Source: Proteiniphilum sp. X52 (lineage in GTDB: Bacteria; Bacteroidota; Bacteroidia; Bacteroidales; Dysgonomonadaceae). From it: a DNA stretch of 64,000 bases. Below the pieces are notes generated by a model. That model saw nothing but the letters and a program-made list of their open reading frames with translations, ran no database searches and was not told the origin of the DNA. Location: assembly GCF_003712195.1 (NCBI RefSeq), contig NZ_RDSD01000001.1, positions 248,001 through 312,000 on the forward strand, written 5' to 3'. The translations under genes and the position numbers were made by a program. Positions 1-64,000 of this stretch are shown here, in pieces (position 1 is the stretch's first letter; each line of letters starts with the position of its first letter).

Positions 1-2
1 TT

Positions 3-1004
3 GCATTAAAAGGATACGAAAACAACCCGACAAAATTTGTAGAGGGAATAGACCGTATCGGTTTGCGAAAACGGCTCACATGGGATGTGCCGCTTAACGG
101 GATCGAAGGCACTTCATCCATCCGTTTCCCTGATGACAAAACCAATTACTGGTCGAAAACCACCCTTCCCTGGATGTCGTTCGGATATGAAACCCAGGTG
201 CCGCCCATCTATATGCTGATGTTCTATAACGGCATCGCTAACGGCGGAACAATGATAAAACCCTTTATCGCCAAGCAGTTTTTCGAAAAGGGAAAAATGG
301 TGAAGAACGTGGAAGCCGAGGTCGTAAATCCCAAAATGTGCAAGGAAACCACGCTGGAGCAGATCCATCAGATGTTGTTGAAAGTGGTGGAAGAGGGTAC
401 GGCCAAAGTGGTGGGTTCCGACTATTTCACCATAGCCGGTAAGACCGGTACGGCACAGATCGCTTCCGGAGGAGGTTACGGAGGCTATTACGTTTCGTTC
501 TGCGGTTATTTCCCGGCAGAAGAACCGATGTACACCATTTTTGTAGGGCTGAGAAAACCAAGAGGCGTGCCCTCGGGGGGAGGAATGGCAGGTATGGTCT
601 TTAAGAATATAGCCGAGCAGACCTATTTAAGGAAAGTGCGGTTGGATGTGGAGGCTTGCAGGATAGACTCCACACTGCAAAAACAACCTTTGCTGAAAAA
701 CGGTAACTGGGATCGTAACAGATCGCTGTTGAACGCATTGAATTTGCCGGCTGAAGGTCCGGCAGAAGCTGCCGATTGGGTGAAGATGAAATATGACAGC
801 ACCACTTACCGGTCGGAACCAATCGCATTGCACAGTGCTCTGATCCCCGATGTGAGGGGGATGGGTGCCCGCGATGCGATCTATCTGCTGGAGAAGTCGG
901 GGTTGAGGGTAAACCTGATCGGAGCGGGAAAGGTGGTGTCCCAATCGCTTTCGCCCGGCCAGAAATTGGTGAAAGGCACCACCGTCACCATTACGATGAG
1001 ATAG
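3..1004 (+). CDS. ftsI: Penicillin-binding protein FtsI/SpoVD type, C-terminal part (truncated by window edge)
   Basis: Septal peptidoglycan transpeptidase that cross-links stem peptides at the division site. Only the last ~333 codons are present; the frame is open to the window edge, so the TTG near position 63 is not the true start. The transpeptidase KTG triad lies at nt 441-449 (context AGKTGTAQ). The active-site SxxK and SxN motifs lie upstream of the window. After the transpeptidase domain comes one PASTA-like module (about nt 840-1000, IPDVRGMGARDAIYLLEKSG), typical of the Bacteroidota dcw PBP. It is the first gene here of the mur/fts cluster and is followed by murE after 122 nt. Identity as the division PBP rests on this context and the KTG/PASTA layout. 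Confidence 0.93.
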   Translation, partial: ALKGYENNPTKFVEGIDRIGLRKRLTWDVPLNGIEGTSSIRFPDDKTNYWSKTTLPWMSFGYETQVPPIYMLMFYNGIANGGTMIKPFIAKQFFEKGKMVKNVEAEVVNPKMCKETTLEQIHQMLLKVVEEGTAKVVGSDYFTIAGKTGTAQIASGGGYGGYYVSFCGYFPAEEPMYTIFVGLRKPRGVPSGGGMAGMVFKNIAEQTYLRKVRLDVEACRIDSTLQKQPLLKNGNWDRNRSLLNALNLPAEGPAEAADWVKMKYDSTTYRSEPIALHSALIPDVRGMGARDAIYLLEKSGLRVNLIGAGKVVSQSLSPGQKLVKGTTVTITMR

Positions 1005-1053
1005 ATTCAATGTGCCAATCCCGACAAGTGGGATAAGTAGTGACTCATGAAAA

Positions 1054-1088
1054 AGAAGTCAGAAGTTAAGAAGTAAAGAAGTTGAGAA
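1054..1088 (+). repeat. Imperfect AGAAGT tandem repeat between ftsI and murE
   Basis: Four AGAAGT hexamers start at 1054, 1061, 1069 and 1077, followed by a partial copy, so the period drifts from 7 to 8 nt. The spacer then turns into an AT-rich stretch ahead of the murE ATG. It resembles the purine-rich repeats after murE and murG. Confidence 0.6.
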
Positions 1089-1126
1089 TTCATTTTTAAT
1101 TTTTCACTTTTAATTTACTAAAGGGT

Positions 1127-2581
1127 ATGAACTTAAAGAAATTGATCGAGGCTTGTGACGTTGTTGCCCTGCGTGGCAAGGGCGAGGTGGAGGTGATCTC
1201 CATCACCTCCGATTCGCGCAAGGTGACTCCGGGTTCCCTTTTTATTGCGGTGGAAGGGATCTTTACCGACGGCCATGCTTATATCGGTAAAGCGATAGAA
1301 CAGGGAGCCGTGGCGGTGGTCTACGACAAGCCAATGATCGAGGAGTATTTTTCCCGTATTACCTATGTGCAGGTCAAACAGAGTGCGACAGCTCTTGCAC
1401 AGGTAGCTTCTGCATGGTACGGACACCCGTCGTCATTGCTGAAACTGGTCGGTGTTACCGGCACAAATGGGAAGACGACTATCGCCACATTGTTGTACGA
1501 TACGTTTCGCCATCTGGGTTATCCTTCCGGATTGCTGTCCACGGTAGCCAATTATGTGAATGGTGAACGGTATCCCACCACGCATACCACACTCGATCCG
1601 ATCACTCTCAACGATTATCTTCGCAAAATGGTGGACGCGGGATGCGAATATGCTTTTATGGAGGTGAGTTCCCACGCCATTCACCAGAAACGTGTGCATG
1701 GTCTCCGGTTTGCAGGAGGTGTTTTTACGAACCTTACCCAGGATCATCTCGATTATCACAAAAATATGCTGGAATACCGTAACGTGAAGAAGGCCTTTTT
1801 TGACGATCTTCCGGCTGATGCCTTTGCATTGACCAATATCGATGACAAGAACGGCACGGTGATGTCGCAGAATACGAAAGCTACCCGCTATACCTATTCG
1901 GTGACAGGAATGGCCGATTTCAAAGCCCGCATCTTCGAGAAGCATTTTGATGGAACAGACATAGAGATAAACGGAAAAGAGTTGACCGTCCAATTCGTGG
2001 GAACTTTTAATGTGTATAACCTGCTGGCAGTATACGGAGCGGGTATCCTGCTCGGAGTCGATGAAGAGGAGTTACTCCGGACGCTCTCGCTGTTAAAACC
2101 GGTAGCAGGGAGATTCCAGACACTCCGTTCGCCCCGGGACTATACTGTTATCGTGGACTATGCGCATACACCTGATGCGCTGAGCAATGTGCTGAACGCT
2201 ATCAATGGTGTGCTTAACAAGAAGGGCCGGATTATCACCGTAGTGGGGTGCGGAGGGAATCGCGACAGAACCAAACGGCCTATTATGGCACGTGAAGCGG
2301 TGCGGCTCAGTGATAAAGCAGTCTTTACCTCTGACAATCCCCGGTTTGAAGAACCGGCAGAGATCCTTCAGGATATGCTGAACGGGCTTACTGAAGAGCA
2401 GAAAAGTAATACGTTTACCATTGCCGACCGCAGGGAAGCAATTAAAACGGCCTGTGCCCTGGCACAACCCGGTGATGTAATTCTCATCGCCGGAAAAGGT
2501 CATGAAGATTATCAGGAAATAAAGGGAGTGAAACATCACTTCGATGATAAGGAAGAAGTGGAGAGAATATTTGGGGAATGA
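1127..2581 (+). CDS. murE: UDP-MurNAc-tripeptide synthetase MurE (meso-DAP type)
   Basis: Cytoplasmic Mur ligase adding the third residue to UDP-MurNAc-L-Ala-D-Glu using ATP. The 484 aa match the family length. The N-terminal uridine-binding domain is followed by the ATP loop TGTNGKTT at residues 111-118, the central domain with [12 protein letters not shown], and the C-terminal domain with SDNPRFEEP. The DNPR motif is the known signature for meso-diaminopimelate rather than lysine, so a DAP-type wall is predicted. ATG start; A-rich leader with no Shine-Dalgarno, as usual in this phylum. The TGA stop lies inside the first unit of a 7-bp tandem repeat. Confidence 0.97.
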
Positions 2582-2631
2582 AGAATGAAGAATGAAGAAT
2601 GAAGAGTGAAGAATGAAGAGTGAAGAGTGAA
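2576..2631 (+). repeat. 7-bp tandem repeat GAATGAA/GAGTGAA, 8 units, starting inside murE stop
   Basis: Eight heptamers (GAATGAA x4, GAGTGAA, GAATGAA, GAGTGAA x2) run from the last sense codon of murE; the TGA stop is inside unit 1. The same heptamer, in the same orientation to the upstream gene, follows pheT at 56164-56252. Confidence 0.9.
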
Positions 2632-2668
2632 ACAGTTTCTTAGTTATAGCTTCAATTAATACATCGGC

Positions 2669-2686
2669 AAATCATCAAATCAACAA
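2669..2686 (+). repeat. AAATCATC-AAATCAAC octamer leader directly before mraY ATG
   Basis: Two AAATCAnC octamers end at the mraY start codon. The same octamer is reiterated directly before ftsW (5375-5398). No Shine-Dalgarno is present in either place, so an A-rich unstructured initiation leader is a reasonable reading. Confidence 0.55.
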
Positions 2687-3946
2687 ATGTTATACTATCT
2701 ATTTGAATATTTAGACCAACTCGATTTTCCCGGCGCGGGCATGTTCCAGTTCGTGATGTTCCGTTCTGCCATGGCAGCTATTTTCTCCCTGCTGATCGGG
2801 ATCTTTGCAGGGAAAAGGATTATCAGTGCGCTACAACGCAGACAGATAGGGGAGGTTATCCGGAATTTAGACCTGGAGGGACAATACAGTAAGCGGGGGA
2901 CACCCACTATGGGAGGTGTTATTGTGATCCTTTCCATTTTGGTTTCCACGCTGCTCTTCGGGAAATTGGAGAATATCTATGTTATCCTGATGCTTGTCAG
3001 CACCGTTTGGTTGGGCGCGTTGGGATTTGCCGATGATTATATCAAGGTGTTCAAAAAGGATAAAGAGGGGTTAAAAGGGAAATTCAAGATCGTGGCACAG
3101 GTTGGATTGGGGCTTATCGTCGGCCTGACTATCTATTTCAGTCCTGAAATGGTTGTCCGGGAGAATACCGAGATCCGGGTGAATAATGTGATAGAGGAAG
3201 TCACTTATCAGAATGAAGATGTGAAGACCACCAGCACCACTATCCCCTTTGTAAAGAATAACAACTTTGATTACAAATGGCTTGTCAACTGGATGGGCGA
3301 CTTTGCCGATACCGCGGTATGGATCATTTTTATTCTGGTGGTGATTCTCATAGTGACAGCGGTCTCCAACAGTGCCAACCTGACGGATGGACTGGACGGA
3401 CTGGCCTCCGGCTCTTCGGCTATTATCGGGGTGGCATTGGGCATCCTTGCGTATGTCTCGGGACGTGTCGACTTTGCCTCTTACCTGAATATAATGTATA
3501 TACCGGGTGGTGACGAGCTGATGGTGTTTGCCTCTGCCTTTGTCGGCGCTTGCGTCGGTTTTCTGTGGTATAACGCTTATCCGGCCCAGGTATTCATGGG
3601 CGATACCGGTAGTCTGACGATGGGAGGTATTATCGGTGTTTTTGCCGTGTTGATCCACAAGGAGCTGCTGTTGCCCATTCTATGTGGGGTATTCTTTGTG
3701 GAGGCGTTGTCGGTGATCGCGCAAGTATTCTATTTTAAATTTACGAAGAGGAAATATGGTGTGGGTAAGCGCATCTTTAAGATGACGCCCCTGCATCATC
3801 ATTACCAGAAAACGGGTGATGGAAGTATCGATGCGCTTATTCAGAAGCCATTTGCTCCATTGGCCGAGCCGAAGATCGTGAGCCGCTTCTGGTTAGTAGG
3901 GATGATCCTGGCCGTATTGGCGCTGGCGACACTCAAGATGCGGTAA
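2687..3946 (+). CDS. mraY: Phospho-MurNAc-pentapeptide translocase MraY
   Basis: Integral membrane enzyme transferring phospho-MurNAc-pentapeptide to undecaprenyl phosphate to make lipid I. The 419 residues contain about ten hydrophobic segments and the family motifs: GFADDYIKV (aspartate pair), [10 protein letters not shown] and the histidine motif HHHYQ. An acidic periplasmic-type insertion at about residues 155-190 (around [16 protein letters not shown]) makes it longer than enterobacterial MraY (~360 aa); such an insertion is common in Bacteroidota. It lies between murE and murD on the same strand, and ATG follows a repetitive A/C-rich leader. Confidence 0.97.
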
Positions 3947-4032
3947 TGATAGTGAGCGGAAAAAGAGAGGCGGGGATTGAGTACACCCGTAAGGCGTGTT
4001 GAACCGACCGGCTTGTTCAATTAAATAAAGCA

Positions 4033-5376
4033 ATGATGGATAAAAAAAGAATAGTGATCCTTGGTGGCGGCGAAAGCGGTGTGGGTTCTGCCATACTGGC
4101 CCACAAGCAAGGCTTCAGGGTGTTCCTTTCCGACAGTAATATGCTGAGCGACGCACATCGTGAAACGCTGGAAACCTACCGGATCGATTTTGAGGAGAAA
4201 GGACATACCGACGAATCTATATTGACGGCCGATGAAATTGTGAAAAGTCCCGGTATCCCCGACACTGCTCCCATCATGCGGAAGATATTGGCGAAAGGTA
4301 TTCCTGTGATCTCCGAGATTGAGTTTGCCGGAAGATACACGAATGCGAAGATGATCTGCATCACCGGAAGTAACGGTAAAACCACCACAACCAGCCTGAT
4401 CTACCATATCCTCCGCTCGGCAGGATTGAATGTGGGACTCGGCGGTAATATCGGAAAGAGTTTTGCCCGCCAGGTGGCAGAAGAGTCTTATGACTATTAC
4501 GTGTTGGAGTTGAGTAGTTTTCAATTGGAAGGGGTGTATGATTTTAAGGCTGATATCGCAGTGCTGCTGAATATTACCCCCGATCATCTGGATCGTTACG
4601 ATCATAACCTGCAAAATTACGTGGACGCCAAAATGAGGATTATCCGGAATCAGAAAACCGACGATGCCTTCATTTACTGGGTCGATGATCCTTTAGTGAC
4701 GAAAGAGATTGAGAAGTTGAAGCCAGCGGCCGCCACATATCCCTTTGGAGAGAAAAAAACCGGTCAAATGGCAGCATATACCGAAAACGGGAAACTCTAC
4801 ATTCAAAAGAAAGAAGATATATTCGATATGGAACTGGAATTGCTTGCTTTGGAAGGGATGCATAACGTCTATAACTCGATGGCATCAGGAATTGTCGCTA
4901 AACTGATGGATGTCAGCGATGAACAGTTGCGTACATCCCTGTCCGATTTCAAAGGAGTCCCGCACCGGCTCGAGAAAGTGGCTACGGTGCGTGGCGTGCA
5001 GTATATTAACGACTCCAAAGCGACCAATGTGAATGCATGCTGGTATGCCTTGCAAAGTATGCGTGCGAAAACCGTATTGATCCTTGGAGGAACCGACAAA
5101 GGGAACGATTATGCCGAAATTGAAGAGTTGGTACGTGAAAAGGTAAGGGCACTGGTCTTTCTGGGAAAAGACAATAGTAAACTGCACGCATTCTTCGACG
5201 GTAAAGTGGATGAGATACGCGATGCGGCTTCGATGACCGGGGCGGTGGAGGCAGCCTATCAACTGGCGCGGAAAGGCGACACGGTATTACTCTCGCCCTG
5301 TTGTGCCAGCTTCGATCTGTTCAAAAACTACGAAGACCGCGGCGACCAGTTCAAGGAGTGCGTCAGACGGCTTTAA
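4033..5376 (+). CDS. murD: UDP-MurNAc-L-Ala:D-Glu ligase MurD
   Basis: Cytoplasmic ATP-dependent ligase adding D-glutamate to UDP-MurNAc-L-alanine. The 447 aa fit the family. Visible are the N-terminal Rossmann-like glycine motif (LGGGESGVGSA), the ATP loop TGSNGKTTTT, the LELSSFQLE segment, NITPDHLDRY in the central domain and NDSKATN at the start of the C-terminal domain. Two adjacent ATG codons (4033 and 4036) are possible starts. It is 86 nt after mraY and 23 nt before ftsW. Confidence 0.97.
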   Translation: MMDKKRIVILGGGESGVGSAILAHKQGFRVFLSDSNMLSDAHRETLETYRIDFEEKGHTDESILTADEIVKSPGIPDTAPIMRKILAKGIPVISEIEFAGRYTNAKMICITGSNGKTTTTSLIYHILRSAGLNVGLGGNIGKSFARQVAEESYDYYVLELSSFQLEGVYDFKADIAVLLNITPDHLDRYDHNLQNYVDAKMRIIRNQKTDDAFIYWVDDPLVTKEIEKLKPAAATYPFGEKKTGQMAAYTENGKLYIQKKEDIFDMELELLALEGMHNVYNSMASGIVAKLMDVSDEQLRTSLSDFKGVPHRLEKVATVRGVQYINDSKATNVNACWYALQSMRAKTVLILGGTDKGNDYAEIEELVREKVRALVFLGKDNSKLHAFFDGKVDEIRDAASMTGAVEAAYQLARKGDTVLLSPCCASFDLFKNYEDRGDQFKECVRRL

Positions 5377-5398
5377 TCAACAAATCAACAAATCAAAT
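5375..5398 (+). repeat. AATCAACA octamer repeat filling the murD-ftsW spacer
   Basis: Three units (AATCAACA, AATCAACA, AATCAAAT) begin inside the TAA stop of murD and end two bases before the ftsW ATG, so the whole spacer is repeat. The unit matches the leader of mraY. Confidence 0.6.
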
Positions 5399-5399
5399 T

Positions 5400-6767
5400 A
5401 TGCTTGACGACAGTAATCAAATGGCTGATTCCGATCAGTTTTATGATGGGGCGGCAGAAACGGAGTCTTCGTTAGGTGAGTTCGGACGTAAGATATTCAA
5501 AGGTGATAAAGTGATCTGGCTGGTCTTTATCATTCTGTGTGTTATTTCACTGGTGGAGATATTCAGTGCTACCAGCACCATCGTCTATCGTCAACAAAAT
5601 ATGTGGGGGCCGATACTCCGTCACGCCATGTTCCTGATTGGCGGGGTGGGAGTGATCCTGCTTATTCACAATATCCCCTACCGCTACTTCTCATCGTTGA
5701 TATTCGTACTGATGGGAGCCATTGTGTTGCTGATCCTGACACCGTTCATAGGTACCAGCGTCAATGGGGCCGACCGGTGGATATCTTTTATGGGTTTCAC
5801 TATCCAGCCTTCGGAAATAGCCAAGATCTCACTCATGGGGACCATCGCCTTTCTTCTCAGCAGACAGAACGGGGAGAACGACGGCCTTCTCTTCCGATGG
5901 ATGATCGGCTTGATGGTGGTTGTCTGTGGGATCATCGCCATGGATAACCTCTCGACAGCTGTGTTGCTGTTCGGGATCTGTTATCTGCTGATGTTCATCG
6001 GCAACGTGAAATTCCTGCGGTTGTTGAAAGTCGCAGGGGTGGGGATAGGAGCAGTACTCCTGTTTATTCTGCTGTTGAATGTGATCCCGGAAAACTGGAC
6101 CGACTCCGGACCCCTCAACCGCATGGGTACATGGAAAAACCGCATCGCGAATTTCAGCACGCATAAAGAGTTATCGGAAGAGGAGTACTTTACCATTACC
6201 GACGAAAATTATCAGGTGGCACATGCCAAGATAGCCATTGCCAACGGCAGTGTATTGGGAGTCTTTCCCGGCAACAGCACCGAACGCGATTTTCTGCCAC
6301 AAGCCTATTCCGACTTTATCTATGCTATTATCATTGAAGAGATGGGGCTCCTGGGAGGGGTTTTTGTCCTGCTGCTCTATGTGATTATTCTGATTCGCGC
6401 GGGAATGATCGCGCGGAAGACTGAGAAACTCTTTCCCAAGTACCTTGTCCTGGGGTCGGCGTTGATGCTCTCCATCCAGGCTTTTGTCAATATGGCGGTG
6501 GCAGTCAACCTGATCCCGGTCACCGGACAGCCATTGCCATTGGTAAGTCGCGGTGGGACTTCCACGCTGATCACCTGTGCCTATTTCGGGTTGATCCTGA
6601 GTGCCGACCGGTTCGGCATCGGCAAGAAGAAAGAGGAGAAAACTCTTGAGACAAAAGCCGACCAGGATGAGGAGAGTGATGACGATCTTCCCAATCCCGC
6701 CAATGAAATAAAAGAGTCGGTCGACAAATTGGAAGATAAGGTTGAATTTGAAATTATTCAGGTATGA
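5400..6767 (+). CDS. ftsW: Lipid II polymerase / divisome protein FtsW
   Basis: SEDS-family membrane glycosyltransferase that polymerises lipid II together with FtsI at the septum. About ten hydrophobic segments are visible, with the family signatures NGADRWISF, QPSEIAKIS and LPLVSRGGTS near the C-terminus, followed by an acidic, lysine-rich cytoplasmic tail. I use ATG 5400 (455 aa) rather than an upstream in-frame start inside murD, because the extra 33 residues are basic and not FtsW-like. The stop overlaps the murG start by 4 nt (ATGA), indicating translational coupling. Confidence 0.95.
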   Translation: MLDDSNQMADSDQFYDGAAETESSLGEFGRKIFKGDKVIWLVFIILCVISLVEIFSATSTIVYRQQNMWGPILRHAMFLIGGVGVILLIHNIPYRYFSSLIFVLMGAIVLLILTPFIGTSVNGADRWISFMGFTIQPSEIAKISLMGTIAFLLSRQNGENDGLLFRWMIGLMVVVCGIIAMDNLSTAVLLFGICYLLMFIGNVKFLRLLKVAGVGIGAVLLFILLLNVIPENWTDSGPLNRMGTWKNRIANFSTHKELSEEEYFTITDENYQVAHAKIAIANGSVLGVFPGNSTERDFLPQAYSDFIYAIIIEEMGLLGGVFVLLLYVIILIRAGMIARKTEKLFPKYLVLGSALMLSIQAFVNMAVAVNLIPVTGQPLPLVSRGGTSTLITCAYFGLILSADRFGIGKKKEEKTLETKADQDEESDDDLPNPANEIKESVDKLEDKVEFEIIQV

Positions 6768-7882
6768 AGCGAGTAATTATCAGCGGCGGTGGCACAGGCG
6801 GACATGTTTTTCCGGCAATAAGCATCGCCAATGCCGTGAAGGAGCGATGGCCCGACAGTGAGATACTTTTCGTGGGAGCGGAAGACAGGATGGAGATGGA
6901 GCGGGTGCCGGCAGCCGGGTATAAAATCGTTGGCCTGCCGGTGGCCGGATTCGACCGGAAGAATCTTCTCAGGAACGTCTCTGTGATGGTAAAACTCTTC
7001 AAAAGCATGCGGAAGGCGCGTAAGATCATTAATGACTTCAGACCCGATATCGTCGTGGGCGTGGGAGGATATGCCAGTGGTCCCACATTGAAGGCGGCAT
7101 CGGTGAAAGGTGTGCCGACCCTTCTGCAGGAACAGAACTCTTACGCAGGGGTAACCAATAAGATGCTGGCACGCAAGGCGGACACTATTTGTGTGGCCTA
7201 TGAAGGGATGGAACAATTTTTCCCGAAAGAGAAGATCGTCCTCACCGGTAATCCCTGTCGCCAGGATCTGGTCATATCGGAGGAGAATCGGAGGCGGGGA
7301 CACGTTCATTTTCAGTTGGATCCCGCCAAGAGGACTATGCTGATGTTGGGAGGGAGCCTTGGTGCCCGTACCCTCAATCAAAGTATCACACGCGCGTTTC
7401 CAAAACTGGCTGAAGCTGATGATCTACAGGTGATCTGGCAATGCGGAAAATATTATTATAAGGAGATGCGGCAACTGCAAGCCGAAGGTAAGATACCGTC
7501 AAACGTGCATCTGTTTGATTTCGTCTCGCGGATGGATTACGCTTATTCTGTGGCTGACCTGATAATATCCCGTGCCGGTGCCGGCTCTATCTCTGAATTC
7601 AGCCTGTTGGGAAAGGCGGTCATTCTGGTGCCTTCCCCCAATGTGGCCGAAGACCATCAGACAAAGAATGCCCGGGCGCTGGTGGACAAGGGCGCGGCTA
7701 TTATGATTCCGGATGATGAGGCTTCCGGTGTCCTGTTCGACAAGGCGATGGCACTGGTAAGAAATGATGAAGATTTGAAAAGGCTGGGCGATAATATCGC
7801 GAAACTGGCACAACCCGATTCAGCAAAACAGATCGTCGACGAAATAGAAAAGATCGTTTTCCCGAAAAGGGGAGGGGATTGA
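6764..7882 (+). CDS. murG: UDP-GlcNAc:lipid I GlcNAc transferase MurG
   Basis: Membrane-associated GT28 glycosyltransferase converting lipid I to lipid II. The 372 aa begin with the glycine-rich donor/acceptor loop SGGGTGGHVFPA and include GVGGYASGP, QEQNSYAGVTNK, a second glycine loop LGGSLGARTLN and the UDP-GlcNAc-binding segment ISRAGAGSISEF. Start is coupled to ftsW by a 4-nt overlap. Its TGA stop lies in the first unit of a 10-bp periodic repeat. Confidence 0.97.
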   Translation: MKRVIISGGGTGGHVFPAISIANAVKERWPDSEILFVGAEDRMEMERVPAAGYKIVGLPVAGFDRKNLLRNVSVMVKLFKSMRKARKIINDFRPDIVVGVGGYASGPTLKAASVKGVPTLLQEQNSYAGVTNKMLARKADTICVAYEGMEQFFPKEKIVLTGNPCRQDLVISEENRRRGHVHFQLDPAKRTMLMLGGSLGARTLNQSITRAFPKLAEADDLQVIWQCGKYYYKEMRQLQAEGKIPSNVHLFDFVSRMDYAYSVADLIISRAGAGSISEFSLLGKAVILVPSPNVAEDHQTKNARALVDKGAAIMIPDDEASGVLFDKAMALVRNDEDLKRLGDNIAKLAQPDSAKQIVDEIEKIVFPKRGGD

Positions 7883-7926
7883 GAGAGATTGATTTAGATT
7901 GAATGAGATTGAGAATGATTGATTCA
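7877..7926 (+). repeat. GATTGA repeat with exact 10-bp period, 5 units, starting in murG stop
   Basis: GATTGA occurs at 7877, 7887, 7897, 7907 and 7917, each followed by a variable tetranucleotide. The first copy contains the murG TGA stop. Confidence 0.85.
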
Positions 7927-7935
7927 ACATATTGA

Positions 7936-7983
7936 CACATTATTCACATTGGCACATTAGCACATTAGCACATTATTCACATT
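7936..7983 (+). repeat. CACATT repeat, 6 copies, upstream of murC
   Basis: CACATT begins at 7936, 7945, 7953, 7961, 7969 and 7978, a period of 8-9 nt, with TATT/GG/AG linkers. It fills the second half of the murG-murC spacer and ends six bases before the murC ATG. Confidence 0.8.
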
Positions 7984-7989
7984 GGATAG

Positions 7990-9372
7990 ATGAACTATGA
8001 ATCGATATATTTTATAGGTATTGGCGGCATCGGCATGAGCAACCTGGCCCGCTATTTTCTTTCGAAAGGGAAAAAGGTGGGAGGTTATGACCGTAGCGAA
8101 TCGTTGCTTACCCGCTCGTTGCGGGAAGAGGGCGCATTTATCCATTATGAGGATGATATTCATGCTATTCCGGCGCCATTTTTCAATAACGAGAAAACGT
8201 TGGTAGTCTATACACCTGCCGTCCCCGCGTCACATGGTGAACTTCGCTATTTCCGCGGGAACGGATATGTGGTGATGAAAAGGGCGCAGTTGCTCGGCGA
8301 GATCACCGCCAGCAGCGATGCTGTCTGTGTGGCGGGAACCCATGGAAAGACTACCGTGTCGAGCATGATCGCCCACCTGTTACGGCAGTCTCAAGTGGAT
8401 TGCAATGCCTTTCTGGGAGGTATTCTGAAAAATTATAATAGTAATCTGCTGCTCTCTCGCGCGAGTCACATTACGGTTGTGGAGGCTGATGAATACGACC
8501 GTTCCTTCCACTGGCTGAAGCCGTGGATCGCGGTCGTCACTTCGGCTGATCCCGATCATCTCGACATTTATGGTACGGAAGAGGCGTATAGGGAGAGCTT
8601 TGAGAAATTCACCTCACTGATCCGGCCCAACGGGCACCTGATCATCAAGAAGGGGATACCGATGACCCCACATGCCGGAGAGACGGTGAAGATATGGAGC
8701 TATGGAGAGTCAGACGGTGATTTTCACGCGGAGAATATCCGTATAGGAAATGGGGAAATTCTGTTCGACTTGGTGACACCTTCGGAGGTTATCAGGGATA
8801 TTTCACCGGGTGTTCCCGTGAAGATCAATATTGAGAATGGCGTGGCTGCCGCGGCTGCGGCGCTGCTGAGCGGTGTCACACCTGGCGAGATCCGGGAAGC
8901 CATGCATACCTTCCAGGGAGCCGCCAGACGGTTCGATTTTCGTATCAAGACCGACCGGATAGTTTTTATCGACGATTATGCCCATCACCCGCGGGAACTC
9001 TCGGCAGCCATCGAGTCGATCAAAGCGCTCTACACAGGTAAGAAGATAACAGCTGTTTTCCAACCCCATCTCTATTCACGAACCCGTGATTTCGCGCAGG
9101 AATTCGCGGAGAGTTTGTCGCTTTTGGATGATGTGCTACTGCTGGATATTTATCCGGCCAGGGAAGAACCCATTGAGGGAGTCTCCTCACAACTCATTTT
9201 CGACAAGATGACATCGGCGCGGAAATTGCTTTGCACAAAACAGGAATTGACCGGTCTGCTCCGGAACAAGGATGTGGAAGTATTGGTGACGTTCGGAGCG
9301 GGAGACATCGACCAGCTTCTTCCCCAAATAGAGCAGGTGTTGAAAGAGAAATATCTGTCGGGAAGTAAATGA
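7990..9372 (+). CDS. murC: UDP-MurNAc:L-Ala ligase MurC
   Basis: Cytoplasmic Mur ligase for the first peptide residue. The 460 aa show the N-terminal motif IGIGGIGMSNLA, the ATP loop AGTHGKTTVSSM, the EADEYDRSF segment in the central domain and DDYAHHPRE plus FQPHLYSRT in the C-terminal domain. It follows murG after a repeat-filled spacer of 107 nt and is separated from ftsQ by 65 nt. The murB and ddl genes that sit here in enterobacteria are absent, the usual Bacteroidota arrangement. Confidence 0.97.
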   Translation: MNYESIYFIGIGGIGMSNLARYFLSKGKKVGGYDRSESLLTRSLREEGAFIHYEDDIHAIPAPFFNNEKTLVVYTPAVPASHGELRYFRGNGYVVMKRAQLLGEITASSDAVCVAGTHGKTTVSSMIAHLLRQSQVDCNAFLGGILKNYNSNLLLSRASHITVVEADEYDRSFHWLKPWIAVVTSADPDHLDIYGTEEAYRESFEKFTSLIRPNGHLIIKKGIPMTPHAGETVKIWSYGESDGDFHAENIRIGNGEILFDLVTPSEVIRDISPGVPVKINIENGVAAAAAALLSGVTPGEIREAMHTFQGAARRFDFRIKTDRIVFIDDYAHHPRELSAAIESIKALYTGKKITAVFQPHLYSRTRDFAQEFAESLSLLDDVLLLDIYPAREEPIEGVSSQLIFDKMTSARKLLCTKQELTGLLRNKDVEVLVTFGAGDIDQLLPQIEQVLKEKYLSGSK

Positions 9373-9406
9373 TTTTGAAGAGTTCATGTGATTAAATAAC
9401 AAATTG

Positions 9407-9414
9407 TATCTTTG
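9407..9414 (+). promoter_or_regulatory. Candidate -7 element TATCTTTG upstream of ftsQ
   Basis: Exact match to the Bacteroidota TAnnTTTG consensus, 23 nt before the ftsQ GTG. No clear TTG stands at the expected ~20-nt spacing, so it is a partial match. The same 8-mer forms the meaB promoter at 40811. Confidence 0.4.
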
Positions 9415-9437
9415 CAGGTGATAAATATTTTTATCAG

Positions 9438-10169
9438 GTGAAAAGAATTCTCATCATATTGATTGCGGCAGTGGTCATTGGCTACCTGATCTTTTCGGCA
9501 TCCTATTTCAGGGAAATGTCGAGAAACAGAGCATGTGAGAGGTTTGGCGTAGTGATTCAAGACAGTGCCCACTACCGGTTTGTATCGCCGCAGGATATTG
9601 TGAATCTGGTGAAACGGTACGACCTCGATCCGGTCGGCAAGAGATTCGGTGAGATCAACACGCTGGCCATCCGGGATACCATCCTTACCAACAGGCTGGT
9701 AGAGTCCGCAAGGGTGTACATCACCCCGGGCGGTTCTGTGATGGCGACGGTGTCTCAACGGAAACCGGTATTGAGAGTTATCTCTGATATAAAGGGCAAT
9801 TTCTATGTGGATCATGAGCGAAGTATTATGCCTGTATCCGGTAATTTCGCTGTGTATGTACCTGTCGCCACTGGGGTTATTGACGAGGAATTTGCCCGGA
9901 CCCGGTTGTATGACTTTGCCCTCTTCCTTCGTTCCCATCCCGATTGGGATGCATGGATAGAGCAGATAGTAGTGCAAAAGAACCAGGATGTGGAGTTGAT
10001 CCCCAGGGCAGGTAATTTCAGGATCATTATGGGAAGCCTCGACGATTATCAGGCAAAGCTGGCCAAATTTGCCCGTTTTGTGGAGGAAGGACTGAATGTG
10101 GTGGGATGGAATCGTTATTCTGCCATCAATCTGAAGTATGATAACCAGGTGGTTTGTACCAAAAAATAG
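9438..10169 (+). CDS. ftsQ: Cell division protein FtsQ/DivIB
   Basis: Single-pass divisome protein. The 243 aa have a short cytoplasmic N-terminus (KR), one hydrophobic segment (about residues 4-21, ILIILIAAVVIGYLIF) and a periplasmic region with a POTRA-like start and the FtsQ-type segment SARVYITPGGSVMATVSQRKP. The start is GTG at 9438; no in-frame ATG gives a better N-terminus. Its place between murC and ftsA supports the call, since FtsQ sequences diverge strongly. Confidence 0.9.
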   Translation: MKRILIILIAAVVIGYLIFSASYFREMSRNRACERFGVVIQDSAHYRFVSPQDIVNLVKRYDLDPVGKRFGEINTLAIRDTILTNRLVESARVYITPGGSVMATVSQRKPVLRVISDIKGNFYVDHERSIMPVSGNFAVYVPVATGVIDEEFARTRLYDFALFLRSHPDWDAWIEQIVVQKNQDVELIPRAGNFRIIMGSLDDYQAKLAKFARFVEEGLNVVGWNRYSAINLKYDNQVVCTKK

Positions 10170-10318
10170 GTATGCTGCCGGTGGAAAATTCATTTACGGT
10201 GGATATACCCACATTGCTTAGCTGCAAATGATGTTAAAAAGCAAACAAAAGGCATTGTCAGGACGTTTGTTAAAAAATAATGTGACTGTAACTCAAGGTT
10301 CATCTTTGACTGAATAAT

Positions 10319-11665
10319 ATGACGCAATCAGGATTTATAGCTGTAATTGATCTTGGCACTTCCAAGATCAAAGGAGTTGTTGGCCGTAAAAACGAAAATG
10401 GGGTTATCTCCATTCTGGCAAGCAGCTCCATCGATTCCGGGAACTCGATCCGCAGAGGTATGATTTACAATATCGAACAGGCCGGAGCAAATGTGCATAA
10501 ACTGATCATGATGCTTGAAAACAGCTTGGAGCGAAGAATCGGCAAAGTGTATGTTTCTCTCTCAGGCCAATCATTGCATACGATGGAATTCAGTGAGATG
10601 CTGCGAGTCTCGTCCGGAATGGTCACCGAGGAAGAGGTGAACCGGTTACGTAAATCGGCCGAGAAATTCCAGCCCGAGCTGAAACGCAATTACAGGATTG
10701 CAGATGTGGAATATTATATCGACGATAAACCGGAACCGAGTCCGGTGGGAGTGACGGGTTCCGAGATAGAGGCCGGTTTCAAACTGATTGTCGGACGTCC
10801 CAATCTACTCGTAAACATAGAGAAGAGTATTGCCGCTAAAACCGATCTGGAGATTGCCGATTATATCGTAGGGCCGATGGCGTCGGCATCTATTGCGTTA
10901 AATGACGAGGAAAAGGAGTTGGGTTGCGTTTTTCTGGATTTCGGGGCGGGCACTACCACCCTGTCGGTCTACAAAGGCGGAATACTGCGTCGGATGATAG
11001 TCATTCCTTTTGGCGGAAAGAATCTCACGAAAGATATCTGCGCGTTGAACTTTACCGAGAATGACGCCGAACAACTGAAGATAAAATTCGGAAAAGCTTT
11101 TGAAAGCCAGGAGGGGCCTGTGTTCTTGTCTCCTTTTTCTTCGAAACCGGATGTCGATCTAACCGAGCTGAACAAGGTGATAGGCATGCGGTTGGATGAG
11201 ATAACGGCCAATGTCAAGGAGCAGATCTCCCTGTCGGGATATGAAGGCCAGTTGGGTGCGGGGTTGATTATTACAGGGGGTGCCTCGCAGCTGAAAAACC
11301 TGGATCTCTATCTCACACAGAAATTGAAGATGCCGGTAAGAAGAGCCTCTGCCAAAAAAACACTGGTCAATAACTTTCCCGACCTGATGCATGATCCTGC
11401 CTTCACACAAGCGTTGGGAATGCTTCTTTTTGCTGAAGAGAATTGTGAGATGATAAAATCGGAACCTGTGGAAACCGCGGATGAGGAAAGCGGCAGATCC
11501 GGTGCTTCCGGTTGGTTCAGCGGGATAGGACGAAATTCGAGACCCGAAAGAAAACCGAAACCCCCTAAAGTGAAGAAATCCAAGCCTGAGAAGCATGAGG
11601 GAGGATTTTTCTCGAAAATGGAAGATGTATTCGGAGGTATTTTCTCTGAAGATGATGAAGAATAA
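10319..11665 (+). CDS. ftsA: Cell division protein FtsA
   Basis: Actin-like ATPase that tethers FtsZ to the membrane. The 448 aa begin with the phosphate-1 motif AVIDLGTSKIKGVV; the phosphate-2 region FLDFGAGTTTLSVY and the adenosine motif LIITGGASQLKNLD follow. The tail is rich in K/P and acidic residues (PERKPKPPKVKKSKPEK) and ends in FSKMEDVFGGIF, a likely amphipathic membrane-targeting helix. It is followed by ftsZ after 21 nt. Confidence 0.96.
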   Translation: MTQSGFIAVIDLGTSKIKGVVGRKNENGVISILASSSIDSGNSIRRGMIYNIEQAGANVHKLIMMLENSLERRIGKVYVSLSGQSLHTMEFSEMLRVSSGMVTEEEVNRLRKSAEKFQPELKRNYRIADVEYYIDDKPEPSPVGVTGSEIEAGFKLIVGRPNLLVNIEKSIAAKTDLEIADYIVGPMASASIALNDEEKELGCVFLDFGAGTTTLSVYKGGILRRMIVIPFGGKNLTKDICALNFTENDAEQLKIKFGKAFESQEGPVFLSPFSSKPDVDLTELNKVIGMRLDEITANVKEQISLSGYEGQLGAGLIITGGASQLKNLDLYLTQKLKMPVRRASAKKTLVNNFPDLMHDPAFTQALGMLLFAEENCEMIKSEPVETADEESGRSGASGWFSGIGRNSRPERKPKPPKVKKSKPEKHEGGFFSKMEDVFGGIFSEDDEE

Positions 11666-11686
11666 GACTGTTTTTATTTGCGACAG

Positions 11687-12982
11687 ATGGACGACGAATT
11701 ATTGGATTTTCAGATAGAGAGCCGCACCGACGCCATTATCAAGGTAATCGGAGTGGGCGGCGGCGGCGGCAACGCCGTGAACCATATGTTTCAAGAGGGG
11801 ATACACGATGTCTCTTTCGCTTTGTGTAATACCGATAACCAGGCACTGATGGAATCGCCGGTACCGGTAAAGGTGCAACTGGGTGGTCAGACCACCGGAG
11901 GGCTCGGGGCCGGGAATAAACCCGAGATTGCCCAACGCGCGGCCGAAGAGAGTGTCGATTTGATTGAAGATCTCCTGAACGACGGCACGCGGATGGTTTT
12001 TATCACTGCCGGGATGGGCGGTGGAACCGGAACAGGAGCCGCTCCCGTGGTGGCGCGTGTGGCAAAGGACATGGGAGTGCTCACGGTGGGCATTGTAACC
12101 ATTCCCTTTATGTTTGAAGGCCCAAGGAAAATCGTGCAGGCATTGAAAGGGGTGGAGGAGATGGCGAAAAACGTAGATGCATTGCTGGTGATCAATAACG
12201 AACGCCTGCGGGATATCTACAGCGACCTGACTATGTTGAACGCTTTTGCCAAAGCGGATGATACTTTGGCCACAGCCGCCAGGAGCATCGCCGAGATCAT
12301 CACCGTGCACGGACATGTGAACCTCGACTTTGCCGATGTGAACACCACCCTGAAAGACGGTGGTGTGGCTATCATGAGTAGTGGTTTGGGTAAAGGGGAG
12401 GACAGGATCAACGATGCGATAAAGAATGCGTTGCACTCACCGTTACTCAATAATAACGATGTGTTCAGTGCCAAGAAGATACTCATCAATCTCTCTTTTG
12501 GCGAAGCACATCCGCTGATGATGGAAGAGATGAACGCGCTTCACGATTTTATGTCGAAATTCAGCAGGGAGATAGAGGTTATCTGGGGAGCTGCCGTGGA
12601 AGAGTCGCTCGACGAAGAGGTGAAGGTGACATTGCTCGCTACCGGTTTTTCGATTACCAGCGTGCCGGGTATCGAAGAGCATGAACAGGAAAAGAGCCGG
12701 GCCGAGCAGATCCAGCAACAGATCGAAAAGGATGCGAAACTGGCACAGGAGAAAAAAGACAAGGAACTGATCGAGAAATATTACGGCAAAACCGGGCTGA
12801 AAACACTCACCAGCGTCAACTACCGATTGGAGCCTTTTGTACTGACCATCGACGAACTGGATGACGATAAAGTATTGGAGGCCTTGGAAAAGACTCCTGT
12901 GTTTAAACGGGAGTCCACCTTTAATCCCCGTATTTTCTCATCTGATGCGCAGCCACAACAATCATCCTCGTTATTCGATTGA
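11687..12982 (+). CDS. ftsZ: Cell division GTPase FtsZ
   Basis: Tubulin-like GTPase forming the Z ring. The 431 aa include VGGGGGNAVNHM, the tubulin signature GGGTGTGAAPVVA and the T7-loop NLDFADV. An extended, charged C-terminal linker (EQEKSRAEQIQQQIEKDAKL) precedes a conserved-looking C-terminal segment. I place the start at ATG 11687, not at TTG 11678, because ATG gives the usual acidic MDDELLDF N-terminus. Confidence 0.97.
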   Translation: MDDELLDFQIESRTDAIIKVIGVGGGGGNAVNHMFQEGIHDVSFALCNTDNQALMESPVPVKVQLGGQTTGGLGAGNKPEIAQRAAEESVDLIEDLLNDGTRMVFITAGMGGGTGTGAAPVVARVAKDMGVLTVGIVTIPFMFEGPRKIVQALKGVEEMAKNVDALLVINNERLRDIYSDLTMLNAFAKADDTLATAARSIAEIITVHGHVNLDFADVNTTLKDGGVAIMSSGLGKGEDRINDAIKNALHSPLLNNNDVFSAKKILINLSFGEAHPLMMEEMNALHDFMSKFSREIEVIWGAAVEESLDEEVKVTLLATGFSITSVPGIEEHEQEKSRAEQIQQQIEKDAKLAQEKKDKELIEKYYGKTGLKTLTSVNYRLEPFVLTIDELDDDKVLEALEKTPVFKRESTFNPRIFSSDAQPQQSSSLFD

Positions 12983-13043
12983 GGAGGATGGTAAGAGATC
13001 ACTATTCAATCAACAAAATAGATATATCATCCAATCAAACATT

Positions 13044-13493
13044 ATGTCACTCATAGATACTATTACCGACGAGATAAAGAAAGCCATGCTGGCCAGGGAT
13101 AAGGTGCGGCTGGAGGCATTGAGGGCAATCAAGAAAGAATTGCTGGAAGCTAAGACGGCCAAGGGAGCGGGCGATGAACTTACGGAAGAGGCGACGACCG
13201 CTCTTTTGCGGAAGATGGTGAAACAGCGTAGGGAGAGTGCGGAGATTTATACGGCACAAAAACGGGATGATCTTGCCGGCCCCGAGATTGCACAAATGGA
13301 GGTGATAAGGGAATTCCTCCCGGAACAACTTTCCCCGATAGAGCTGGAAGCCGCTGTGAAACGTATTATTGAGAAGACAGGAGCGTCTTCCCTGAAAGAG
13401 ATGGGAAAGGTGATGGGCATTGCCTCCAAACAGCTTGCCGGCGGGGCCGAGGGGAAAGATATCGCGGAAACAGTAAAACGTTTGCTGACATAA
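13044..13493 (+). CDS. GatB/YqeY domain protein
   Basis: Small cytoplasmic protein of 149 aa belonging to the YqeY family, related to the tail domain of the GatB amidotransferase subunit; the cellular role is not firmly known. It shows the typical opening IDTITDEIKKAMLARDKVRL, then QRRESAEIY, EFLPEQLS and GKVMGIASKQLAGGAEGKDI. ATG 13044 is chosen because the longer frame would overlap ftsZ and add non-homologous sequence. The leader contains AATCAACAAAA- and AATCAAACA-like segments, as before mraY and ftsW. It ends 24 nt from a convergent gene. Confidence 0.92.
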   Translation: MSLIDTITDEIKKAMLARDKVRLEALRAIKKELLEAKTAKGAGDELTEEATTALLRKMVKQRRESAEIYTAQKRDDLAGPEIAQMEVIREFLPEQLSPIELEAAVKRIIEKTGASSLKEMGKVMGIASKQLAGGAEGKDIAETVKRLLT

Positions 13494-13517
13494 CCGCCCC
13501 GCGTTTTGTGCAAGAAA

Positions 13518-14225
13518 TCAGTTTCTCCTGTTATAGGGTATATAGACCTTTTTTAACCGTTTGTCCAGTTTGTTGGTTTTTCGCGCCCTGTTCTCTAATT
13601 TCTGTAACTCCTTCTCTCTGTTTCTGCCCGTATCAAAATCGTCCGTCAGCATCAGCAGGGAGAGGGTTTCCTCGTCAATGAAGTTGATCTTGAAAGCAAC
13701 CGTCCTGTTTTCTATTATATCGTTCTCGGCAAGTCTGATCCTGTAATCTTTCCCCGGCGTGTAATCAAGGGAGATGGAGTGATACCCCAGTGAAGTGGCT
13801 GAAAGGGAGGAGATTTTATGGCAAGGGGTGAAAAACACTTTTCCATCATTGCCTGTCACCTTGCCGCTGACGAGCTTACCCGATTTGGTTCGTGATTCCA
13901 CCAATATGCCCTGAACAGCATAGTTCTGCGGACTGACCGTATGAACCACGCAAGTGTCTTTTCCGGAACCGTCCAATAACTCATAGGTTGTCTTATTCCC
14001 CGAATAATCGGATGTGTGAATAAACAGGTAATCACCGGCCAGTTCATAGGTGCCTTCTCCCGCATGCGCTGAAGAAAGTCCTCCGAAACCGCTGATGCGG
14101 AATATTACTTTTTCATTCGAAAAAGCAAGGGAGTCGGCTCCGTTTTTATAGGTTCCATCCAATTGTTGCGCAAAGAGAGATATTCCCGATAAGAGTATAC
14201 CTGTAAGTAACAGAAATTTTTTCAT
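13518..14225 (-). CDS. Exported protein of unknown function
   Basis: Not recognised. The 235 aa start with a clear Sec signal peptide (MKKFLLLTGILLSGISLFAQ, cleavage likely after SLFA). A beta-rich middle follows, with a segment (ILVESRTKSGKLVSGKVTGN, then GKVFFTPC) that resembles a carboxypeptidase regulatory-like fold. The C-terminus is strongly basic with a probable helix (RNREKELQKLENRARK) and the end YIPYNRRN. It stands alone on the minus strand between yqeY and trxB, likely a periplasmic or surface protein. Confidence 0.75.
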   Translation of the reverse strand: MKKFLLLTGILLSGISLFAQQLDGTYKNGADSLAFSNEKVIFRISGFGGLSSAHAGEGTYELAGDYLFIHTSDYSGNKTTYELLDGSGKDTCVVHTVSPQNYAVQGILVESRTKSGKLVSGKVTGNDGKVFFTPCHKISSLSATSLGYHSISLDYTPGKDYRIRLAENDIIENRTVAFKINFIDEETLSLLMLTDDFDTGRNREKELQKLENRARKTNKLDKRLKKVYIPYNRRN

Positions 14226-14356
14226 GCTCGTTTAGGTGTCATGTATTATAAAAGGCAAAAATACGATGAATATTCGTGATGAAAAAAAATGAAATGTTAA
14301 ATCGTCCCTTGTGACCGATATCTTTTCACTCTGCCATGAGTGGTCTCAAAACCAAG

Positions 14357-14385
14357 AAGGAGAAAAACCTGTGGTTCTCCTCCTT
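14357..14385 (-). terminator. Possible terminator downstream of trxB
   Basis: On the minus strand AAGGAG...AACC, loop ACA, GGTT...CTCCTT form a two-part stem 40 nt past the trxB stop, followed by a short T-rich stretch. The T-tract is weak, so this is tentative. Confidence 0.4.
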
Positions 14386-14424
14386 TCCGGCTATTGAATA
14401 GGGTAAGCGGCAGTAAACTGTCTT

Positions 14425-15366
14425 TTACAATCCTTTTTCCGCAAGATAACGTTCGGCATCTATGGCAGCCCTGCATCCGGTTCCGGCTGCGGTGACAGCC
14501 TGACGGTAAATGGGATCGGCCGCGTCGCCGCAGGCGAAAACACCTTCTACATTGGTTTTTGCGGTAGGGTGTTCAGTGATAATATAACCTACCTTGTCCA
14601 TCCTGATGAAATCTTTGAATATGTCGGTGTTGGGAGTGTGGCCGATAGCGAGGAAGAATCCGTCGATGGGGAGATCGTACCGTTCCTCGTCCTGTTCACC
14701 CATGCGTTTTACCAAATGGACGCCTTCCACTCCGTTTTCACCGTAGAGGCCTACCGCGTTATGCTCGAAAAGGACATCGATTTTGGGATTATTCATCACT
14801 CGCTCCTGCATGATCTTGGAAGCGCGCAGGTGGTCCTTGCGGACAATCATATAGACTTTGTTCGCCAGGCCTGACAGATAGGTAGCCTCTTCACAGGCGG
14901 TATCGCCGCCGCCCACCACAGCTACCACTTTCTTGCGGTAAAAGAAGCCGTCGCAGGTGGCACAGGCCGACACTCCTTGTCCGGCGTACTTGATTTCATC
15001 CAGTAGGCCGAGGTATTTGGCGGATGCCCCGGTGGAGATGATGACCGTGTCCGCCTCGATCACCTGTTCGTTGTCAATGGTTACTTTGAGCGGACGCGCC
15101 GAAAAGTCGACCGCCGTAGCTCTTCCGGAACGGACTTCGGTGCCGAATCTCTGCGCCTGCTTTTTAAGATCTTCCATCATCTCCGGCCCTGTAATCCCCT
15201 GGGGATAACCGGGGAAATTCTCTACCTCGGTGGTAGTCGTTAGCTGTCCCCCCGGCTCCAAACCCTCATAAAGAATGGGTTCGAGATTTGCTCGTGAAGC
15301 GTAAATGGCAGCTGTATAGCCGGCCGGTCCTGATCCGATGATCAGGCAACGTGTTTTATTTCTCAT
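14425..15366 (-). CDS. trxB: Thioredoxin-disulfide reductase
   Basis: FAD/NADPH enzyme reducing thioredoxin in the cytoplasm. The 313 aa contain the FAD loop IIGSGPAGYTAAIYASRA, the redox-active CATC at residues 135-138, the NADPH loop VVGGGDTACEEATYL and the C-terminal FAD motif GVFACGDAAD. It is monocistronic here. Upstream (minus strand) a TAACTTTG -7 element and an 8-bp hairpin lie in the presumed leader. Confidence 0.97.
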   Translation of the reverse strand: MRNKTRCLIIGSGPAGYTAAIYASRANLEPILYEGLEPGGQLTTTTEVENFPGYPQGITGPEMMEDLKKQAQRFGTEVRSGRATAVDFSARPLKVTIDNEQVIEADTVIISTGASAKYLGLLDEIKYAGQGVSACATCDGFFYRKKVVAVVGGGDTACEEATYLSGLANKVYMIVRKDHLRASKIMQERVMNNPKIDVLFEHNAVGLYGENGVEGVHLVKRMGEQDEERYDLPIDGFFLAIGHTPNTDIFKDFIRMDKVGYIITEHPTAKTNVEGVFACGDAADPIYRQAVTAAGTGCRAAIDAERYLAEKGL

Positions 15367-15387
15367 TGCTGTTTTTGAATTTAAAAT

Positions 15388-15418
15388 CCTTCTTCACTCT
15401 TGTTATACCGGAAGAAGG
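15388..15418 (-). repeat. Inverted repeat in trxB leader
   Basis: CCTTCTTC (15388-15395) and GAAGAAGG (15411-15418) form a perfect 8-bp stem with a 15-nt loop, about 22 nt upstream of the trxB start and downstream of its candidate promoter, hence in the transcribed leader. It could be an operator or an mRNA structure. Confidence 0.6.
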
Positions 15419-15439
15419 TGTATGGATTATTAATTAGTT

Positions 15440-15447
15440 CAAAGTTA
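15440..15447 (-). promoter_or_regulatory. Candidate trxB -7 element TAACTTTG
   Basis: Exact TAnnTTTG on the minus strand 74 nt upstream of the trxB ATG. I see no good TTG at -33. Confidence 0.4.
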
Positions 15448-15515
15448 CAACTTTTCTTGCATATGCCGTATCGGTTATTATCATAATCTATTTGCGGTAA
15501 ACGGAAAATATGGGC

Positions 15516-16169
15516 TTACCTGAGATCCACTATTTCCACGCCGGGATAATCGTTTTTGTCGAATCTGAATAGGGTATCACTGAATTGATGATTCGTGTTG
15601 TAGCCGGAAATATCGATTTTGTTTTTCATCCCGTCGGCCATGGTAAGGATCACCTGAATGATATTGCCGCTCTCCTTGTCAATGGCTGCAGTGATGGATT
15701 TGAAATCTTTATTCCGGCTGGCGGGAACCATGTCGACCAGGTGCGCGCTCTTGCCGTTGATTGTTTTGGAAGCAGGTGGTTTCAACGTGAATCCGTTCTT
15801 GTATATTCCCAGAAGCGCGAGCGGGCTGATGGAGGCTATTTCGCTGGGAGTGGGAGCGCTGATATTCAATTCGTTCACATCTTTCATCAATAACCATTGG
15901 GTTTTTCCGTCGAACCAGATATCCATGGCTTCCATCTCGAGTTTGAATTTGTCGCCTTTTATATAAGCTTCGCCTGACTGGGGATTATAGGCTGTGCCAT
16001 CCTTATCGGTCAGTGTCGATTTGAATGATAACCTGATACCGTCGGAAGCCTCGTAAGTGGCATAGGCTTTGTCCAAAAGCGCCTTGGCATCGTTTGAATT
16101 CTGGGCGAATGTATATCCTGTATATGCTGACAGGAGGAAAAATAATACTATGGATGAGATGGTCTTCAT
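15516..16169 (-). CDS. LolA-like outer-membrane lipoprotein carrier
   Basis: Probable periplasmic lipoprotein chaperone moving lipoproteins from LolCDE to the outer membrane. The 217 aa begin with a signal peptide (MKTISSIVLFFLLSAYTGYT, cleavage after TFA), then LLDKAYATYEASDGIRLSFK, a beta-rich half-barrel with WFDGKTQWLLMKDVNEL, and LVDMVPASRNKDFKSITAAI. ATG 16169 is chosen over the longer frame because it alone starts a signal peptide; the extra upstream codons translate a DNA tandem repeat. It lies downstream of ftsK on the same strand, a pairing common in Bacteroidota. Confidence 0.85.
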   Translation of the reverse strand: MKTISSIVLFFLLSAYTGYTFAQNSNDAKALLDKAYATYEASDGIRLSFKSTLTDKDGTAYNPQSGEAYIKGDKFKLEMEAMDIWFDGKTQWLLMKDVNELNISAPTPSEIASISPLALLGIYKNGFTLKPPASKTINGKSAHLVDMVPASRNKDFKSITAAIDKESGNIIQVILTMADGMKNKIDISGYNTNHQFSDTLFRFDKNDYPGVEIVDLR

Positions 16170-16228
16170 TGTAGCTGTTTTTGTTTGTTTGATGGATTGG
16201 ACTGCAAAAACGGGAGTTGGTTTATTCA

Positions 16229-16273
16229 GGGAACTCACATGCCGGGAACTCACATGCCGGGAATCCACATTCG
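16229..16273 (-). repeat. 15-bp tandem repeat, 3 units, between ftsK and lolA
   Basis: Two identical 15-mers (GGGAACTCACATGCC on the plus strand, at 16229 and 16244) are followed by a diverged third unit. They lie in the ftsK-lolA spacer in the direction of transcription. Confidence 0.85.
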
Positions 16274-16290
16274 AAAAATATACCGGTCAT

Positions 16291-18825
16291 TTACCTCAAT
16301 GAGTCCAACAACTTTTCCAGTGAATATTCATCGGCAATGAATACTTCGCGCGGTTTGCTGCCCTGCACGGCACCTACTATTCCCGCGGCCTCAAGTTGAT
16401 CCATCAGTCTTCCGGCACGGTTATAGCCGATAGAGAACTTACGCTGTATGAGCGAAGTCGATCCCTGCTGATGTACTACGATAAGGCGGGCGGCCTCGTC
16501 AAAAAGAGGATCCCTGTCACCCAGGTCGGCGGCACCGGGTCCGGCTTCCATGTCGGAAATCACCTCCGGAAGAGCGAAAGCAGCGTCATATCCCCGCTGT
16601 TTCCCGATGTATTGGGAGATCTCCTCCACTTCGGGAGTATCCACAAATGCGCACTGGATACGGATCAGCGAGCTCCCTTGTGAAAAGAGCATATCGCCCC
16701 GTCCGATGAGCTGGTTGGCCCCGCTCATGTCGAGGATGGTGCGGGAGTCGATCTGGGAAGTGACCCGGAAGGCCATCCTGGCGGGAAAGTTCGCTTTGAT
16801 GGTGCCGGTGATGATGTTGGTGGTGGGACGCTGTGTGGCGATCACCATATGCATCCCCACGGCACGCGCTTTCTGTGCGATACGGGCGATAGGCATCTCG
16901 ATCTCTTTTCCGGCCGTCATGATCAGATCGCCAAACTCATCAATCACCACCACGATGTAAGGCATGTACCTATGTCCCTTTTCGGGGTTCAGACGGCGTT
17001 TGACAAACTTTTCGTTATATTCCTTGACGGTACGCACGTGCGCCCTCATCAGCAACTCGTAACGGTCGTCCATCTCTTTGGTGAGTGAGTTCAGTGTCTG
17101 GGTCACTTTGGTCACATCGGTGATAATGGCTTTCTCTTCATCCGGCAGTTTCGCCAGATAATGCTTTTCGACAGCGGAATAGATATTGAACTCCACCATC
17201 TTGGGATCGATCAGCACCATCTTCATTTCCGAGGGATGCTTTTTATACAACAAAGAGGTAATGATGGCGTTCAAGCCGACCGATTTCCCTTGCCCGGTGG
17301 CCCCCGCCACTAACAGGTGGGGCATTTTGGTAAGGTCGAAGATAAAGACCTCGTTGGTAATGGTCTTTCCCAATGCCACGGGCAGTTCGTAGTCACATTC
17401 CTGAAATCTTTTGGAACTGATCACCGATTGCATCGAAACGATTTGCGGGTCTTTATTGGGCACTTCAATGCCGATGGTTCCCTTTCCGGGCATGGGTGCG
17501 ATGATACGGATACCCAGTGCGGAGAGGCTGAGCGCGATATCATCTTCAAGATTCCTGATCTTTGAAATACGCACGCCCGCTTGGGGCACGATCTCGTAAA
17601 GCGTGATAGTGGGCCCCACGGTCGCTTTGATCGAGGTTATTTCGATACCGTAATTGCGTAATGTGTGGATGATCTTTTCTTTATTTTCATTCTGCTCGTT
17701 CATATCCACCGCCCGGTCGCCGGTATTATACACCTTCAACAGGTTCATGGTGGGGAATCTGAATGAAGAGAGATCTTTCCGCGGGTCGTAATCCTCTTCC
17801 AACTCCGGTGTCAATTCCGGCAGCCCGGTTTCTTCTTTTGGCTTATTTTCTTCGGCATGGGGTGTGTGGACAGCTTCATCATCCTCCGGAACGATCACCT
17901 CGAAATCATCCTCCACCTGGAGTGGCTTCTTTGTCACGGATGGTTTTGGAGATAGGGTGGTAGACTCCGTAAAGTTGTGTGTGGTACTGGCGGTTGTGGT
18001 TTCCCGTTGCACTGTCCGCGCTGTTGGTTTATCCTGCTCATATGTTTCCTCCTCCTGCCCCTCTTCCCTGAGAGGCTTTACATTCTTCAACCATGTGAAG
18101 AACCGTCGGGTCAATCCCGGCTTTTTCTCTTTTTCAGGCTCATCCCAGCCCTCTTCAATGGCGGAGGATATGTCGTTTTGCGGAGCAAAGGAGGATGTGC
18201 TGTTGATCAGTGTCTCCTGTATCTTGTACATCGAACTCTTCCGGAATGCCACTACAATGATCGTGATGAACAATAAGATAAGCAATAGAATGCCCGGCCA
18301 TCCTACACTGTTTTCCAATATCTGTTCAATCTGGATGCCATGTGAGCCGCCCCATTTCACATGAGTATCCGGAAAAAGCCTGTCCAGAATGAAGGCGCTG
18401 GAGACGGAACCGCCGATAAGACCGAATGCGGTGATAAAAAGGGCTTTCAGGAATGAGAGGCGCGTCACATTCATTATACGCAATCCGATATAGATCAGGA
18501 AGATGGGGATAAGTGCGGAGAAGAGGCCAAACCAGTCATTCACCAGTCTTTCGGCAATGTAGGCGCCGCCCGCACCCGTCCAGTTATCTATCTCGGACGC
18601 GTCAGAGCGTACTACCTCCAAGTATGTTTTGTTGATTACTTTGCTTTGGTCGTCCGCGCCGGTAAAAAAGAACGATACAATGGCAAGCAACATGAAGATG
18701 CCCATGAAGGCGATTATCACCCCCGAAATGAAATGCACCCGTTCATTCTTCAAAAAGGAGACAATCCTCTTCTTTTGTCCTTGTTTTGGTTTTTGTCTTT
18801 GTCTTTTTTTCTTTCTTCTGGCCAT
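16291..18825 (-). CDS. ftsK: DNA translocase FtsK
   Basis: Septum-located DNA pump that clears chromosome ends and activates XerCD. The 844 aa have a very basic N-terminus, four to five membrane segments in the first ~210 residues, a P/T/E-rich linker (about 210-340), the RecA-like motor with Walker A VAGATGQGKSVGLN and Walker B-like YIVVVIDEFGDLIM, and a C-terminal gamma winged-helix (QRKFSIGYNRAGRLMDQL) for KOPS-type DNA recognition. The linker is shorter than in E. coli. ATG 18825 is preceded by a TACTTTTG -7 element. Confidence 0.96.
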   Translation of the reverse strand: MARRKKKRQRQKPKQGQKKRIVSFLKNERVHFISGVIIAFMGIFMLLAIVSFFFTGADDQSKVINKTYLEVVRSDASEIDNWTGAGGAYIAERLVNDWFGLFSALIPIFLIYIGLRIMNVTRLSFLKALFITAFGLIGGSVSSAFILDRLFPDTHVKWGGSHGIQIEQILENSVGWPGILLLILLFITIIVVAFRKSSMYKIQETLINSTSSFAPQNDISSAIEEGWDEPEKEKKPGLTRRFFTWLKNVKPLREEGQEEETYEQDKPTARTVQRETTTASTTHNFTESTTLSPKPSVTKKPLQVEDDFEVIVPEDDEAVHTPHAEENKPKEETGLPELTPELEEDYDPRKDLSSFRFPTMNLLKVYNTGDRAVDMNEQNENKEKIIHTLRNYGIEITSIKATVGPTITLYEIVPQAGVRISKIRNLEDDIALSLSALGIRIIAPMPGKGTIGIEVPNKDPQIVSMQSVISSKRFQECDYELPVALGKTITNEVFIFDLTKMPHLLVAGATGQGKSVGLNAIITSLLYKKHPSEMKMVLIDPKMVEFNIYSAVEKHYLAKLPDEEKAIITDVTKVTQTLNSLTKEMDDRYELLMRAHVRTVKEYNEKFVKRRLNPEKGHRYMPYIVVVIDEFGDLIMTAGKEIEMPIARIAQKARAVGMHMVIATQRPTTNIITGTIKANFPARMAFRVTSQIDSRTILDMSGANQLIGRGDMLFSQGSSLIRIQCAFVDTPEVEEISQYIGKQRGYDAAFALPEVISDMEAGPGAADLGDRDPLFDEAARLIVVHQQGSTSLIQRKFSIGYNRAGRLMDQLEAAGIVGAVQGSKPREVFIADEYSLEKLLDSLR

Positions 18826-18897
18826 ATAGGATATATTTCCTGGACTGTTTGTGATTGCGGCAATCTATGAGATAAACGCTTTGCAAAAACGTCACCA

Positions 18898-18905
18898 CAA
18901 AAGTA
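18898..18905 (-). promoter_or_regulatory. Candidate ftsK -7 element TACTTTTG
   Basis: Exact TAnnTTTG on the minus strand, 72 nt upstream of the ftsK ATG; no convincing -33 element. Confidence 0.35.
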
Positions 18906-18974
18906 ATAAAAAAATATCGTATAACAGAAGAATGCGGGTAAACAAACTAAGTGTCTGGAGAATAAGTTGGTGTT

Positions 18975-19970
18975 TTAATTTGTGACAGGCTCATCCTCTT
19001 TGTTGTCGGATGAAAGATCTGTTTCTGTTTTGTTGATGACTTCAATCGGCTTATCGTCTGTTATTTCTACAATCCTTGTGGAAACAGCGTATTGGTCGGG
19101 ATAGATCTTTCCCCCGATTTCATTGGCCCACGCTTTGGTGAATTCGGCACCGATATAGACAATAATGGACGAATAGTATATCCATGAAAGAAGGATAATG
19201 AGGAATGCGGCGGCACCGTATACCGATAGGGTATTGCGTGTCCCGAGATAAACGGATATGGCAAATTGGCCGATCAGGAAAAAGATGGTTGTGACAATGC
19301 CCCCTACCATCACATCCTTAAACTTTATTTTAGCATCGGGCAATATTTTGAAGATCAATATGAATAGGGAAGATACGACCAAGATATTGAGAACCATCCC
19401 GATAACCTGAAAAAGAATGGCCGTTATGTCCGGGAAATAAGCAATTAATTGTTGCCTCAAACTGTTTATAAGGGTGGAAACCGACAAGGTGATCAGCAAT
19501 AGGAATCCCAGGATCAGAATGATGGAGAAAGAGAGCACTCTGTTTCTTACATAGTGCAACCATCCTTTTTTAGGCTTGGGCTTTATTCCCCAGATGGTAT
19601 TCAAGGAAGTTTGCATCTCCGCAAAAATGGCCGTGGCACCGAAAATCATTACTCCTAAACTTATAAGTCTCGCGAGGGTGGAGCTGTCAGCATCCGATGT
19701 GTTTCTTATAATGTCCCGCAATTGCGCGGTAACTTCGCTGCCCACCAACTCATCCATTGTTCCGTATACCTGAGATGAGATATCCTGATCGAACCAGGTG
19801 CCGAAGGTAACCATGAAAGTAAGAAAGGGCACAAGGGCAAAAATAGTGGCATAAGCCAAAGAAGCACTTAGCTTGGTTACCCCGTCATTGGTAAATCCTT
19901 GTATGGTCAACTTAATGATATTAAGGATCGACCGGAATGAAATTCTCTTGCGGATTCGTTTTTTTGCCAT
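18975..19970 (-). CDS. YihY/virulence factor BrkB family membrane protein
   Basis: Inner-membrane protein of the UPF0761/YihY family, formerly mis-called ribonuclease BN; its substrate is unknown. The 331 aa have about six hydrophobic segments and the family hallmarks LSASLAYATIFALVPFLTF near residue 45, IWGIKPKPKKGWLHYVRNR, and a last membrane part with SWIYYSSIIVYIGAEFTKAWA. The tail is acidic and hydrophilic. It is separated from tpx and ftsK by about 145 nt each and so is probably transcribed alone. Confidence 0.9.
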   Translation of the reverse strand: MAKKRIRKRISFRSILNIIKLTIQGFTNDGVTKLSASLAYATIFALVPFLTFMVTFGTWFDQDISSQVYGTMDELVGSEVTAQLRDIIRNTSDADSSTLARLISLGVMIFGATAIFAEMQTSLNTIWGIKPKPKKGWLHYVRNRVLSFSIILILGFLLLITLSVSTLINSLRQQLIAYFPDITAILFQVIGMVLNILVVSSLFILIFKILPDAKIKFKDVMVGGIVTTIFFLIGQFAISVYLGTRNTLSVYGAAAFLIILLSWIYYSSIIVYIGAEFTKAWANEIGGKIYPDQYAVSTRIVEITDDKPIEVINKTETDLSSDNKEDEPVTN

Positions 19971-20115
19971 AATAACAGTCAGCTATAGCCTCTATAACAA
20001 AGTTCACCTGTGCATTGTTCTTCCTTTGACCTATCTAATCTTACCTGCTGAAAAGCGAAAGGTCCGCGAATCACTTCGCAGACCCTTCTTGTTAACACAA
20101 TCTTCATGAAACAAA

Positions 20116-20616
20116 CTACACTATCGAGTTGATTGCAGAATGATAATCCGGCTCCTGTGCAATCTCAGGAACCAGTTCGGTATATACTACCTTTCCTTGC
20201 GGGTCTACTACCACCACCGCCCGGGCCAAAAGACCTTTCAACGGGCCGTCGGTCATCAGCAGGCCGTAATCTTCTCCAAACGACTTGTGGCGGAAACAGG
20301 AAAGTGTGACCACATTTTCAATGCCTTCTGCACCACAGAATCTTCCGGCTGCGAAGGGCAGATCCGCGGAAATGCAAAGCACGACCGTATTTTTCAACGA
20401 AGCGGCTTCTTGATTGAAACGACGCACCGAGGCGGCGCATACACCGGTGTCGATGCTCGGAAAGATATTGAGAACAACATATTTCCCTTTGAAGTCCCCT
20501 AACCCGGCTTCCGAAAGGTCACCCTTTACCAACGTGAAATCGGGTGCCACCGAGCCTTTTACAGGCAGCTCTCCGCTTGTCTGCACGGGATTGCCTTTCA
20601 ATGTTATACTTGCCAT
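20116..20616 (-). CDS. tpx: Thiol peroxidase Tpx
   Basis: Atypical 2-Cys peroxiredoxin reducing hydroperoxides with thioredoxin. The 166 aa carry the peroxidatic cysteine at C60 (PSIDTGVC) and the resolving cysteine at C94 ([15 protein letters not shown]), the spacing known for E. coli Tpx (61/95). trxB, encoded 5 kb away on the same strand, makes the reductant's reductase. Upstream lie two interleaved inverted repeats (20659-20767). Confidence 0.96.
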
Positions 20617-20658
20617 TATATTATTGCTTATTTAAATTCATTCAATTTCATTGGCCGT

Positions 20659-20767
20659 TTTGAGTCGCCTTTGCTCCTCAATTTTCAATTGTCACTAAGG
20701 GAAAGTTCAAGGATCCTCAACGAAAAGACTCAAACAATGAAAACAATCAAACAAGTTTGACTTTCCC
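20659..20767 (-). repeat. Two interleaved inverted repeats between uvrA and tpx
   Basis: TTTGAGTC (20659-20666) pairs with GACTCAAA (20727-20734), and GGGAAAGT (20699-20706) pairs with ACTTTCCC (20760-20767). The arms alternate, so the two 8-bp stems form either a pseudoknot or mutually exclusive structures in the tpx leader or uvrA 3' end. Confidence 0.5.
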
Positions 20768-20875
20768 TTTTAGCTTGACGAGCACATTTTAAATTGTCCC
20801 TTTTATGTAATCTCTAAACAATGAGTTCATTTAAATGTTCATGGCTATTCCATTTTTAACTTTAGATGCAAGTTG

Positions 20876-23695
20876 TTATAATTCCTCTTTAAGATAAACC
20901 GCGGTATAACTTTCTCCGTTATGGACAATCTCTTCAGGAGTCCCTTTGGCGAGGATCTGACCCCCTCTTTCTCCTCCTTCCGGCCCCAAATCGATGATAT
21001 AATCGGCACACTTGATAATATCGAGATTGTGTTCAATGACAATTACGGTGTTGCCTTTTTCCACCAATTTATTCAATACTCCCAGGAGCACGCGGATATC
21101 TTCGAAGTGCAGTCCCGTGGTAGGTTCATCCAGCACATAAAGGGTATTGCCCGTATCGATACGGGCCAGTTCGGTAGCCAGTTTCACCCGCTGGCTCTCT
21201 CCCCCGGAGAGGGTGGTGGAGGATTGTCCCAGTTTGATATATCCTAATCCCACCTCCTGCAATACCTTAATTTTATGCAATATGTTTGGCACATTTTCAA
21301 AAAAATCCACCGCTTCGTTGATCGTCATGTCCAATACATCCGCGATCGATTTTCCTTTGAATCGCACTTCCAATGTTTCGCGGTTGTATCGTTTGCCATG
21401 ACATTCTTCGCAATGAACCATCACGTCGGGCAGGAAATTCATCTCAATGGTTTTATATCCGTTGCCGCCGCATTTTTCACACCGGCCGCCTTTCACATTA
21501 AAAGAGAATCTCCCCGGTTTATATCCCCTGATCTTGGCTTCCGGCATTCCGGCAAATAAGAGGCGTATATCGGAGAAGACACCGGTGTAGGTCGCCGGGT
21601 TGGAGCGGGGCGTACGGCCTATGGGCGACTGGTCCACACTCACCACTTTGTCGAGATGCTCAAGCCCTTTGATCGATTGATAGGGTAGAGGATCTTTCAG
21701 GGAGCGGTAAAATTTCTGGCTGAGGATGGGTTGCAGCGTTTCGTTGATTAATGTTGATTTTCCACTGCCGGAAACACCCGTCACGCAGATAAGCGTACCT
21801 AATGGGAATGTGGCGGTCACATTTTTCAGGTTATTACCCGAGGCTCCTTCAATCGTGAGGTTTTTGCCATTTCCTTTCCGTCTTTTTTCAGGAATGGCAA
21901 TTTTTAATTTGCCGTTCAGGTAGTTGGAGGTAAGGGTGTTTTTCTGCAACATTTCCGAAGGAAGGCCCTCGAAGACCACATCGCCTCCTTTCTGCCCGGC
22001 AAAAGGCCCCATATCGACTATATAGTCAGAGGCGAGCATCATGTCTTTGTCGTGTTCCACCACTACCACCGAGTTGCCCGAATCGCGCAGTTTCTTCAGC
22101 GAGTCGATCAGGCGGTGGTTATCGCGCTGGTGGAGGCCGATACTGGGTTCGTCAAGTATATAGAGCACATTCACCAACTGCGATCCGATCTGGGTGGCCA
22201 GTCGAATGCGCTGGCTCTCCCCACCGGAAAGGGATGCTGACGCGCGCGAGAGCGAGAGGTATCCCAGCCCCACGTCCAGCAGGAATCCAAGGCGCGAAAG
22301 GATCTCTTTCTTAATCTCTCCTGCGATAAGGCGTTGCTTCTCCGTCACTTCGGTTTCGGAAGAGATAATCCATTGATACAGAGATTGTATGTCCATTTCC
22401 GCCAGTTCGGCGATATTTTTCCCGTTGATCTTGAAATGCAATGCCTCCCTGTTGAGCCGCTGTCCGTGGCATTCGGGGCAGACTGAGGTGGTGATGAACT
22501 GTCCTGCCCATTTCTGGGCGGTAGCCGAAGCTTCGTCTTCCTGCTGCATTTCAATGTATTTGGCCACACCTTCGTAGGAGACCATATAATTGGAGTTTCC
22601 CAGCGACTCATTCTTTATCTTGAGCCTTTCGTCGGTGCCGTACATGATCTCATCGACAGCTTCTTGCGGGATATTTTTAATGGGTGTTTTCAATGTCACT
22701 CCATATTTTTCGCAGATGGCCGCAATTTGCCAGAAGAGCAGGTTGCTCTTTTCTTTTCCGAGAGGGGCGATACCTCCTCCGGCGATACTCAGATTGGGAT
22801 CGGGTATGATCTTCTCGGTATCGATCTGGTCTACCGAACCGATACCCTTGCAGCGGTGACAGGCTCCCTGCGGTGAGTTGAAAGAAAAATTATGGGGCGC
22901 GGGTTCACTATAGGAAAGACCGGTGGTCGGGCACATAAGGCTGCGGCTGTAGTGGCGCACTTCGTCGGCCTCCACATCCTGGATGAGGATCAGGCCGGAA
23001 CCCTGTTTCATGGCAGTCCGTACGCTGCTTTGCAACTTGTCGCTGAATTTATTGGATACAGCCAGCTTGTCGATCAGGATCTCGATGTTGTGGTTCTTGT
23101 ATCGGTCCAGCCGCATGCCGGGAATGATTTCCCGGATCTCACCGTCGACCCTCACATTGAGGTATCCCTTTTTCCGGATCTGTTCGAACAGTTCCTTGTA
23201 GTGTCCTTTCCTGTTCCTCACTACCGGAGCAAGGATATAGATCTTTTTACCGATATACTTTTCCAGTATCAGTTCCAGTATCTGGCTGTCGGTGTACTTT
23301 ACCATTTTCTCGCCGGTAACATAGGAGTATGCCTCACCGGCACGGGCGTAAAGCAGACGGAGAAAGTCATATACCTCAGTAGTGGTGCCGACTGTGGAAC
23401 GGGGATTTTTGTTGGTGGTCTTCTGTTCGATGGAGATGACCGGGCTTAAGCCGGTGATCTTATCCACGTCGGGACGCTCCATCTTTCCCAGAAATCCACG
23501 CGCGTAAGCCGAGAAGGTTTCTATATAGCGACGTTGTCCTTCGGCAAAGATGGTGTCGAAAGCAAGTGATGATTTCCCGCTGCCGCTCAATCCGGTGATT
23601 ACCGTGAGAGAGTCACGCGGAATAGTTACGTCTATGTTCTTTAAGTTGTGTACGCGTGCGCCGTACACCTGTATCTGTTCAGTTTCGGATGCCAT
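20876..23695 (-). CDS. uvrA: Excinuclease ABC subunit A
   Basis: DNA damage-recognition ATPase of nucleotide excision repair. The 939 aa comprise two ABC modules with Walker A GLSGSGKSSL and GVSGSGKSTL, signatures LSGGESQRIRLATQIG and LSGGESQRVKLATELA, and zinc-binding cysteine pairs (CPECHGQR; CEKCGGNG with CEECHGKR). I choose ATG 23695, eight bases after the upstream gene's stop; the alternative ATG 23719 would overlap that gene and adds only MGGEIKKT. Confidence 0.97.
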   Translation of the reverse strand: MASETEQIQVYGARVHNLKNIDVTIPRDSLTVITGLSGSGKSSLAFDTIFAEGQRRYIETFSAYARGFLGKMERPDVDKITGLSPVISIEQKTTNKNPRSTVGTTTEVYDFLRLLYARAGEAYSYVTGEKMVKYTDSQILELILEKYIGKKIYILAPVVRNRKGHYKELFEQIRKKGYLNVRVDGEIREIIPGMRLDRYKNHNIEILIDKLAVSNKFSDKLQSSVRTAMKQGSGLILIQDVEADEVRHYSRSLMCPTTGLSYSEPAPHNFSFNSPQGACHRCKGIGSVDQIDTEKIIPDPNLSIAGGGIAPLGKEKSNLLFWQIAAICEKYGVTLKTPIKNIPQEAVDEIMYGTDERLKIKNESLGNSNYMVSYEGVAKYIEMQQEDEASATAQKWAGQFITTSVCPECHGQRLNREALHFKINGKNIAELAEMDIQSLYQWIISSETEVTEKQRLIAGEIKKEILSRLGFLLDVGLGYLSLSRASASLSGGESQRIRLATQIGSQLVNVLYILDEPSIGLHQRDNHRLIDSLKKLRDSGNSVVVVEHDKDMMLASDYIVDMGPFAGQKGGDVVFEGLPSEMLQKNTLTSNYLNGKLKIAIPEKRRKGNGKNLTIEGASGNNLKNVTATFPLGTLICVTGVSGSGKSTLINETLQPILSQKFYRSLKDPLPYQSIKGLEHLDKVVSVDQSPIGRTPRSNPATYTGVFSDIRLLFAGMPEAKIRGYKPGRFSFNVKGGRCEKCGGNGYKTIEMNFLPDVMVHCEECHGKRYNRETLEVRFKGKSIADVLDMTINEAVDFFENVPNILHKIKVLQEVGLGYIKLGQSSTTLSGGESQRVKLATELARIDTGNTLYVLDEPTTGLHFEDIRVLLGVLNKLVEKGNTVIVIEHNLDIIKCADYIIDLGPEGGERGGQILAKGTPEEIVHNGESYTAVYLKEEL

Positions 23696-23703
23696 AGTCT
23701 TTT

Positions 23704-24681
23704 TTATTTCACCACCCATGCCGGATTATGAACCTTGGGGCTTTCCCCCTTCTTGTAGTAGAGGTCTTCCTGTGTAGGAATAAGCAGGGTGTAGGTCTTA
23801 CCCGACGGATTGCTCAGGCTGGTATTTCGTAGCCACGAGTTGAAGTCTTTCAACTGCGCGTAGGTGATGTTGTGTTGTTTGGCAAAAGTTGCCAGGTCGG
23901 GTATGGAGGAAAACACCTTCACCTCTTTGAACTGCATGGGCTTATAGAGATGATCCGGCCTTATGACGAATCCGTATTGCTGCGGATTTTCGAAGATCTG
24001 TTTGATGGCGAGCATGCGGTAGTAATAGCGGGAAGTCTCTTCCACCAACCAGAGGTCGAGCGAATCGTCCACCCCCTGGTCTCTCAACCCGTTGGTGACA
24101 CGGGCCTGACCACCGTTATACGACAACGCGGCGGCACTCCATGAACCGTGCCTGTGGTAAGCTTCTTTCAGATAGCGACAGGCAGCCACAGTCGATTTTT
24201 CCACATGGTAGCGCTCATCCACATCGGATGTTGTCTCCAGCCCGTATTGTTTACCCGTGCTTTGGAGGAACTGCCAGAGTCCTGCCGCGCGTGCGGGAGA
24301 GACCGCCCTGGGATCCAGGCTGCTTTCTATGACCGCCAGATATTTCAGGTCATCGGGAACGCCTTGTTGTTTGAGGATCGGTTCAATGACCGGGAAGAAG
24401 CGGTTGGCCCTTTTGAAAAGCAGTAGGGTGGTGGAATGGAAGTAGGTGAAACTATTCAGTTCCCGATCCATCCGCTCCCGTTTATCATAGCGGTCGAAAG
24501 TGATCCGTTCTCCCGCAAATTCCATACTTTCCGGAATGGCCACCGAGGCGGTCATGGAGAGTACCAATGGTCGTTCCGATTCGGTTTTCTCGATGTTATT
24601 TCCCGAAGTGAGGGCTATGAATAATATCCCCAATCCTATTATCAATATTGAGAAAGAGATCAATAGTGCCGATTTCTTCAT
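23704..24681 (-). CDS. Membrane-bound lytic transglycosylase (MltD-like, SLT domain)
   Basis: Peptidoglycan-cleaving enzyme forming 1,6-anhydro-MurNAc ends. The 325 aa start with a membrane anchor or signal segment (residues 5-25), and the SLT domain carries the catalytic Glu in AVIESSLDPRAVSPARAAGLWQF and the motifs YHVEKSTVAACRYL and ALSYNGG. The C-terminal ~60 residues (SIPDLATFAKQHNITYAQLK, ending YTLLIP) look like one degenerate LysM module. uvrA follows after 8 nt, so they are probably cotranscribed. A TATCTTTG -7 element lies 72 nt upstream. Confidence 0.9.
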   Translation of the reverse strand: MKKSALLISFSILIIGLGILFIALTSGNNIEKTESERPLVLSMTASVAIPESMEFAGERITFDRYDKRERMDRELNSFTYFHSTTLLLFKRANRFFPVIEPILKQQGVPDDLKYLAVIESSLDPRAVSPARAAGLWQFLQSTGKQYGLETTSDVDERYHVEKSTVAACRYLKEAYHRHGSWSAAALSYNGGQARVTNGLRDQGVDDSLDLWLVEETSRYYYRMLAIKQIFENPQQYGFVIRPDHLYKPMQFKEVKVFSSIPDLATFAKQHNITYAQLKDFNSWLRNTSLSNPSGKTYTLLIPTQEDLYYKKGESPKVHNPAWVVK

Positions 24682-24752
24682 TCTTTATTTAGCTTTGTGA
24701 ATTCTTATAATATTTTTCCGGCGACTGGGTGCCGGTATATTTTTGTGTAGAA

Positions 24753-24760
24753 CAAAGATA
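24753..24760 (-). promoter_or_regulatory. Candidate -7 element TATCTTTG for the transglycosylase-uvrA unit
   Basis: Exact TAnnTTTG on the minus strand, 71 nt upstream of the transglycosylase start. Between it and the gene is a short CCGGC/GCCGG hairpin (about 24719-24735). No clear -33. Confidence 0.4.
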
Positions 24761-24933
24761 ATCGTTTTTTTGAAAATTTGGAAATGAGCAGTGAGAACTC
24801 AAAATTTTCATATATATTCGCACTTGGTGTTATTCGGCTTTGCCGATATTCATTCGCTCCGGTTATGTTTAACAACAGGGCGACAACTCAATAACAATCG
24901 AATAGTCACTTTATTGCTTTATTCCAAAAGAAA

Positions 24934-27918
24934 ATGAAACTAAAAACGCCAGGGTCAGTAATTAAAGCACATGATATAAACCGGTTCAGATTCCGGGATA
25001 CCCCGTTTGTGAAGTTGATGAACAAACGGATTTACAACGTCCTGATGGTGGCTTCCAGATATGATATGTTCATCCTGGAAGATGACGGTCGTGTCGATGA
25101 ACAGATTTTCAATGAGTATACCTCACTCAACCTCCGCTATCCGCCGCGCTTTACACAGGTGGGCAACAGCCGGGAAGCGCTGGCAGAGCTGAAACAGAAT
25201 CGTTATGAGTTGATCATCTGCATGCCCAACATGGATAATAGTGACACTTTCGACCTGGCGAAGCAAATCAAAGCGCGCTACCCGGATATTCCTGTAGTGT
25301 TGCTCACACCTTTTTCCAAAGCGGTCACACAATCGTTACGGAAGTCAGACCTGAGCGGTATCGATTACGTCTTCAGTTGGTTGGGCGACACGGATCTGCT
25401 GTTGGCGATCATCAAGATCATTGAAGACCGGATAAATGTGGAGCACGACGTAAAGACGGTCGGCGTGCAGACTGTGCTCTTGGTGGAAGATTCCGTGCGT
25501 TTCTATTCAACGGCATTACCCTTGCTTTATAAGTTTGTGCTCAGTGAATCGAAAGAGTTCTCGAAGGAGGCCCTCAATGACCACCTGAGAATGCTCCGCA
25601 TGCGCGGACGTCCAAAGATCCTGCTTGCCCGTAACTATGAGGAGGCGATCACCTATTACAAAAAGTATGGTGATAATATGCTGGGTGTGATCAGTGATAT
25701 GAGTTTCAATATTGATGGGAAGAAGGAGAAATTAGCCGGTAAGCAGCTCGGTGAATGGATCCGGAAGAAAGACCGTTATATCCCGATTATTTATGCTTCG
25801 TCGGAGTCGGAAAACCGGAAATATGCAGCCGATGTGGATGCTGTATTTATTGATAAGAATTCCAAGACTTTTCCGCAGGATATGCGGAAAGCAATCAAGG
25901 AGAATCTGGGTTTTGGAGACTTCATTATCACCGATCCCATTACCCAACAAGAGATATTCCGGATCAAGAATCTGAAGGAGTTGCAAATGAATATCCGTAA
26001 TATCCCTGATGATGCTTTATATTACCACCTTTCGAGAAACCATTTTTCCAGGTTTTTTTATTCCCGGGCCATGTTTCCTGTGGCAGAGATGCTTAAAAAG
26101 ATAGATGTCTCGGAATATGCCAATATGCATGACGCGCGAGAACTTATTTACGCGACTATCGTGCAATACAGGCGTATGAAGAATACCGGAGTGGTAGCTG
26201 TTTTCGAGAAAGACCGATTCGACCAGTATTCGAACTTCGCCCGTATCGGAGAGGGTTCACTTGGAGGTAAGGGAAGAGGATTGGCTTTTATCGGTTATAT
26301 GGTGAAAACCCATCTGGAGTTGAATAATAATCACAACTTTCCTGTGACCACTCCCAAGACGGTGGTGCTATGCACTGATATCTTCGATGAATTCATGGAG
26401 GCCAATAATCTCTATCCGGTGGCCCTTGCGGATCTGGAAGACGAGATGATCCTGAAGCATTTTCTTGCCGCCAAACTTCCGAAACGGTTGGTGAGTGATT
26501 TTCTGGTGTTCTTTGATGCGATAGAGACGCCTATCGCCATCCGTTCTTCCAGTTTGCTGGAGGACTCACAGTATCAGCCCTTCGCGGGGATTTATTCCAC
26601 CTACATGATCCCTTATGTGAACGATAAATATGAGATGGTGCGCCTACTCAGCAATGCTATCAAAGCGGTATATGCTTCTGTTTTCTATAAGGATAGCAAG
26701 ACCTATATGTCCGCAACGCAAAACCTGATCGATCAGGAGAAGATGGCGATCGTCTTGCAGGAGGTGGTCGGCTCTCAATATGGCGGCCTGTTCTATCCTG
26801 CCATCTCGGGTGTGGCCCGTTCACTTAACTATTATCCTCTCGGGAATGAAAAACCGGAAGATGGCATTGTGAGCATAGCCTTCGGGTTGGGGAAATATAT
26901 TATGGATGGTCATACAGGTCTCCGTTTTTCTCCGCTCCATGCATCCAATATTCTGCAGCTGAGTTCGCTCGACTTGGCGCTGAGTGATACCCAGACCCGC
27001 TTCTATGCGCTTGACCTTCACTCGGAGATAAAAGATTTCATGATCGACGACGGGTTCAATCTCTTGAAACTTCGTCTCAAAGAAGCCGAAAAAGAGGGCC
27101 CTCTCAGGTATGTGGCTTCTACTTATGATCCTCAGGATCAGGTTATCCGGGATGGCTATTATGAAGGAGGACGCAAGATCATCTCTTTCGCCAATATTTT
27201 ACAGCATGGAATGTTTCCTTTGGCGGAGATCCTGGACAAACTGTTGAAAGCAGGGCAGAAAGAGATGGGGCGGCCGGTGGAGATAGAGTTTGCCGTGGAT
27301 ATCGAAGATAAGCAGTTTGCCTCTTTTTATGTACTACAGATCCGTCCCATCGTGGATAGTAAGGAGGTGGTGCATGAAAACCTGGAAGCCGTGGAGCCGA
27401 CCCATACGGTGCTCTTCTCGAAAAATGCGCTCGGAAATGGGATATCCAACGATGTGTATGATGTGGTTTATGTGAAATCCTCCACTTTTGAGGCTGCGAA
27501 AAACGGATTGATAGCCCGTGAAATAGAAGCGTTGAACAGCCGTTTCGCTGCTGCCGGCACCCATTATGTGCTGGTTGGCCCGGGACGGTGGGGGTCTTCC
27601 GATCCATGGTTGGGTATCCCCGTGAAATGGCCGCATATCAGCCAGGCACGGGTAATTGTGGAATCAGGGATGAAGAATTACCGTATAGAACCGAGTCAGG
27701 GAACCCATTTCTTTCAGAATCTGACCTCCTTTGGCGTGGGGTATTTTACAGTGAATCCCTTTGCTGGGAACGATGGGTTTTTCGATGAGGAGTTTTTGAA
27801 TGCGCAACCCGCCGCACATGAGACGGAATTTATCCGGCAGGTACACTTCGATCAGCCGGTGATCATCAAGATAAATGGAAAAAAAAGAGTGGGAGTAGTG
27901 ATGAAGCCGGGAAAATGA
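24934..27918 (+). CDS. Receiver-receiver-PEP synthase-type ATP-grasp fusion protein
   Basis: The 994 aa start with two receiver-like domains. The first (about 34-168) lacks a clear acceptor aspartate (LIICMPNMD). The second (about 178-325) keeps the acidic pair in LLVEDS, an acceptor aspartate in VISDMSF (D255) and the lysine in VFIDKNS (K308). From about 430 to the end lies a PPDK/PEP-synthase N-terminal ATP-grasp domain with GGKGRG (444-449), IAIRSSSLLEDSQYQPFAG and IEFAVDIEDK...VLQIRP. The swivelling phosphohistidine domain and the PEP/pyruvate TIM barrel of true PEP synthase are absent, so it is not a complete PEP synthase. Cytoplasmic; monocistronic. Substrate and partner are unknown. 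Confidence 0.85.
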   Translation: MKLKTPGSVIKAHDINRFRFRDTPFVKLMNKRIYNVLMVASRYDMFILEDDGRVDEQIFNEYTSLNLRYPPRFTQVGNSREALAELKQNRYELIICMPNMDNSDTFDLAKQIKARYPDIPVVLLTPFSKAVTQSLRKSDLSGIDYVFSWLGDTDLLLAIIKIIEDRINVEHDVKTVGVQTVLLVEDSVRFYSTALPLLYKFVLSESKEFSKEALNDHLRMLRMRGRPKILLARNYEEAITYYKKYGDNMLGVISDMSFNIDGKKEKLAGKQLGEWIRKKDRYIPIIYASSESENRKYAADVDAVFIDKNSKTFPQDMRKAIKENLGFGDFIITDPITQQEIFRIKNLKELQMNIRNIPDDALYYHLSRNHFSRFFYSRAMFPVAEMLKKIDVSEYANMHDARELIYATIVQYRRMKNTGVVAVFEKDRFDQYSNFARIGEGSLGGKGRGLAFIGYMVKTHLELNNNHNFPVTTPKTVVLCTDIFDEFMEANNLYPVALADLEDEMILKHFLAAKLPKRLVSDFLVFFDAIETPIAIRSSSLLEDSQYQPFAGIYSTYMIPYVNDKYEMVRLLSNAIKAVYASVFYKDSKTYMSATQNLIDQEKMAIVLQEVVGSQYGGLFYPAISGVARSLNYYPLGNEKPEDGIVSIAFGLGKYIMDGHTGLRFSPLHASNILQLSSLDLALSDTQTRFYALDLHSEIKDFMIDDGFNLLKLRLKEAEKEGPLRYVASTYDPQDQVIRDGYYEGGRKIISFANILQHGMFPLAEILDKLLKAGQKEMGRPVEIEFAVDIEDKQFASFYVLQIRPIVDSKEVVHENLEAVEPTHTVLFSKNALGNGISNDVYDVVYVKSSTFEAAKNGLIAREIEALNSRFAAAGTHYVLVGPGRWGSSDPWLGIPVKWPHISQARVIVESGMKNYRIEPSQGTHFFQNLTSFGVGYFTVNPFAGNDGFFDEEFLNAQPAAHETEFIRQVHFDQPVIIKINGKKRVGVVMKPGK

Positions 27919-27977
27919 CTTGTTTTAACTTTGTGTGCTGATAATTAGATTGTTATGGGTGGGTGCGGAGCCTTTTT

Positions 27978-28006
27978 TGTGAATGAGTGTTGCATCACTA
28001 TTCACA
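27978..28006. repeat. Hairpin between convergent genes, overlapping nosY stop
   Basis: TGTGAATGAGTG, loop TTGCAT, then CACTATTCACA form an 11-bp stem with one bulge. It lies between the fusion protein gene and nosY and includes the nosY stop. No T-tract follows on either strand, so terminator function is uncertain. Confidence 0.5.
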
Positions 28007-28772
28007 CAATATCTTTTTCACGAAATATTTTTAAGGAGAACCGGTAAGGAATGCCGATCCAAGCGGTCAATAATATGAATGAGAGGATTGTACTGAAAGT
28101 AGTTCCCAGAAAATGGGTAAATACAGCTCCCGAATAACCCAACATGGCAGAGACATCCAATCTCATCATGATTTGCAATCTTGCCAAGTCGATCGGATTG
28201 AGCATTAATAATAGTACTGTTAGTTTATCTATTGGATAATCGCTGAATTGAAAAAGAAGAAATAGCATGATTGCGTCATAAAGCAGTGTAAAGAACATCC
28301 ATAAGAGTATAGAGAGTCCTATTCCAACAGATTTGTCGTCGGTGAATACGGCGATCAAAAAAGACAATGACACCGACACAAGTGTTATGGCCGTTCCTAT
28401 GCTCAGGATCAGGAACCCGGTCATATCAAAAGAATAGATGATGATGGGAATGCCGGCACTTAATAGGAATGCAAGGCATAGGCTGCCGGAAATTCCCAGA
28501 TATAGACTGCTCCAAAGGGTGCCTCTTTTTATGGGTTGGCTCAATAGGAGCGTGATAAACTCACGGCTGTTGTAAATATAGATGGTGGAATACAATAAGG
28601 CCATAAGTGGTACACTGAAAAGGACAATGTATGCTACAGTCAATAATCCTTTGGAAAGGCTGTCTTCAACCAGAAAGGATATCCATGTGACCAAAGAAAG
28701 CACAATAAAATAAACAAATGTTATTTTACTTTTCAAGATATCGAGGAATATGATTTTGGCAATGTTATTCAT
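28002..28772 (-). CDS. nosY: NosY-type ABC transporter permease
   Basis: Membrane part of the NosFY ABC transporter, which with NosD is needed to mature the copper centres of N2O reductase. The 256 aa show six hydrophobic segments, starting MNNIAKIIFLDILKSKITFV, a typical ABC-2 permease opening. It overlaps nosF by 8 nt and is the last gene of the nos operon. The NosY name is by family resemblance plus context. Confidence 0.88.
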   Translation of the reverse strand: MNNIAKIIFLDILKSKITFVYFIVLSLVTWISFLVEDSLSKGLLTVAYIVLFSVPLMALLYSTIYIYNSREFITLLLSQPIKRGTLWSSLYLGISGSLCLAFLLSAGIPIIIYSFDMTGFLILSIGTAITLVSVSLSFLIAVFTDDKSVGIGLSILLWMFFTLLYDAIMLFLLFQFSDYPIDKLTVLLLMLNPIDLARLQIMMRLDVSAMLGYSGAVFTHFLGTTFSTILSFILLTAWIGIPYRFSLKIFREKDIV

Positions 28773-29481
28773 TTTCGGTTTGAATGAGAATTTTCATAAT
28801 GGCATCGGTGATTGTGTGCTTACCTGTCTCTTCCAAAAGCATGTGCACTGATTTATAAAATATAATTCGGCCCTCTTCCATGAATATGATATGAGAAGCG
28901 AGATTGTCCAATTCGCTGATTACGTGTGAGGTGATAAAGATGAGCTTGCCGTTTTCCTTTTCTTTTTGTATTTTTTCTTTTAATATCCCTGAAGCCAAGG
29001 GATCAAGGCCGGCGAAAGGTTCATCGAGAATAATTATCTGAGGATGGAACATAAAAGCGAGTGCCGCACTTACTTTCTGAACGGTTCCTCCGGAGAGCGC
29101 TCCCATTTTCTTAGTCGCGATCGCATCGAGTCGGAACGACCGATATAGTTCATCATCGGTATTGTCAGCCTCTGCCCTTACCGATCGGATCAGACGGAAA
29201 GTTTCCGCCACTGATAAGTGTTTAGGAAAACTGGCCGCCTGTGGCATGAATCCGATCAGTTTCCGTATTGCAGGGTCGTCCTTTACATTGCGGCCGGAGA
29301 TGATCACTTCTCCTGATTGAGGAGTGACCAGATTCAAGAGGCACTTGATAAGAGTGGTTTTTCCACATGCATTGGGACCTATTAGAGCGATACATCTTTT
29401 TCCGTCATCAAACTCCAGATTGATCCCTTTCAATACATGCAGTTTCTGGTAATATTTATGTAAGTTCTGAATCGTAATCAT
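28765..29481 (-). CDS. nosF: NosF-type ABC transporter ATPase
   Basis: Cytoplasmic ATPase of the NosFY maturation transporter. The 238 aa hold Walker A GPNACGKTT near residue 34, the signature MGALSGGTVQKV, Walker B IIILDEPFAGLD and the switch histidine in FITSHVISELD. It overlaps nosD by 4 nt at its start and nosY by 8 nt at its end, so translation is coupled along nosD-F-Y. Confidence 0.93.
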   Translation of the reverse strand: MITIQNLHKYYQKLHVLKGINLEFDDGKRCIALIGPNACGKTTLIKCLLNLVTPQSGEVIISGRNVKDDPAIRKLIGFMPQAASFPKHLSVAETFRLIRSVRAEADNTDDELYRSFRLDAIATKKMGALSGGTVQKVSAALAFMFHPQIIILDEPFAGLDPLASGILKEKIQKEKENGKLIFITSHVISELDNLASHIIFMEEGRIIFYKSVHMLLEETGKHTITDAIMKILIQTENE

Positions 29482-30731
29482 AAGGCATATTGTCTCATCG
29501 CAGGTCTCTCATCCATGAAATTACTGGGGGTCACGGTGGGGATGACCCTTTCAGCCTGTTCCAGCAGATCGACCAAAAAACTACGGAAGAATAGCATCGC
29601 CGCAGGCGTATATTCCGAAATGACAGCGAATAAACTCAAGGGATGATAGGGGACATCGCCAATGCCATCGCGGTCAAGGTCGTATCCCCTGTATTTATCC
29701 CAGTAGTTTTCGCTGAAATAATTTTTTTCAGAAGTACCGTTGGTGGTGATATCAAAAGTATTTCCTAAAAAGTTGTTTCGGGTAAATCTGTTTTCAGTGC
29801 TGCTTGCCATCAAACGCACGGCCCAGCCGTTCTCGCTAAAAATGTTGTCCTGCAGGATGAGTGAAAGGCCACCATCCATCAATATGCCCACCGTATTTCG
29901 GGTGAATTTGTTGCCTGCGACGTTGCCTTGCGATATGTCTTTGAGGAGGAGTCCGTAAGAAGCTCCTCCTTTGTTATTGTCGAAAGTATTGTATAGCATG
30001 TTGATGTTGGTGGAATACATCACTGCCACACCAGCTCCATTTTCACTGAATAGATTATAAAAATAGTCATCTTCATTGGAGAACATGAAGTGCAGGCCGT
30101 ATCTCAAACATTTCGCCACATTATTATCACGGATAATGGAGTTGGAAACAAATTCGAGATAAATACCATCCCTGTGCCCGCGGATATGATTCCCTTCTAT
30201 TTCCATATTTTTACATTTCCAGCAGTGAATGGCATTTCCCATTAAGACACTTTCCTCGATGGATGTGCCGATCCGGTTGTTGGTTATCCGGCAATCTTCC
30301 GCGTCCTGTACAAATATTCCGATGGAGTTGTCCGAAAATATATTGTCGTTGATGACGATCCCGCTGCAACCCTTATTTATTTTTAATCCGCAATAATCGG
30401 TCAGCGATGATTTCCCCGAATTGGCGATGGTAAGTCCTTCCACAACCACCCTGTCGGTAAAGATAGAAACTACATCACCCTGATTACCACCGTCAATAAC
30501 CGGAAAGCCGATTCCTTTTAAAATAACAGGGGTCGAGATGACAAGTTTTTCTTGATATACTCCCTCATGAACGATAATGCTATCCCCTGCATTGGCCGTT
30601 TGCAAGGCTTCCGCAATGGCGGTGACAGGCCATCCCTTTCCCACGTGTAGATTACCCGCGGTGAGAAGAGAGACGAAACTACAACTGATAAGAAGGGAAA
30701 GCCAAAAAATTAAAAATCGATATCTTCCCAT
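29478..30731 (-). CDS. nosD: Periplasmic copper-centre maturation protein NosD
   Basis: Right-handed beta-helix protein required for NosZ copper-site assembly. From ATG 30731 it has 417 aa: a signal peptide (FLIFWLSLLISCSFVSLLTA), then many parallel-helix coils of the type NSIIRDNNV, CRITNNRIG and NISQGN-like repeats, with the C-terminal NYWDKYRGYDLDRDGIGDVPY that is typical of NosD. The longer open frame adds 72 highly basic residues that overlap nosL and is rejected. The chosen start overlaps the nosL end by 22 nt. Confidence 0.92.
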   Translation of the reverse strand: MGRYRFLIFWLSLLISCSFVSLLTAGNLHVGKGWPVTAIAEALQTANAGDSIIVHEGVYQEKLVISTPVILKGIGFPVIDGGNQGDVVSIFTDRVVVEGLTIANSGKSSLTDYCGLKINKGCSGIVINDNIFSDNSIGIFVQDAEDCRITNNRIGTSIEESVLMGNAIHCWKCKNMEIEGNHIRGHRDGIYLEFVSNSIIRDNNVAKCLRYGLHFMFSNEDDYFYNLFSENGAGVAVMYSTNINMLYNTFDNNKGGASYGLLLKDISQGNVAGNKFTRNTVGILMDGGLSLILQDNIFSENGWAVRLMASSTENRFTRNNFLGNTFDITTNGTSEKNYFSENYWDKYRGYDLDRDGIGDVPYHPLSLFAVISEYTPAAMLFFRSFLVDLLEQAERVIPTVTPSNFMDERPAMRQYAL

Positions 30732-31723
30732 GAAATGATCTCCGCATTTAGTTGTCTTGCAGCCTCTTCGGCTTCCTCGCGGCTTTCGAAAGCGGCAATA
30801 TTCGCATTCATCGGACTTTTGACTTCTCCTCCTCTTATATAGAACGCCTTTTCCGCTTCTATGAAATGGTCTTCTTTCAAATAATCTGATACGTATATCT
30901 TCTTTGCTTTTGTGCTTTCTTTTTCTTTCAAATGGCGGATAAGACAAGAGAGGTCGTCGAATTTCAGGCAGCGGCCCCGCGCAGTGATGATTTGCGTGTC
31001 GAATTTGGGATCAACGATAGTCATCCTGCATTTTTCACACTCGTCCTGATTCAGGCGCACTGGCTGCGCGCTGTCGCTTACACAAGAAAGAAAGGGGAGG
31101 ACTAGAAAGGCGATGAGCACTGCTGCCGTTCTTTTTTTTCTGAGAAATCTATGGATACCATACTCCTTGAAAATCACAAAAGCCAGTATTAAAGCGACGA
31201 TGAGAACCAGGATACCTCCTATATCGGGAATAGAGTAGGCCCCGAAATTAAGAAGTTGCTTATATCCCAATACCGGGGGCGAATAAGACATTCCCGGGAC
31301 TTTTATGGCTGCCGACGGATCCAGATTGTGCCCATAGTTGTAATTCCACCGATAAAAATCAATCAGGGAAACAATACCGAAAATAACGAACGCGATAAAA
31401 CTTATCAACGACATTTTCCGGCTTTTTATGATGGCGGTAACAAGGAATAATAGGGCAAATCCTGCTAAAATATAAGGTAGAACGGTAAACTCGATAAAGT
31501 TTTCAGTGTGCAGTGTCTGCATGCCAATATAATGGTTGAGACCGTTAATGGCGTCCACATCTCCTCCTATTTTATTGGGATATAACAGCAATATCAATCC
31601 TTCGGGATATTGGGGAGCCGATAATTCGATTCTCCACAACGGAACGAAAATAGATGCCACAAGTATGATGGCGCATAGGATCAATAAAACTCTCGATAGA
31701 GTGGATAGCTTATTTTTACTCAT
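30710..31723 (-). CDS. nosL: Fusion of a multi-pass membrane protein with copper chaperone NosL
   Basis: The 337 aa have four hydrophobic segments (about 11-31, 78-98, 104-124, 166-186) not seen in ordinary NosL, then RKKR (195-198), a fifth hydrophobic stretch and a lipobox-like LPFLSC ending at C214. The rest is a NosL domain with the copper-ligand region ECEKCRMTIVDPKFDTQI and the conserved FDDLSC, followed by FESREEAEEAA. NosL delivers Cu(I) to NosZ. The RKKR-hydrophobic-LSC block looks like the original lipoprotein signal of NosL fused in frame to a separate nos-associated membrane protein. The junction codes through a run of eight A. Confidence 0.88.
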   Translation of the reverse strand: MSKNKLSTLSRVLLILCAIILVASIFVPLWRIELSAPQYPEGLILLLYPNKIGGDVDAINGLNHYIGMQTLHTENFIEFTVLPYILAGFALLFLVTAIIKSRKMSLISFIAFVIFGIVSLIDFYRWNYNYGHNLDPSAAIKVPGMSYSPPVLGYKQLLNFGAYSIPDIGGILVLIVALILAFVIFKEYGIHRFLRKKRTAAVLIAFLVLPFLSCVSDSAQPVRLNQDECEKCRMTIVDPKFDTQIITARGRCLKFDDLSCLIRHLKEKESTKAKKIYVSDYLKEDHFIEAEKAFYIRGGEVKSPMNANIAAFESREEAEEAARQLNAEIISWEDIDF

Positions 31724-31776
31724 AACTGTTTTGTTTGTTAAGAAACAGGGGAAGGGACTCCTTCCCCTGTGGGATT

Positions 31777-33768
31777 TTATTTGTCGGTAGTTTTATCATC
31801 TAATGTGTAAGAGAGAGGAACCTTATTTCCTTGGGCTGAGACGCGTGCATAGCCTTGCATTTCCTGATGCAGCGCGCTGCAGAAATCGGTACAGTAGAAC
31901 GGGAAGATACCTGTCCTGCCGGGAACCCATTTTAGGGTTTGTGTTTCACCGGGCATTACCAGTAATTCGGCGTTTGTATTTCCCTTTACGGCAAAACCAT
32001 GAGGAATATCCCACTCCTGTTCAATGTTGGTCAGATGGAAATAGACGGTGTCTCCCAGCATTATGCCTTCGATATTATCGGGAGCCATGTGGGAACGTAT
32101 CGCCGTCATGTAGACATGCACCACGTTGCCTTCCCTTACCACTTTTGCCTCTTTTTGGGATCTGGCCACGTAAGGGTGCTTGTTTTCGGCGAGGTTGTAG
32201 AATTGTATTTGATTGTCCTTGATCATATTGGCAGGTAAGGCCACGGCATAATGAGGTTCCCCGATAGTCGGAAAATCAAGGAGCAATTTCATTTTATCCC
32301 CGCTGATATCAATTAATTGCGCACATTGGGCAAGCTCGGGGCCAGTGGGTAAGAAACGGTCTTTGGTGATCTTATTGTAAGCAACCAGGTATTTCCCATA
32401 AGGTTTCTTGGTATCTCCACCCATTACCGAAAGGTGCCCGATGGAATAGGTGGAAGGAATCCTGTCCAATACTTGTAAATCTTTTATGTTCCATTTCACT
32501 ATTTCAGATGAGACGAAAAAGCTGGTATAAGCATTTCCCTTTTCATCGAATTCCGTATGTAATGCGCCCAACCCTGGATTTTGCACTTCACCGTATAGCG
32601 CGGCTTCGTAATTGATGATGTGGATCCCTTCTGTTTCGCCTTCAAAACTCTTTTCTTGAATTGCTTTTTGTATCTTGTCGAAACTGAATACCGGAATCAC
32701 GGTGGCAAGTTTCCCACTGGCTACGATATATTCTCCGGAGGGATCGATGTCGATGCCATGTGGCGATTTCGGACATGGAATGTAATAGAGGCAATCTTTT
32801 ACATCTTCGATATTTAATACGGTGGTTTCCTCAAAGATTTTGGATGTGGCCACATGCATTTTCTCGTCATACATGTTGTGGGCATACCGGCATTTCACCT
32901 TTTCACCCTTGCCTGCTTTCAGATGTTCTTCGATTTTTTTCCAGTTGACGGCCAAGACAAAATCCTTGTCGTTTTGTGAGGCATTCACTTCCAGATGGGT
33001 ATGGGCCTGTTCGGAATTATAGCAAGTGAAAAAGAACCATCCGTGAGACTTGCCTTTTCCCGGATGGGAAAGGTCATAATTAAAGCCGGGCACGGCTAAC
33101 TGAAAAGATAATTTCATTTCACCTGTTAGGGGATCCACACTGATAAAACTGATGTGCCCTTTGAAATTTTCTTTATAACTGGTGATGGGAACATCACCGT
33201 CAATATAATCGGGTGGAACACTGAAACGTGTCCCCGCAACGATATATTCCGTGTTTTCGGTGACATACGCCGAAGGATGGTTCCCGGCACTATTGGGCAA
33301 TTCCAGCATTTCTACCGTTTTAAAGCTCTTCAGGTCGATACGCGCTATGCGAGGCGTGTTGTTGGCATTGATAAATACCCATCGTCCGTCGTATTCACCA
33401 TTGGTCATGGATAGGTTAGGATGGTGCGAATCATCCCAAGGAACCTCCCCAAATGAGGTGTGCAGCATAGGTTTTGTCTCTTCGCTGAATCCCCATCCGT
33501 TTTCCGCATTCACGGAAAATACCGGAATAACCTTAAGTAACCTACCTGAGGGTAGGCCGTATATGGCGAGTTGACCGCTAAAACCTCCCGATACAAAATT
33601 GTAGAATTCGTCATAATTTCCCGGTGCGACATACGTTTTTACTGCCGCATCTTCACTAAAAGCACTTGTTGCAGATTTTGGTCTGCACGATGACAGCCCG
33701 ACAATGGTCATGAACATTATCAAGGTTATCACCAACTGTTTTTCATTTCTTTGAGTTTTCATTTGCAT
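31777..33768 (-). CDS. nosZ: Nitrous oxide reductase NosZ (Sec/lipoprotein type, clade II-like)
   Basis: Terminal reductase converting N2O to N2 with CuZ and CuA centres. The 663 aa keep the CuZ histidine motifs (DDSHHPNLSMTNGEYDGRW, HGIDIDPSGEY, GALHTEFDEKG, SIGHLSVMGG, IGEPHYAVA) and the CuA site FYCTDFCSALHQEM. The N-terminus has no twin-arginine motif but a hydrophobic segment ending in a lipobox (GLSSC, C28), so it should be Sec-exported and lipid-anchored. Lack of Tat fits clade II NosZ. Start at ATG 33768 or 33762. First gene of the nosZ-L-D-F-Y unit. Confidence 0.97.
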   Translation of the reverse strand: MQMKTQRNEKQLVITLIMFMTIVGLSSCRPKSATSAFSEDAAVKTYVAPGNYDEFYNFVSGGFSGQLAIYGLPSGRLLKVIPVFSVNAENGWGFSEETKPMLHTSFGEVPWDDSHHPNLSMTNGEYDGRWVFINANNTPRIARIDLKSFKTVEMLELPNSAGNHPSAYVTENTEYIVAGTRFSVPPDYIDGDVPITSYKENFKGHISFISVDPLTGEMKLSFQLAVPGFNYDLSHPGKGKSHGWFFFTCYNSEQAHTHLEVNASQNDKDFVLAVNWKKIEEHLKAGKGEKVKCRYAHNMYDEKMHVATSKIFEETTVLNIEDVKDCLYYIPCPKSPHGIDIDPSGEYIVASGKLATVIPVFSFDKIQKAIQEKSFEGETEGIHIINYEAALYGEVQNPGLGALHTEFDEKGNAYTSFFVSSEIVKWNIKDLQVLDRIPSTYSIGHLSVMGGDTKKPYGKYLVAYNKITKDRFLPTGPELAQCAQLIDISGDKMKLLLDFPTIGEPHYAVALPANMIKDNQIQFYNLAENKHPYVARSQKEAKVVREGNVVHVYMTAIRSHMAPDNIEGIMLGDTVYFHLTNIEQEWDIPHGFAVKGNTNAELLVMPGETQTLKWVPGRTGIFPFYCTDFCSALHQEMQGYARVSAQGNKVPLSYTLDDKTTDK

Positions 33769-34372
33769 GGAAATTTAATAAAATGTAAATATGGTCGTAT
33801 GAGTAACCTCGTCTTATAAAGGTCTTTGTCAGCGATTTGTGTCTATTGCATTTGTTTCTATTACAAGAGCGATTGTAGCGAATTGTTTCCCAAAAAGTAA
33901 CATGTCTGGTCGTATTCTCTTATATCTTTATTGTATGCAACACAACCGGGACTCGCAATTTAGTCCATAAAGGTAAAAGTTTTACAGGTTCAGTTACAAC
34001 TTGCAGGTTTAATTAAAAATAAATATATGTAACAAAATTAAAATCATTTTTAAAACAGAAAAAATATACAGTCGTTTTTCTGTTTTTTTAATTAGAATGA
34101 ATGATGATGGTTATCGCACTCTATATCAATATCCATCTAGGGGTCATACTGATAATTGTAATCTCATGAAAAGGTGCGATAATATCCGGACTGCCACTTT
34201 TGGAAGTTCTTTACTGGCGATTTATTTGGATTTATTTTCTAAAATTGGCAAATGAAAGGTTGATCGATTTCCCCAAAACAAAAAGCAGTTGAAATTGTTA
34301 AGAGATAGCTTGACTACATTAAACTATTTCTATTTTCGTCCATCGAAGTGGTTTACTTATTTGCAAACGAAT
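33769..34372. other. Divergent intergenic region between nosZ and the macroglobulin gene
   Basis: About 600 AT-rich bases without a credible gene. It holds a TAATTTTG -7 match for the minus strand (34033-34040), a 13-nt perfect palindrome GTAAAAGTTTTAC (33973-33985) and a 12-bp hairpin with flanking T/A tracts (34052-34086). I see no clear FNR/HcpR-type inverted repeat. Confidence 0.5.
34052..34089. terminator. 12-bp hairpin with T-tract in the nosZ/macroglobulin spacer
   Basis: AAAACAGAAAAA (34052-34063) pairs with TTTTTCTGTTTT (34075-34086) around an 11-nt loop, followed by more T. It has the form of a bidirectional terminator but lies between divergent genes, so it may instead be an attenuator or insulating structure. 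Confidence 0.45.
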
Positions 34373-37300
34373 ATGAACAAGATATACCTCACACTGCTCC
34401 TTGTGGCACTTGCTTCAGGAGTTTTTTCCCAGACTAAACGACCGATGAACAGAGACCATTATGCGAACGAATGGGCAAAAGTGGCTGATTTTGAAAAGAA
34501 ATCACTTCCCCGGTCAGCTGCGGATGTTGTGAACACCATTTTACAACAGGCAGTAAAGGATAGAAACAGTCCTCAAATCATCAAGGCCTTGATCCATCAG
34601 GGAAAGTATGACCTGACGCTGGACGCGCAAAATGATACGCTTATTTTCCGGAACCTGAATGAAATGCTGGAGAAGAGCAGCGATGTGGTGGAACAATCGG
34701 TATTGCACTCCATGCTGGCAGAGTTGTACTTGCAGTACTATCAGAAAGACCGCTGGAATATCGACCAGCGTACCGATTTAGGTGATTTCGTGCCGGCCGA
34801 CATGAAGGAGTGGACACGCAATATCTTCTTCCACAAAGTCGTGGAACATCTGGATGCTTCTGTTGCCGCTGAGGGGGAACTGGTGGAGGTTAAAGTGGAG
34901 TCCTATGCTGCTGTGGTGGAATTGGGCAAGGCTTCGAGACGGTTTTACCCTGCCATGTATGATTTTTTGGTGCGGCGCGCCATAGAGCTGTCGGGGCAAA
35001 TCGATCAGGATGAGGACCTGAGCCGTGTGCTGGCAAGGAAGAATATCCCGCGGGAGTCGTTGTTTGCTCCGGCCGATGAGTTTGTGAAGTTGTCGTTCAC
35101 TCCCCAACAGGCGGAATATGGATTATTGATACTGGAAAATTATAGAAAGTTGTTGAGTTCCCTGTTGCGTCGAAATATGGATAGCTCGGTTTTGCTGGTC
35201 GAACTGGAAAAATCGGATTATTTGAGGGATCTCTCTTATTCTACCTATATTTCTCTGGCACGCCCGGCATTGGAGAAGTTACTGGCAAAATGGGAAGGGA
35301 ACGAAATGAGTGTGGAAATTATCGACAAGCTGTCTCAATTTTATCTACTCGAAGTCGACCAGACCAATGCGGAAGATACCATTCAACGCAGGGAGAAAAC
35401 AGCACAGGTATATGAATTACTGAAAAAAACAATAGCCGCTTTCCCGAAATACGAGCGGATATCGATACTTCAAAACAGGTTGTCGCAACTTACACAGCCC
35501 GCTTTTACGGTTACAGGGGCGGGTACTTTCCCTAAAGAGGGTGATAAAGAGTTAAAAGTGAATTTCAAAAATATAGGGTCGCTCACCGCAAAGCTGTATC
35601 GCATTCACTCACCCGTGGAGATGTTGGAAGAGAAATCGAAAGTGAGAGGCCAGATAGCCGGAAAACGTGTGTTGATCAAGGAAATACCTATATCTTTGCC
35701 GGACACGCCTGAATACTGGCAAGGAGAGACAACCTTTACGGTCAACCCCGGAGGGTTCGGTAGCTATATGTTGACTTTCAGTTCCTCCCCTGGAACCAAT
35801 GATACCCGGGAATCAGATTATTATTTTTCAGTCTCCGATATGGCTGTTTTCGCCCGGGGATATTCTGATAATCAATATGATTTTTTCGTGGTGGACAGAA
35901 CGACCGGTATTCCTGTCCCTGATGCCAAAGTCGATATTTATAAACTGCCGGCTAATTGGAACAATTCGAAGCTTACCTTGGATCAATCCATCACTACCAA
36001 TGCGTTGGGATTGGCTGTGTATCATAAAAAAATTCCCAATAACGATGTCTTTTATCACGCTGTTTCAGGGAATGACAAAGGCGCCGCATTGACTCGATTG
36101 CCCTCGGCTTTTTATAGTTACTCCGACCGGACGGTCGAATCGCGGGAAATGACAAATATTTTCACCGACCGAAGCCTCTACAGGCCCGGACAGACAGTTT
36201 ACTTTAAGGCGATACAGGTTCGCAGAGATGCCGGGCGGCAATCGGTGATTGCCGGTAAACCTCTTGAGATTGTATTGAGAGATGCCAATAACAGGGAGAT
36301 CTCGAAGCGGACCTTCACGACGAACGAATTTGGTTCGATAGCGGGTGAATTTGTGTTGCCGCGAGGTGTGCTGCCGGGACATTTCACGATCGGATCCGGA
36401 GAGGGAACGGTGGGTTTCCGGGTGGAGGAATACAAACGGCCTACCTTTGAGGTGAGGTTCGATAAAATAGAGAAAACCTATCAATTCGGTGAGGAGATCA
36501 CGCTGAAAGGAAAAGCGGAAAGTTTTTCAGGTATCAGCCTTCAACAAGCGAATGTGGAGTATGATATTACGCGAATGCAATTGTGGTGGAGGATATGGAA
36601 TGGAAGGAGTTCGGGCCACTATGCCTCAGGTAGTGTGACTACCGGCCAAGACGGTGGCTTCGAGATTACCTTTACTCCGGAAAAACCCGATAGCCAAGCC
36701 TCTTCCAAGGTGGTTTATGCCTTTGAAGTGGCAGTTGCGGTGACCGATATTAACGGTGAAACCCAAACGGGATATTATACTGTGACGGTGGGGGATGTCT
36801 CCATGATGTTGTCGTTGGACATGCCTGACAGGTGGGCAAAGGAAAGTGATGAAAAGATTATCATTTCAGCCAAAAATCTGGACGATAACGATGTGACAAC
36901 CGGCGGAACTTACCGGATTTTTTCACTTCAAGAAAACGATTCTATCGGCCCATTATCGGCAGAAGGAGAATTCAAGACCGGAGAACAACCGGCATTGAAA
37001 AAACAACTGTCAGGCTTGCCATCGGGAAAATACCGCGTGAAACTGGAATCGAAAGACGACAGGGGAAATTCCATTGTGACAGAAAAAGATATTATCCTCT
37101 TTTCTTATTCCGACAAGCGCCCGCCGATAAAAACCAACGAATGGCTTGTACAAAAGAACAGCAATTTCTCGCGCGGTAAAGACGCGGAAGTGATCCTGGG
37201 AGTATCCGACAAAGTGCATGTTTTGCATGAATTATGGCAGGGGGATAAATTGCTGGAGCGGAAATGGATCGGATTGGATAATGAAAACAGGCTCTTTTCG

Positions 37301-40282
37301 ATCCCCTATAAAGAACAATACAAGGAAGGTGTCACCCTGATGCTTACCTATATAAAGGATGAAAAGTTCTATGCGCACAGGGTGGATCTCCTTCCCGAAA
37401 AGGAGGAGACGGACCTAAAGGTGAAATTGGACGTGTTCCGTGACAAAATCCGTCCCGGCGCGGAAGAGGAATGGCGGATCACGGTAACCGGTGCCGATAA
37501 TAATCCCGCATTGGCAGAGGTGCTGGCGTCGATGTATGATTTTTCGCTCGACAAAATTTATGTGTCATCGGATTGGTATTTCTCTCCTTTTTCTTATGCG
37601 CGCTATTTCTCGAGGATGGGATTCTCCACTGATCAATCGTTCCATGCCGTCACCGCCCATAGTAATATACCCGTACAGTGGAAGAATGTTACTGCTTTTG
37701 AATTCGACCGTTTTCACTGGTTCGGTTACTCGCTTTTCTACTCCGGCAGGATGATGGTGAGAAGTGCCAAAGCGGGCAATGCGCAGCTGCAGATGTATGC
37801 CGGTGCGGAGGAGATTATCCTGGCGGAGGATCTTGCCGGTCAATCTTCGGATAGGGCAATCGCGGAAGAAATCGAGATTACCAGTGGCGAAGGAGCTCAG
37901 GCCCCCCCTCCCGCCCCTGCCTCCAGAGGGTCCGGGCAAGAAAATGAAGCCCTTCAGATACGGCGCGATTTCAACGAGACCGCTTTCTTCTTTCCCCATC
38001 TCAAGACCAATAGTAAAGGCGAAACCCAGATTGCCTTCACTGTTCCGGAGAGCAATACGAAATGGCGTTTCCGCGTGCTGGCGCACGATAAGGAACTGAA
38101 TACGGGAAAGGCCGAAGCTTTTACCGTGTCGCAGAAAGAATTGATGGTGACGCCCAATCTGCCGCGTTTCCTTCGTCACGGTGACAGGACGGCTATTTCC
38201 ACCAAGATATCCAACCTCTCTGATGGCAGCGTCAATGGCAACGTGAAACTGGAATTCTTTGATCCGGTCACGGAGGAGGTGATCCATCACATATCGATCG
38301 AGAACCGTGAACAGCTGTTCTCATTAGCGCGGGGTGCCTCTTGGGATGCATGGTGGACATTCGATGTCCCCGCCGATGTGGATATACTTGGTGTGCGGAT
38401 CTTAGCCAGTAGCGAGCAGTTCAGTGACGGTGAGCAACATGCGTTGGCCGTGCTTCCTAACCGGATGCTTGTCACCGAAAGTATGCGGATGGATCTGAAC
38501 GGTGGACAGACCAAGCAATTTTCCATGAACAGGTTGGTCGACAGATCGTCCGAAACCATACAGGATTACCGTTTGACGCTTGAATTTACTTCCAATCCCG
38601 CATGGTATGCGATACAGGCATTGCCGGTGCTGGGTGAGCCGGATAGCGACAATGCGGTTTCCTGGTTTGCTTCCTACTACGCTAATTCGCTGGGAGCACA
38701 TATCGGACAGGCATTTCCGAAGGTGAAAGCCATGGTAGAGGCGTGGAAAAAACAGGGTGGCAGTAAAGAGACGCTCCTGTCAAATCTTGAGAAGAATCAG
38801 GAGTTAAAGAGTGTGTTACTCGAAGAAACTCCCTGGGTGCTGGAAGCCCGGAATGAATCGGAACAGAAAGCGCGGCTGTCGTTGCTGTTCGACCTGAACC
38901 GTAGCCGCGACCTTACCGGTGCCGCTATACACAAGCTGTGGGATTTGCAAACCAATCAGGGCGGATGGAGTTGGTTCAAGGGCTTCCATCCCAGCGTAAG
39001 CATTACGCAATATATCCTTCACGGATTTCATCAGTTAAAACGACTGGGAGCCGCGGAGTCGTCGCAAGAGATCCTTTCAATGCAGGAGAAAGCGGTTTTT
39101 TATATCGATACTGAAGCCCAACGCCGCTTCGAGGCGCTGAAGAAATACAATAAAGAGTGGAAGAATATCAAAACCATTTCCACCACCGACCTTGAATATC
39201 TCTATGTCCGTTCAGGTTATTCCGGATATCCGTTGGACAAAGAAGGGGAGAAAATGACCGATTTTTATCTTTCAATCATCGAAAAGAACTGGACACAATA
39301 CGGATCATATGAACGCGCATTGATTGCCATGCTGATGGGCCGGAAAGGGAAAACAGGCGTGGTGGAAAGCATATTGGCTTCTTTCCGCGAGCATGCCACC
39401 CGTTCAGGGGAAATGGGCATCTATTGGGCCAATAACCGCGCGCAGGTGTTTATGTCGCAATCTGCCGTTTCGGTGCACACCTTTATCATGGATGCTTTCC
39501 GTATCGGAGGAGCGAAGGCCGATGAAATGGACGAAATGAAACGTTGGCTGTTAAAACAGAAACAGACACAGTTGTGGGAGACTACCCATGCTACGGCAGA
39601 TGCCGTATATACGCTATTGAATACCGGGAGCGATTGGTTCATCCCAGAAGGGGAAACAACCGTGACATTGGGTGAACTGCGTGTGGAACCTGAGAACAAG
39701 GAACCGGGAAGCGGCTATTTCAAGGAGTCGTGGTACCGTGCCGAGGTAACTCCAGGAATGGGTGAGGTCACGGTGAGGCATCAGGGAAACACTCCCGCGT
39801 GGGGCGCGCTTTACTGGCAATATTTCGAAGATATGGACAAGATTGAAAAAACCGACGCTTCGCTCGACGTGGAAAAGCAGCTTTTTGTGGAGCAGGCTAC
39901 CGCATCCGGACCACAGCTGGTGCGGATTACGCAGGATAGTCCATTGAGGGTGGGAGACAAGGTGGTCGTACGTCTGACGGTACGGAGCGATCGCGATCTG
40001 GAGTTTGTCCATTTGAAAGATATGCGTGCAGCCGCTTTTGAGCCGGTCAACCAGATTTCAGCTATGGGATGGCAGAACGGGATTCCCTATTATCAGACAT
40101 CGAAAGACGCCTCCACCGGTTTCTATTTCGATCACCTGCCCCGGGGTACCTATCTGTTTGAATATGCGGTGTATGTGAGCCGGCCCGGCAACTATTCCAA
40201 CGGCATCACCACCATTCAGAGCATGTATGCCCCTGAGTTCACCTCGCATACCGCCGGAATGAAAATTATTGTTAAAGAATAA
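34373..40282 (+). CDS. Alpha-2-macroglobulin family protein lacking the thioester
   Basis: Very large exported protein (1969 aa from ATG 34373). The signal peptide MNKIYLTLLLVALASGVFS has no lipobox, so it is probably periplasmic and soluble. MG2-like beta domains include TNIFTDRSLYRPGQTVYFKA (about residue 600), followed by KRPTFEVRFD; an A2M-type region starts around FFPHLKTNSKGETQIAF and TKWRFRVLAHD. Where thioester members have CxEQ there is ALPVLGEPDSDNAVSW, so no thioester can form. A terpenoid-cyclase-like helical part follows, with GGWSWFKGF. The 28 codons upstream of the chosen ATG give no signal peptide and are excluded. No pbpC neighbour is present. Confidence 0.88.
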   Translation: MNKIYLTLLLVALASGVFSQTKRPMNRDHYANEWAKVADFEKKSLPRSAADVVNTILQQAVKDRNSPQIIKALIHQGKYDLTLDAQNDTLIFRNLNEMLEKSSDVVEQSVLHSMLAELYLQYYQKDRWNIDQRTDLGDFVPADMKEWTRNIFFHKVVEHLDASVAAEGELVEVKVESYAAVVELGKASRRFYPAMYDFLVRRAIELSGQIDQDEDLSRVLARKNIPRESLFAPADEFVKLSFTPQQAEYGLLILENYRKLLSSLLRRNMDSSVLLVELEKSDYLRDLSYSTYISLARPALEKLLAKWEGNEMSVEIIDKLSQFYLLEVDQTNAEDTIQRREKTAQVYELLKKTIAAFPKYERISILQNRLSQLTQPAFTVTGAGTFPKEGDKELKVNFKNIGSLTAKLYRIHSPVEMLEEKSKVRGQIAGKRVLIKEIPISLPDTPEYWQGETTFTVNPGGFGSYMLTFSSSPGTNDTRESDYYFSVSDMAVFARGYSDNQYDFFVVDRTTGIPVPDAKVDIYKLPANWNNSKLTLDQSITTNALGLAVYHKKIPNNDVFYHAVSGNDKGAALTRLPSAFYSYSDRTVESREMTNIFTDRSLYRPGQTVYFKAIQVRRDAGRQSVIAGKPLEIVLRDANNREISKRTFTTNEFGSIAGEFVLPRGVLPGHFTIGSGEGTVGFRVEEYKRPTFEVRFDKIEKTYQFGEEITLKGKAESFSGISLQQANVEYDITRMQLWWRIWNGRSSGHYASGSVTTGQDGGFEITFTPEKPDSQASSKVVYAFEVAVAVTDINGETQTGYYTVTVGDVSMMLSLDMPDRWAKESDEKIIISAKNLDDNDVTTGGTYRIFSLQENDSIGPLSAEGEFKTGEQPALKKQLSGLPSGKYRVKLESKDDRGNSIVTEKDIILFSYSDKRPPIKTNEWLVQKNSNFSRGKDAEVILGVSDKVHVLHELWQGDKLLERKWIGLDNENRLFSIPYKEQYKEGVTLMLTYIKDEKFYAHRVDLLPEKEETDLKVKLDVFRDKIRPGAEEEWRITVTGADNNPALAEVLASMYDFSLDKIYVSSDWYFSPFSYARYFSRMGFSTDQSFHAVTAHSNIPVQWKNVTAFEFDRFHWFGYSLFYSGRMMVRSAKAGNAQLQMYAGAEEIILAEDLAGQSSDRAIAEEIEITSGEGAQAPPPAPASRGSGQENEALQIRRDFNETAFFFPHLKTNSKGETQIAFTVPESNTKWRFRVLAHDKELNTGKAEAFTVSQKELMVTPNLPRFLRHGDRTAISTKISNLSDGSVNGNVKLEFFDPVTEEVIHHISIENREQLFSLARGASWDAWWTFDVPADVDILGVRILASSEQFSDGEQHALAVLPNRMLVTESMRMDLNGGQTKQFSMNRLVDRSSETIQDYRLTLEFTSNPAWYAIQALPVLGEPDSDNAVSWFASYYANSLGAHIGQAFPKVKAMVEAWKKQGGSKETLLSNLEKNQELKSVLLEETPWVLEARNESEQKARLSLLFDLNRSRDLTGAAIHKLWDLQTNQGGWSWFKGFHPSVSITQYILHGFHQLKRLGAAESSQEILSMQEKAVFYIDTEAQRRFEALKKYNKEWKNIKTISTTDLEYLYVRSGYSGYPLDKEGEKMTDFYLSIIEKNWTQYGSYERALIAMLMGRKGKTGVVESILASFREHATRSGEMGIYWANNRAQVFMSQSAVSVHTFIMDAFRIGGAKADEMDEMKRWLLKQKQTQLWETTHATADAVYTLLNTGSDWFIPEGETTVTLGELRVEPENKEPGSGYFKESWYRAEVTPGMGEVTVRHQGNTPAWGALYWQYFEDMDKIEKTDASLDVEKQLFVEQATASGPQLVRITQDSPLRVGDKVVVRLTVRSDRDLEFVHLKDMRAAAFEPVNQISAMGWQNGIPYYQTSKDASTGFYFDHLPRGTYLFEYAVYVSRPGNYSNGITTIQSMYAPEFTSHTAGMKIIVKE

Positions 40283-40303
40283 ACAAGCTTTAAACGAATT
40301 TGT

Positions 40304-40311
40304 TATTTTTG
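40304..40311 (+). promoter_or_regulatory. Candidate -7 element TATTTTTG for the DUF1573 gene
   Basis: Exact TAnnTTTG 74 nt upstream of the ATG, in the spacer after the macroglobulin gene. No clear -33. Confidence 0.35.
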
Positions 40312-40385
40312 TAATCTTATTATCTGCCGGGCAAGTTGCTGAAGTGGCAGGAATCTCTAAACGTGGTGAGAAATAAAATGATCAT

Positions 40386-40775
40386 ATGATGAAGAAGTTA
40401 AGTTTAATAGTATTATTTGCCGTGTTGGTCAGCGGCATTGGTTTTGCACAGCAGAAACCGGATATGGATTTTAAGAGAACAGAACATAATTTCGGGACTA
40501 TCAAAGAAGAGATGGGCTCGGTTTCCACGCAGTTTGAGTTTACCAACACAGGCAAAAGTCCTCTTATTATACAGCGGGTGTCGACATCGTGCGGGTGTAC
40601 CACTCCCAGTTATACAAAAGAGCCGGTGTTGCCGGGTAAAAAGGGAACCATTTCCGCCACTTATTCCACTGTACGTCGTCCTGGGACATTTAACAAAACG
40701 ATCAGGGTGTATACGAATGTTCCCGATACGGTATACTTACTCACTATCAAAGGGAACGTAACGCCCAAACAATAA
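40386..40775 (+). CDS. Exported DUF1573 protein
   Basis: A 129-aa protein with a signal peptide (KKLSLIVLFAVLVSGIGFAQ) and one DUF1573 domain, an immunoglobulin-like (ASH/MSP-type) beta-sandwich common in Bacteroidota. The hallmark HNFGTIKEEMGSVSTQFEF is followed by VSTSCGCTTPSYTKEPVLPG, with the paired CGC cysteines, and a C-terminal IKGNV strand. Function unknown; periplasmic. Two adjacent ATG codons (40386, 40389) are possible. It ends in a hairpin that also contains the meaB promoter. Confidence 0.9.
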   Translation: MMKKLSLIVLFAVLVSGIGFAQQKPDMDFKRTEHNFGTIKEEMGSVSTQFEFTNTGKSPLIIQRVSTSCGCTTPSYTKEPVLPGKKGTISATYSTVRRPGTFNKTIRVYTNVPDTVYLLTIKGNVTPKQ

Positions 40776-40786
40776 ATATCGTTTCG

Positions 40787-40818
40787 ATTGATAATACAAA
40801 CCGAATGACCTATCTTTG
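40787..40818 (+). promoter_or_regulatory. Promoter for meaB (-33 TTG, 20-nt spacer, -7 TATCTTTG)
   Basis: ATTG at 40787-40790 and TATCTTTG at 40811-40818 are separated by exactly 20 nt, close to the described Bacteroidota consensus (TTTG / TAnnTTTG). The predicted start site falls inside the upstream gene's terminator hairpin. Confidence 0.6.
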
Positions 40819-40836
40819 CAGGAGTTCATTCGGTTT
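40798..40836 (+). terminator. Rho-independent-like terminator after the DUF1573 gene
   Basis: AAACCGAATGA (40798-40808) pairs perfectly with TCATTCGGTTT (40826-40836), an 11-bp stem with a 17-nt loop and a T-tract. The loop contains the -7 element of the downstream promoter. Confidence 0.7.
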
Positions 40837-40852
40837 TTAATTTGCTTGCACT

Positions 40853-41944
40853 ATGATGGAACATCCCGAGAATGATCCGAGATATAAAGGACTGATTGTC
40901 AATAAAGGTGTGGCTCGCCCACCCAGTGTGAATCCTTATTTACAGAAAAGGACAAAAGAGCATGAGCGTTCTGTGGCGGAATATGCGGAGGGTATCTTGT
41001 CGGGCAACAGGGTGGTGCTTAGTCAGGCTGTGACACTGGTGGAGAGTTCGCGACCCGAACATCAGGAGAAAGCGCAGGCTATTATTGAACAGTGTCTCCC
41101 CTATGCCGGTAATTCAATCCGTGTGGGTATTACGGGCGTTCCCGGAGCCGGGAAAAGCACCTCTATCGATGCGTTCGGGATGCATCTTTTGCGGGAAGGC
41201 CACAAATTAGCGGTATTGGCGATCGACCCTTCGAGTGAGCGGTCGAAAGGGAGTATCCTTGGAGATAAGACGCGGATGGAGAAACTCTCTGTAGAGCAGG
41301 ATGCTTTTATCCGTCCTTCTCCTTCCGCGGGATCCCTGGGAGGTGTGGCGCGCAAGACACGCGAGACCATTGTCCTCTGTGAAGCGGCCGGATTCGATTA
41401 CGTCTTTGTGGAAACCGTAGGGGTAGGGCAGTCGGAGACGGCAGTCCATTCCATGGTCGATTTTTTTTTACTGATCCAGCTTGCCGGTACAGGTGACGAG
41501 TTGCAGGGGATCAAACGCGGGATCATGGAGATGGCCGACGGCATTGTGATTAATAAAGCTGACGGGGATAACATCGAAAAGGCGAAGATGGCCCAGCGTC
41601 ATTTCAGCAATGCGCTGCACCTTTTCCCGCTTCCGGACTCGGGCTGGCTGCCTAAAGTGTTGACCTATTCCGGATATTATAAGCTCGGCATCACTGAGGT
41701 ATGGGAGATGGTGCACAACTATATCGATTTTGTGAAGGAAAACGGTTATTTCGACCGTAAACGGCAACAACAGGCCAAATACTGGATGTACGAGACCATT
41801 AACGAGCAGTTACGCAACAGCTTCTACCGTGACCCTGAAATTACCGCCTTATTGCGAAGACTGGAGGGCGATGTCCTCAGTAATCGTAAAAGTTCTTTTA
41901 TTGCCGCCCGGGAAGCACTCGACAAATATTTTTCGCGAAAATAA
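40853..41944 (+). CDS. meaB: Methylmalonyl-CoA mutase-associated GTPase MeaB
   Basis: G3E GTPase that protects and reloads adenosylcobalamin-dependent methylmalonyl-CoA mutase. The 363 aa contain the P-loop GVPGAGKSTSID, AIDPSSERSKGSILGDKTRM, FIRPSPSAGSLGGVARKTRE, the switch-like FVETVGVGQSE and the base-recognition motif VINKADGD. C-terminal residues form a dimerisation helix region. The mutase genes are not in the window. Two adjacent ATG codons could start it. Acts in the cytoplasm in the propionate/succinate route, which fits a fermenting Bacteroidota. Confidence 0.96.
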   Translation: MMEHPENDPRYKGLIVNKGVARPPSVNPYLQKRTKEHERSVAEYAEGILSGNRVVLSQAVTLVESSRPEHQEKAQAIIEQCLPYAGNSIRVGITGVPGAGKSTSIDAFGMHLLREGHKLAVLAIDPSSERSKGSILGDKTRMEKLSVEQDAFIRPSPSAGSLGGVARKTRETIVLCEAAGFDYVFVETVGVGQSETAVHSMVDFFLLIQLAGTGDELQGIKRGIMEMADGIVINKADGDNIEKAKMAQRHFSNALHLFPLPDSGWLPKVLTYSGYYKLGITEVWEMVHNYIDFVKENGYFDRKRQQQAKYWMYETINEQLRNSFYRDPEITALLRRLEGDVLSNRKSSFIAAREALDKYFSRK

Positions 41945-41980
41945 AATCCAGCCCAATGAATAACGTATAAATTTTTTTCT

Positions 41981-41988
41981 TATTTTTG
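41981..41988 (+). promoter_or_regulatory. Candidate -7 element TATTTTTG for tRNA-Glu
   Basis: Exact TAnnTTTG 15 nt upstream of the tRNA 5' end, the right distance for a short-leader tRNA promoter; -33 is not obvious. Confidence 0.45.
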
Positions 41989-42003
41989 TGTCATTGTCTA
42001 CAC

Positions 42004-42075
42004 GGCGCACTCTTCTAACGGTTAGGAAAATTGTTTCTCAGGCAATGAATAGCGGTTCGATTCCGCTGTGCGCTA
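42004..42075 (+). tRNA. tRNA-Glu, anticodon CTC
   Basis: A 72-nt cloverleaf: acceptor stem GGCGCAC/GTGCGCT (7 bp, first pair G-T), D arm TTCT/GGAA with loop AACGGTTA, anticodon stem ATTGT/GCAAT closing loop TTCTCAG (anticodon CTC), variable loop GAAT, T arm AGCGG/CCGCT with loop TTCGATT, discriminator A. The D-arm sequence is typical of glutamate tRNAs. CCA is not encoded. G at position 38 and the T-G pair closing the anticodon stem are slightly unusual. Confidence 0.85.
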
Positions 42076-42146
42076 CTTCACTAACCTCAATTTCCATTCC
42101 TAGGTCAATCACCGGAGAACACAACGAAAAATAATCCCTCCTGAAA

Positions 42147-42172
42147 GAATGATGAGTCATTCCAATTTTTTT
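42147..42172 (+). terminator. Terminator downstream of tRNA-Glu
   Basis: GAATGA, loop TGAG, TCATTC, then CAATTTTTTTA: a 6-bp stem with a T-tract, 71 nt after the tRNA. Confidence 0.6.
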
Positions 42173-42241
42173 ACGCTTGCCCTATCATGAAATATCCCTA
42201 TAAAAGGGGATGCTCTGTGTGAATAATGATTACTTATGGGG

Positions 42242-42273
42242 ATTGTGTGTGTGGATTGACGTTATTAATTTTG
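42242..42273 (+). promoter_or_regulatory. Candidate promoter P1 upstream of the peptidase/TonB locus
   Basis: ATTG at 42242-42245 and TAATTTTG at 42266-42273 with a 20-nt spacer. The predicted start near 42280 places the 35-bp repeat (42285-42319) at the very 5' end of the transcript. Confidence 0.5.
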
Positions 42274-42284
42274 CAGACCTGATA

Positions 42285-42319
42285 AAATAATTACTCGTAA
42301 AATTCAAAACAGTTTCTTA
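42285..42319 (+). repeat. 35-bp direct repeat, copy 1
   Basis: Identical over 35 bp to 45001-45035. The last 13 bases plus the following G also occur as a 14-mer (AAACAGTTTCTTAG) at 2630-2643 before mraY. Confidence 0.9.
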
Positions 42320-42332
42320 GCTTAACGGAAAC

Positions 42333-42360
42333 AATCATTCCCTTCGGGCGTTTAATGATT
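42333..42360 (+). repeat. Hairpin in the leader of the first peptidase gene
   Basis: AATCATT (42333-42339) and AATGATT (42354-42360) flank an inner CCC-TTCG-GG tetraloop-like stem, just after repeat copy 1. A short T-rich stretch follows, so it could act as an attenuator. Confidence 0.45.
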
Positions 42361-42396
42361 ATTTTAAACATTTCGGTTTCATATTGTTAGTAAGAG

Positions 42397-42428
42397 CTTG
42401 ATGAAAATGGAAAATTTAATTAAATTTG
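42397..42428 (+). promoter_or_regulatory. Candidate promoter P2 upstream of the first peptidase gene
   Basis: CTTG at 42397-42400 and TAAATTTG at 42421-42428 with a 20-nt spacer, both good matches. Transcripts from here would have a ~225-nt leader and would lack the 35-bp repeat. Confidence 0.45.
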
Positions 42429-42661
42429 CGAAGTTTCTGTCATTTTGTTGTTTGGGTGAATGGTTGGAAAAGAGATAGTGTCTTTTTTGGGGATACATCT
42501 TCTTGAACCGAGTATAATTATATTGTCGCGTCGATATTCCTTTACGCTTTTTGTTAAAACAGCAAGCAAGGGGTTGGGTTATCATTTTTGTCTATTTTTA
42601 TCTGGTTTGTTCAGTATTTTCTATTGAAAAGGGATTGCTCTTTTAGGTTAAATTATATCAA

Positions 42662-44818
42662 ATGAAAATTCGTTTTACTTTAATTGTTTTATTGCTTTTC
42701 ACTTTCTCCGGAATATGCGTATTTGCGGGAAAAAAAGCAGGAAGTTTTGCTATTGTCGTGGATAAAGAGGTGATGGAAAATTGTGAGCCTTCCATCCACA
42801 AATATGCCGCTTCTGTGGAGGCTGATGGTCTCAGGACACATGTTATTGTGGACTGCTGGAATATCCCCGATTCCATCAGGGAAGAGTTGTATAGGTTGTA
42901 TCGGTCCGATAATCTTGAAGGTGCGGTATTTATAGGAAACATACCGGTACCCATGATTAGGAATGGTCAACATCTTACCACAGCATTCAAAATGGATCAA
43001 CGCAGGCCATGGGATCAATCTTCGGTTCCGTCCGACAGATTTTATGATGATTTTGATTTGAAGTTCGATTATCTTAAGAAGGATAGTGTCAACGAGCTGT
43101 ATCATTACTATAATCTGTCTGCCGAGGGGGCACAGTCGGTATACAGCGAGATCTACAGCGCGAGGATTAAACCCCCCGTGTACGATGGTCAAACCCGATT
43201 TGAGTTGATTGACAACTATCTGGAAAAGGTTGTGCGGGAGAAGCAAGCTGCCAGGAAAATATCCAATATCACCTATTTTACCGGTCACGGCTATAATTCC
43301 AATTGCATGGTTTCCAGAGCGGATGAGAGGATAGCGCTCACATCTCAGTTTGTCGACCTGGCAAATGGGAAGGGGGCACTGAACTATATTGACCATAGTT
43401 ATGACGATTATGTGAAACACCGACTGATGGCCGAGATGGGGAGGGAGGATCTTGATTTGGCTATGCTGCATCATCATGGCGCGGACGATGCGCAACTCCT
43501 GAATGGCAGTCCTGTTAGCAGCACGGCCAGCGCGTGGTTGGAAATGTCCAGGAAGTTTTTCAGGGGGAAAATTCGAAGTGCCAAAGACTCCCTGGCCGCG
43601 AAGCAGTATTATATAGATAATTATAATATCCCGGAATCATGGATAGACGATGTGTTTCACCCCGAGGTTGTAACGCGCGATAGTCTGATGGACGCTTCAC
43701 TGGACATACATATTGAAGACTTGAAAGATTATAAGTCAGGCGCCCGTTTTGTGATGCTGGACGCATGCTTTAACGGTTCATTCCATCTGGATGACTATAT
43801 CAGCGGGCATTATATCTTTAACCCCGGACACACCGTCGTGGTGAAAGCCAATTCCGTCAATTCTCTTCAGGATATATGGCCCTATCAGCTTATAGGACTT
43901 CTGGATCTTGGTGTGAGTGTGGGCAACTGGGCAAAGGAACTCTTTACCCTGGAGTCACATCTTATCGGTGACCCTACCTACCGGTATGTGAGCCATAGGA
44001 GTGACCTGAATGGATTGAATGAAGCCATGGCACATAGAAGGAATGATGTCAAATTCTGGAAGGGGCTTTTGAAAGATAATAATCCTGAGGTGGAAGCATT
44101 GGCCATAAAGATGCTCTTTCATAATGGGAGAATTTCATATGAGGAGCTCTACCGGATTCAGACGGACAATCTCAAACCTACCGTGCGGTTAATGGCTTAT
44201 TTCCTGATCCATAAAAAATACAACGAGATGATTGTTCCATCCATCAAAGCCGGATTGTATGACAGCTATGAGTTGATACGCCGGTTTGCTGCCAGGGACG
44301 CGGCGGACAACCAGTCACCCCTTCTCTTAGAGGACATTATTAAACTGCGCTTGTCGCCGGGGATAAGCAAAAGGGTTGACTTTCAGATCAAGGGCGCGAC
44401 GGATGTCTATCCCCGGGAGGCAGTCCTTGCCGCGTATGATGCCGAATTGAAAGGAAAAGAAGGGATATGGTACGAACGGAAAGCCCAAGAGAGAGAAAAG
44501 CTGGAGAGTTCACTCTCCGGCACTCAAGCTGATTTTGAAAAACTGCTTGATCCGGCGGTTGAATCCCGTAACAAACGTTTTACGATCACCGCGCTCAGAA
44601 ACTCCAATAATGTAACCTGCCTCGATCATTTGTTCCGTTTTATGAAAGAATCCGAGGATAATGATCTGAAATTTCTTCTGGCGGAGGCATTGGGGTGGTT
44701 TACCCATTCTTGGAAAAGGGATGATATTGTGGCTTTTTGTAAAGCGCAGGCTGCCACCGAGAGCGATGAAGCGGTGAAGAATGAGTTGTTGCGGACCATA
44801 AGGAGATTGACAGATTGA
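42662..44818 (+). CDS. Exported gingipain-like (C25) protein with HEAT-like repeats, paralog 1
   Basis: The 718 aa begin with a Sec signal peptide (cleavage after CVFA, about residue 22). The first ~445 residues resemble the gingipain catalytic region: an alpha/beta subdomain (FAIVVDKEVMEN; LEGAVFIGNIPVPMI), a strongly conserved block SSVPSDRFYDDFDLKFDYL, SARIKPP, then the candidate dyad HHG (H272) and LDACFNGSF (C369), followed by ANSVNSLQD and ESHLIGDPTYRY, parallel to DVACVNGDF and FGDPSL in RgpB. From about 450 the protein is helical with HEAT-like units (NDNLKPTVRLMAYFLI-type, ELIRRFAARDAAD, LLAEALGWFTHSWKR). No type IX C-terminal domain or lipobox. Predicted periplasmic or secreted cysteine peptidase; activity is unproven. 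Confidence 0.8.
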   Translation: MKIRFTLIVLLLFTFSGICVFAGKKAGSFAIVVDKEVMENCEPSIHKYAASVEADGLRTHVIVDCWNIPDSIREELYRLYRSDNLEGAVFIGNIPVPMIRNGQHLTTAFKMDQRRPWDQSSVPSDRFYDDFDLKFDYLKKDSVNELYHYYNLSAEGAQSVYSEIYSARIKPPVYDGQTRFELIDNYLEKVVREKQAARKISNITYFTGHGYNSNCMVSRADERIALTSQFVDLANGKGALNYIDHSYDDYVKHRLMAEMGREDLDLAMLHHHGADDAQLLNGSPVSSTASAWLEMSRKFFRGKIRSAKDSLAAKQYYIDNYNIPESWIDDVFHPEVVTRDSLMDASLDIHIEDLKDYKSGARFVMLDACFNGSFHLDDYISGHYIFNPGHTVVVKANSVNSLQDIWPYQLIGLLDLGVSVGNWAKELFTLESHLIGDPTYRYVSHRSDLNGLNEAMAHRRNDVKFWKGLLKDNNPEVEALAIKMLFHNGRISYEELYRIQTDNLKPTVRLMAYFLIHKKYNEMIVPSIKAGLYDSYELIRRFAARDAADNQSPLLLEDIIKLRLSPGISKRVDFQIKGATDVYPREAVLAAYDAELKGKEGIWYERKAQEREKLESSLSGTQADFEKLLDPAVESRNKRFTITALRNSNNVTCLDHLFRFMKESEDNDLKFLLAEALGWFTHSWKRDDIVAFCKAQAATESDEAVKNELLRTIRRLTD

Positions 44819-45000
44819 ATGTTTTAGCTAATTTTATTTTAGAAGTTGTTTTGAATTTTTTCATCCATTGTTTTTTAGCTGTTTTTTGATGGATTTGGAT
44901 TTTCATTGATTGAAATGTGGCGGGCCACTTAAATGAAATGAAAGTTCAAAGTCGCGAAAAAGGGCAAAAAACAATAGGAAAGAGTGGAAAAACAAGCGTG

Positions 45001-45035
45001 AAATAATTACTCGTAAAATTCAAAACAGTTTCTTA
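45001..45035 (+). repeat. 35-bp direct repeat, copy 2
   Basis: Identical to 42285-42319 and ending 15 nt before the TonB-receptor ATG. No TAnnTTTG promoter is visible just upstream of this copy. Confidence 0.9.
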
Positions 45036-45050
45036 ATATAGTTATAAATT

Positions 45051-47957
45051 ATGGATAGACACGGAATAGTGAATCCGGGACTCCCACCCGGGAAATTATT
45101 GTCGCGGGTATTAATTTTGATAATAGCGCTGACGTTGGGATCGGTTAAGGGATATGGCCAATCCGCTTCCACCACGTTGAGAGGTAAAGTGGTGGAGACC
45201 GGGAATGGATATGCGCCGATTGAATTTGCGACCGTGCAACTCTTGCCAACGGGACTGGCGACAGTCACTGATAGCAGGGGTGAGTTTCAGTTCGACCAAT
45301 TGTCCCCGGGGCGTATCAATGTGAAGGTCGATTTCCTGGGTATGGAAACAATCGACACTACCTTCACGATCGCATCGGGAGTTACTGAAATGACTTTCAA
45401 GATGAAAGAAAGGACCTTCAGGCTTGCCGAGGTCACGATAGTAGCCCGGGAGAGCAAAGCGGGAAAAGCCACTTCTTCCTCCATCTCAAGGCAGGCGATG
45501 GATCACCTTCAGGTCACTTCCCTGAGAGATATTATGCAACTCCTGCCGGGAGGGGTCGTCTCTCCTGAAAGCGGACTTGCCACAGCCAAGACATTTACCA
45601 TCAGAAGTCTGGGTGCGGATCGTTTGAACGCGAATATCCCCATACCTACTGACGCGGCCAATATGAATAGCATGGGAACTGCGATCGTGATTGATGGAGC
45701 TCCTTTGTCGAACAACGCGAACCTGCAAACCCTGTCTCCCTCTATTAGCGGTGGTGGAGGTTCGGTCGGCGGAGGATCTTCACCCAACTCAGGGTTGGAT
45801 GTGCGTTCACTCTCCACGGATAATATCGAATCGATCGAAGTGATCCGGGGTATTCCCTCGGTAGAGCATGGCGACCTCACCTCGGGAGCGGTTATCATAA
45901 GATCCAAGGCGGGGCGTGAACCGCTGACGATACGGCTCAAAACAGATCCCAAGATTTACCAGGCTTCGGTAAGCAAAGGGATAAGTCTGGGTGAAGGAAA
46001 AGGAAATTTGAATCTGAGCGGTGATTATGCGTATGGCATTTCGGATGCTACCCAGGCCTACGCCTATTATCAACGCGCCACCGCGCGGGCAATGTATTCC
46101 AACCGGTTCGGGAGACAACTTTTCAGCAACACTTCTTTTGATTTTTCCTTAGGCAAGGATACCCGGGAGATGAATCCCGACGACCAGCGGAACCAATTGG
46201 AAACCGGGGCCAGGGATGTGGGGGTAAGGTTCAATACCAATGGAACATGGAACCTCAATAAAGCTTGGCTGAGAAACGTGAAATATGCCCTTTCGGGTAG
46301 TTACCGGGATAAACATTCTTTTAGCAAAGAACTTCTCGGCAATGCCTTTTCCGCCTATTCAATGTCCAATACCGATGGGGCCGTGCTGAGCAACAGGCCC
46401 GGTCAGAAGGTGTACGATGCCGATGGAAAAGAATTGACCCATATCCCATCGAACGAGAGCGGGCTGATTGCCACCTATCTTCCCAACGAATATATGAGCA
46501 GGTATGATATCTACGGCAAGGAGGTCAATTTGTTTGCCAATATCAATGCTTCTTTCTCAAAGAGAGTAGGGAAGGTCACCAATAGGATATTGACAGGGGT
46601 GAACTTTAAAACCGATGGAAACCTCGGTGATGGAAAGGTATATGACTTGAACAATCCCCCTTATAGAAATCTGAGTTCGAAAACAAACTCTTCTCCCAGA
46701 CCCCGGAAGTATTCCTCCATACCTTTCGTGAATCAGTTCTCGCTATATGCTGAAGACAACCTCTTGTGGAGAGTGGCCACGCGGGAGTTGAGCGTGCAGG
46801 CGGGGCTGAGGTATGATAATATAAACGCCAAAAGTGTTTTTTCACCCCGTACCAACTTTGCCTTTGAGGTGCTGCCCGATAAATTGTGGCTGAGAGGAGG
46901 AATCGGGGTAACAGCCAAAGCGCCGACTGTGTTATATCTCTATCCTGAGGAGACTTATTTTGACTTTGTCCATTTTAACACATTGAATTCTTCTTCTGTG
47001 CCCGAAAATGAACAACTTCTTTTGGCATCCACAAGGGTGTTTAATACGCGGAACAAAGATCTCAAGATAGCAACCAATCATAAGAAGGAGGTGGGATTTG
47101 ATGTAAGGATCAATAAAATGCGTTTTTCCGTAACGGCATACGATGAGCAGTTAAAGAACGGGTACAGGTTGGGAAGGACTATCGACTCCTACCGATGGCT
47201 GGAGTATACCGAATACGAAGAGGCGGTCCACAACCCGGGAGCAATCCCGACGTTACGTGAGAAGGAGAATGGAAAACATAATATCTTCGTTTCCTTTGCA
47301 ACCCCTTTAAATGATGCCAGATCGCATAACAGGGGGGTGGAGTTCGATTTCGATTTCGGCCGCATCAACGCCATACGCACCTCTTTTGTGCTGAACGGAG
47401 CCTATATGCGTTCTACCGACTGGAATGACGGGCATAGCTTCAGTAACCAGAAGAATCGTAATGAACTGGAGAGGAATATAGGTATCTATGAAAAAGGAGT
47501 GGAGAGGCTGGAAAGGGAACGTCTGACCACTACGCTGAGAGCCACTCATAATATTCCTTCTATCGGATTTGTGCTGACCACCACTGCCCAGGTCAGTTGG
47601 TTAAACAAGTACTGGAATGAGTATGGCAATGACACCACTTTCGTTGCTTATATCTCAAGGTTGGACGGTAAGGTGAAACCTTTCAATGACGACGTCCTGC
47701 AAGCAAATCCGGATGAGTTTTCCTATTTGTTTGAAACCCGGAGTTCCACCCGGCATGTGATGGAGTCCTATTTTCCTGTAGTCCTGCTTAACTTCCATCT
47801 GACAAAAGAGATAGGGGAGAACCTGAAGGCTTCGTTTTATGTGAATAATATGTTTAACCGCAGGCCGTTATATGAAACCAAGCGTTCGCCCGGTTCATTT
47901 ATCAGGCTCAATATTCCCATGTATTTCGGCTTTGAGCTTGCCATGAAATTAAAATAA
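45051..47957 (+). CDS. TonB-dependent receptor with carboxypeptidase-D-like N-terminal domain
   Basis: Outer-membrane active transporter of 968 aa. A signal segment (RVLILIIALTLGSVKGYGQ) is followed by a CarboxypepD_reg-like domain (about 42-125, LRGKVVETGNGYAPIEFATV), a plug domain (about 140-290, with DIMQLLPGGVVSPE, AIVIDGAPLSNNANL and SIEVIRGIPSVEHGDLTSGAV) and a beta-barrel ending PMYFGFELAMKLK. A glycine/serine-rich loop interrupts the plug at about 230-250. No SusD partner is present; instead a DUF4876 lipoprotein follows after 44 nt. Substrate unknown. Confidence 0.93.
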   Translation: MDRHGIVNPGLPPGKLLSRVLILIIALTLGSVKGYGQSASTTLRGKVVETGNGYAPIEFATVQLLPTGLATVTDSRGEFQFDQLSPGRINVKVDFLGMETIDTTFTIASGVTEMTFKMKERTFRLAEVTIVARESKAGKATSSSISRQAMDHLQVTSLRDIMQLLPGGVVSPESGLATAKTFTIRSLGADRLNANIPIPTDAANMNSMGTAIVIDGAPLSNNANLQTLSPSISGGGGSVGGGSSPNSGLDVRSLSTDNIESIEVIRGIPSVEHGDLTSGAVIIRSKAGREPLTIRLKTDPKIYQASVSKGISLGEGKGNLNLSGDYAYGISDATQAYAYYQRATARAMYSNRFGRQLFSNTSFDFSLGKDTREMNPDDQRNQLETGARDVGVRFNTNGTWNLNKAWLRNVKYALSGSYRDKHSFSKELLGNAFSAYSMSNTDGAVLSNRPGQKVYDADGKELTHIPSNESGLIATYLPNEYMSRYDIYGKEVNLFANINASFSKRVGKVTNRILTGVNFKTDGNLGDGKVYDLNNPPYRNLSSKTNSSPRPRKYSSIPFVNQFSLYAEDNLLWRVATRELSVQAGLRYDNINAKSVFSPRTNFAFEVLPDKLWLRGGIGVTAKAPTVLYLYPEETYFDFVHFNTLNSSSVPENEQLLLASTRVFNTRNKDLKIATNHKKEVGFDVRINKMRFSVTAYDEQLKNGYRLGRTIDSYRWLEYTEYEEAVHNPGAIPTLREKENGKHNIFVSFATPLNDARSHNRGVEFDFDFGRINAIRTSFVLNGAYMRSTDWNDGHSFSNQKNRNELERNIGIYEKGVERLERERLTTTLRATHNIPSIGFVLTTTAQVSWLNKYWNEYGNDTTFVAYISRLDGKVKPFNDDVLQANPDEFSYLFETRSSTRHVMESYFPVVLLNFHLTKEIGENLKASFYVNNMFNRRPLYETKRSPGSFIRLNIPMYFGFELAMKLK

Positions 47958-48001
47958 GTATCCCTGCTGTTTGGGACAGGGTGGTTTAAAAAAATAATCA
48001 T

Positions 48002-49222
48002 ATGAAGAACTTAAGATATATATATGCGATGCTTCTCCTGTGCATCTTTGTGGCTGTCTCCTGTGAGCAGTTTCGAGATGTTTCGGGGGTGAAGCGGGTG
48101 GAGTTGTTGAGCGCGACGATTGATATTTCGTATGACCTTCAGGGAGCGCCTATGCCGGACATTGTGAGGGTAAGGCTGACGAATTTTGCGGAAAGATATG
48201 AACTTGTCACTGCTGTATCCCCCGAAGGGGATATTAGGATAGACGAAATTATTCCCGGTATCTATACCGTTACTGTAAGTGCCGAGAAGAATGAGGATGG
48301 TTTTACCTATAATTATAACGGTAATGTTGTGAATGTGGATATTGTGACCGACAAGAAGCGGATAAATGTGAATGTGGGCGCATCCCGTTCAGGAGCGCTT
48401 GTCTTCAAAGAGGTCTATTACTGCGGATCACGCACGCCATCCGGTGGATCTTATTTCCGGGACCAGTTCTATGAGATCTACAATAACAGTGAGACCGGGC
48501 AAAATGTAAGAGGACTTGCCATAGCGCTCCTGAACCCTCTGACAGCCACGGCAAATCTGCCGGTATGGCCCGGCCCGGATGCGGATAAATATGTATATGC
48601 CCTGCAGATATGGCAGGTGCCAGACGATAAGGATTATCCGTTACAACCCGGGGAGTCGATCATTATCGCGCAGATGGCAGATAACCATAAAAAAGATAAT
48701 TTGAATCCCGGCTCACCGGTGAATCTGTTGAGCGCCGAGTTTGAGACATTTGTCAAGACCACTTCGCTGATACAAGACAATCCGGCCATTAATATGACCA
48801 TGGCTTTTTGGCCTTCGCCTACGGCTCAATGGTTGACTACCGTCTTCGGAGGGGCATTTGTTATTTTCTTTCCTCCTAACCCCATCGATCCTAACAGCCC
48901 TACCGAAACCGTGAGTCCTGAAGGCTCTACCGCCAAAAGTTACCGGATACCCATCGATGTGGTGGTGGATGCGTTAGAGAATGTAGGTAATCCCAACCAG
49001 ATGCAACTCAAACGTGTGCCGGCTGTGCTTGATGCCGGAGCTGCGACGGTGGATGGAACTTATCTGGGTAAAAGTGTGGCCAGAAAAGTGAAGGAAACTT
49101 TGCCCGACGGAAGGGTTGTTCTGCAGGACACCAATAACAGCACCGACGATTTTGAAGTGATGGATCCGCCGGTTATCAGGAGATACGATGCGAAAGCACC
49201 ATCCTGGAATACATGGAAATAG
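48002..49222 (+). CDS. DUF4876-type lipoprotein
   Basis: A 406-aa lipoprotein: hydrophobic signal with lipobox VAVSC (C21). An N-terminal Ig-like region (about 30-125) of the type RVELLSATIDISYDLQG ends in GIYTVTVSAEK. The larger domain has FKEVYYCGSRTPSGGSYF, QFYEIYNNS and PGESIIIAQMADNH, a lamin-tail-like arrangement. I recall this as DUF4876, a Bacteroidota family found beside TonB receptors; molecular role unknown. By position it may be the surface-exposed substrate-binding partner of the receptor. DUF6850 gene follows after 19 nt. Confidence 0.82.
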   Translation: MKNLRYIYAMLLLCIFVAVSCEQFRDVSGVKRVELLSATIDISYDLQGAPMPDIVRVRLTNFAERYELVTAVSPEGDIRIDEIIPGIYTVTVSAEKNEDGFTYNYNGNVVNVDIVTDKKRINVNVGASRSGALVFKEVYYCGSRTPSGGSYFRDQFYEIYNNSETGQNVRGLAIALLNPLTATANLPVWPGPDADKYVYALQIWQVPDDKDYPLQPGESIIIAQMADNHKKDNLNPGSPVNLLSAEFETFVKTTSLIQDNPAINMTMAFWPSPTAQWLTTVFGGAFVIFFPPNPIDPNSPTETVSPEGSTAKSYRIPIDVVVDALENVGNPNQMQLKRVPAVLDAGAATVDGTYLGKSVARKVKETLPDGRVVLQDTNNSTDDFEVMDPPVIRRYDAKAPSWNTWK

Positions 49223-49241
49223 AGCTTAACAGGAGATAATT

Positions 49242-50813
49242 ATGAATAGAGGAAATAATAGATATATGAAAGGAGGTTTGGCAATTGTCTTAGCCTTTCA
49301 ACTCACACAGTATGCTCCGGCACAGGAGCAGGGAACGCTTGCTTCTCCGGCTTCCATCGAATTGCGGAAAGCCAGGGCGACATGGTTGAATACCGGCAAC
49401 GGTGCCGGTGTGGCGCTGGACCATTTAGGCGACTTCGGCTCGCTTGGAGCGGCATATCAGATGGTGAACGGAGATTTTAAAAGAGTGCAGGAGGGAGCCA
49501 AAGAGAGTACGCTGATGGTGGATACCGAAGGTGGACGGCGACTAGGTAAAGCTTATGCCTGGGGCCGGTTCTCCTACCATAACACTACTACCCGCGACTC
49601 GAAATTCAACACGGCCATGCTTGATCCCTACAGGGGGATACCATTCTTTCCGGTTGATCCCAATAGCAGTGATTGGAAAAAACAGGATTACAATCTGGAG
49701 ATGAAGGTGTCGTCGAAACCGTTTTTCGACAGGTATCTTCTCGGTATGCAAGCGGCATACAACACCCATACGGGCGCCAAACAGGTCGACCCCCGGTCGG
49801 AGATCTACTATTACACCATCAATGTGAAGCCTGGGATAGTGGCTCTTTTGCACAATCAGGAAGTGGGTTTGAACTTCGAGTATGAGAACATGATCCAGGA
49901 AACCAGGCATACCAATAGCAACAGCCAGATGCACCAGGACGTGTTCGTGATGAAGGGCCTGGGGAATCATTATACGGCAGTGATCGGAGGTTTGCAGTCA
50001 TTGGGAGGGTTTATGTATCATGCCAACAAAGTGGGGGGTGAACTGCAGTACACCTACCATTTTCCGGCACTTCGTCTTTTCGCTTATGGTGGATACACCT
50101 ACCGCGTGGAAGACGTGATAAGGGATATCACCAAACCGAGAAAAGAGGGTGCCATCAAAGAGAAGACCCTTTACGCTAACGTTGCTTTGGTACATGAAGG
50201 AATGAATCTGAACCGCATCGACCTGTCTGTCAGGAGTAACCGGATGGATGCCATAGAATTCGTGCAAGTCCTGGATAACAGTTTTGAGGTGCAGCAATGG
50301 GTGGATGTCTATAGCAGCATCCGCTCTACTTACAACCAGGATGATATCCGGCTCTCTTATGATTTCTATAAAGGAACCGGCCATGAATATAAATGGAAGA
50401 CCGGTTTGTTTGCCAGCTATCGCGCCAACGATGACCTCTATATTATGCCTGAGTCACGGAGGATCATCAAGAATCTTTATATGGGTGTGAACGGCAAAGT
50501 AAATATGGAAGCCGGCCGTTCGGGTACCTGGACGCTGGGTGCCGATTTTGCCTATAAGAACCATCTCGAGGGGGATTACCGGTATGGGGGTGTGGATCCG
50601 CAATCAATGGTGATCACCCAATTGATGACACCCGATTTTGAATACCTGAAACAGAATTTTTATAAGTTCGGTGGATTTGTCAGTTATTTTACGGGCATTG
50701 ACAATCAGAAATCAACGGGGGTTTTCGTGAAATTGGCTGCCAATTACTATAAACCGTCAGAAGGTGAGGGTGACAGGTTGATAGCTGATCTGGGAGTGGG
50801 TCTTACATTCTAA
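49242..50813 (+). CDS. DUF6850-type outer-membrane beta-barrel protein
   Basis: The 523 aa have a signal peptide (GGLAIVLAFQLTQYAPAQ) and mostly alternating amphipathic beta strands with aromatic ends (AYAWGRFSYHN, LRLFAYGGYTYRVED, FGGFVSYFTG), finishing in LIADLGVGLTF with the terminal Phe expected of BAM-inserted barrels. I match it to the family annotated as DUF6850 outer-membrane barrel; function unknown. It is 10 nt before peptidase paralog 2, so receptor, lipoprotein, barrel and two peptidases form one probable operon. Confidence 0.8.
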   Translation: MNRGNNRYMKGGLAIVLAFQLTQYAPAQEQGTLASPASIELRKARATWLNTGNGAGVALDHLGDFGSLGAAYQMVNGDFKRVQEGAKESTLMVDTEGGRRLGKAYAWGRFSYHNTTTRDSKFNTAMLDPYRGIPFFPVDPNSSDWKKQDYNLEMKVSSKPFFDRYLLGMQAAYNTHTGAKQVDPRSEIYYYTINVKPGIVALLHNQEVGLNFEYENMIQETRHTNSNSQMHQDVFVMKGLGNHYTAVIGGLQSLGGFMYHANKVGGELQYTYHFPALRLFAYGGYTYRVEDVIRDITKPRKEGAIKEKTLYANVALVHEGMNLNRIDLSVRSNRMDAIEFVQVLDNSFEVQQWVDVYSSIRSTYNQDDIRLSYDFYKGTGHEYKWKTGLFASYRANDDLYIMPESRRIIKNLYMGVNGKVNMEAGRSGTWTLGADFAYKNHLEGDYRYGGVDPQSMVITQLMTPDFEYLKQNFYKFGGFVSYFTGIDNQKSTGVFVKLAANYYKPSEGEGDRLIADLGVGLTF

Positions 50814-50823
50814 ATGCTATTGA

Positions 50824-52992
50824 ATGAGCGTAAGTAAAAAGATATTTTTAATTATAGCCGGTGCGTTTTTTCTTCCTCTCTCCCTGTTTGCCGCAGGGAA
50901 GGGATTTGCAATCGTGGTCGATCAGCAGACATATAATGCCTGTAAACCAGAGATAGACCAATACAAATCCATGCTGGAAAGGGAGGGATTCTCCTCGTAT
51001 ATCGTTTGTCGGGAATGGCGGAATCCTGAGGAGGTGAAAAATATCCTGTACGGGATGTACCGGAACCAGTCGCTTGAAGGCGCTCTTTTCATCGGTGATA
51101 TCCCGATCCCGATGATACGGGATGCCCAACATCTTACTTCTGCCTTTAAGATGGACCAGGAACGGTTTCCTTTTAGAGAATCTTCGGTGCCGTCCGACAG
51201 GTTTTATGATGATTTCGACTTGCAATTCGATTATCTTGGGCAGAAAGAGGATGATCCGCTATTTCATTACTATTCTCTGAATGCCGGTTCACCGCAGTTT
51301 ATCAAAAGCGATATCTATACCGGCAGGCTGAAACCAACCCTCCAGGGAGAGGAAGGTTACCGGCAGATCAGGGCTTATTTCACGAAGCTGCGGGTAGAGA
51401 GAAAGAAGGAGAATGTGTTAGATGTCATTACCTCCTACACCGGTGAGGGGTCTTTTTCAAACAGTATGACCGCTTGGAGAGACCAGGGATTTCTGATGAA
51501 AGAGCAGTTTCCCCAGGCATTCAGGGATAAGAATTCCGCGAAATTCCTCTTTTTCGCGATGTATCCCTTTATGAAAGAGTTGGTGGTGGAAGAGTTAAGG
51601 CGTGAGGAGATGGATCTCATGTTTTTCCATGAGCATGGCACCCCTGACAGGCAGTATCTCACAGCGACGCCTCACAGTAAAGGAACGGAAGAGTACCGGG
51701 ATGCGGCTAGACGTGTTTTCCGTCAGTCGCTCAAAAGAATAAAAAGTCCTGAAGAGAGGACCAAGGCCATGGAAGAGTGGATGTACCACTATCGGATAGA
51801 CTCGGTATGGTTTGCGGATGCTTTTTCCATCGAGAAAATAGAGGAGGATTCCCTGATGGATCTTCGTACCGGTATCGTTCTGGATGATATTCCCTTGATT
51901 GCACCCAATGCCAGGATGGTGATCTTCGATGCTTGTTATAACGGAGACTTCCGTGAGGATCGTTATATCGCGGGAGAGTATATTTTTGGCGGAGGAAAGA
52001 CCCTGGTGACTTTCGGAAACAGTGTCAATGTATTGCAGGACAAAAGTTCATCCGATCTGATGGGGATGCTCGGGCTGGGTTTCCGTGTGGGAGAGTGGGC
52101 CAGGGAGATCAATATCCTGGAGTCACATATTATCGGGGATCCTACTTTCCGCTTTTCCGGAGAGAAAGCTTCACAAATCGATCTCCACTGTGCCGATACC
52201 GCATATTGGCTGTCGGTGTATGAAAGAGAGGATCATCCTGACCTGAAAGGGCTGGCGTTGCGTAAGTTGTTCCATTTGGAATATGGGGAAATGCCGGAGC
52301 TGCTGGTTTCCACCTATCGTCAATCTCCATGGCATGCTGTCAGATGGCAGGTATATGATTTGCTGCAACATTATAGCGGGAATGATTTTGCCGAACTGAT
52401 AGAAAGTTCCATCCACGACCCTTACGAGTTCATTCGCCGCAAGTCTGTTTTCTCGATGGGTAGAATCGGTTCCGATCGTTTTATCCCCTCTCTGGCATCG
52501 GTTTATCTTAATGATTATCTGGATGAGAGGGTTCATTTCAATTCCATCTTCACGTTCGATCTGGTGGATATGGACAAACTGGAAGCGGAAGTGAAAAGAC
52601 AACTGGAAGAGAATACCTCCTATTCCGACAAGGAACGTGTCTGGAAAGAGTTCAAGGGCAGGATCGATTCCCGGAAGAGGATTGCCGTGATGGCGGATGA
52701 TGCGGTCAACAAGGAGAAGCCGTTGAAAACAAGACTCTCCGCTGTGAAAATGTTACGAAACTATACCTATCATAACCGGGTAGAGGATTATCTTAAGGTT
52801 ATTGCCGACGACAACGAAGAGGTCTCTCTGAGGATGGCTCTTGCCGAGGCATTGGGATGGTTCTCTCTCTCTTATAAACGCGATTACATAGTTGAAGTTC
52901 TCAAGGCCGTGGCTGCCATGCCGCAGACTCCGGAAGCGCTGAAAGGCGAATTGCTCAAAAGCATAGCCAGGATTGAGGTCTATATGCGATAA
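50824..52992 (+). CDS. Exported gingipain-like (C25) protein with HEAT-like repeats, paralog 2
   Basis: The 722 aa share the layout of paralog 1: signal peptide (FLIIAGAFFLPLSLFA), FAIVVDQQTYNACKPEIDQY, SSVPSDRFYDDFDLQFDYL, the candidate catalytic His in FFHEHGTPD (H271) and Cys in VIFDACYNGDF (C371), then GNSVNVLQDKSS and ESHIIGDPTFRF. DACYNGDF is very close to the gingipain active-site sequence. An earlier GHG loop present in paralogs 1 and 3 is TGEG here. HEAT-like helices fill about 450-722, ending ALAEALGWFSLSYKRDYI. Start ATG 50824 is 10 nt after the DUF6850 stop. Confidence 0.82.
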   Translation: MSVSKKIFLIIAGAFFLPLSLFAAGKGFAIVVDQQTYNACKPEIDQYKSMLEREGFSSYIVCREWRNPEEVKNILYGMYRNQSLEGALFIGDIPIPMIRDAQHLTSAFKMDQERFPFRESSVPSDRFYDDFDLQFDYLGQKEDDPLFHYYSLNAGSPQFIKSDIYTGRLKPTLQGEEGYRQIRAYFTKLRVERKKENVLDVITSYTGEGSFSNSMTAWRDQGFLMKEQFPQAFRDKNSAKFLFFAMYPFMKELVVEELRREEMDLMFFHEHGTPDRQYLTATPHSKGTEEYRDAARRVFRQSLKRIKSPEERTKAMEEWMYHYRIDSVWFADAFSIEKIEEDSLMDLRTGIVLDDIPLIAPNARMVIFDACYNGDFREDRYIAGEYIFGGGKTLVTFGNSVNVLQDKSSSDLMGMLGLGFRVGEWAREINILESHIIGDPTFRFSGEKASQIDLHCADTAYWLSVYEREDHPDLKGLALRKLFHLEYGEMPELLVSTYRQSPWHAVRWQVYDLLQHYSGNDFAELIESSIHDPYEFIRRKSVFSMGRIGSDRFIPSLASVYLNDYLDERVHFNSIFTFDLVDMDKLEAEVKRQLEENTSYSDKERVWKEFKGRIDSRKRIAVMADDAVNKEKPLKTRLSAVKMLRNYTYHNRVEDYLKVIADDNEEVSLRMALAEALGWFSLSYKRDYIVEVLKAVAAMPQTPEALKGELLKSIARIEVYMR

Positions 52993-53002
52993 AACCCGTG
53001 AG

Positions 53003-55243
53003 ATGAAAAAAATTGCTATTTTTTTATGTTGTATACTGCAATGCAGTCTCTTTTTGCTCCCGGCGGCAGAGCGCGTCATCCCCGCGGGTGGAAAGTTCGA
53101 TACCAGATTCCTCATAGTGATCGACTCCAAGAGTTTTGAGCAGGCTTCTGCTGAGGTAATGGCATATAAAAATGTGCTGGAAGAACAGGGGCTTGGAGTG
53201 GTAGTCATGGTGGGTGACTGGAAATCTCCTGATGATCTAAGGCGTGAAATTGAGAAGGTATACAGGAAAAAACCGGTGATGGAGGGAGCCGTCTTTATCG
53301 GCGATATTCCGGTGGTACGTGTCAGGAATTTCCAACACGCTACTACCGCCTTTAAGATGAATGAAGAAACCTTTCCTATTGAGGAGTCTTCTGTTACCAG
53401 CGACCGTTTTTATGATGACCTCGACCTGAGGTTCGAGTTTCTCAGTGTGGACGAAAAAAATCCCCGCCACTTCTATTATCGGCTTAGGGAAGACTCCCCC
53501 CAGGTGATAGAAAGTGATTTTTATTCGGCCAGGATGTTACCCCCTTCAGATATGGGAACGGATGTGTACGAGTTGCTCAGAAAATACCTTCGTAAAGTGG
53601 TAGAAGCCCATAAAGAGGTGAATTATGCCGATAATATCAAATTTTTTAACGGGCACGGATATAATTCGGACTGTTTGACCGTATGGCACAATCAGCAATT
53701 TGTTCTTAAAGAGCAGTTTCCCGAAGCGTTTCGCTCCTCCCGCGGAAATGCGTTCTATAACTTCCGGCAGGATCCCTTCATGAAATACAACCTTTTTGAA
53801 AGGTTGCAAATGCCCGGTACTGACCTGTTTGTTTTCCATGAACATGGTGCATTTGACATCCAGTATATAAACGGGGATTATCCGGCTCCCAATGCCATTG
53901 GCATGCGCAAGGAGGGAATTTACGGTCCCATGGAAGTTCTTTCCATATCCCTGCGAAACAGATACCGGAGATATACCGGTGAGCGCGGAGAGTCTTTTGC
54001 GGAAACCACTATCAGGGAATATAATCTCTCTCCCGATTTTTATAGTGGGAAGTTGATTGACAGCACCAGAGTGAATGATTCGATTTTCTCTGCCGATATC
54101 AATATTGCGCTTTCCGATTTACGGAATCTTAAACCCCAGCCGCGGATCACTATTTTCGATGCATGTTATAACGGTTCTTTCCATCAACCCGGTTATGTGG
54201 CAGGTTACCATATTTTTTCGGATGGTAACACAGTGGTTGCCCAGGGTAATACGGTCAACGTGTTGCAGGACAAATGGTCAATGGAACTGATAGGTATGAT
54301 CGCGGAAGGAGCGAGGATCGGATTTTGGCAAAAAGAGTTCCAGTTCCTGGAATCTCATCTTATCGGTGATCCCACCTTCCGGCTTACCCCGGGATCAGCT
54401 GCCGGAGATCGTAGCCGGGAAGCGGCTGTCCTGAACAGAAACCTGGCACTGAATAAGGGGAATAACAAAATTTGGTTGGAATACCTGAAGAGCGGCAATC
54501 CCAACTGTCAGGCCATCGCATTGAAGCAGCTCTCCACAAACAAGCCTGGGAATTATGATGATATTTTATTGCGCTATTTGAAGGAGAGTCCTTTTTACAG
54601 TGTGAGGATGCAGGCTTTACAGCGGATCATTTACTCTTCCGGCAGGAACCTGACGCAAGCCCTTCTCCTTGCCCTGGATGATCCGTATGAGTTGATACGA
54701 AGGAATGGGGCGAGATTCGCCGGTTATTCGGGTGATGAGGAACTGATCGGGCCGTTGGTGCAAACACTCCTCTTTTCAAATGAAAGCCAACGGGTACAGT
54801 ATGCAGCCCGGAATTCCCTTCCGATGTTCGATCTGGAGAAGATCAGCAGTGAGATAACCCGCCAGGCTGCCGCTTCCCATCTGCAAAACCCTTCGGACGC
54901 GGCTGCGCAGGCTATATCTTACTTTTCGGCACAAAAAGCCAGAAACGACAAGTTGTTGACAGTGATCCAGGACAAAACCGCGGAGCAATCGGACAGAATT
55001 TCCGCCATCCGTTTTCTGAGAAACCATAATAACCATTTGCAGGTCACCCAATTATTAGAGATTTTAAAAGACGACAGCGACGATACGGAGGTAAGGGTTG
55101 TCCTTGCGGAAGCATTGGGATGGTTCCGTTGGAGTGTGAAACGAGAGCAGATAGTGGAGGCGCTGAAAACTATCCGAAAAGACAAACAGACTCCCAAAAA
55201 ACTGCGGGATAAGATAGGTCAGAGTATTCTCAGGTTGAAGTAG
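53003..55243 (+). CDS. Exported gingipain-like (C25) protein with HEAT-like repeats, paralog 3
   Basis: From ATG 53003 the protein has 746 aa; an upstream in-frame ATG (52973) would overlap paralog 2 and hide the signal peptide (KKIAIFLCCILQCSLFLLPA). It has FLIVIDSKSFEQ, EGAVFIGDIPVVRV, SSVTSDRFYDDLDLRFEFL, the first loop FFNGHGYNSD, the candidate catalytic His in FHEHGAFD (H281) and Cys in IFDACYNGSF (C388), then GNTVNVLQDKWS and ESHLIGDPTFRL. HEAT-like repeats (YDDILLRYLKESPFYSVRMQ, ELIRRNGARFAG, VLAEALGWFRWSVKR) follow. It starts 10 nt after paralog 2 and ends the locus. Confidence 0.82.
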   Translation: MKKIAIFLCCILQCSLFLLPAAERVIPAGGKFDTRFLIVIDSKSFEQASAEVMAYKNVLEEQGLGVVVMVGDWKSPDDLRREIEKVYRKKPVMEGAVFIGDIPVVRVRNFQHATTAFKMNEETFPIEESSVTSDRFYDDLDLRFEFLSVDEKNPRHFYYRLREDSPQVIESDFYSARMLPPSDMGTDVYELLRKYLRKVVEAHKEVNYADNIKFFNGHGYNSDCLTVWHNQQFVLKEQFPEAFRSSRGNAFYNFRQDPFMKYNLFERLQMPGTDLFVFHEHGAFDIQYINGDYPAPNAIGMRKEGIYGPMEVLSISLRNRYRRYTGERGESFAETTIREYNLSPDFYSGKLIDSTRVNDSIFSADINIALSDLRNLKPQPRITIFDACYNGSFHQPGYVAGYHIFSDGNTVVAQGNTVNVLQDKWSMELIGMIAEGARIGFWQKEFQFLESHLIGDPTFRLTPGSAAGDRSREAAVLNRNLALNKGNNKIWLEYLKSGNPNCQAIALKQLSTNKPGNYDDILLRYLKESPFYSVRMQALQRIIYSSGRNLTQALLLALDDPYELIRRNGARFAGYSGDEELIGPLVQTLLFSNESQRVQYAARNSLPMFDLEKISSEITRQAAASHLQNPSDAAAQAISYFSAQKARNDKLLTVIQDKTAEQSDRISAIRFLRNHNNHLQVTQLLEILKDDSDDTEVRVVLAEALGWFRWSVKREQIVEALKTIRKDKQTPKKLRDKIGQSILRLK

Positions 55244-55348
55244 TACCCGGGTGGAATTTTAATGAAACTATTTTAACTGGAAATCTTCCCTCAGAAATCA
55301 TCCTCTCGATCTCGATTATCTCCGTTCCCTTGTGAAGGATCATAACAC

Positions 55349-56068
55349 TCATTCCCCTTCCGCCATATTATGGAAGACGTTTTGAACGTCTTCGTCCTCT
55401 TCAAATTTTTCCAGCAGTTTTTCGATCTGGGCGCGTTGCTCCTCGTTGAGTTTTTTGATGTCGCGCGGAATACGCTCAAACTCGGCTGAATGGATCTCAA
55501 AACCATTCTCTTCCAGATAGCTCTGGATATCGGAATAGGATTTGAAATCGCCATAGAGCAGGATATCATCTTCTTCCACTTCTACTTCATCCACTCCGTA
55601 ATCGATCAGTTCCAGTTCCAGTTCTTCCAACGAAATACCCTCTTTGGGTGCAATTTTGAACACACACTTATGGTCGAATAAAAATTCCAAGCTGCCGGAA
55701 GTACCCAATGAACCCCCATGTTTGTTGAAATAGCTGCGGACGTTCGCTACGGTACGGGTGGGGTTGTCGGTCGCTGTTTCCACTACGATGGCGATGCCGT
55801 AGGGTCCGTACCCCTCATAGACCACTTCCTTATAATCGGAGTGATCTTTGTCGGTCGCCTTTTTGATGGCGCGCTCCACGTTGTCTTTCGGCATATTCTC
55901 TTTCTTCGCCTGCTGTATCAACACACGTAAGCGGGGGTTGGTATCGGCATCAGGCCCTCCTTCACGGGCGGCAATAGTAATCTGTTTCCCTAATTTCGTG
56001 AATACCCGGGCCATATTACCCCAGCGTTTCAGCTTGGTCGCTTTTCTATACTCAAATGCTCTTCCCAT
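55349..56068 (-). CDS. yebC: YebC/PmpR family protein
   Basis: Cytoplasmic 239-aa member of the TACO1/YebC family, described both as a DNA-binding transcriptional regulator and as a translation factor easing ribosome stalling at proline stretches. Typical features are MGRAFEYRKATKLKRWGNMA, KQITIAAREGGPDADTNPRL, the NMPKDNVERAIKKA segment and the acidic DYGVDEVEVEEDD. It lies downstream of pheT on the same strand, across a repeat-rich spacer of ~195 nt. Confidence 0.95.
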   Translation of the reverse strand: MGRAFEYRKATKLKRWGNMARVFTKLGKQITIAAREGGPDADTNPRLRVLIQQAKKENMPKDNVERAIKKATDKDHSDYKEVVYEGYGPYGIAIVVETATDNPTRTVANVRSYFNKHGGSLGTSGSLEFLFDHKCVFKIAPKEGISLEELELELIDYGVDEVEVEEDDILLYGDFKSYSDIQSYLEENGFEIHSAEFERIPRDIKKLNEEQRAQIEKLLEKFEEDEDVQNVFHNMAEGE

Positions 56069-56163
56069 ACTGTTTATATCCTTTATCTAATAGTATTAAT
56101 CAGCCATCTATAATTCTAATTGCCAATTATCAATTGCCAATTTACCAGAAATTTTCACTTTTC

Positions 56164-56252
56164 ATTCTTCCCTCTTCATTCTTCATTCTTCCCTCTTCAT
56201 TCTTCCCTCTTCATTCTTCATTCTTCATTCTTCATTCTTCATTCTTCATTCT
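56164..56252 (-). repeat. 7-bp tandem repeat between pheT and yebC, about 12.7 units
   Basis: On the plus strand ATTCTTC heptamers alternate with CCTCTTC variants; on the minus (coding) strand they read GAAGAAT/GAAGAGG, the same GAATGAA unit as after murE. The array starts 11 nt past the pheT stop. Confidence 0.9.
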
Positions 56253-56263
56253 ATTCCCCCGTC

Positions 56264-58726
56264 CTATCTCAACTGAGCCCCCAATTCCTCTTCCAGGCTC
56301 TTTTGGATGCTTTGCATTACGTGGTCGATCTGTTTATCGTTGAGCGTTTTTTCTTCGTCCTGTAAAAGGAAGTTGACCGCGTAGGATTTTTTGCCTTCAG
56401 GCAGGTTTTTTCCTTCATAGACATCAAAGAGAGATACCTGTTTCAGCAGTTTCTTTTCCGACTTGAGGGCGATCTTGCGGATCTGGGCAAAGGTGACCTC
56501 TTTGTCGATGAGCAATGCCAGGTCTCTGCTTACGGCGGGGAATCTGGCTATCTCGGAAAATCGTACCGATTGTTTTTCGGATTCTTTCATCAGCATGTCC
56601 CAATTGATCTCGGCGAAGAACACCTCCGTGTCGATATCGAACTTTTTGCATATTGCCGGAGAAACAATGCCAAAGAAACCAATGATACGTTTATGCGTTT
56701 TGACACTCATGGCGGCGGAAAGGAGCTCGTTTCGAGTTGTTTCAAAGAACACCTGATTTCCACCGATTCCCATTCTTTTCAGGATATTTTCCAGATGCGC
56801 TTTCAACTCGAAGACGGAACTTTGTTCAACGGCTGCCGCCCAGTTTTTATGGATGCGTTTGCCGCATATCCACAGTGCGATATGAAATTCTTCGGAATAT
56901 GGGGCAAGAACATTTTCTTCGCTCTTTTTGGCGGCATCAAAGAAATAGCAGTTGCCGAATTCGTAGAACCGCAGGTCGCCATGTTTGCGGTTGCGGTTGT
57001 AAGCAATGCTTTCCAATCCCCCGAAAAGTAATGTCTGTCGCATCACGTTGAGGTCGTTGCTTAGCGGATTTAGCAGCGGTACGCAGTGTGAGGCGGGATA
57101 AGTTTCGAAGCTCTCATAATAATTTCTTTTAGTAAGCGAGTTATTCAATATCTCGTTAAATCCGTTTGCCGTAAGTTGTTCAGAGATCAATGTCTGCAAT
57201 TTCTGCTTGCGGTCGGCAGGCATTTGAATGGAAAGATTCGCCTTTAATGAGTCGCTGGTCTCCACATTGTTGTATCCATAGATGCGGAGGATATCTTCAA
57301 CCACATCCACATCGCGCGTCACATCCACGCGGTAACTGGGGATACGTAGGGTGAGTTGGTCATCTGTCTCATCTTCTATCTCAATTTCAAGACTGTTCAA
57401 AATGCGCTTGACCGTCTCTTTCGGTATTTCTTTGCCTATCAGCTTCTTTGTTTTGTCATAAGAGAGGTATGCCACTGCTCTTTCGACAGGTACTGGATAA
57501 ATATCACGAATGTCGCCCTCTATTGTGCCGCCCGCCAGTTCCTTTACCAGCATGGCTGCCCTTTTCAGGACATATACCGTATTGTCGGGGTCGGCACCCC
57601 GTTCGAAGCGGAATGAAGAGTCGGTGTTCAGCCCATGCCGGCGCGCCGTTTTCCGTACCCATGTGGGATTGAAATAGGCCGATTCCAGGAATATGTCGGT
57701 CGTCTTTTCGGTTACGCCCGACTTCAGCCCTCCGAAGACGCCGGCAATACACATTCCCTCTTCCGAATTGCAGATCATCAGGTCGTTCCCGCTCAGTTCC
57801 CGTTCTTCTTCATCCAATGTGATGAATTTGGTCTTTTCGGGCAGGGTGCGTATCACCACTTCGTTTCCGGTGATATGTGCGGCATCGAATGCGTGCATCG
57901 GATGCCCGGTCTCGTGGAGTACGAAATTGGTGATATCCACGATATTGTTGATGGGACGAAGTCCGATCAACAATAATTTATTCTTCAGCCAGTCGGGGCT
58001 ATCTTTCACTGTCACATCACGGATAGTCAGTCCCGAATAGCGTGGACAGGCTTCCCTGTTTTCCACGATCACCTCGATACCTCCCTGTTGGGTATCCACG
58101 GCAAATCCCTCTACCGACGGTTTGGTTAGCTTATAAGGTTTGCCTGCCTGCTCCAGCCATGCCGCCAGATCGCGCGCCACGCCGTAATGCGACGCGGCAT
58201 CCACGCGGTTGGGGGTAATATCCACTTCCAGCACATACTCGCTCTTTATGTTGTAGTACTCTTTGGCCGGAGTCCCTACTTTCGCATCGTCGGGCAGTAC
58301 AATGATGCCGTCGTGCGAAGTCCCGATCCCGATCTCATCCTCGGCGCAAATCATGCCGAACGACTCTTCGCCACGGATCTTGGAACGCTTTATCGTGAAC
58401 ACATCATCACCCGAATACAATTTCGTGCCGATGGTGGCCACCACCACTTTCTGGCCGGCAGCCACGTTGGGGGCTCCGCAGACGATTTTCAATGGCTCTT
58501 CACCGCGGCCGATATCTACGGTTGTCAGGCGCAGATGGTCCGAGTTGGGGTGCGATACGCATGTCAGCACTTCACCGATCACGAGGCCTTCCAAACCCCC
58601 TTTGACGGTTTGTATTTCTTCCACGCTGCCTGTTTCCAGTCCTATGGAGGTGAGCGCGTCGGCTGTCTCTTGTGGCGACAGATCGAATTGAAGGTACTCT
58701 TTGAGCCAGTTGTACGAAATGTTCAT
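56264..58726 (-). CDS. pheT: Phenylalanyl-tRNA synthetase beta subunit
   Basis: Beta subunit of the (alpha-beta)2 class II enzyme charging tRNA-Phe; pheS is not in the window. The 820 aa run: N-terminal tRNA-binding EMAP-like domain (LVIGEVLTCVSHPNSDHLRL), B3/B4 editing region (GHPMHAFDA and RTARRHGLNTDSSFRFERG), B5 domain (LTLRIPSYRVDVTRDVDVVE), the catalytic-like core and a C-terminal anticodon-binding FDX-ACB domain (FPAVSRDLALLIDKEVTFAQ). Length and domain order are normal. Confidence 0.97.
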   Translation of the reverse strand: MNISYNWLKEYLQFDLSPQETADALTSIGLETGSVEEIQTVKGGLEGLVIGEVLTCVSHPNSDHLRLTTVDIGRGEEPLKIVCGAPNVAAGQKVVVATIGTKLYSGDDVFTIKRSKIRGEESFGMICAEDEIGIGTSHDGIIVLPDDAKVGTPAKEYYNIKSEYVLEVDITPNRVDAASHYGVARDLAAWLEQAGKPYKLTKPSVEGFAVDTQQGGIEVIVENREACPRYSGLTIRDVTVKDSPDWLKNKLLLIGLRPINNIVDITNFVLHETGHPMHAFDAAHITGNEVVIRTLPEKTKFITLDEEERELSGNDLMICNSEEGMCIAGVFGGLKSGVTEKTTDIFLESAYFNPTWVRKTARRHGLNTDSSFRFERGADPDNTVYVLKRAAMLVKELAGGTIEGDIRDIYPVPVERAVAYLSYDKTKKLIGKEIPKETVKRILNSLEIEIEDETDDQLTLRIPSYRVDVTRDVDVVEDILRIYGYNNVETSDSLKANLSIQMPADRKQKLQTLISEQLTANGFNEILNNSLTKRNYYESFETYPASHCVPLLNPLSNDLNVMRQTLLFGGLESIAYNRNRKHGDLRFYEFGNCYFFDAAKKSEENVLAPYSEEFHIALWICGKRIHKNWAAAVEQSSVFELKAHLENILKRMGIGGNQVFFETTRNELLSAAMSVKTHKRIIGFFGIVSPAICKKFDIDTEVFFAEINWDMLMKESEKQSVRFSEIARFPAVSRDLALLIDKEVTFAQIRKIALKSEKKLLKQVSLFDVYEGKNLPEGKKSYAVNFLLQDEEKTLNDKQIDHVMQSIQKSLEEELGAQLR

Positions 58727-59240
58727 TCTATATAATATTGCATAAGATTGTCACAGATTCAATCAGATAGATACGGATTGATAATAGGTTGTTTTTCAGC
58801 CTATTCCAAGTCAATACCAACCTGTTAAAATCCGGAATCCTGATTCTTTTTGAAATAAAGCTCAAAATTACAAAAAAAAGCGATAACCATTGCCAAATAT
58901 CTGTGATATTCAGGATTTGGGATGCCATACCACCATACATTGGAGTCCTTTCCCTGCGAAGCGGTCGGATGCACCCATTAATGAACAATTGGCAGATTTA
59001 CTGATATCGACATATCGAGATATGAACGGTAACGGGCAATGGATCATTTTATTGTTTTATTGACAACGACAAAGATGTCAATGGGTGATTTGACGAAGAA
59101 ATAGTGTTTTTGTAGGTATAAATTGAATAACATCTCATATTGACTGTCTTGAAATTTGGGAGAATCCTGTATTTAACCTATTTTTTGTTTGTTGTTACTT
59201 TATATCGCATTAAGATAGAGCGATTTAATCTTTAAAGAGA
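58727..59240. other. Divergent intergenic region between pheT and the helicase gene
   Basis: About 510 AT-rich bases without a convincing gene. A minus-strand -7 match TAATTTTG (58863-58870) with CAAA (-33 TTTG on the minus strand) 23 nt away could serve pheT. A perfect palindrome CATATCGAGATATG lies at 59011-59024. I see no exact TAnnTTTG for the helicase. Confidence 0.45.
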
Positions 59241-61703
59241 ATGGACAACAATCAATTAGCATTTGACTTTGCGCTTCAGACCAATCGGAATTTGTTTATT
59301 ACCGGAAAAGCGGGAACAGGAAAAACTACATTCCTGCATCGCCTGAAAGAGATTTCCGGTAAGCAGATGGCGGTGGTTGCACCTACCGGTGTGGCAGCCA
59401 TCAATGCCGGTGGTGCTACGATCCATTCTTTTTTTCAATTACCGCTTACGCCTTTCCTTCCTACCCCCGAGGGAAGGAAACAACTGATCAGTCAGACAAG
59501 AATGCGGGGACATCGGCGGAGGGTATTACAAGAACTGGAGTTGCTGGTGATCGATGAGATAAGTATGGTGCGTGCCGATCTGCTGGACGCGATTGACACC
59601 TCTCTGCGTCATTTCCGATACAGGGGAGACCAGCTTTTCGGTGGTGTGCAGGTCGTTTTTATTGGTGATATGTTCCAGCTCTCTCCGGTAGCGAAAGAAG
59701 AGGAATGGCGCTTGCTATCGGGATATTATCAAAGTCCCTATTTCTTCCATAGCCGGGTGATTATGCAGGATTCGCCTGTCTATATCGAATTTGAGAAAAT
59801 TTATCGTCAGACAAACAACGATTTTATACGGGTGTTGAACGAGATCCGGAACGATTGTCTTTCTCCCGAGAGTTTCCGGATGCTCGAAAACCGATATGAT
59901 CCGCAGTTTACACCCAAGTATGAGGATGATTATATTGTCCTCACCACCCATAATTACAAAGCGGATCAGATCAACAGTCGGGAGTTGAATAAATTAGAGG
60001 GTAAGACTCGCAGGTTCACAGCCAAAATCGAGGGAGAGTATTCCGAGAGGAACTATCCTGCTGAGCCGGTACTGGAGTTGAAACCCGGCGCAAAGGTGAT
60101 GTTCCTTAGAAATGATACCGAGGCGGCACGTTTCTATAATGGAAAAACGGGTATTGTCGATAAAATTGAGGGAGACAGTATTATTGTGTGTTGTGATGGA
60201 GATGAATACATCGAAGTGGAGCGCGCTATGTGGGAAAATATCGGTTACTCTGCCAATCCGGATACAAAACAGATAGAAGAAAACATACTGGGGCGTTTTA
60301 TACAGTACCCCTTACGCCTGGCATGGGCTATCACTATTCATAAAAGCCAGGGGCTTACTTTTGACAAAGTGGTGATCGATGCCGGACAAGCTTTTGCATC
60401 GGGACAGGTATATGTGGCATTGAGCCGGTGCCGTTCGTTGGAAGGTATCGTACTTTTGAGCAAGATACACCCGGATAGTATTCGCAATGACCGTCAGATT
60501 ATAGACTATGAAAGGAATAAGCTGAGCAGTGATGTGCTTGAAAACCAGTTGGAAGAGTCGCGCAAAGCATATCGTTGCCACCTTCTGTTGTCTGTTTACG
60601 ATTTTGAGGGTATCTTGTCGCAAATCACACGATTGTTGTCGAAGATTAAGGAGTGGGGAGAGTCGTTCAATGAGGAGACATTACCTTATTTACAAAATAT
60701 CCGGCAACAACTGGAGGAGATGGAGCGGGTGGCAGCGAAATTTCAGATGCAATTGAACTCGATCTTTGGTCAGTATCCTGTAAACGAAGACTATTTAAGA
60801 AGCCGGTTAAACGCTGCCGGTGATTTCTTTGTGGAAAAGATGGATCTGTTGATAGACGATCTGCGACAATCGCCTGCTACGACCGATAGCCGGGCACACG
60901 CTGCCGAGTATAACGAGGCGATCCAGGATATTTTCTCCGATCTGGCCTTGAAGCAGGATCTGGTAGGTGAACTAAAATCCGATGCAAGTATTGAGGCCTA
61001 CTTTGAGGTGAAAAATAGTTTTATGCTTCCTTCCTTTAGTGTAAATGCTTATGCTACATCGGCCTCCGCAAAGTCCGACCTGTCACATCCCGCCCTATAT
61101 CGTCTGCTGATAGAGGAACGGAATAAGATATGTGGTCCGCGGGACTTACCGATTTATTTGGTGGCCGGAAGTAAGACGCTCTATGAGATGGCGGAATATT
61201 TGCCACAAAATGAAAAAGAGTTGCTTCAAATCACCGGATTCGGACCGGCCAAAGTCGAAAAATACGGACCAATTTTCTTATCGGTCATCAGAGATTACTG
61301 TGAGAGGCGCGGGCTGGAGTCCTGTCTGCCGGAGAAGGAAGTATCCAAAAGAAAAAGGAAAGAAAGGAAAGAGAAGAAAGAGAAGAAACGAAAAGGGGAT
61401 AGCCGGCGTTTGAGTTTGGAAATGTTCCGGTCGGGAAAAACGATCGAAGAGATAGCCGAAGAGCGGAATCTGGCAGTTTCGACTATCAGTACGCATCTGG
61501 CAAAATATGTGGAGACGGGCGAACTGATCGTTACCGATTTTATTCCACTGGAGCGGCTTCGTCTGGCGGAAGAGAAACTTAGGGCTGGTTCACCCGACGA
61601 TCCCGTATATTACACCTTGCATCCTGATTTTTCGAATACTGAGATTATGATGATCCTTGCACATAAGCGGGGTCATGCCTCCGAAAGTTCTTCATTCCTG
61701 TAG
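59241..61703 (+). CDS. Pif1/RecD-like SF1 helicase with HRDC and helix-turn-helix domains
   Basis: A 820-aa DNA helicase. The Walker A motif GKAGTGKTT is at residues 22-30; further motifs are VAPTGVAAINAGGATIHSFF, Walker B LLVIDEISMV, GGVQVVFIGDMFQLSPV, and the late SF1 motifs PLRLAWAITIHKSQGLTFDKV and VYVALSRCR. From about 605 comes an HRDC domain (LYRLLIEERNKICGPRDLP, LLQITGFGPAKVEKYG), then a very basic linker, then a helix-turn-helix (KTIEEIAEERNLAVSTISTH) as in the C-terminus of some RecQ-like proteins. The added domains suggest structured-DNA binding. Single-gene unit. Confidence 0.9.
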   Translation: MDNNQLAFDFALQTNRNLFITGKAGTGKTTFLHRLKEISGKQMAVVAPTGVAAINAGGATIHSFFQLPLTPFLPTPEGRKQLISQTRMRGHRRRVLQELELLVIDEISMVRADLLDAIDTSLRHFRYRGDQLFGGVQVVFIGDMFQLSPVAKEEEWRLLSGYYQSPYFFHSRVIMQDSPVYIEFEKIYRQTNNDFIRVLNEIRNDCLSPESFRMLENRYDPQFTPKYEDDYIVLTTHNYKADQINSRELNKLEGKTRRFTAKIEGEYSERNYPAEPVLELKPGAKVMFLRNDTEAARFYNGKTGIVDKIEGDSIIVCCDGDEYIEVERAMWENIGYSANPDTKQIEENILGRFIQYPLRLAWAITIHKSQGLTFDKVVIDAGQAFASGQVYVALSRCRSLEGIVLLSKIHPDSIRNDRQIIDYERNKLSSDVLENQLEESRKAYRCHLLLSVYDFEGILSQITRLLSKIKEWGESFNEETLPYLQNIRQQLEEMERVAAKFQMQLNSIFGQYPVNEDYLRSRLNAAGDFFVEKMDLLIDDLRQSPATTDSRAHAAEYNEAIQDIFSDLALKQDLVGELKSDASIEAYFEVKNSFMLPSFSVNAYATSASAKSDLSHPALYRLLIEERNKICGPRDLPIYLVAGSKTLYEMAEYLPQNEKELLQITGFGPAKVEKYGPIFLSVIRDYCERRGLESCLPEKEVSKRKRKERKEKKEKKRKGDSRRLSLEMFRSGKTIEEIAEERNLAVSTISTHLAKYVETGELIVTDFIPLERLRLAEEKLRAGSPDDPVYYTLHPDFSNTEIMMILAHKRGHASESSSFL

Positions 61704-61704
61704 A

Positions 61705-61794
61705 GGAATTATTAAACCCATAAAAGGGATTATGCTTCCCATAAAAGGAAATGCGAACAGTGTAAACGGAATTATAGAATCTCATAAAGGGATT
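61705..61794 (+). repeat. Imperfect 27-nt direct repeats downstream of the helicase gene
   Basis: Copies at 61705-61731 and 61768-61794 share GGAATTAT...CATAAA(A)GGGATT; a partial copy (CCCATAAAAGG) lies at 61738-61748. They fill the helicase-pgk convergent spacer. Confidence 0.6.
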
Positions 61795-61804
61795 TTAAAC
61801 AACA

Positions 61805-61841
61805 AAGGGTGGAAACTCCTGTGTGTGAGAGTTCCGCCCTT
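61805..61841 (-). terminator. Terminator of pgk
   Basis: AAGGG, T, GGAAACTC pair with GAGTTCC, G, CCCTT across a 10-nt loop; on the minus strand the stem is followed by TTTGTTGTTT. It lies 26 nt past the pgk stop and may also stop helicase transcripts. Confidence 0.7.
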
Positions 61842-61866
61842 ATTATCTTTATGTGAACAGAGAAGA

Positions 61867-63126
61867 TCAATATCCCCTTATCGCCTTGATTCCCGGAAGC
61901 ACTTTGCCTTCGATCATTTCAAGCAACGCGCCGCCGCCGGTAGAAACATACGATACTTCATCTGCCTGTTCGAATTTATTGACACAAGCTACAGAGTCGC
62001 CCCCTCCCACCAGCGAGAACGCTCCCTTTTTGGTGGCATCCACAATGGCATCGGCAACAGCGCGTGAGCCTTTGTCGAAATTGTCGAATTCGAATACTCC
62101 CACCGGTCCGTTCCACAAGATCGTTTTGGAGTTTTTAATCACTTCGGCGAAAGCTTTTTCCGATTCGGGGCCGATGTCAAGGCCTTCCCACCCGTCGGGA
62201 ATCTCTTTTACGGATGCAAAACCGGTCTTCGCGTCATTGCTGAAACTGTCCGCGATTTTTGCGTCGGTTGCCAACACCAGGTTGACGCCTTTTTCTTTTG
62301 CCAATTCCACGAGCTCCTTTGCCAAATCCAACTTATCGTTCTCCACGATGGAGCCGCCGATCTTACCGCCGAATGCTTTGGCAAAAGTATAGGTCATTCC
62401 GCCGGCAAGGATCAGGTTGTCTACCTTATCCAGCAGGTTTTTGATAATCTCTATTTTGGTAGATACTTTGGAACCGCCCATAATGGCTGTGAAAGGACGT
62501 TGGGTTTCATTCATCACTTTTTCGACGGCAGTGATTTCGTTTTGTAACAGGTATCCGAATAACTTATGATCCGCGTCGAAATGGTCGGCGATCAGCGCTG
62601 TGGAGGCATGGGCCCGGTGAGCGGTCCCGAAAGCGTCATTCACATACACATCGGCATAAGAAGCCAATTTTTTGGTGAATTCTTTTTGTGACTCTTTCAC
62701 CTCTTTTTTTGCTTTGGCAGTTTCTTCTTCGGTGGCATCCGCAGCCAGACGCGGTTTGCCTTCTTCCTCCGCATAAAAACGAAGGTTTTCGAGCAGTAAT
62801 GCTTCTCCGGGGCGTAAAGCGGCGGCTTTGGCTTCAGTTTCTTCACCTATGCAGTCGTTGGCGAATTGCACATCCACCCCTAACAGTTCCGACACACGGG
62901 GAAGGATATGTTTGAGGGAAAATTTATCGGTCGGGCCTTTCGGTCTGCCCAGGTGTGATCCTATGATTACGCTGCCACCATCTTTCAGGATTTTTTTCAA
63001 CGTGGGGATAGCGGCGCGGATACGTGTGTCGTCGGTGATATTGAATTTCTCATCGAGAGGAACATTGAAGTCCACACGCACGAATGCCTTTTTACCGGCA
63101 AAATTAAAAGTGTCCATTGTTTGCAT
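61867..63126 (-). CDS. pgk: Phosphoglycerate kinase
   Basis: Glycolytic enzyme transferring phosphate from 1,3-bisphosphoglycerate to ADP. The 419 aa show [20 protein letters not shown], the substrate-binding [31 protein letters not shown] and the nucleotide-binding [15 protein letters not shown] 63126 (MQTMDTFNF) matches the usual Bacteroidota N-terminus. A TAACTTTG -7 element lies 64 nt upstream and a strong hairpin follows the stop, so the gene is transcribed alone. Confidence 0.97.
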
Positions 63127-63190
63127 AGTTCAGTATATTTTATAAAAAGTTTTGCGAAATAACCCACTTACGGCAATGCCGAATAAAACA

Positions 63191-63198
63191 CAAAGTTA
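63191..63198 (-). promoter_or_regulatory. Candidate pgk -7 element TAACTTTG
   Basis: Exact TAnnTTTG on the minus strand 64 nt upstream of the pgk ATG; the -33 element is weak. Confidence 0.4.
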
Positions 63199-63485
63199 CA
63201 AAAAATGTGGAATTTTTTCCATAATAGCTGTAGGGAAAATTCAGGAGTGCCTCAACACCACTTCGCGGAGGGTTGCAGGTACCGCTTTTTCATGCACGGC
63301 CAACACGCCGCAATAGTTGTCGAACGAGAGTTTGCATGCCGTTCCGACATTATCCGGCCGTCCAAGTCAGACAAATTGTATTCCCTTTTGGTTGGGTAAA
63401 CGAAAAAGTAAATTTTTGAAGGGTGTGTGATCCGTTATTACCGTTAAATTTCTGTCAAAACGACAATCATTCAATTACAAATTGC

Positions 63486-63493
63486 TATTTTTG
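63486..63493 (+). promoter_or_regulatory. Candidate -7 element TATTTTTG for the asparaginase gene
   Basis: Exact TAnnTTTG 18 nt before the ATG, implying a very short leader; no clear -33. Confidence 0.4.
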
Positions 63494-63511
63494 TATAAAA
63501 ATGATACCGAT

Positions 63512-64000
63512 ATGATCGATAGAAATGCGAATGTACTCCTTATTTATACAGGAGGCACTATTGGAATGGTGGAGAATGCGGAATCAGGCGCATTAGAACC
63601 ATTTAATTTCAGTCATCTTCGCTCTAACATGCCGGAGATAAAACGATTGAATTTCAACGTGGAAACTTACCTGTTTGATCCTCCTATCGATTCGTCAGAC
63701 ATGTCTCCGTTTATTTGGCAACAGATAACTCATGTCATTGAAGATCATTATGATAGATATGACGGTTTCGTCATCCTTCATGGAACTGATACTATGGCCT
63801 ATACTGCCTCAGCACTTGGATTAATGCTGGATAACCTTACCAAACCGGTGATCCTGACCGGTTCGCAGCTTCCTATCGGCAAACTCCGGACGGACGGGAA
63901 AGAAAATCTGATTACCGCGCTTGAAATCGCAGCTGATAAAGATGCCGCGGGTCGTCCTATCGTTCCTGAACTGTGTATTTATATGCAAAACCTCCTGATG
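63512..64000 (+). CDS. ansA: Type I L-asparaginase, N-terminal part (runs off window)
   Basis: Hydrolyses L-asparagine to aspartate and ammonia. The 163 codons present, starting at ATG 63512, are open to the window end. Both active-site blocks are visible: LLIYTGGTIGMVE with the nucleophilic Thr near residue 16, and ILHGTDTMAYTAS with the second Thr-Asp pair; TGSQLPIGKLRTDGKENL follows. There is no signal peptide, so it should be the cytoplasmic type I enzyme. Roughly half of the ~350-residue family length is in view. Confidence 0.93.
   Translation, partial: MIDRNANVLLIYTGGTIGMVENAESGALEPFNFSHLRSNMPEIKRLNFNVETYLFDPPIDSSDMSPFIWQQITHVIEDHYDRYDGFVILHGTDTMAYTASALGLMLDNLTKPVILTGSQLPIGKLRTDGKENLITALEIAADKDAAGRPIVPELCIYMQNLLM

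Follow-up and report, generated by a model that had tools for sequence, protein, structure and literature searches.

Organization of the locus

We analyzed a 64,000-nt stretch of the Proteiniphilum sp. X52 genome (the window) and identified an operon of six genes (Table 1). Three of these genes code for exported paralogs, which we call P1, P2, and P3 (collectively P). They are arranged around a core of genes for a TonB-dependent receptor, a DUF4876 lipoprotein, and a DUF6850 protein. The intergenic gaps in order from P1 to P3 are 232, 44, 19, 10, and 10 nt. An initial annotation, made by reading the DNA alone, had given the last five genes a spacing of 10-44 nt; this is exact, and P1 stands apart, 232 nt upstream of the receptor gene. 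The same annotation is the source of the barrel assignment for the DUF6850 protein, which is a probable outer-membrane barrel. The length of P3 is counted from an ATG, and its mechanical open reading frame begins at a TTG at 52973. A gene for an inner-membrane carrier is absent from the operon.

Table 1. Genes of the operon, in window coordinates.
Feature	Position	Strand	Evidence
P1, exported C25-like/HEAT paralog, 718 aa, H272/C369	42662..44818	+	ORF, Pfam, motifs, P1 clade
TonB-dependent receptor, 968 aa	45051..47957	+	Pfam CarbopepD_reg_2 1.3e-14, Plug 2.8e-11
DUF4876 lipoprotein, 406 aa, Cys21 at lipobox, BT_1938 relative	48002..49222	+	Pfam E 1.3e-44
DUF6850 protein, 523 aa, probable outer-membrane barrel	49242..50813	+	Pfam E 5.9e-98
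P2, exported C25-like/HEAT paralog, 722 aa, H271/C371, structure-modelled	50824..52992	+	
P3, exported C25-like/HEAT paralog, 746 aa, H281/C388	53003..55243	+	ORF, Pfam, motifs, P3 clade

The operon is flanked on its 5' side by genes for a bacterial alpha-2-macroglobulin, a DUF1573 protein, MeaB, and tRNA-Glu, and on its 3' side by YebC and PheT. The alpha-2-macroglobulin (1997 aa, window 34289-40282) lies two genes upstream of the operon that neighbours MeaB, and a simple search did not find the CxEQ thioester motif in it. A homologue holds the position near MeaB in several relatives, so this protein probably does not belong to the system. The promoter pattern TTTG/TAnnTTTG had zero matches within the window. 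Generic scans returned 41 promoter sites (shuffle mean, 21.5) and 20 terminator sites (shuffle mean, 13.1), and no site among them marked the start or end of the operon.

P1-P3 are predicted cysteine peptidases with a gingipain-type fold

The three paralogs have the lengths and the motif order that the initial annotation described, and every motif was located where it had been placed. S-V-[PT]-S-D-R-F-Y-D lies at residues 121, 121, and 130 of P1, P2, and P3, respectively, and H-[HE]-H-G at 270, 269, and 279. D-A-C-[FY]-N-G, which holds the Cys listed in Table 1, follows at 367, 369, and 386, and E-S-H-x-I-G-D-P-T at 431, 433, and 450. Pfam HEAT_2 was found at the C-terminus of all three proteins and exceeded its curated cut-off in two of them. 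P1 and P3 are 33 and 34% identical to P2, with relatedness spanning the full length, and the X52 genome contains exactly three P matches at E<=0.01, the weakest at 2e-126. These identities and E values place the kinship of P1-P3 far above chance.

Structural comparison provided a link to the C25 peptidases. The AlphaFold model of P2 matched a gingipain-type catalytic fold starting at residue 25, and its helical repeats run from about residue 450 to the C-terminal end. In the model, H271 follows the strand 265-269 and C371 follows the strand 365-368, and these are successive core strands. It took a second alignment, run on candidates of the same sort, to obtain the gingipain match; gingipain was absent among the best 50 matches of the plain Foldseek ranking. 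The modelled fold bears out the guess of a gingipain- or caspase-like domain, just as Pfam and the model helices bear out the HEAT C-terminus.

Sequence-only tests of the window paralogs showed no such relation, so the assignment to C25 relies on the fold comparison. Neither the three window proteins nor five distant relatives matched PF01364 at E<=1, and NCBIfam and Pfam tests likewise gave no C25 relation for the window paralogs. A PDB profile search returned 25 matches, all aligned to the HEAT part. Profile-profile alignment against 30 large C25 proteins (or 29 after trimming) reached a best probability of 0.8%, and the same 30 proteins, which we take to be PorU-type judging by their size, scored at best 2.0 bits against the P family profile, which is no match. 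One protein carrying PF01364 (L148_02) did match the P family profile, with 43.8 bits compared to at most 4.5 in 2000 shuffles. This protein, a C25 peptidase with a T9SS tail (L148:3812-5359), is a sequence bridge between PF01364 and the C25-like/HEAT family.

The P proteins are thus C25-like by their modelled fold, yet they are not gingipains and fail the PF01364 test. Gingipains have strict Arg or Lys specificity. P differs from RgpB and Kgp in having no prodomain (the match begins at residue 25), in carrying HEAT repeats where gingipains carry an Ig domain, and in lacking a T9SS tail (no match to the tail models). Separase (C50) has its helical part at the N-terminus, and it differs from P in being eukaryotic. 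Literature searches on C25 with HEAT, gingipain-like with TonB, protease-associated import in "Bacteroid", and PepSY listed nothing on the P family.

The annotation had also assigned catalytic-type roles to the His and Cys, and their conservation agrees with this. Both residues are kept in 197 of 197 P proteins, in every lineage, with a median His-to-Cys spacing of 95-100 residues. One alignment (A2) started from 187 P frames (680-800 aa); thinning left 146, of which 104 were used together with the three window proteins. From the fold and the invariant His and Cys, we infer that P1-P3 are active cysteine peptidases. They might instead keep the peptidase fold in an inactive form and act in the periplasm without proteolysis, as binding or scaffold proteins. 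HEAT domains serve as platforms for binding, and D369 is replaced by N in 37 of the 72 proteins in the P3 clade, both of which would suit a scaffold. The invariance of His and Cys argues against this idea, and we give it very little credence.

P1, P2, and P3 are ancient paralogs

A tree of 197 P proteins, from which 13 of 201 P frames with lengths outside 650-800 aa were omitted, placed P1, P2, and P3 in separate clades. Clade membership largely followed gene position; the positions behind the core ("first", "second") were assigned from our own gene calls. All 66 "first" proteins are in the P2 clade (n=71). The P3 clade (n=72) includes all 61 labelled second, along with one labelled "third" and four labelled "before" (ahead of the receptor gene). 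Most of the "before" proteins (28 of 32) belong to the P1 clade (n=32), and a group of 17 next to that clade includes 15 of the 16 labelled "third". P1-P3 are therefore ancient paralogs in a nearly fixed gene order.

The clades also differ in their active-site loops. Every one of the 71 P2-clade proteins has D at residue 375 and R at 377. At residue 375, S is found in 21/32 P1 and 71/72 P3 proteins; at 377, H is found in 19/32 and 63/72. Residue 408 is W in 31/32 P1 and 65/72 P3 proteins and S in 53/71 P2 proteins, and residue 397 is Q in 72/72 P3 and K in 29/32 P1 proteins. These clade-specific loop residues suggest that P1, P2, and P3 probably have distinct cleavage specificities.

The gene set recurs across Bacteroidales and beyond

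We collected 503 relatives by scanning genome contigs and kept the best 80, so these are close kin of the window locus. Loci were recognized by peptide patterns covering the surroundings of the Cys and the SDR block, which a minimum of one copy in each locus had to match; further copies per locus and the five distant relatives were not selected by these patterns. The receptor, DUF4876, and DUF6850 genes were all in range in 64 of these 80 loci. By our reading, ten of the other 16 are end-of-contig loci, an antisense frame probably displaced a core gene in five (L068, L076, L096, L101, and L106), and one (L062) is a real exception. An end-of-contig locus, L090, was also scored P-free since an antisense frame was retained. 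Three copies of P in one locus had been thought unusual. They are in fact usual, with 43 of the best 80 loci scored as having three. The expectation that the gene set would recur with DUF4876, DUF6850, and a TonB receptor held both in these loci and in most P genomes tested for partner genes.

Several loci departed from the common arrangement. L062 (22 kb) contains five consecutive P genes with no adjoining receptor core; a core and four further P genes are on a separate contig of the same genome, for a total of nine P copies. In two same-genus genomes (L023 and L024), the receptor and P genes are split or fused by frameshifts, which could reflect assembly error or decay. Among the 80 titles, another phylum is named only for L052, a 4.2-kb contig titled Spirochaetia that is probably mis-binned.

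The nearest named relative we found is a Proteiniphilum metagenome-assembled genome (L036) with a P2 that is 80% identical. P was present in 11 of 36 relatives from the same genus and, counting X52 itself, in 17/393 genomes sampled from the order and 7/296 sampled from the phylum. The order matches include a contig-end fragment (G646) and the L148 C25 protein (G663). DUF4876 was present in 29 of the 296 phylum genomes, and all seven with P were among these 29. We examined partner genes in 23 of the 33 P-positive genomes from the three samples; DUF4876 was found in 22 and DUF6850 in 22. In 21 of the 23, P, DUF4876, and DUF6850 lie on one contig within about 10 kb (coordinates read by eye), the exceptions being G646 and G663. 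In nine more P genomes, all from the same genus, at least DUF6850 adjoins P.

A probable periplasmic location for P1-P3

A rough rule recognized a hydrophobic N-terminus in 194 of 197 P proteins. We found no T9SS sorting tail in the three window paralogs or in five distant relatives. A rough lipobox pattern was present in 8 of 197 P proteins, several of them unconvincing; P proteins with a lipobox-like start at L062:5232-9701, L065:1864-4029, and L061 may be lipoproteins. In distant loci L130, L131, and L133 (and L132 and L134, judging by size and look), P is accompanied by a protein with YCF48/BNR repeats, about 740-770 aa long. This neighbour carries a T9SS tail in the three distant loci scanned, and P there does not, making the BNR-repeat protein a possible surface partner of P. 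The hydrophobic N-terminus, the missing sorting tail, and the tail instead on the BNR-repeat neighbour together make the periplasm the likelier location for P1-P3.

The initial annotation had envisioned a dedicated system of surface or secreted gingipain-like peptidases that cut proteins outside the cell, with the receptor importing the released product. The gingipain fold, the export signal, the SprA gene in the X52 genome, and the occurrence in the order of a genuine C25 peptidase bearing a T9SS tail (L148) are all compatible with this proposal. The missing tails and the P2 model, which terminates in HEAT helices, argue against it, and import followed by periplasmic cutting fits them better. 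We consider cutting at the surface rather improbable. The idea of a dedicated system itself gained from the fold, the His and Cys, the HEAT repeats, and the recurrence of the genes, but surface action with import of the product was unsupported. The X52 genome has no PF01364 match, but we dropped the argument that it therefore has no T9SS, because of the SprA gene.

Some receptor cores lack P

All 18 distant DUF4876 loci contain the receptor, DUF4876, and DUF6850 trio by profile, though some members are low-scoring, and six of these loci also contain P. Six of the 12 P-less loci account for the other neighbours we recorded. A di-haem cytochrome c peroxidase is among the proteins scanned in L138, L139, and L144, and ABC, DUF4857, or PepSY_TM-type genes are among those scanned in L135-L137. 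This pattern suggests that P, the peroxidase, and the ABC/DUF4857/PepSY_TM genes are interchangeable release modules on a shared core. Because the core is found without P, it needs no proteolysis, and the ligand may be a different one or another metal.

We built a tree of 48 receptors, drawing on 30 chosen from the 80 loci. Within the Bacteroidales set, the receptors adjoining P make up one clade of 31; outside that set, another four group together, and P-less receptors fall elsewhere. The window receptor sits in the clade of 31, where every member adjoins P genes. A sequence search of the PDB at 0.01 gave no match for it. In L133, P is some genes away from the core and the receptor groups with a P-less one. 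The tree and the P-less cores indicate that P is tied to particular receptor lineages and that the core can serve other routes.

Such linkage, together with the near-fixed gene order, would suit a dedicated client as well as a ligand. P1-P3 might then serve in maturation or quality control, acting on the receptor, lipoprotein, or barrel made by the same operon and playing no part in ligand processing. Against this, the same three-gene core exists without P in other lineages, and three paralogs with distinct loops seem excessive for one client. We find a maturation role unlikely.

A related cluster is induced by iron starvation

The BT1933-39 cluster of Bacteroides thetaiotaomicron is listed with a TonB receptor and a HEAT protein and is induced under iron starvation; the same published study reports induction also for the Porphyromonas gingivalis and Prevotella intermedia loci that it groups with this cluster. 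The sections of that study that describe the cluster name its products by domain only and do not mention a peptidase. The window DUF4876 lipoprotein is 46% identical to BT_1938 (structure 4q1z) over 278 aligned residues. BT_1938 groups with this P-locus lineage in our tree, in which the deeper nodes joining it with P loci are weak (0.689 and 0.37). By analogy to the B. thetaiotaomicron cluster, the window system very probably serves iron. A Fur-like 19-mer showed no enrichment upstream of 62 relatives compared with one shuffle each.

The operon could alternatively serve peptide or amino-acid uptake, with imported oligopeptides trimmed by periplasmic peptidases. Many relatives have record titles that name gut or rumen samples, and three specificities would suit mixed peptides. 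The induction of the B. thetaiotaomicron, P. gingivalis, and P. intermedia loci by iron starvation instead favors a role in iron acquisition, and we judge uptake of peptides for their own sake to be quite improbable.

A model for protease-associated import

We propose that the operon encodes an outer-membrane import system that is protease-associated and very probably serves iron, in which C25-like/HEAT peptidases cut the imported ligand in the periplasm; we hold this model with about even confidence. The ligand taken up by the TonB receptor, DUF4876 lipoprotein, and DUF6850 accessory barrel would carry iron and would most likely be a small iron protein, imported intact, or a large peptide. 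After import, the three Sec-exported clan CD cysteine peptidases would cut the ligand in the periplasm, with the HEAT solenoid of each perhaps holding the substrate. P1, P2, and P3 would act in a complementary manner, probably through different cleavage specificities. The fold, the invariant His and Cys, the conserved operon, the old paralogs in near-fixed order, and the grouping of BT_1938 are the demonstrated part of this account. Several observations weigh against the model: Fur-like sites were not enriched, some cores lack P, L062 has P genes apart from a core, the receptor near P in L133 groups with a P-less one, the window receptor matched no solved structure, the operon lacks an inner-membrane carrier gene, the genome has a SprA gene, and the deeper nodes around BT_1938 are weak.

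If the model is right, protein-piracy import reaches another phylum using another peptidase class, and the DUF4876/DUF6850 outer-membrane trio gains a candidate function. The iron-starvation cluster of the best-studied gut Bacteroides also appears to encode gingipain-fold peptidases that are visible in domain databases only as HEAT-repeat proteins. More tentatively, Bacteroidota may import intact iron proteins and dismantle them in the periplasm with three old, complementary C25-like/HEAT peptidases. This would represent an independent form of protein piracy by a new peptidase family that is also present in a model gut commensal.

We compared the window system to known protease-associated import systems. 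The window operon has no equivalent of FusB or FusD. Fus (FusA/FusC) and YddB/PqqL pair a TonB receptor gene with an adjoining gene for an exported peptidase, as the window does, and FusC and PqqL are periplasmic (PMC6793856). Their expression is iron-dependent, a likeness that for the window comes from the B. thetaiotaomicron cluster only, and their peptidases are also two-part, with a clam-shell M16 architecture in place of the catalytic and HEAT parts predicted here (PMC6793856). The window system differs in using a C25-like/HEAT peptidase, mostly in two or three copies, rather than M16, and in adding DUF4876 and DUF6850 to the core. It also comes from Bacteroidota, and the gene-cluster section of PMC6793856 covers Proteobacteria. 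By this analogy, the window system would work like Fus, yet it is not a Fus member, since its peptidase belongs to a different class.
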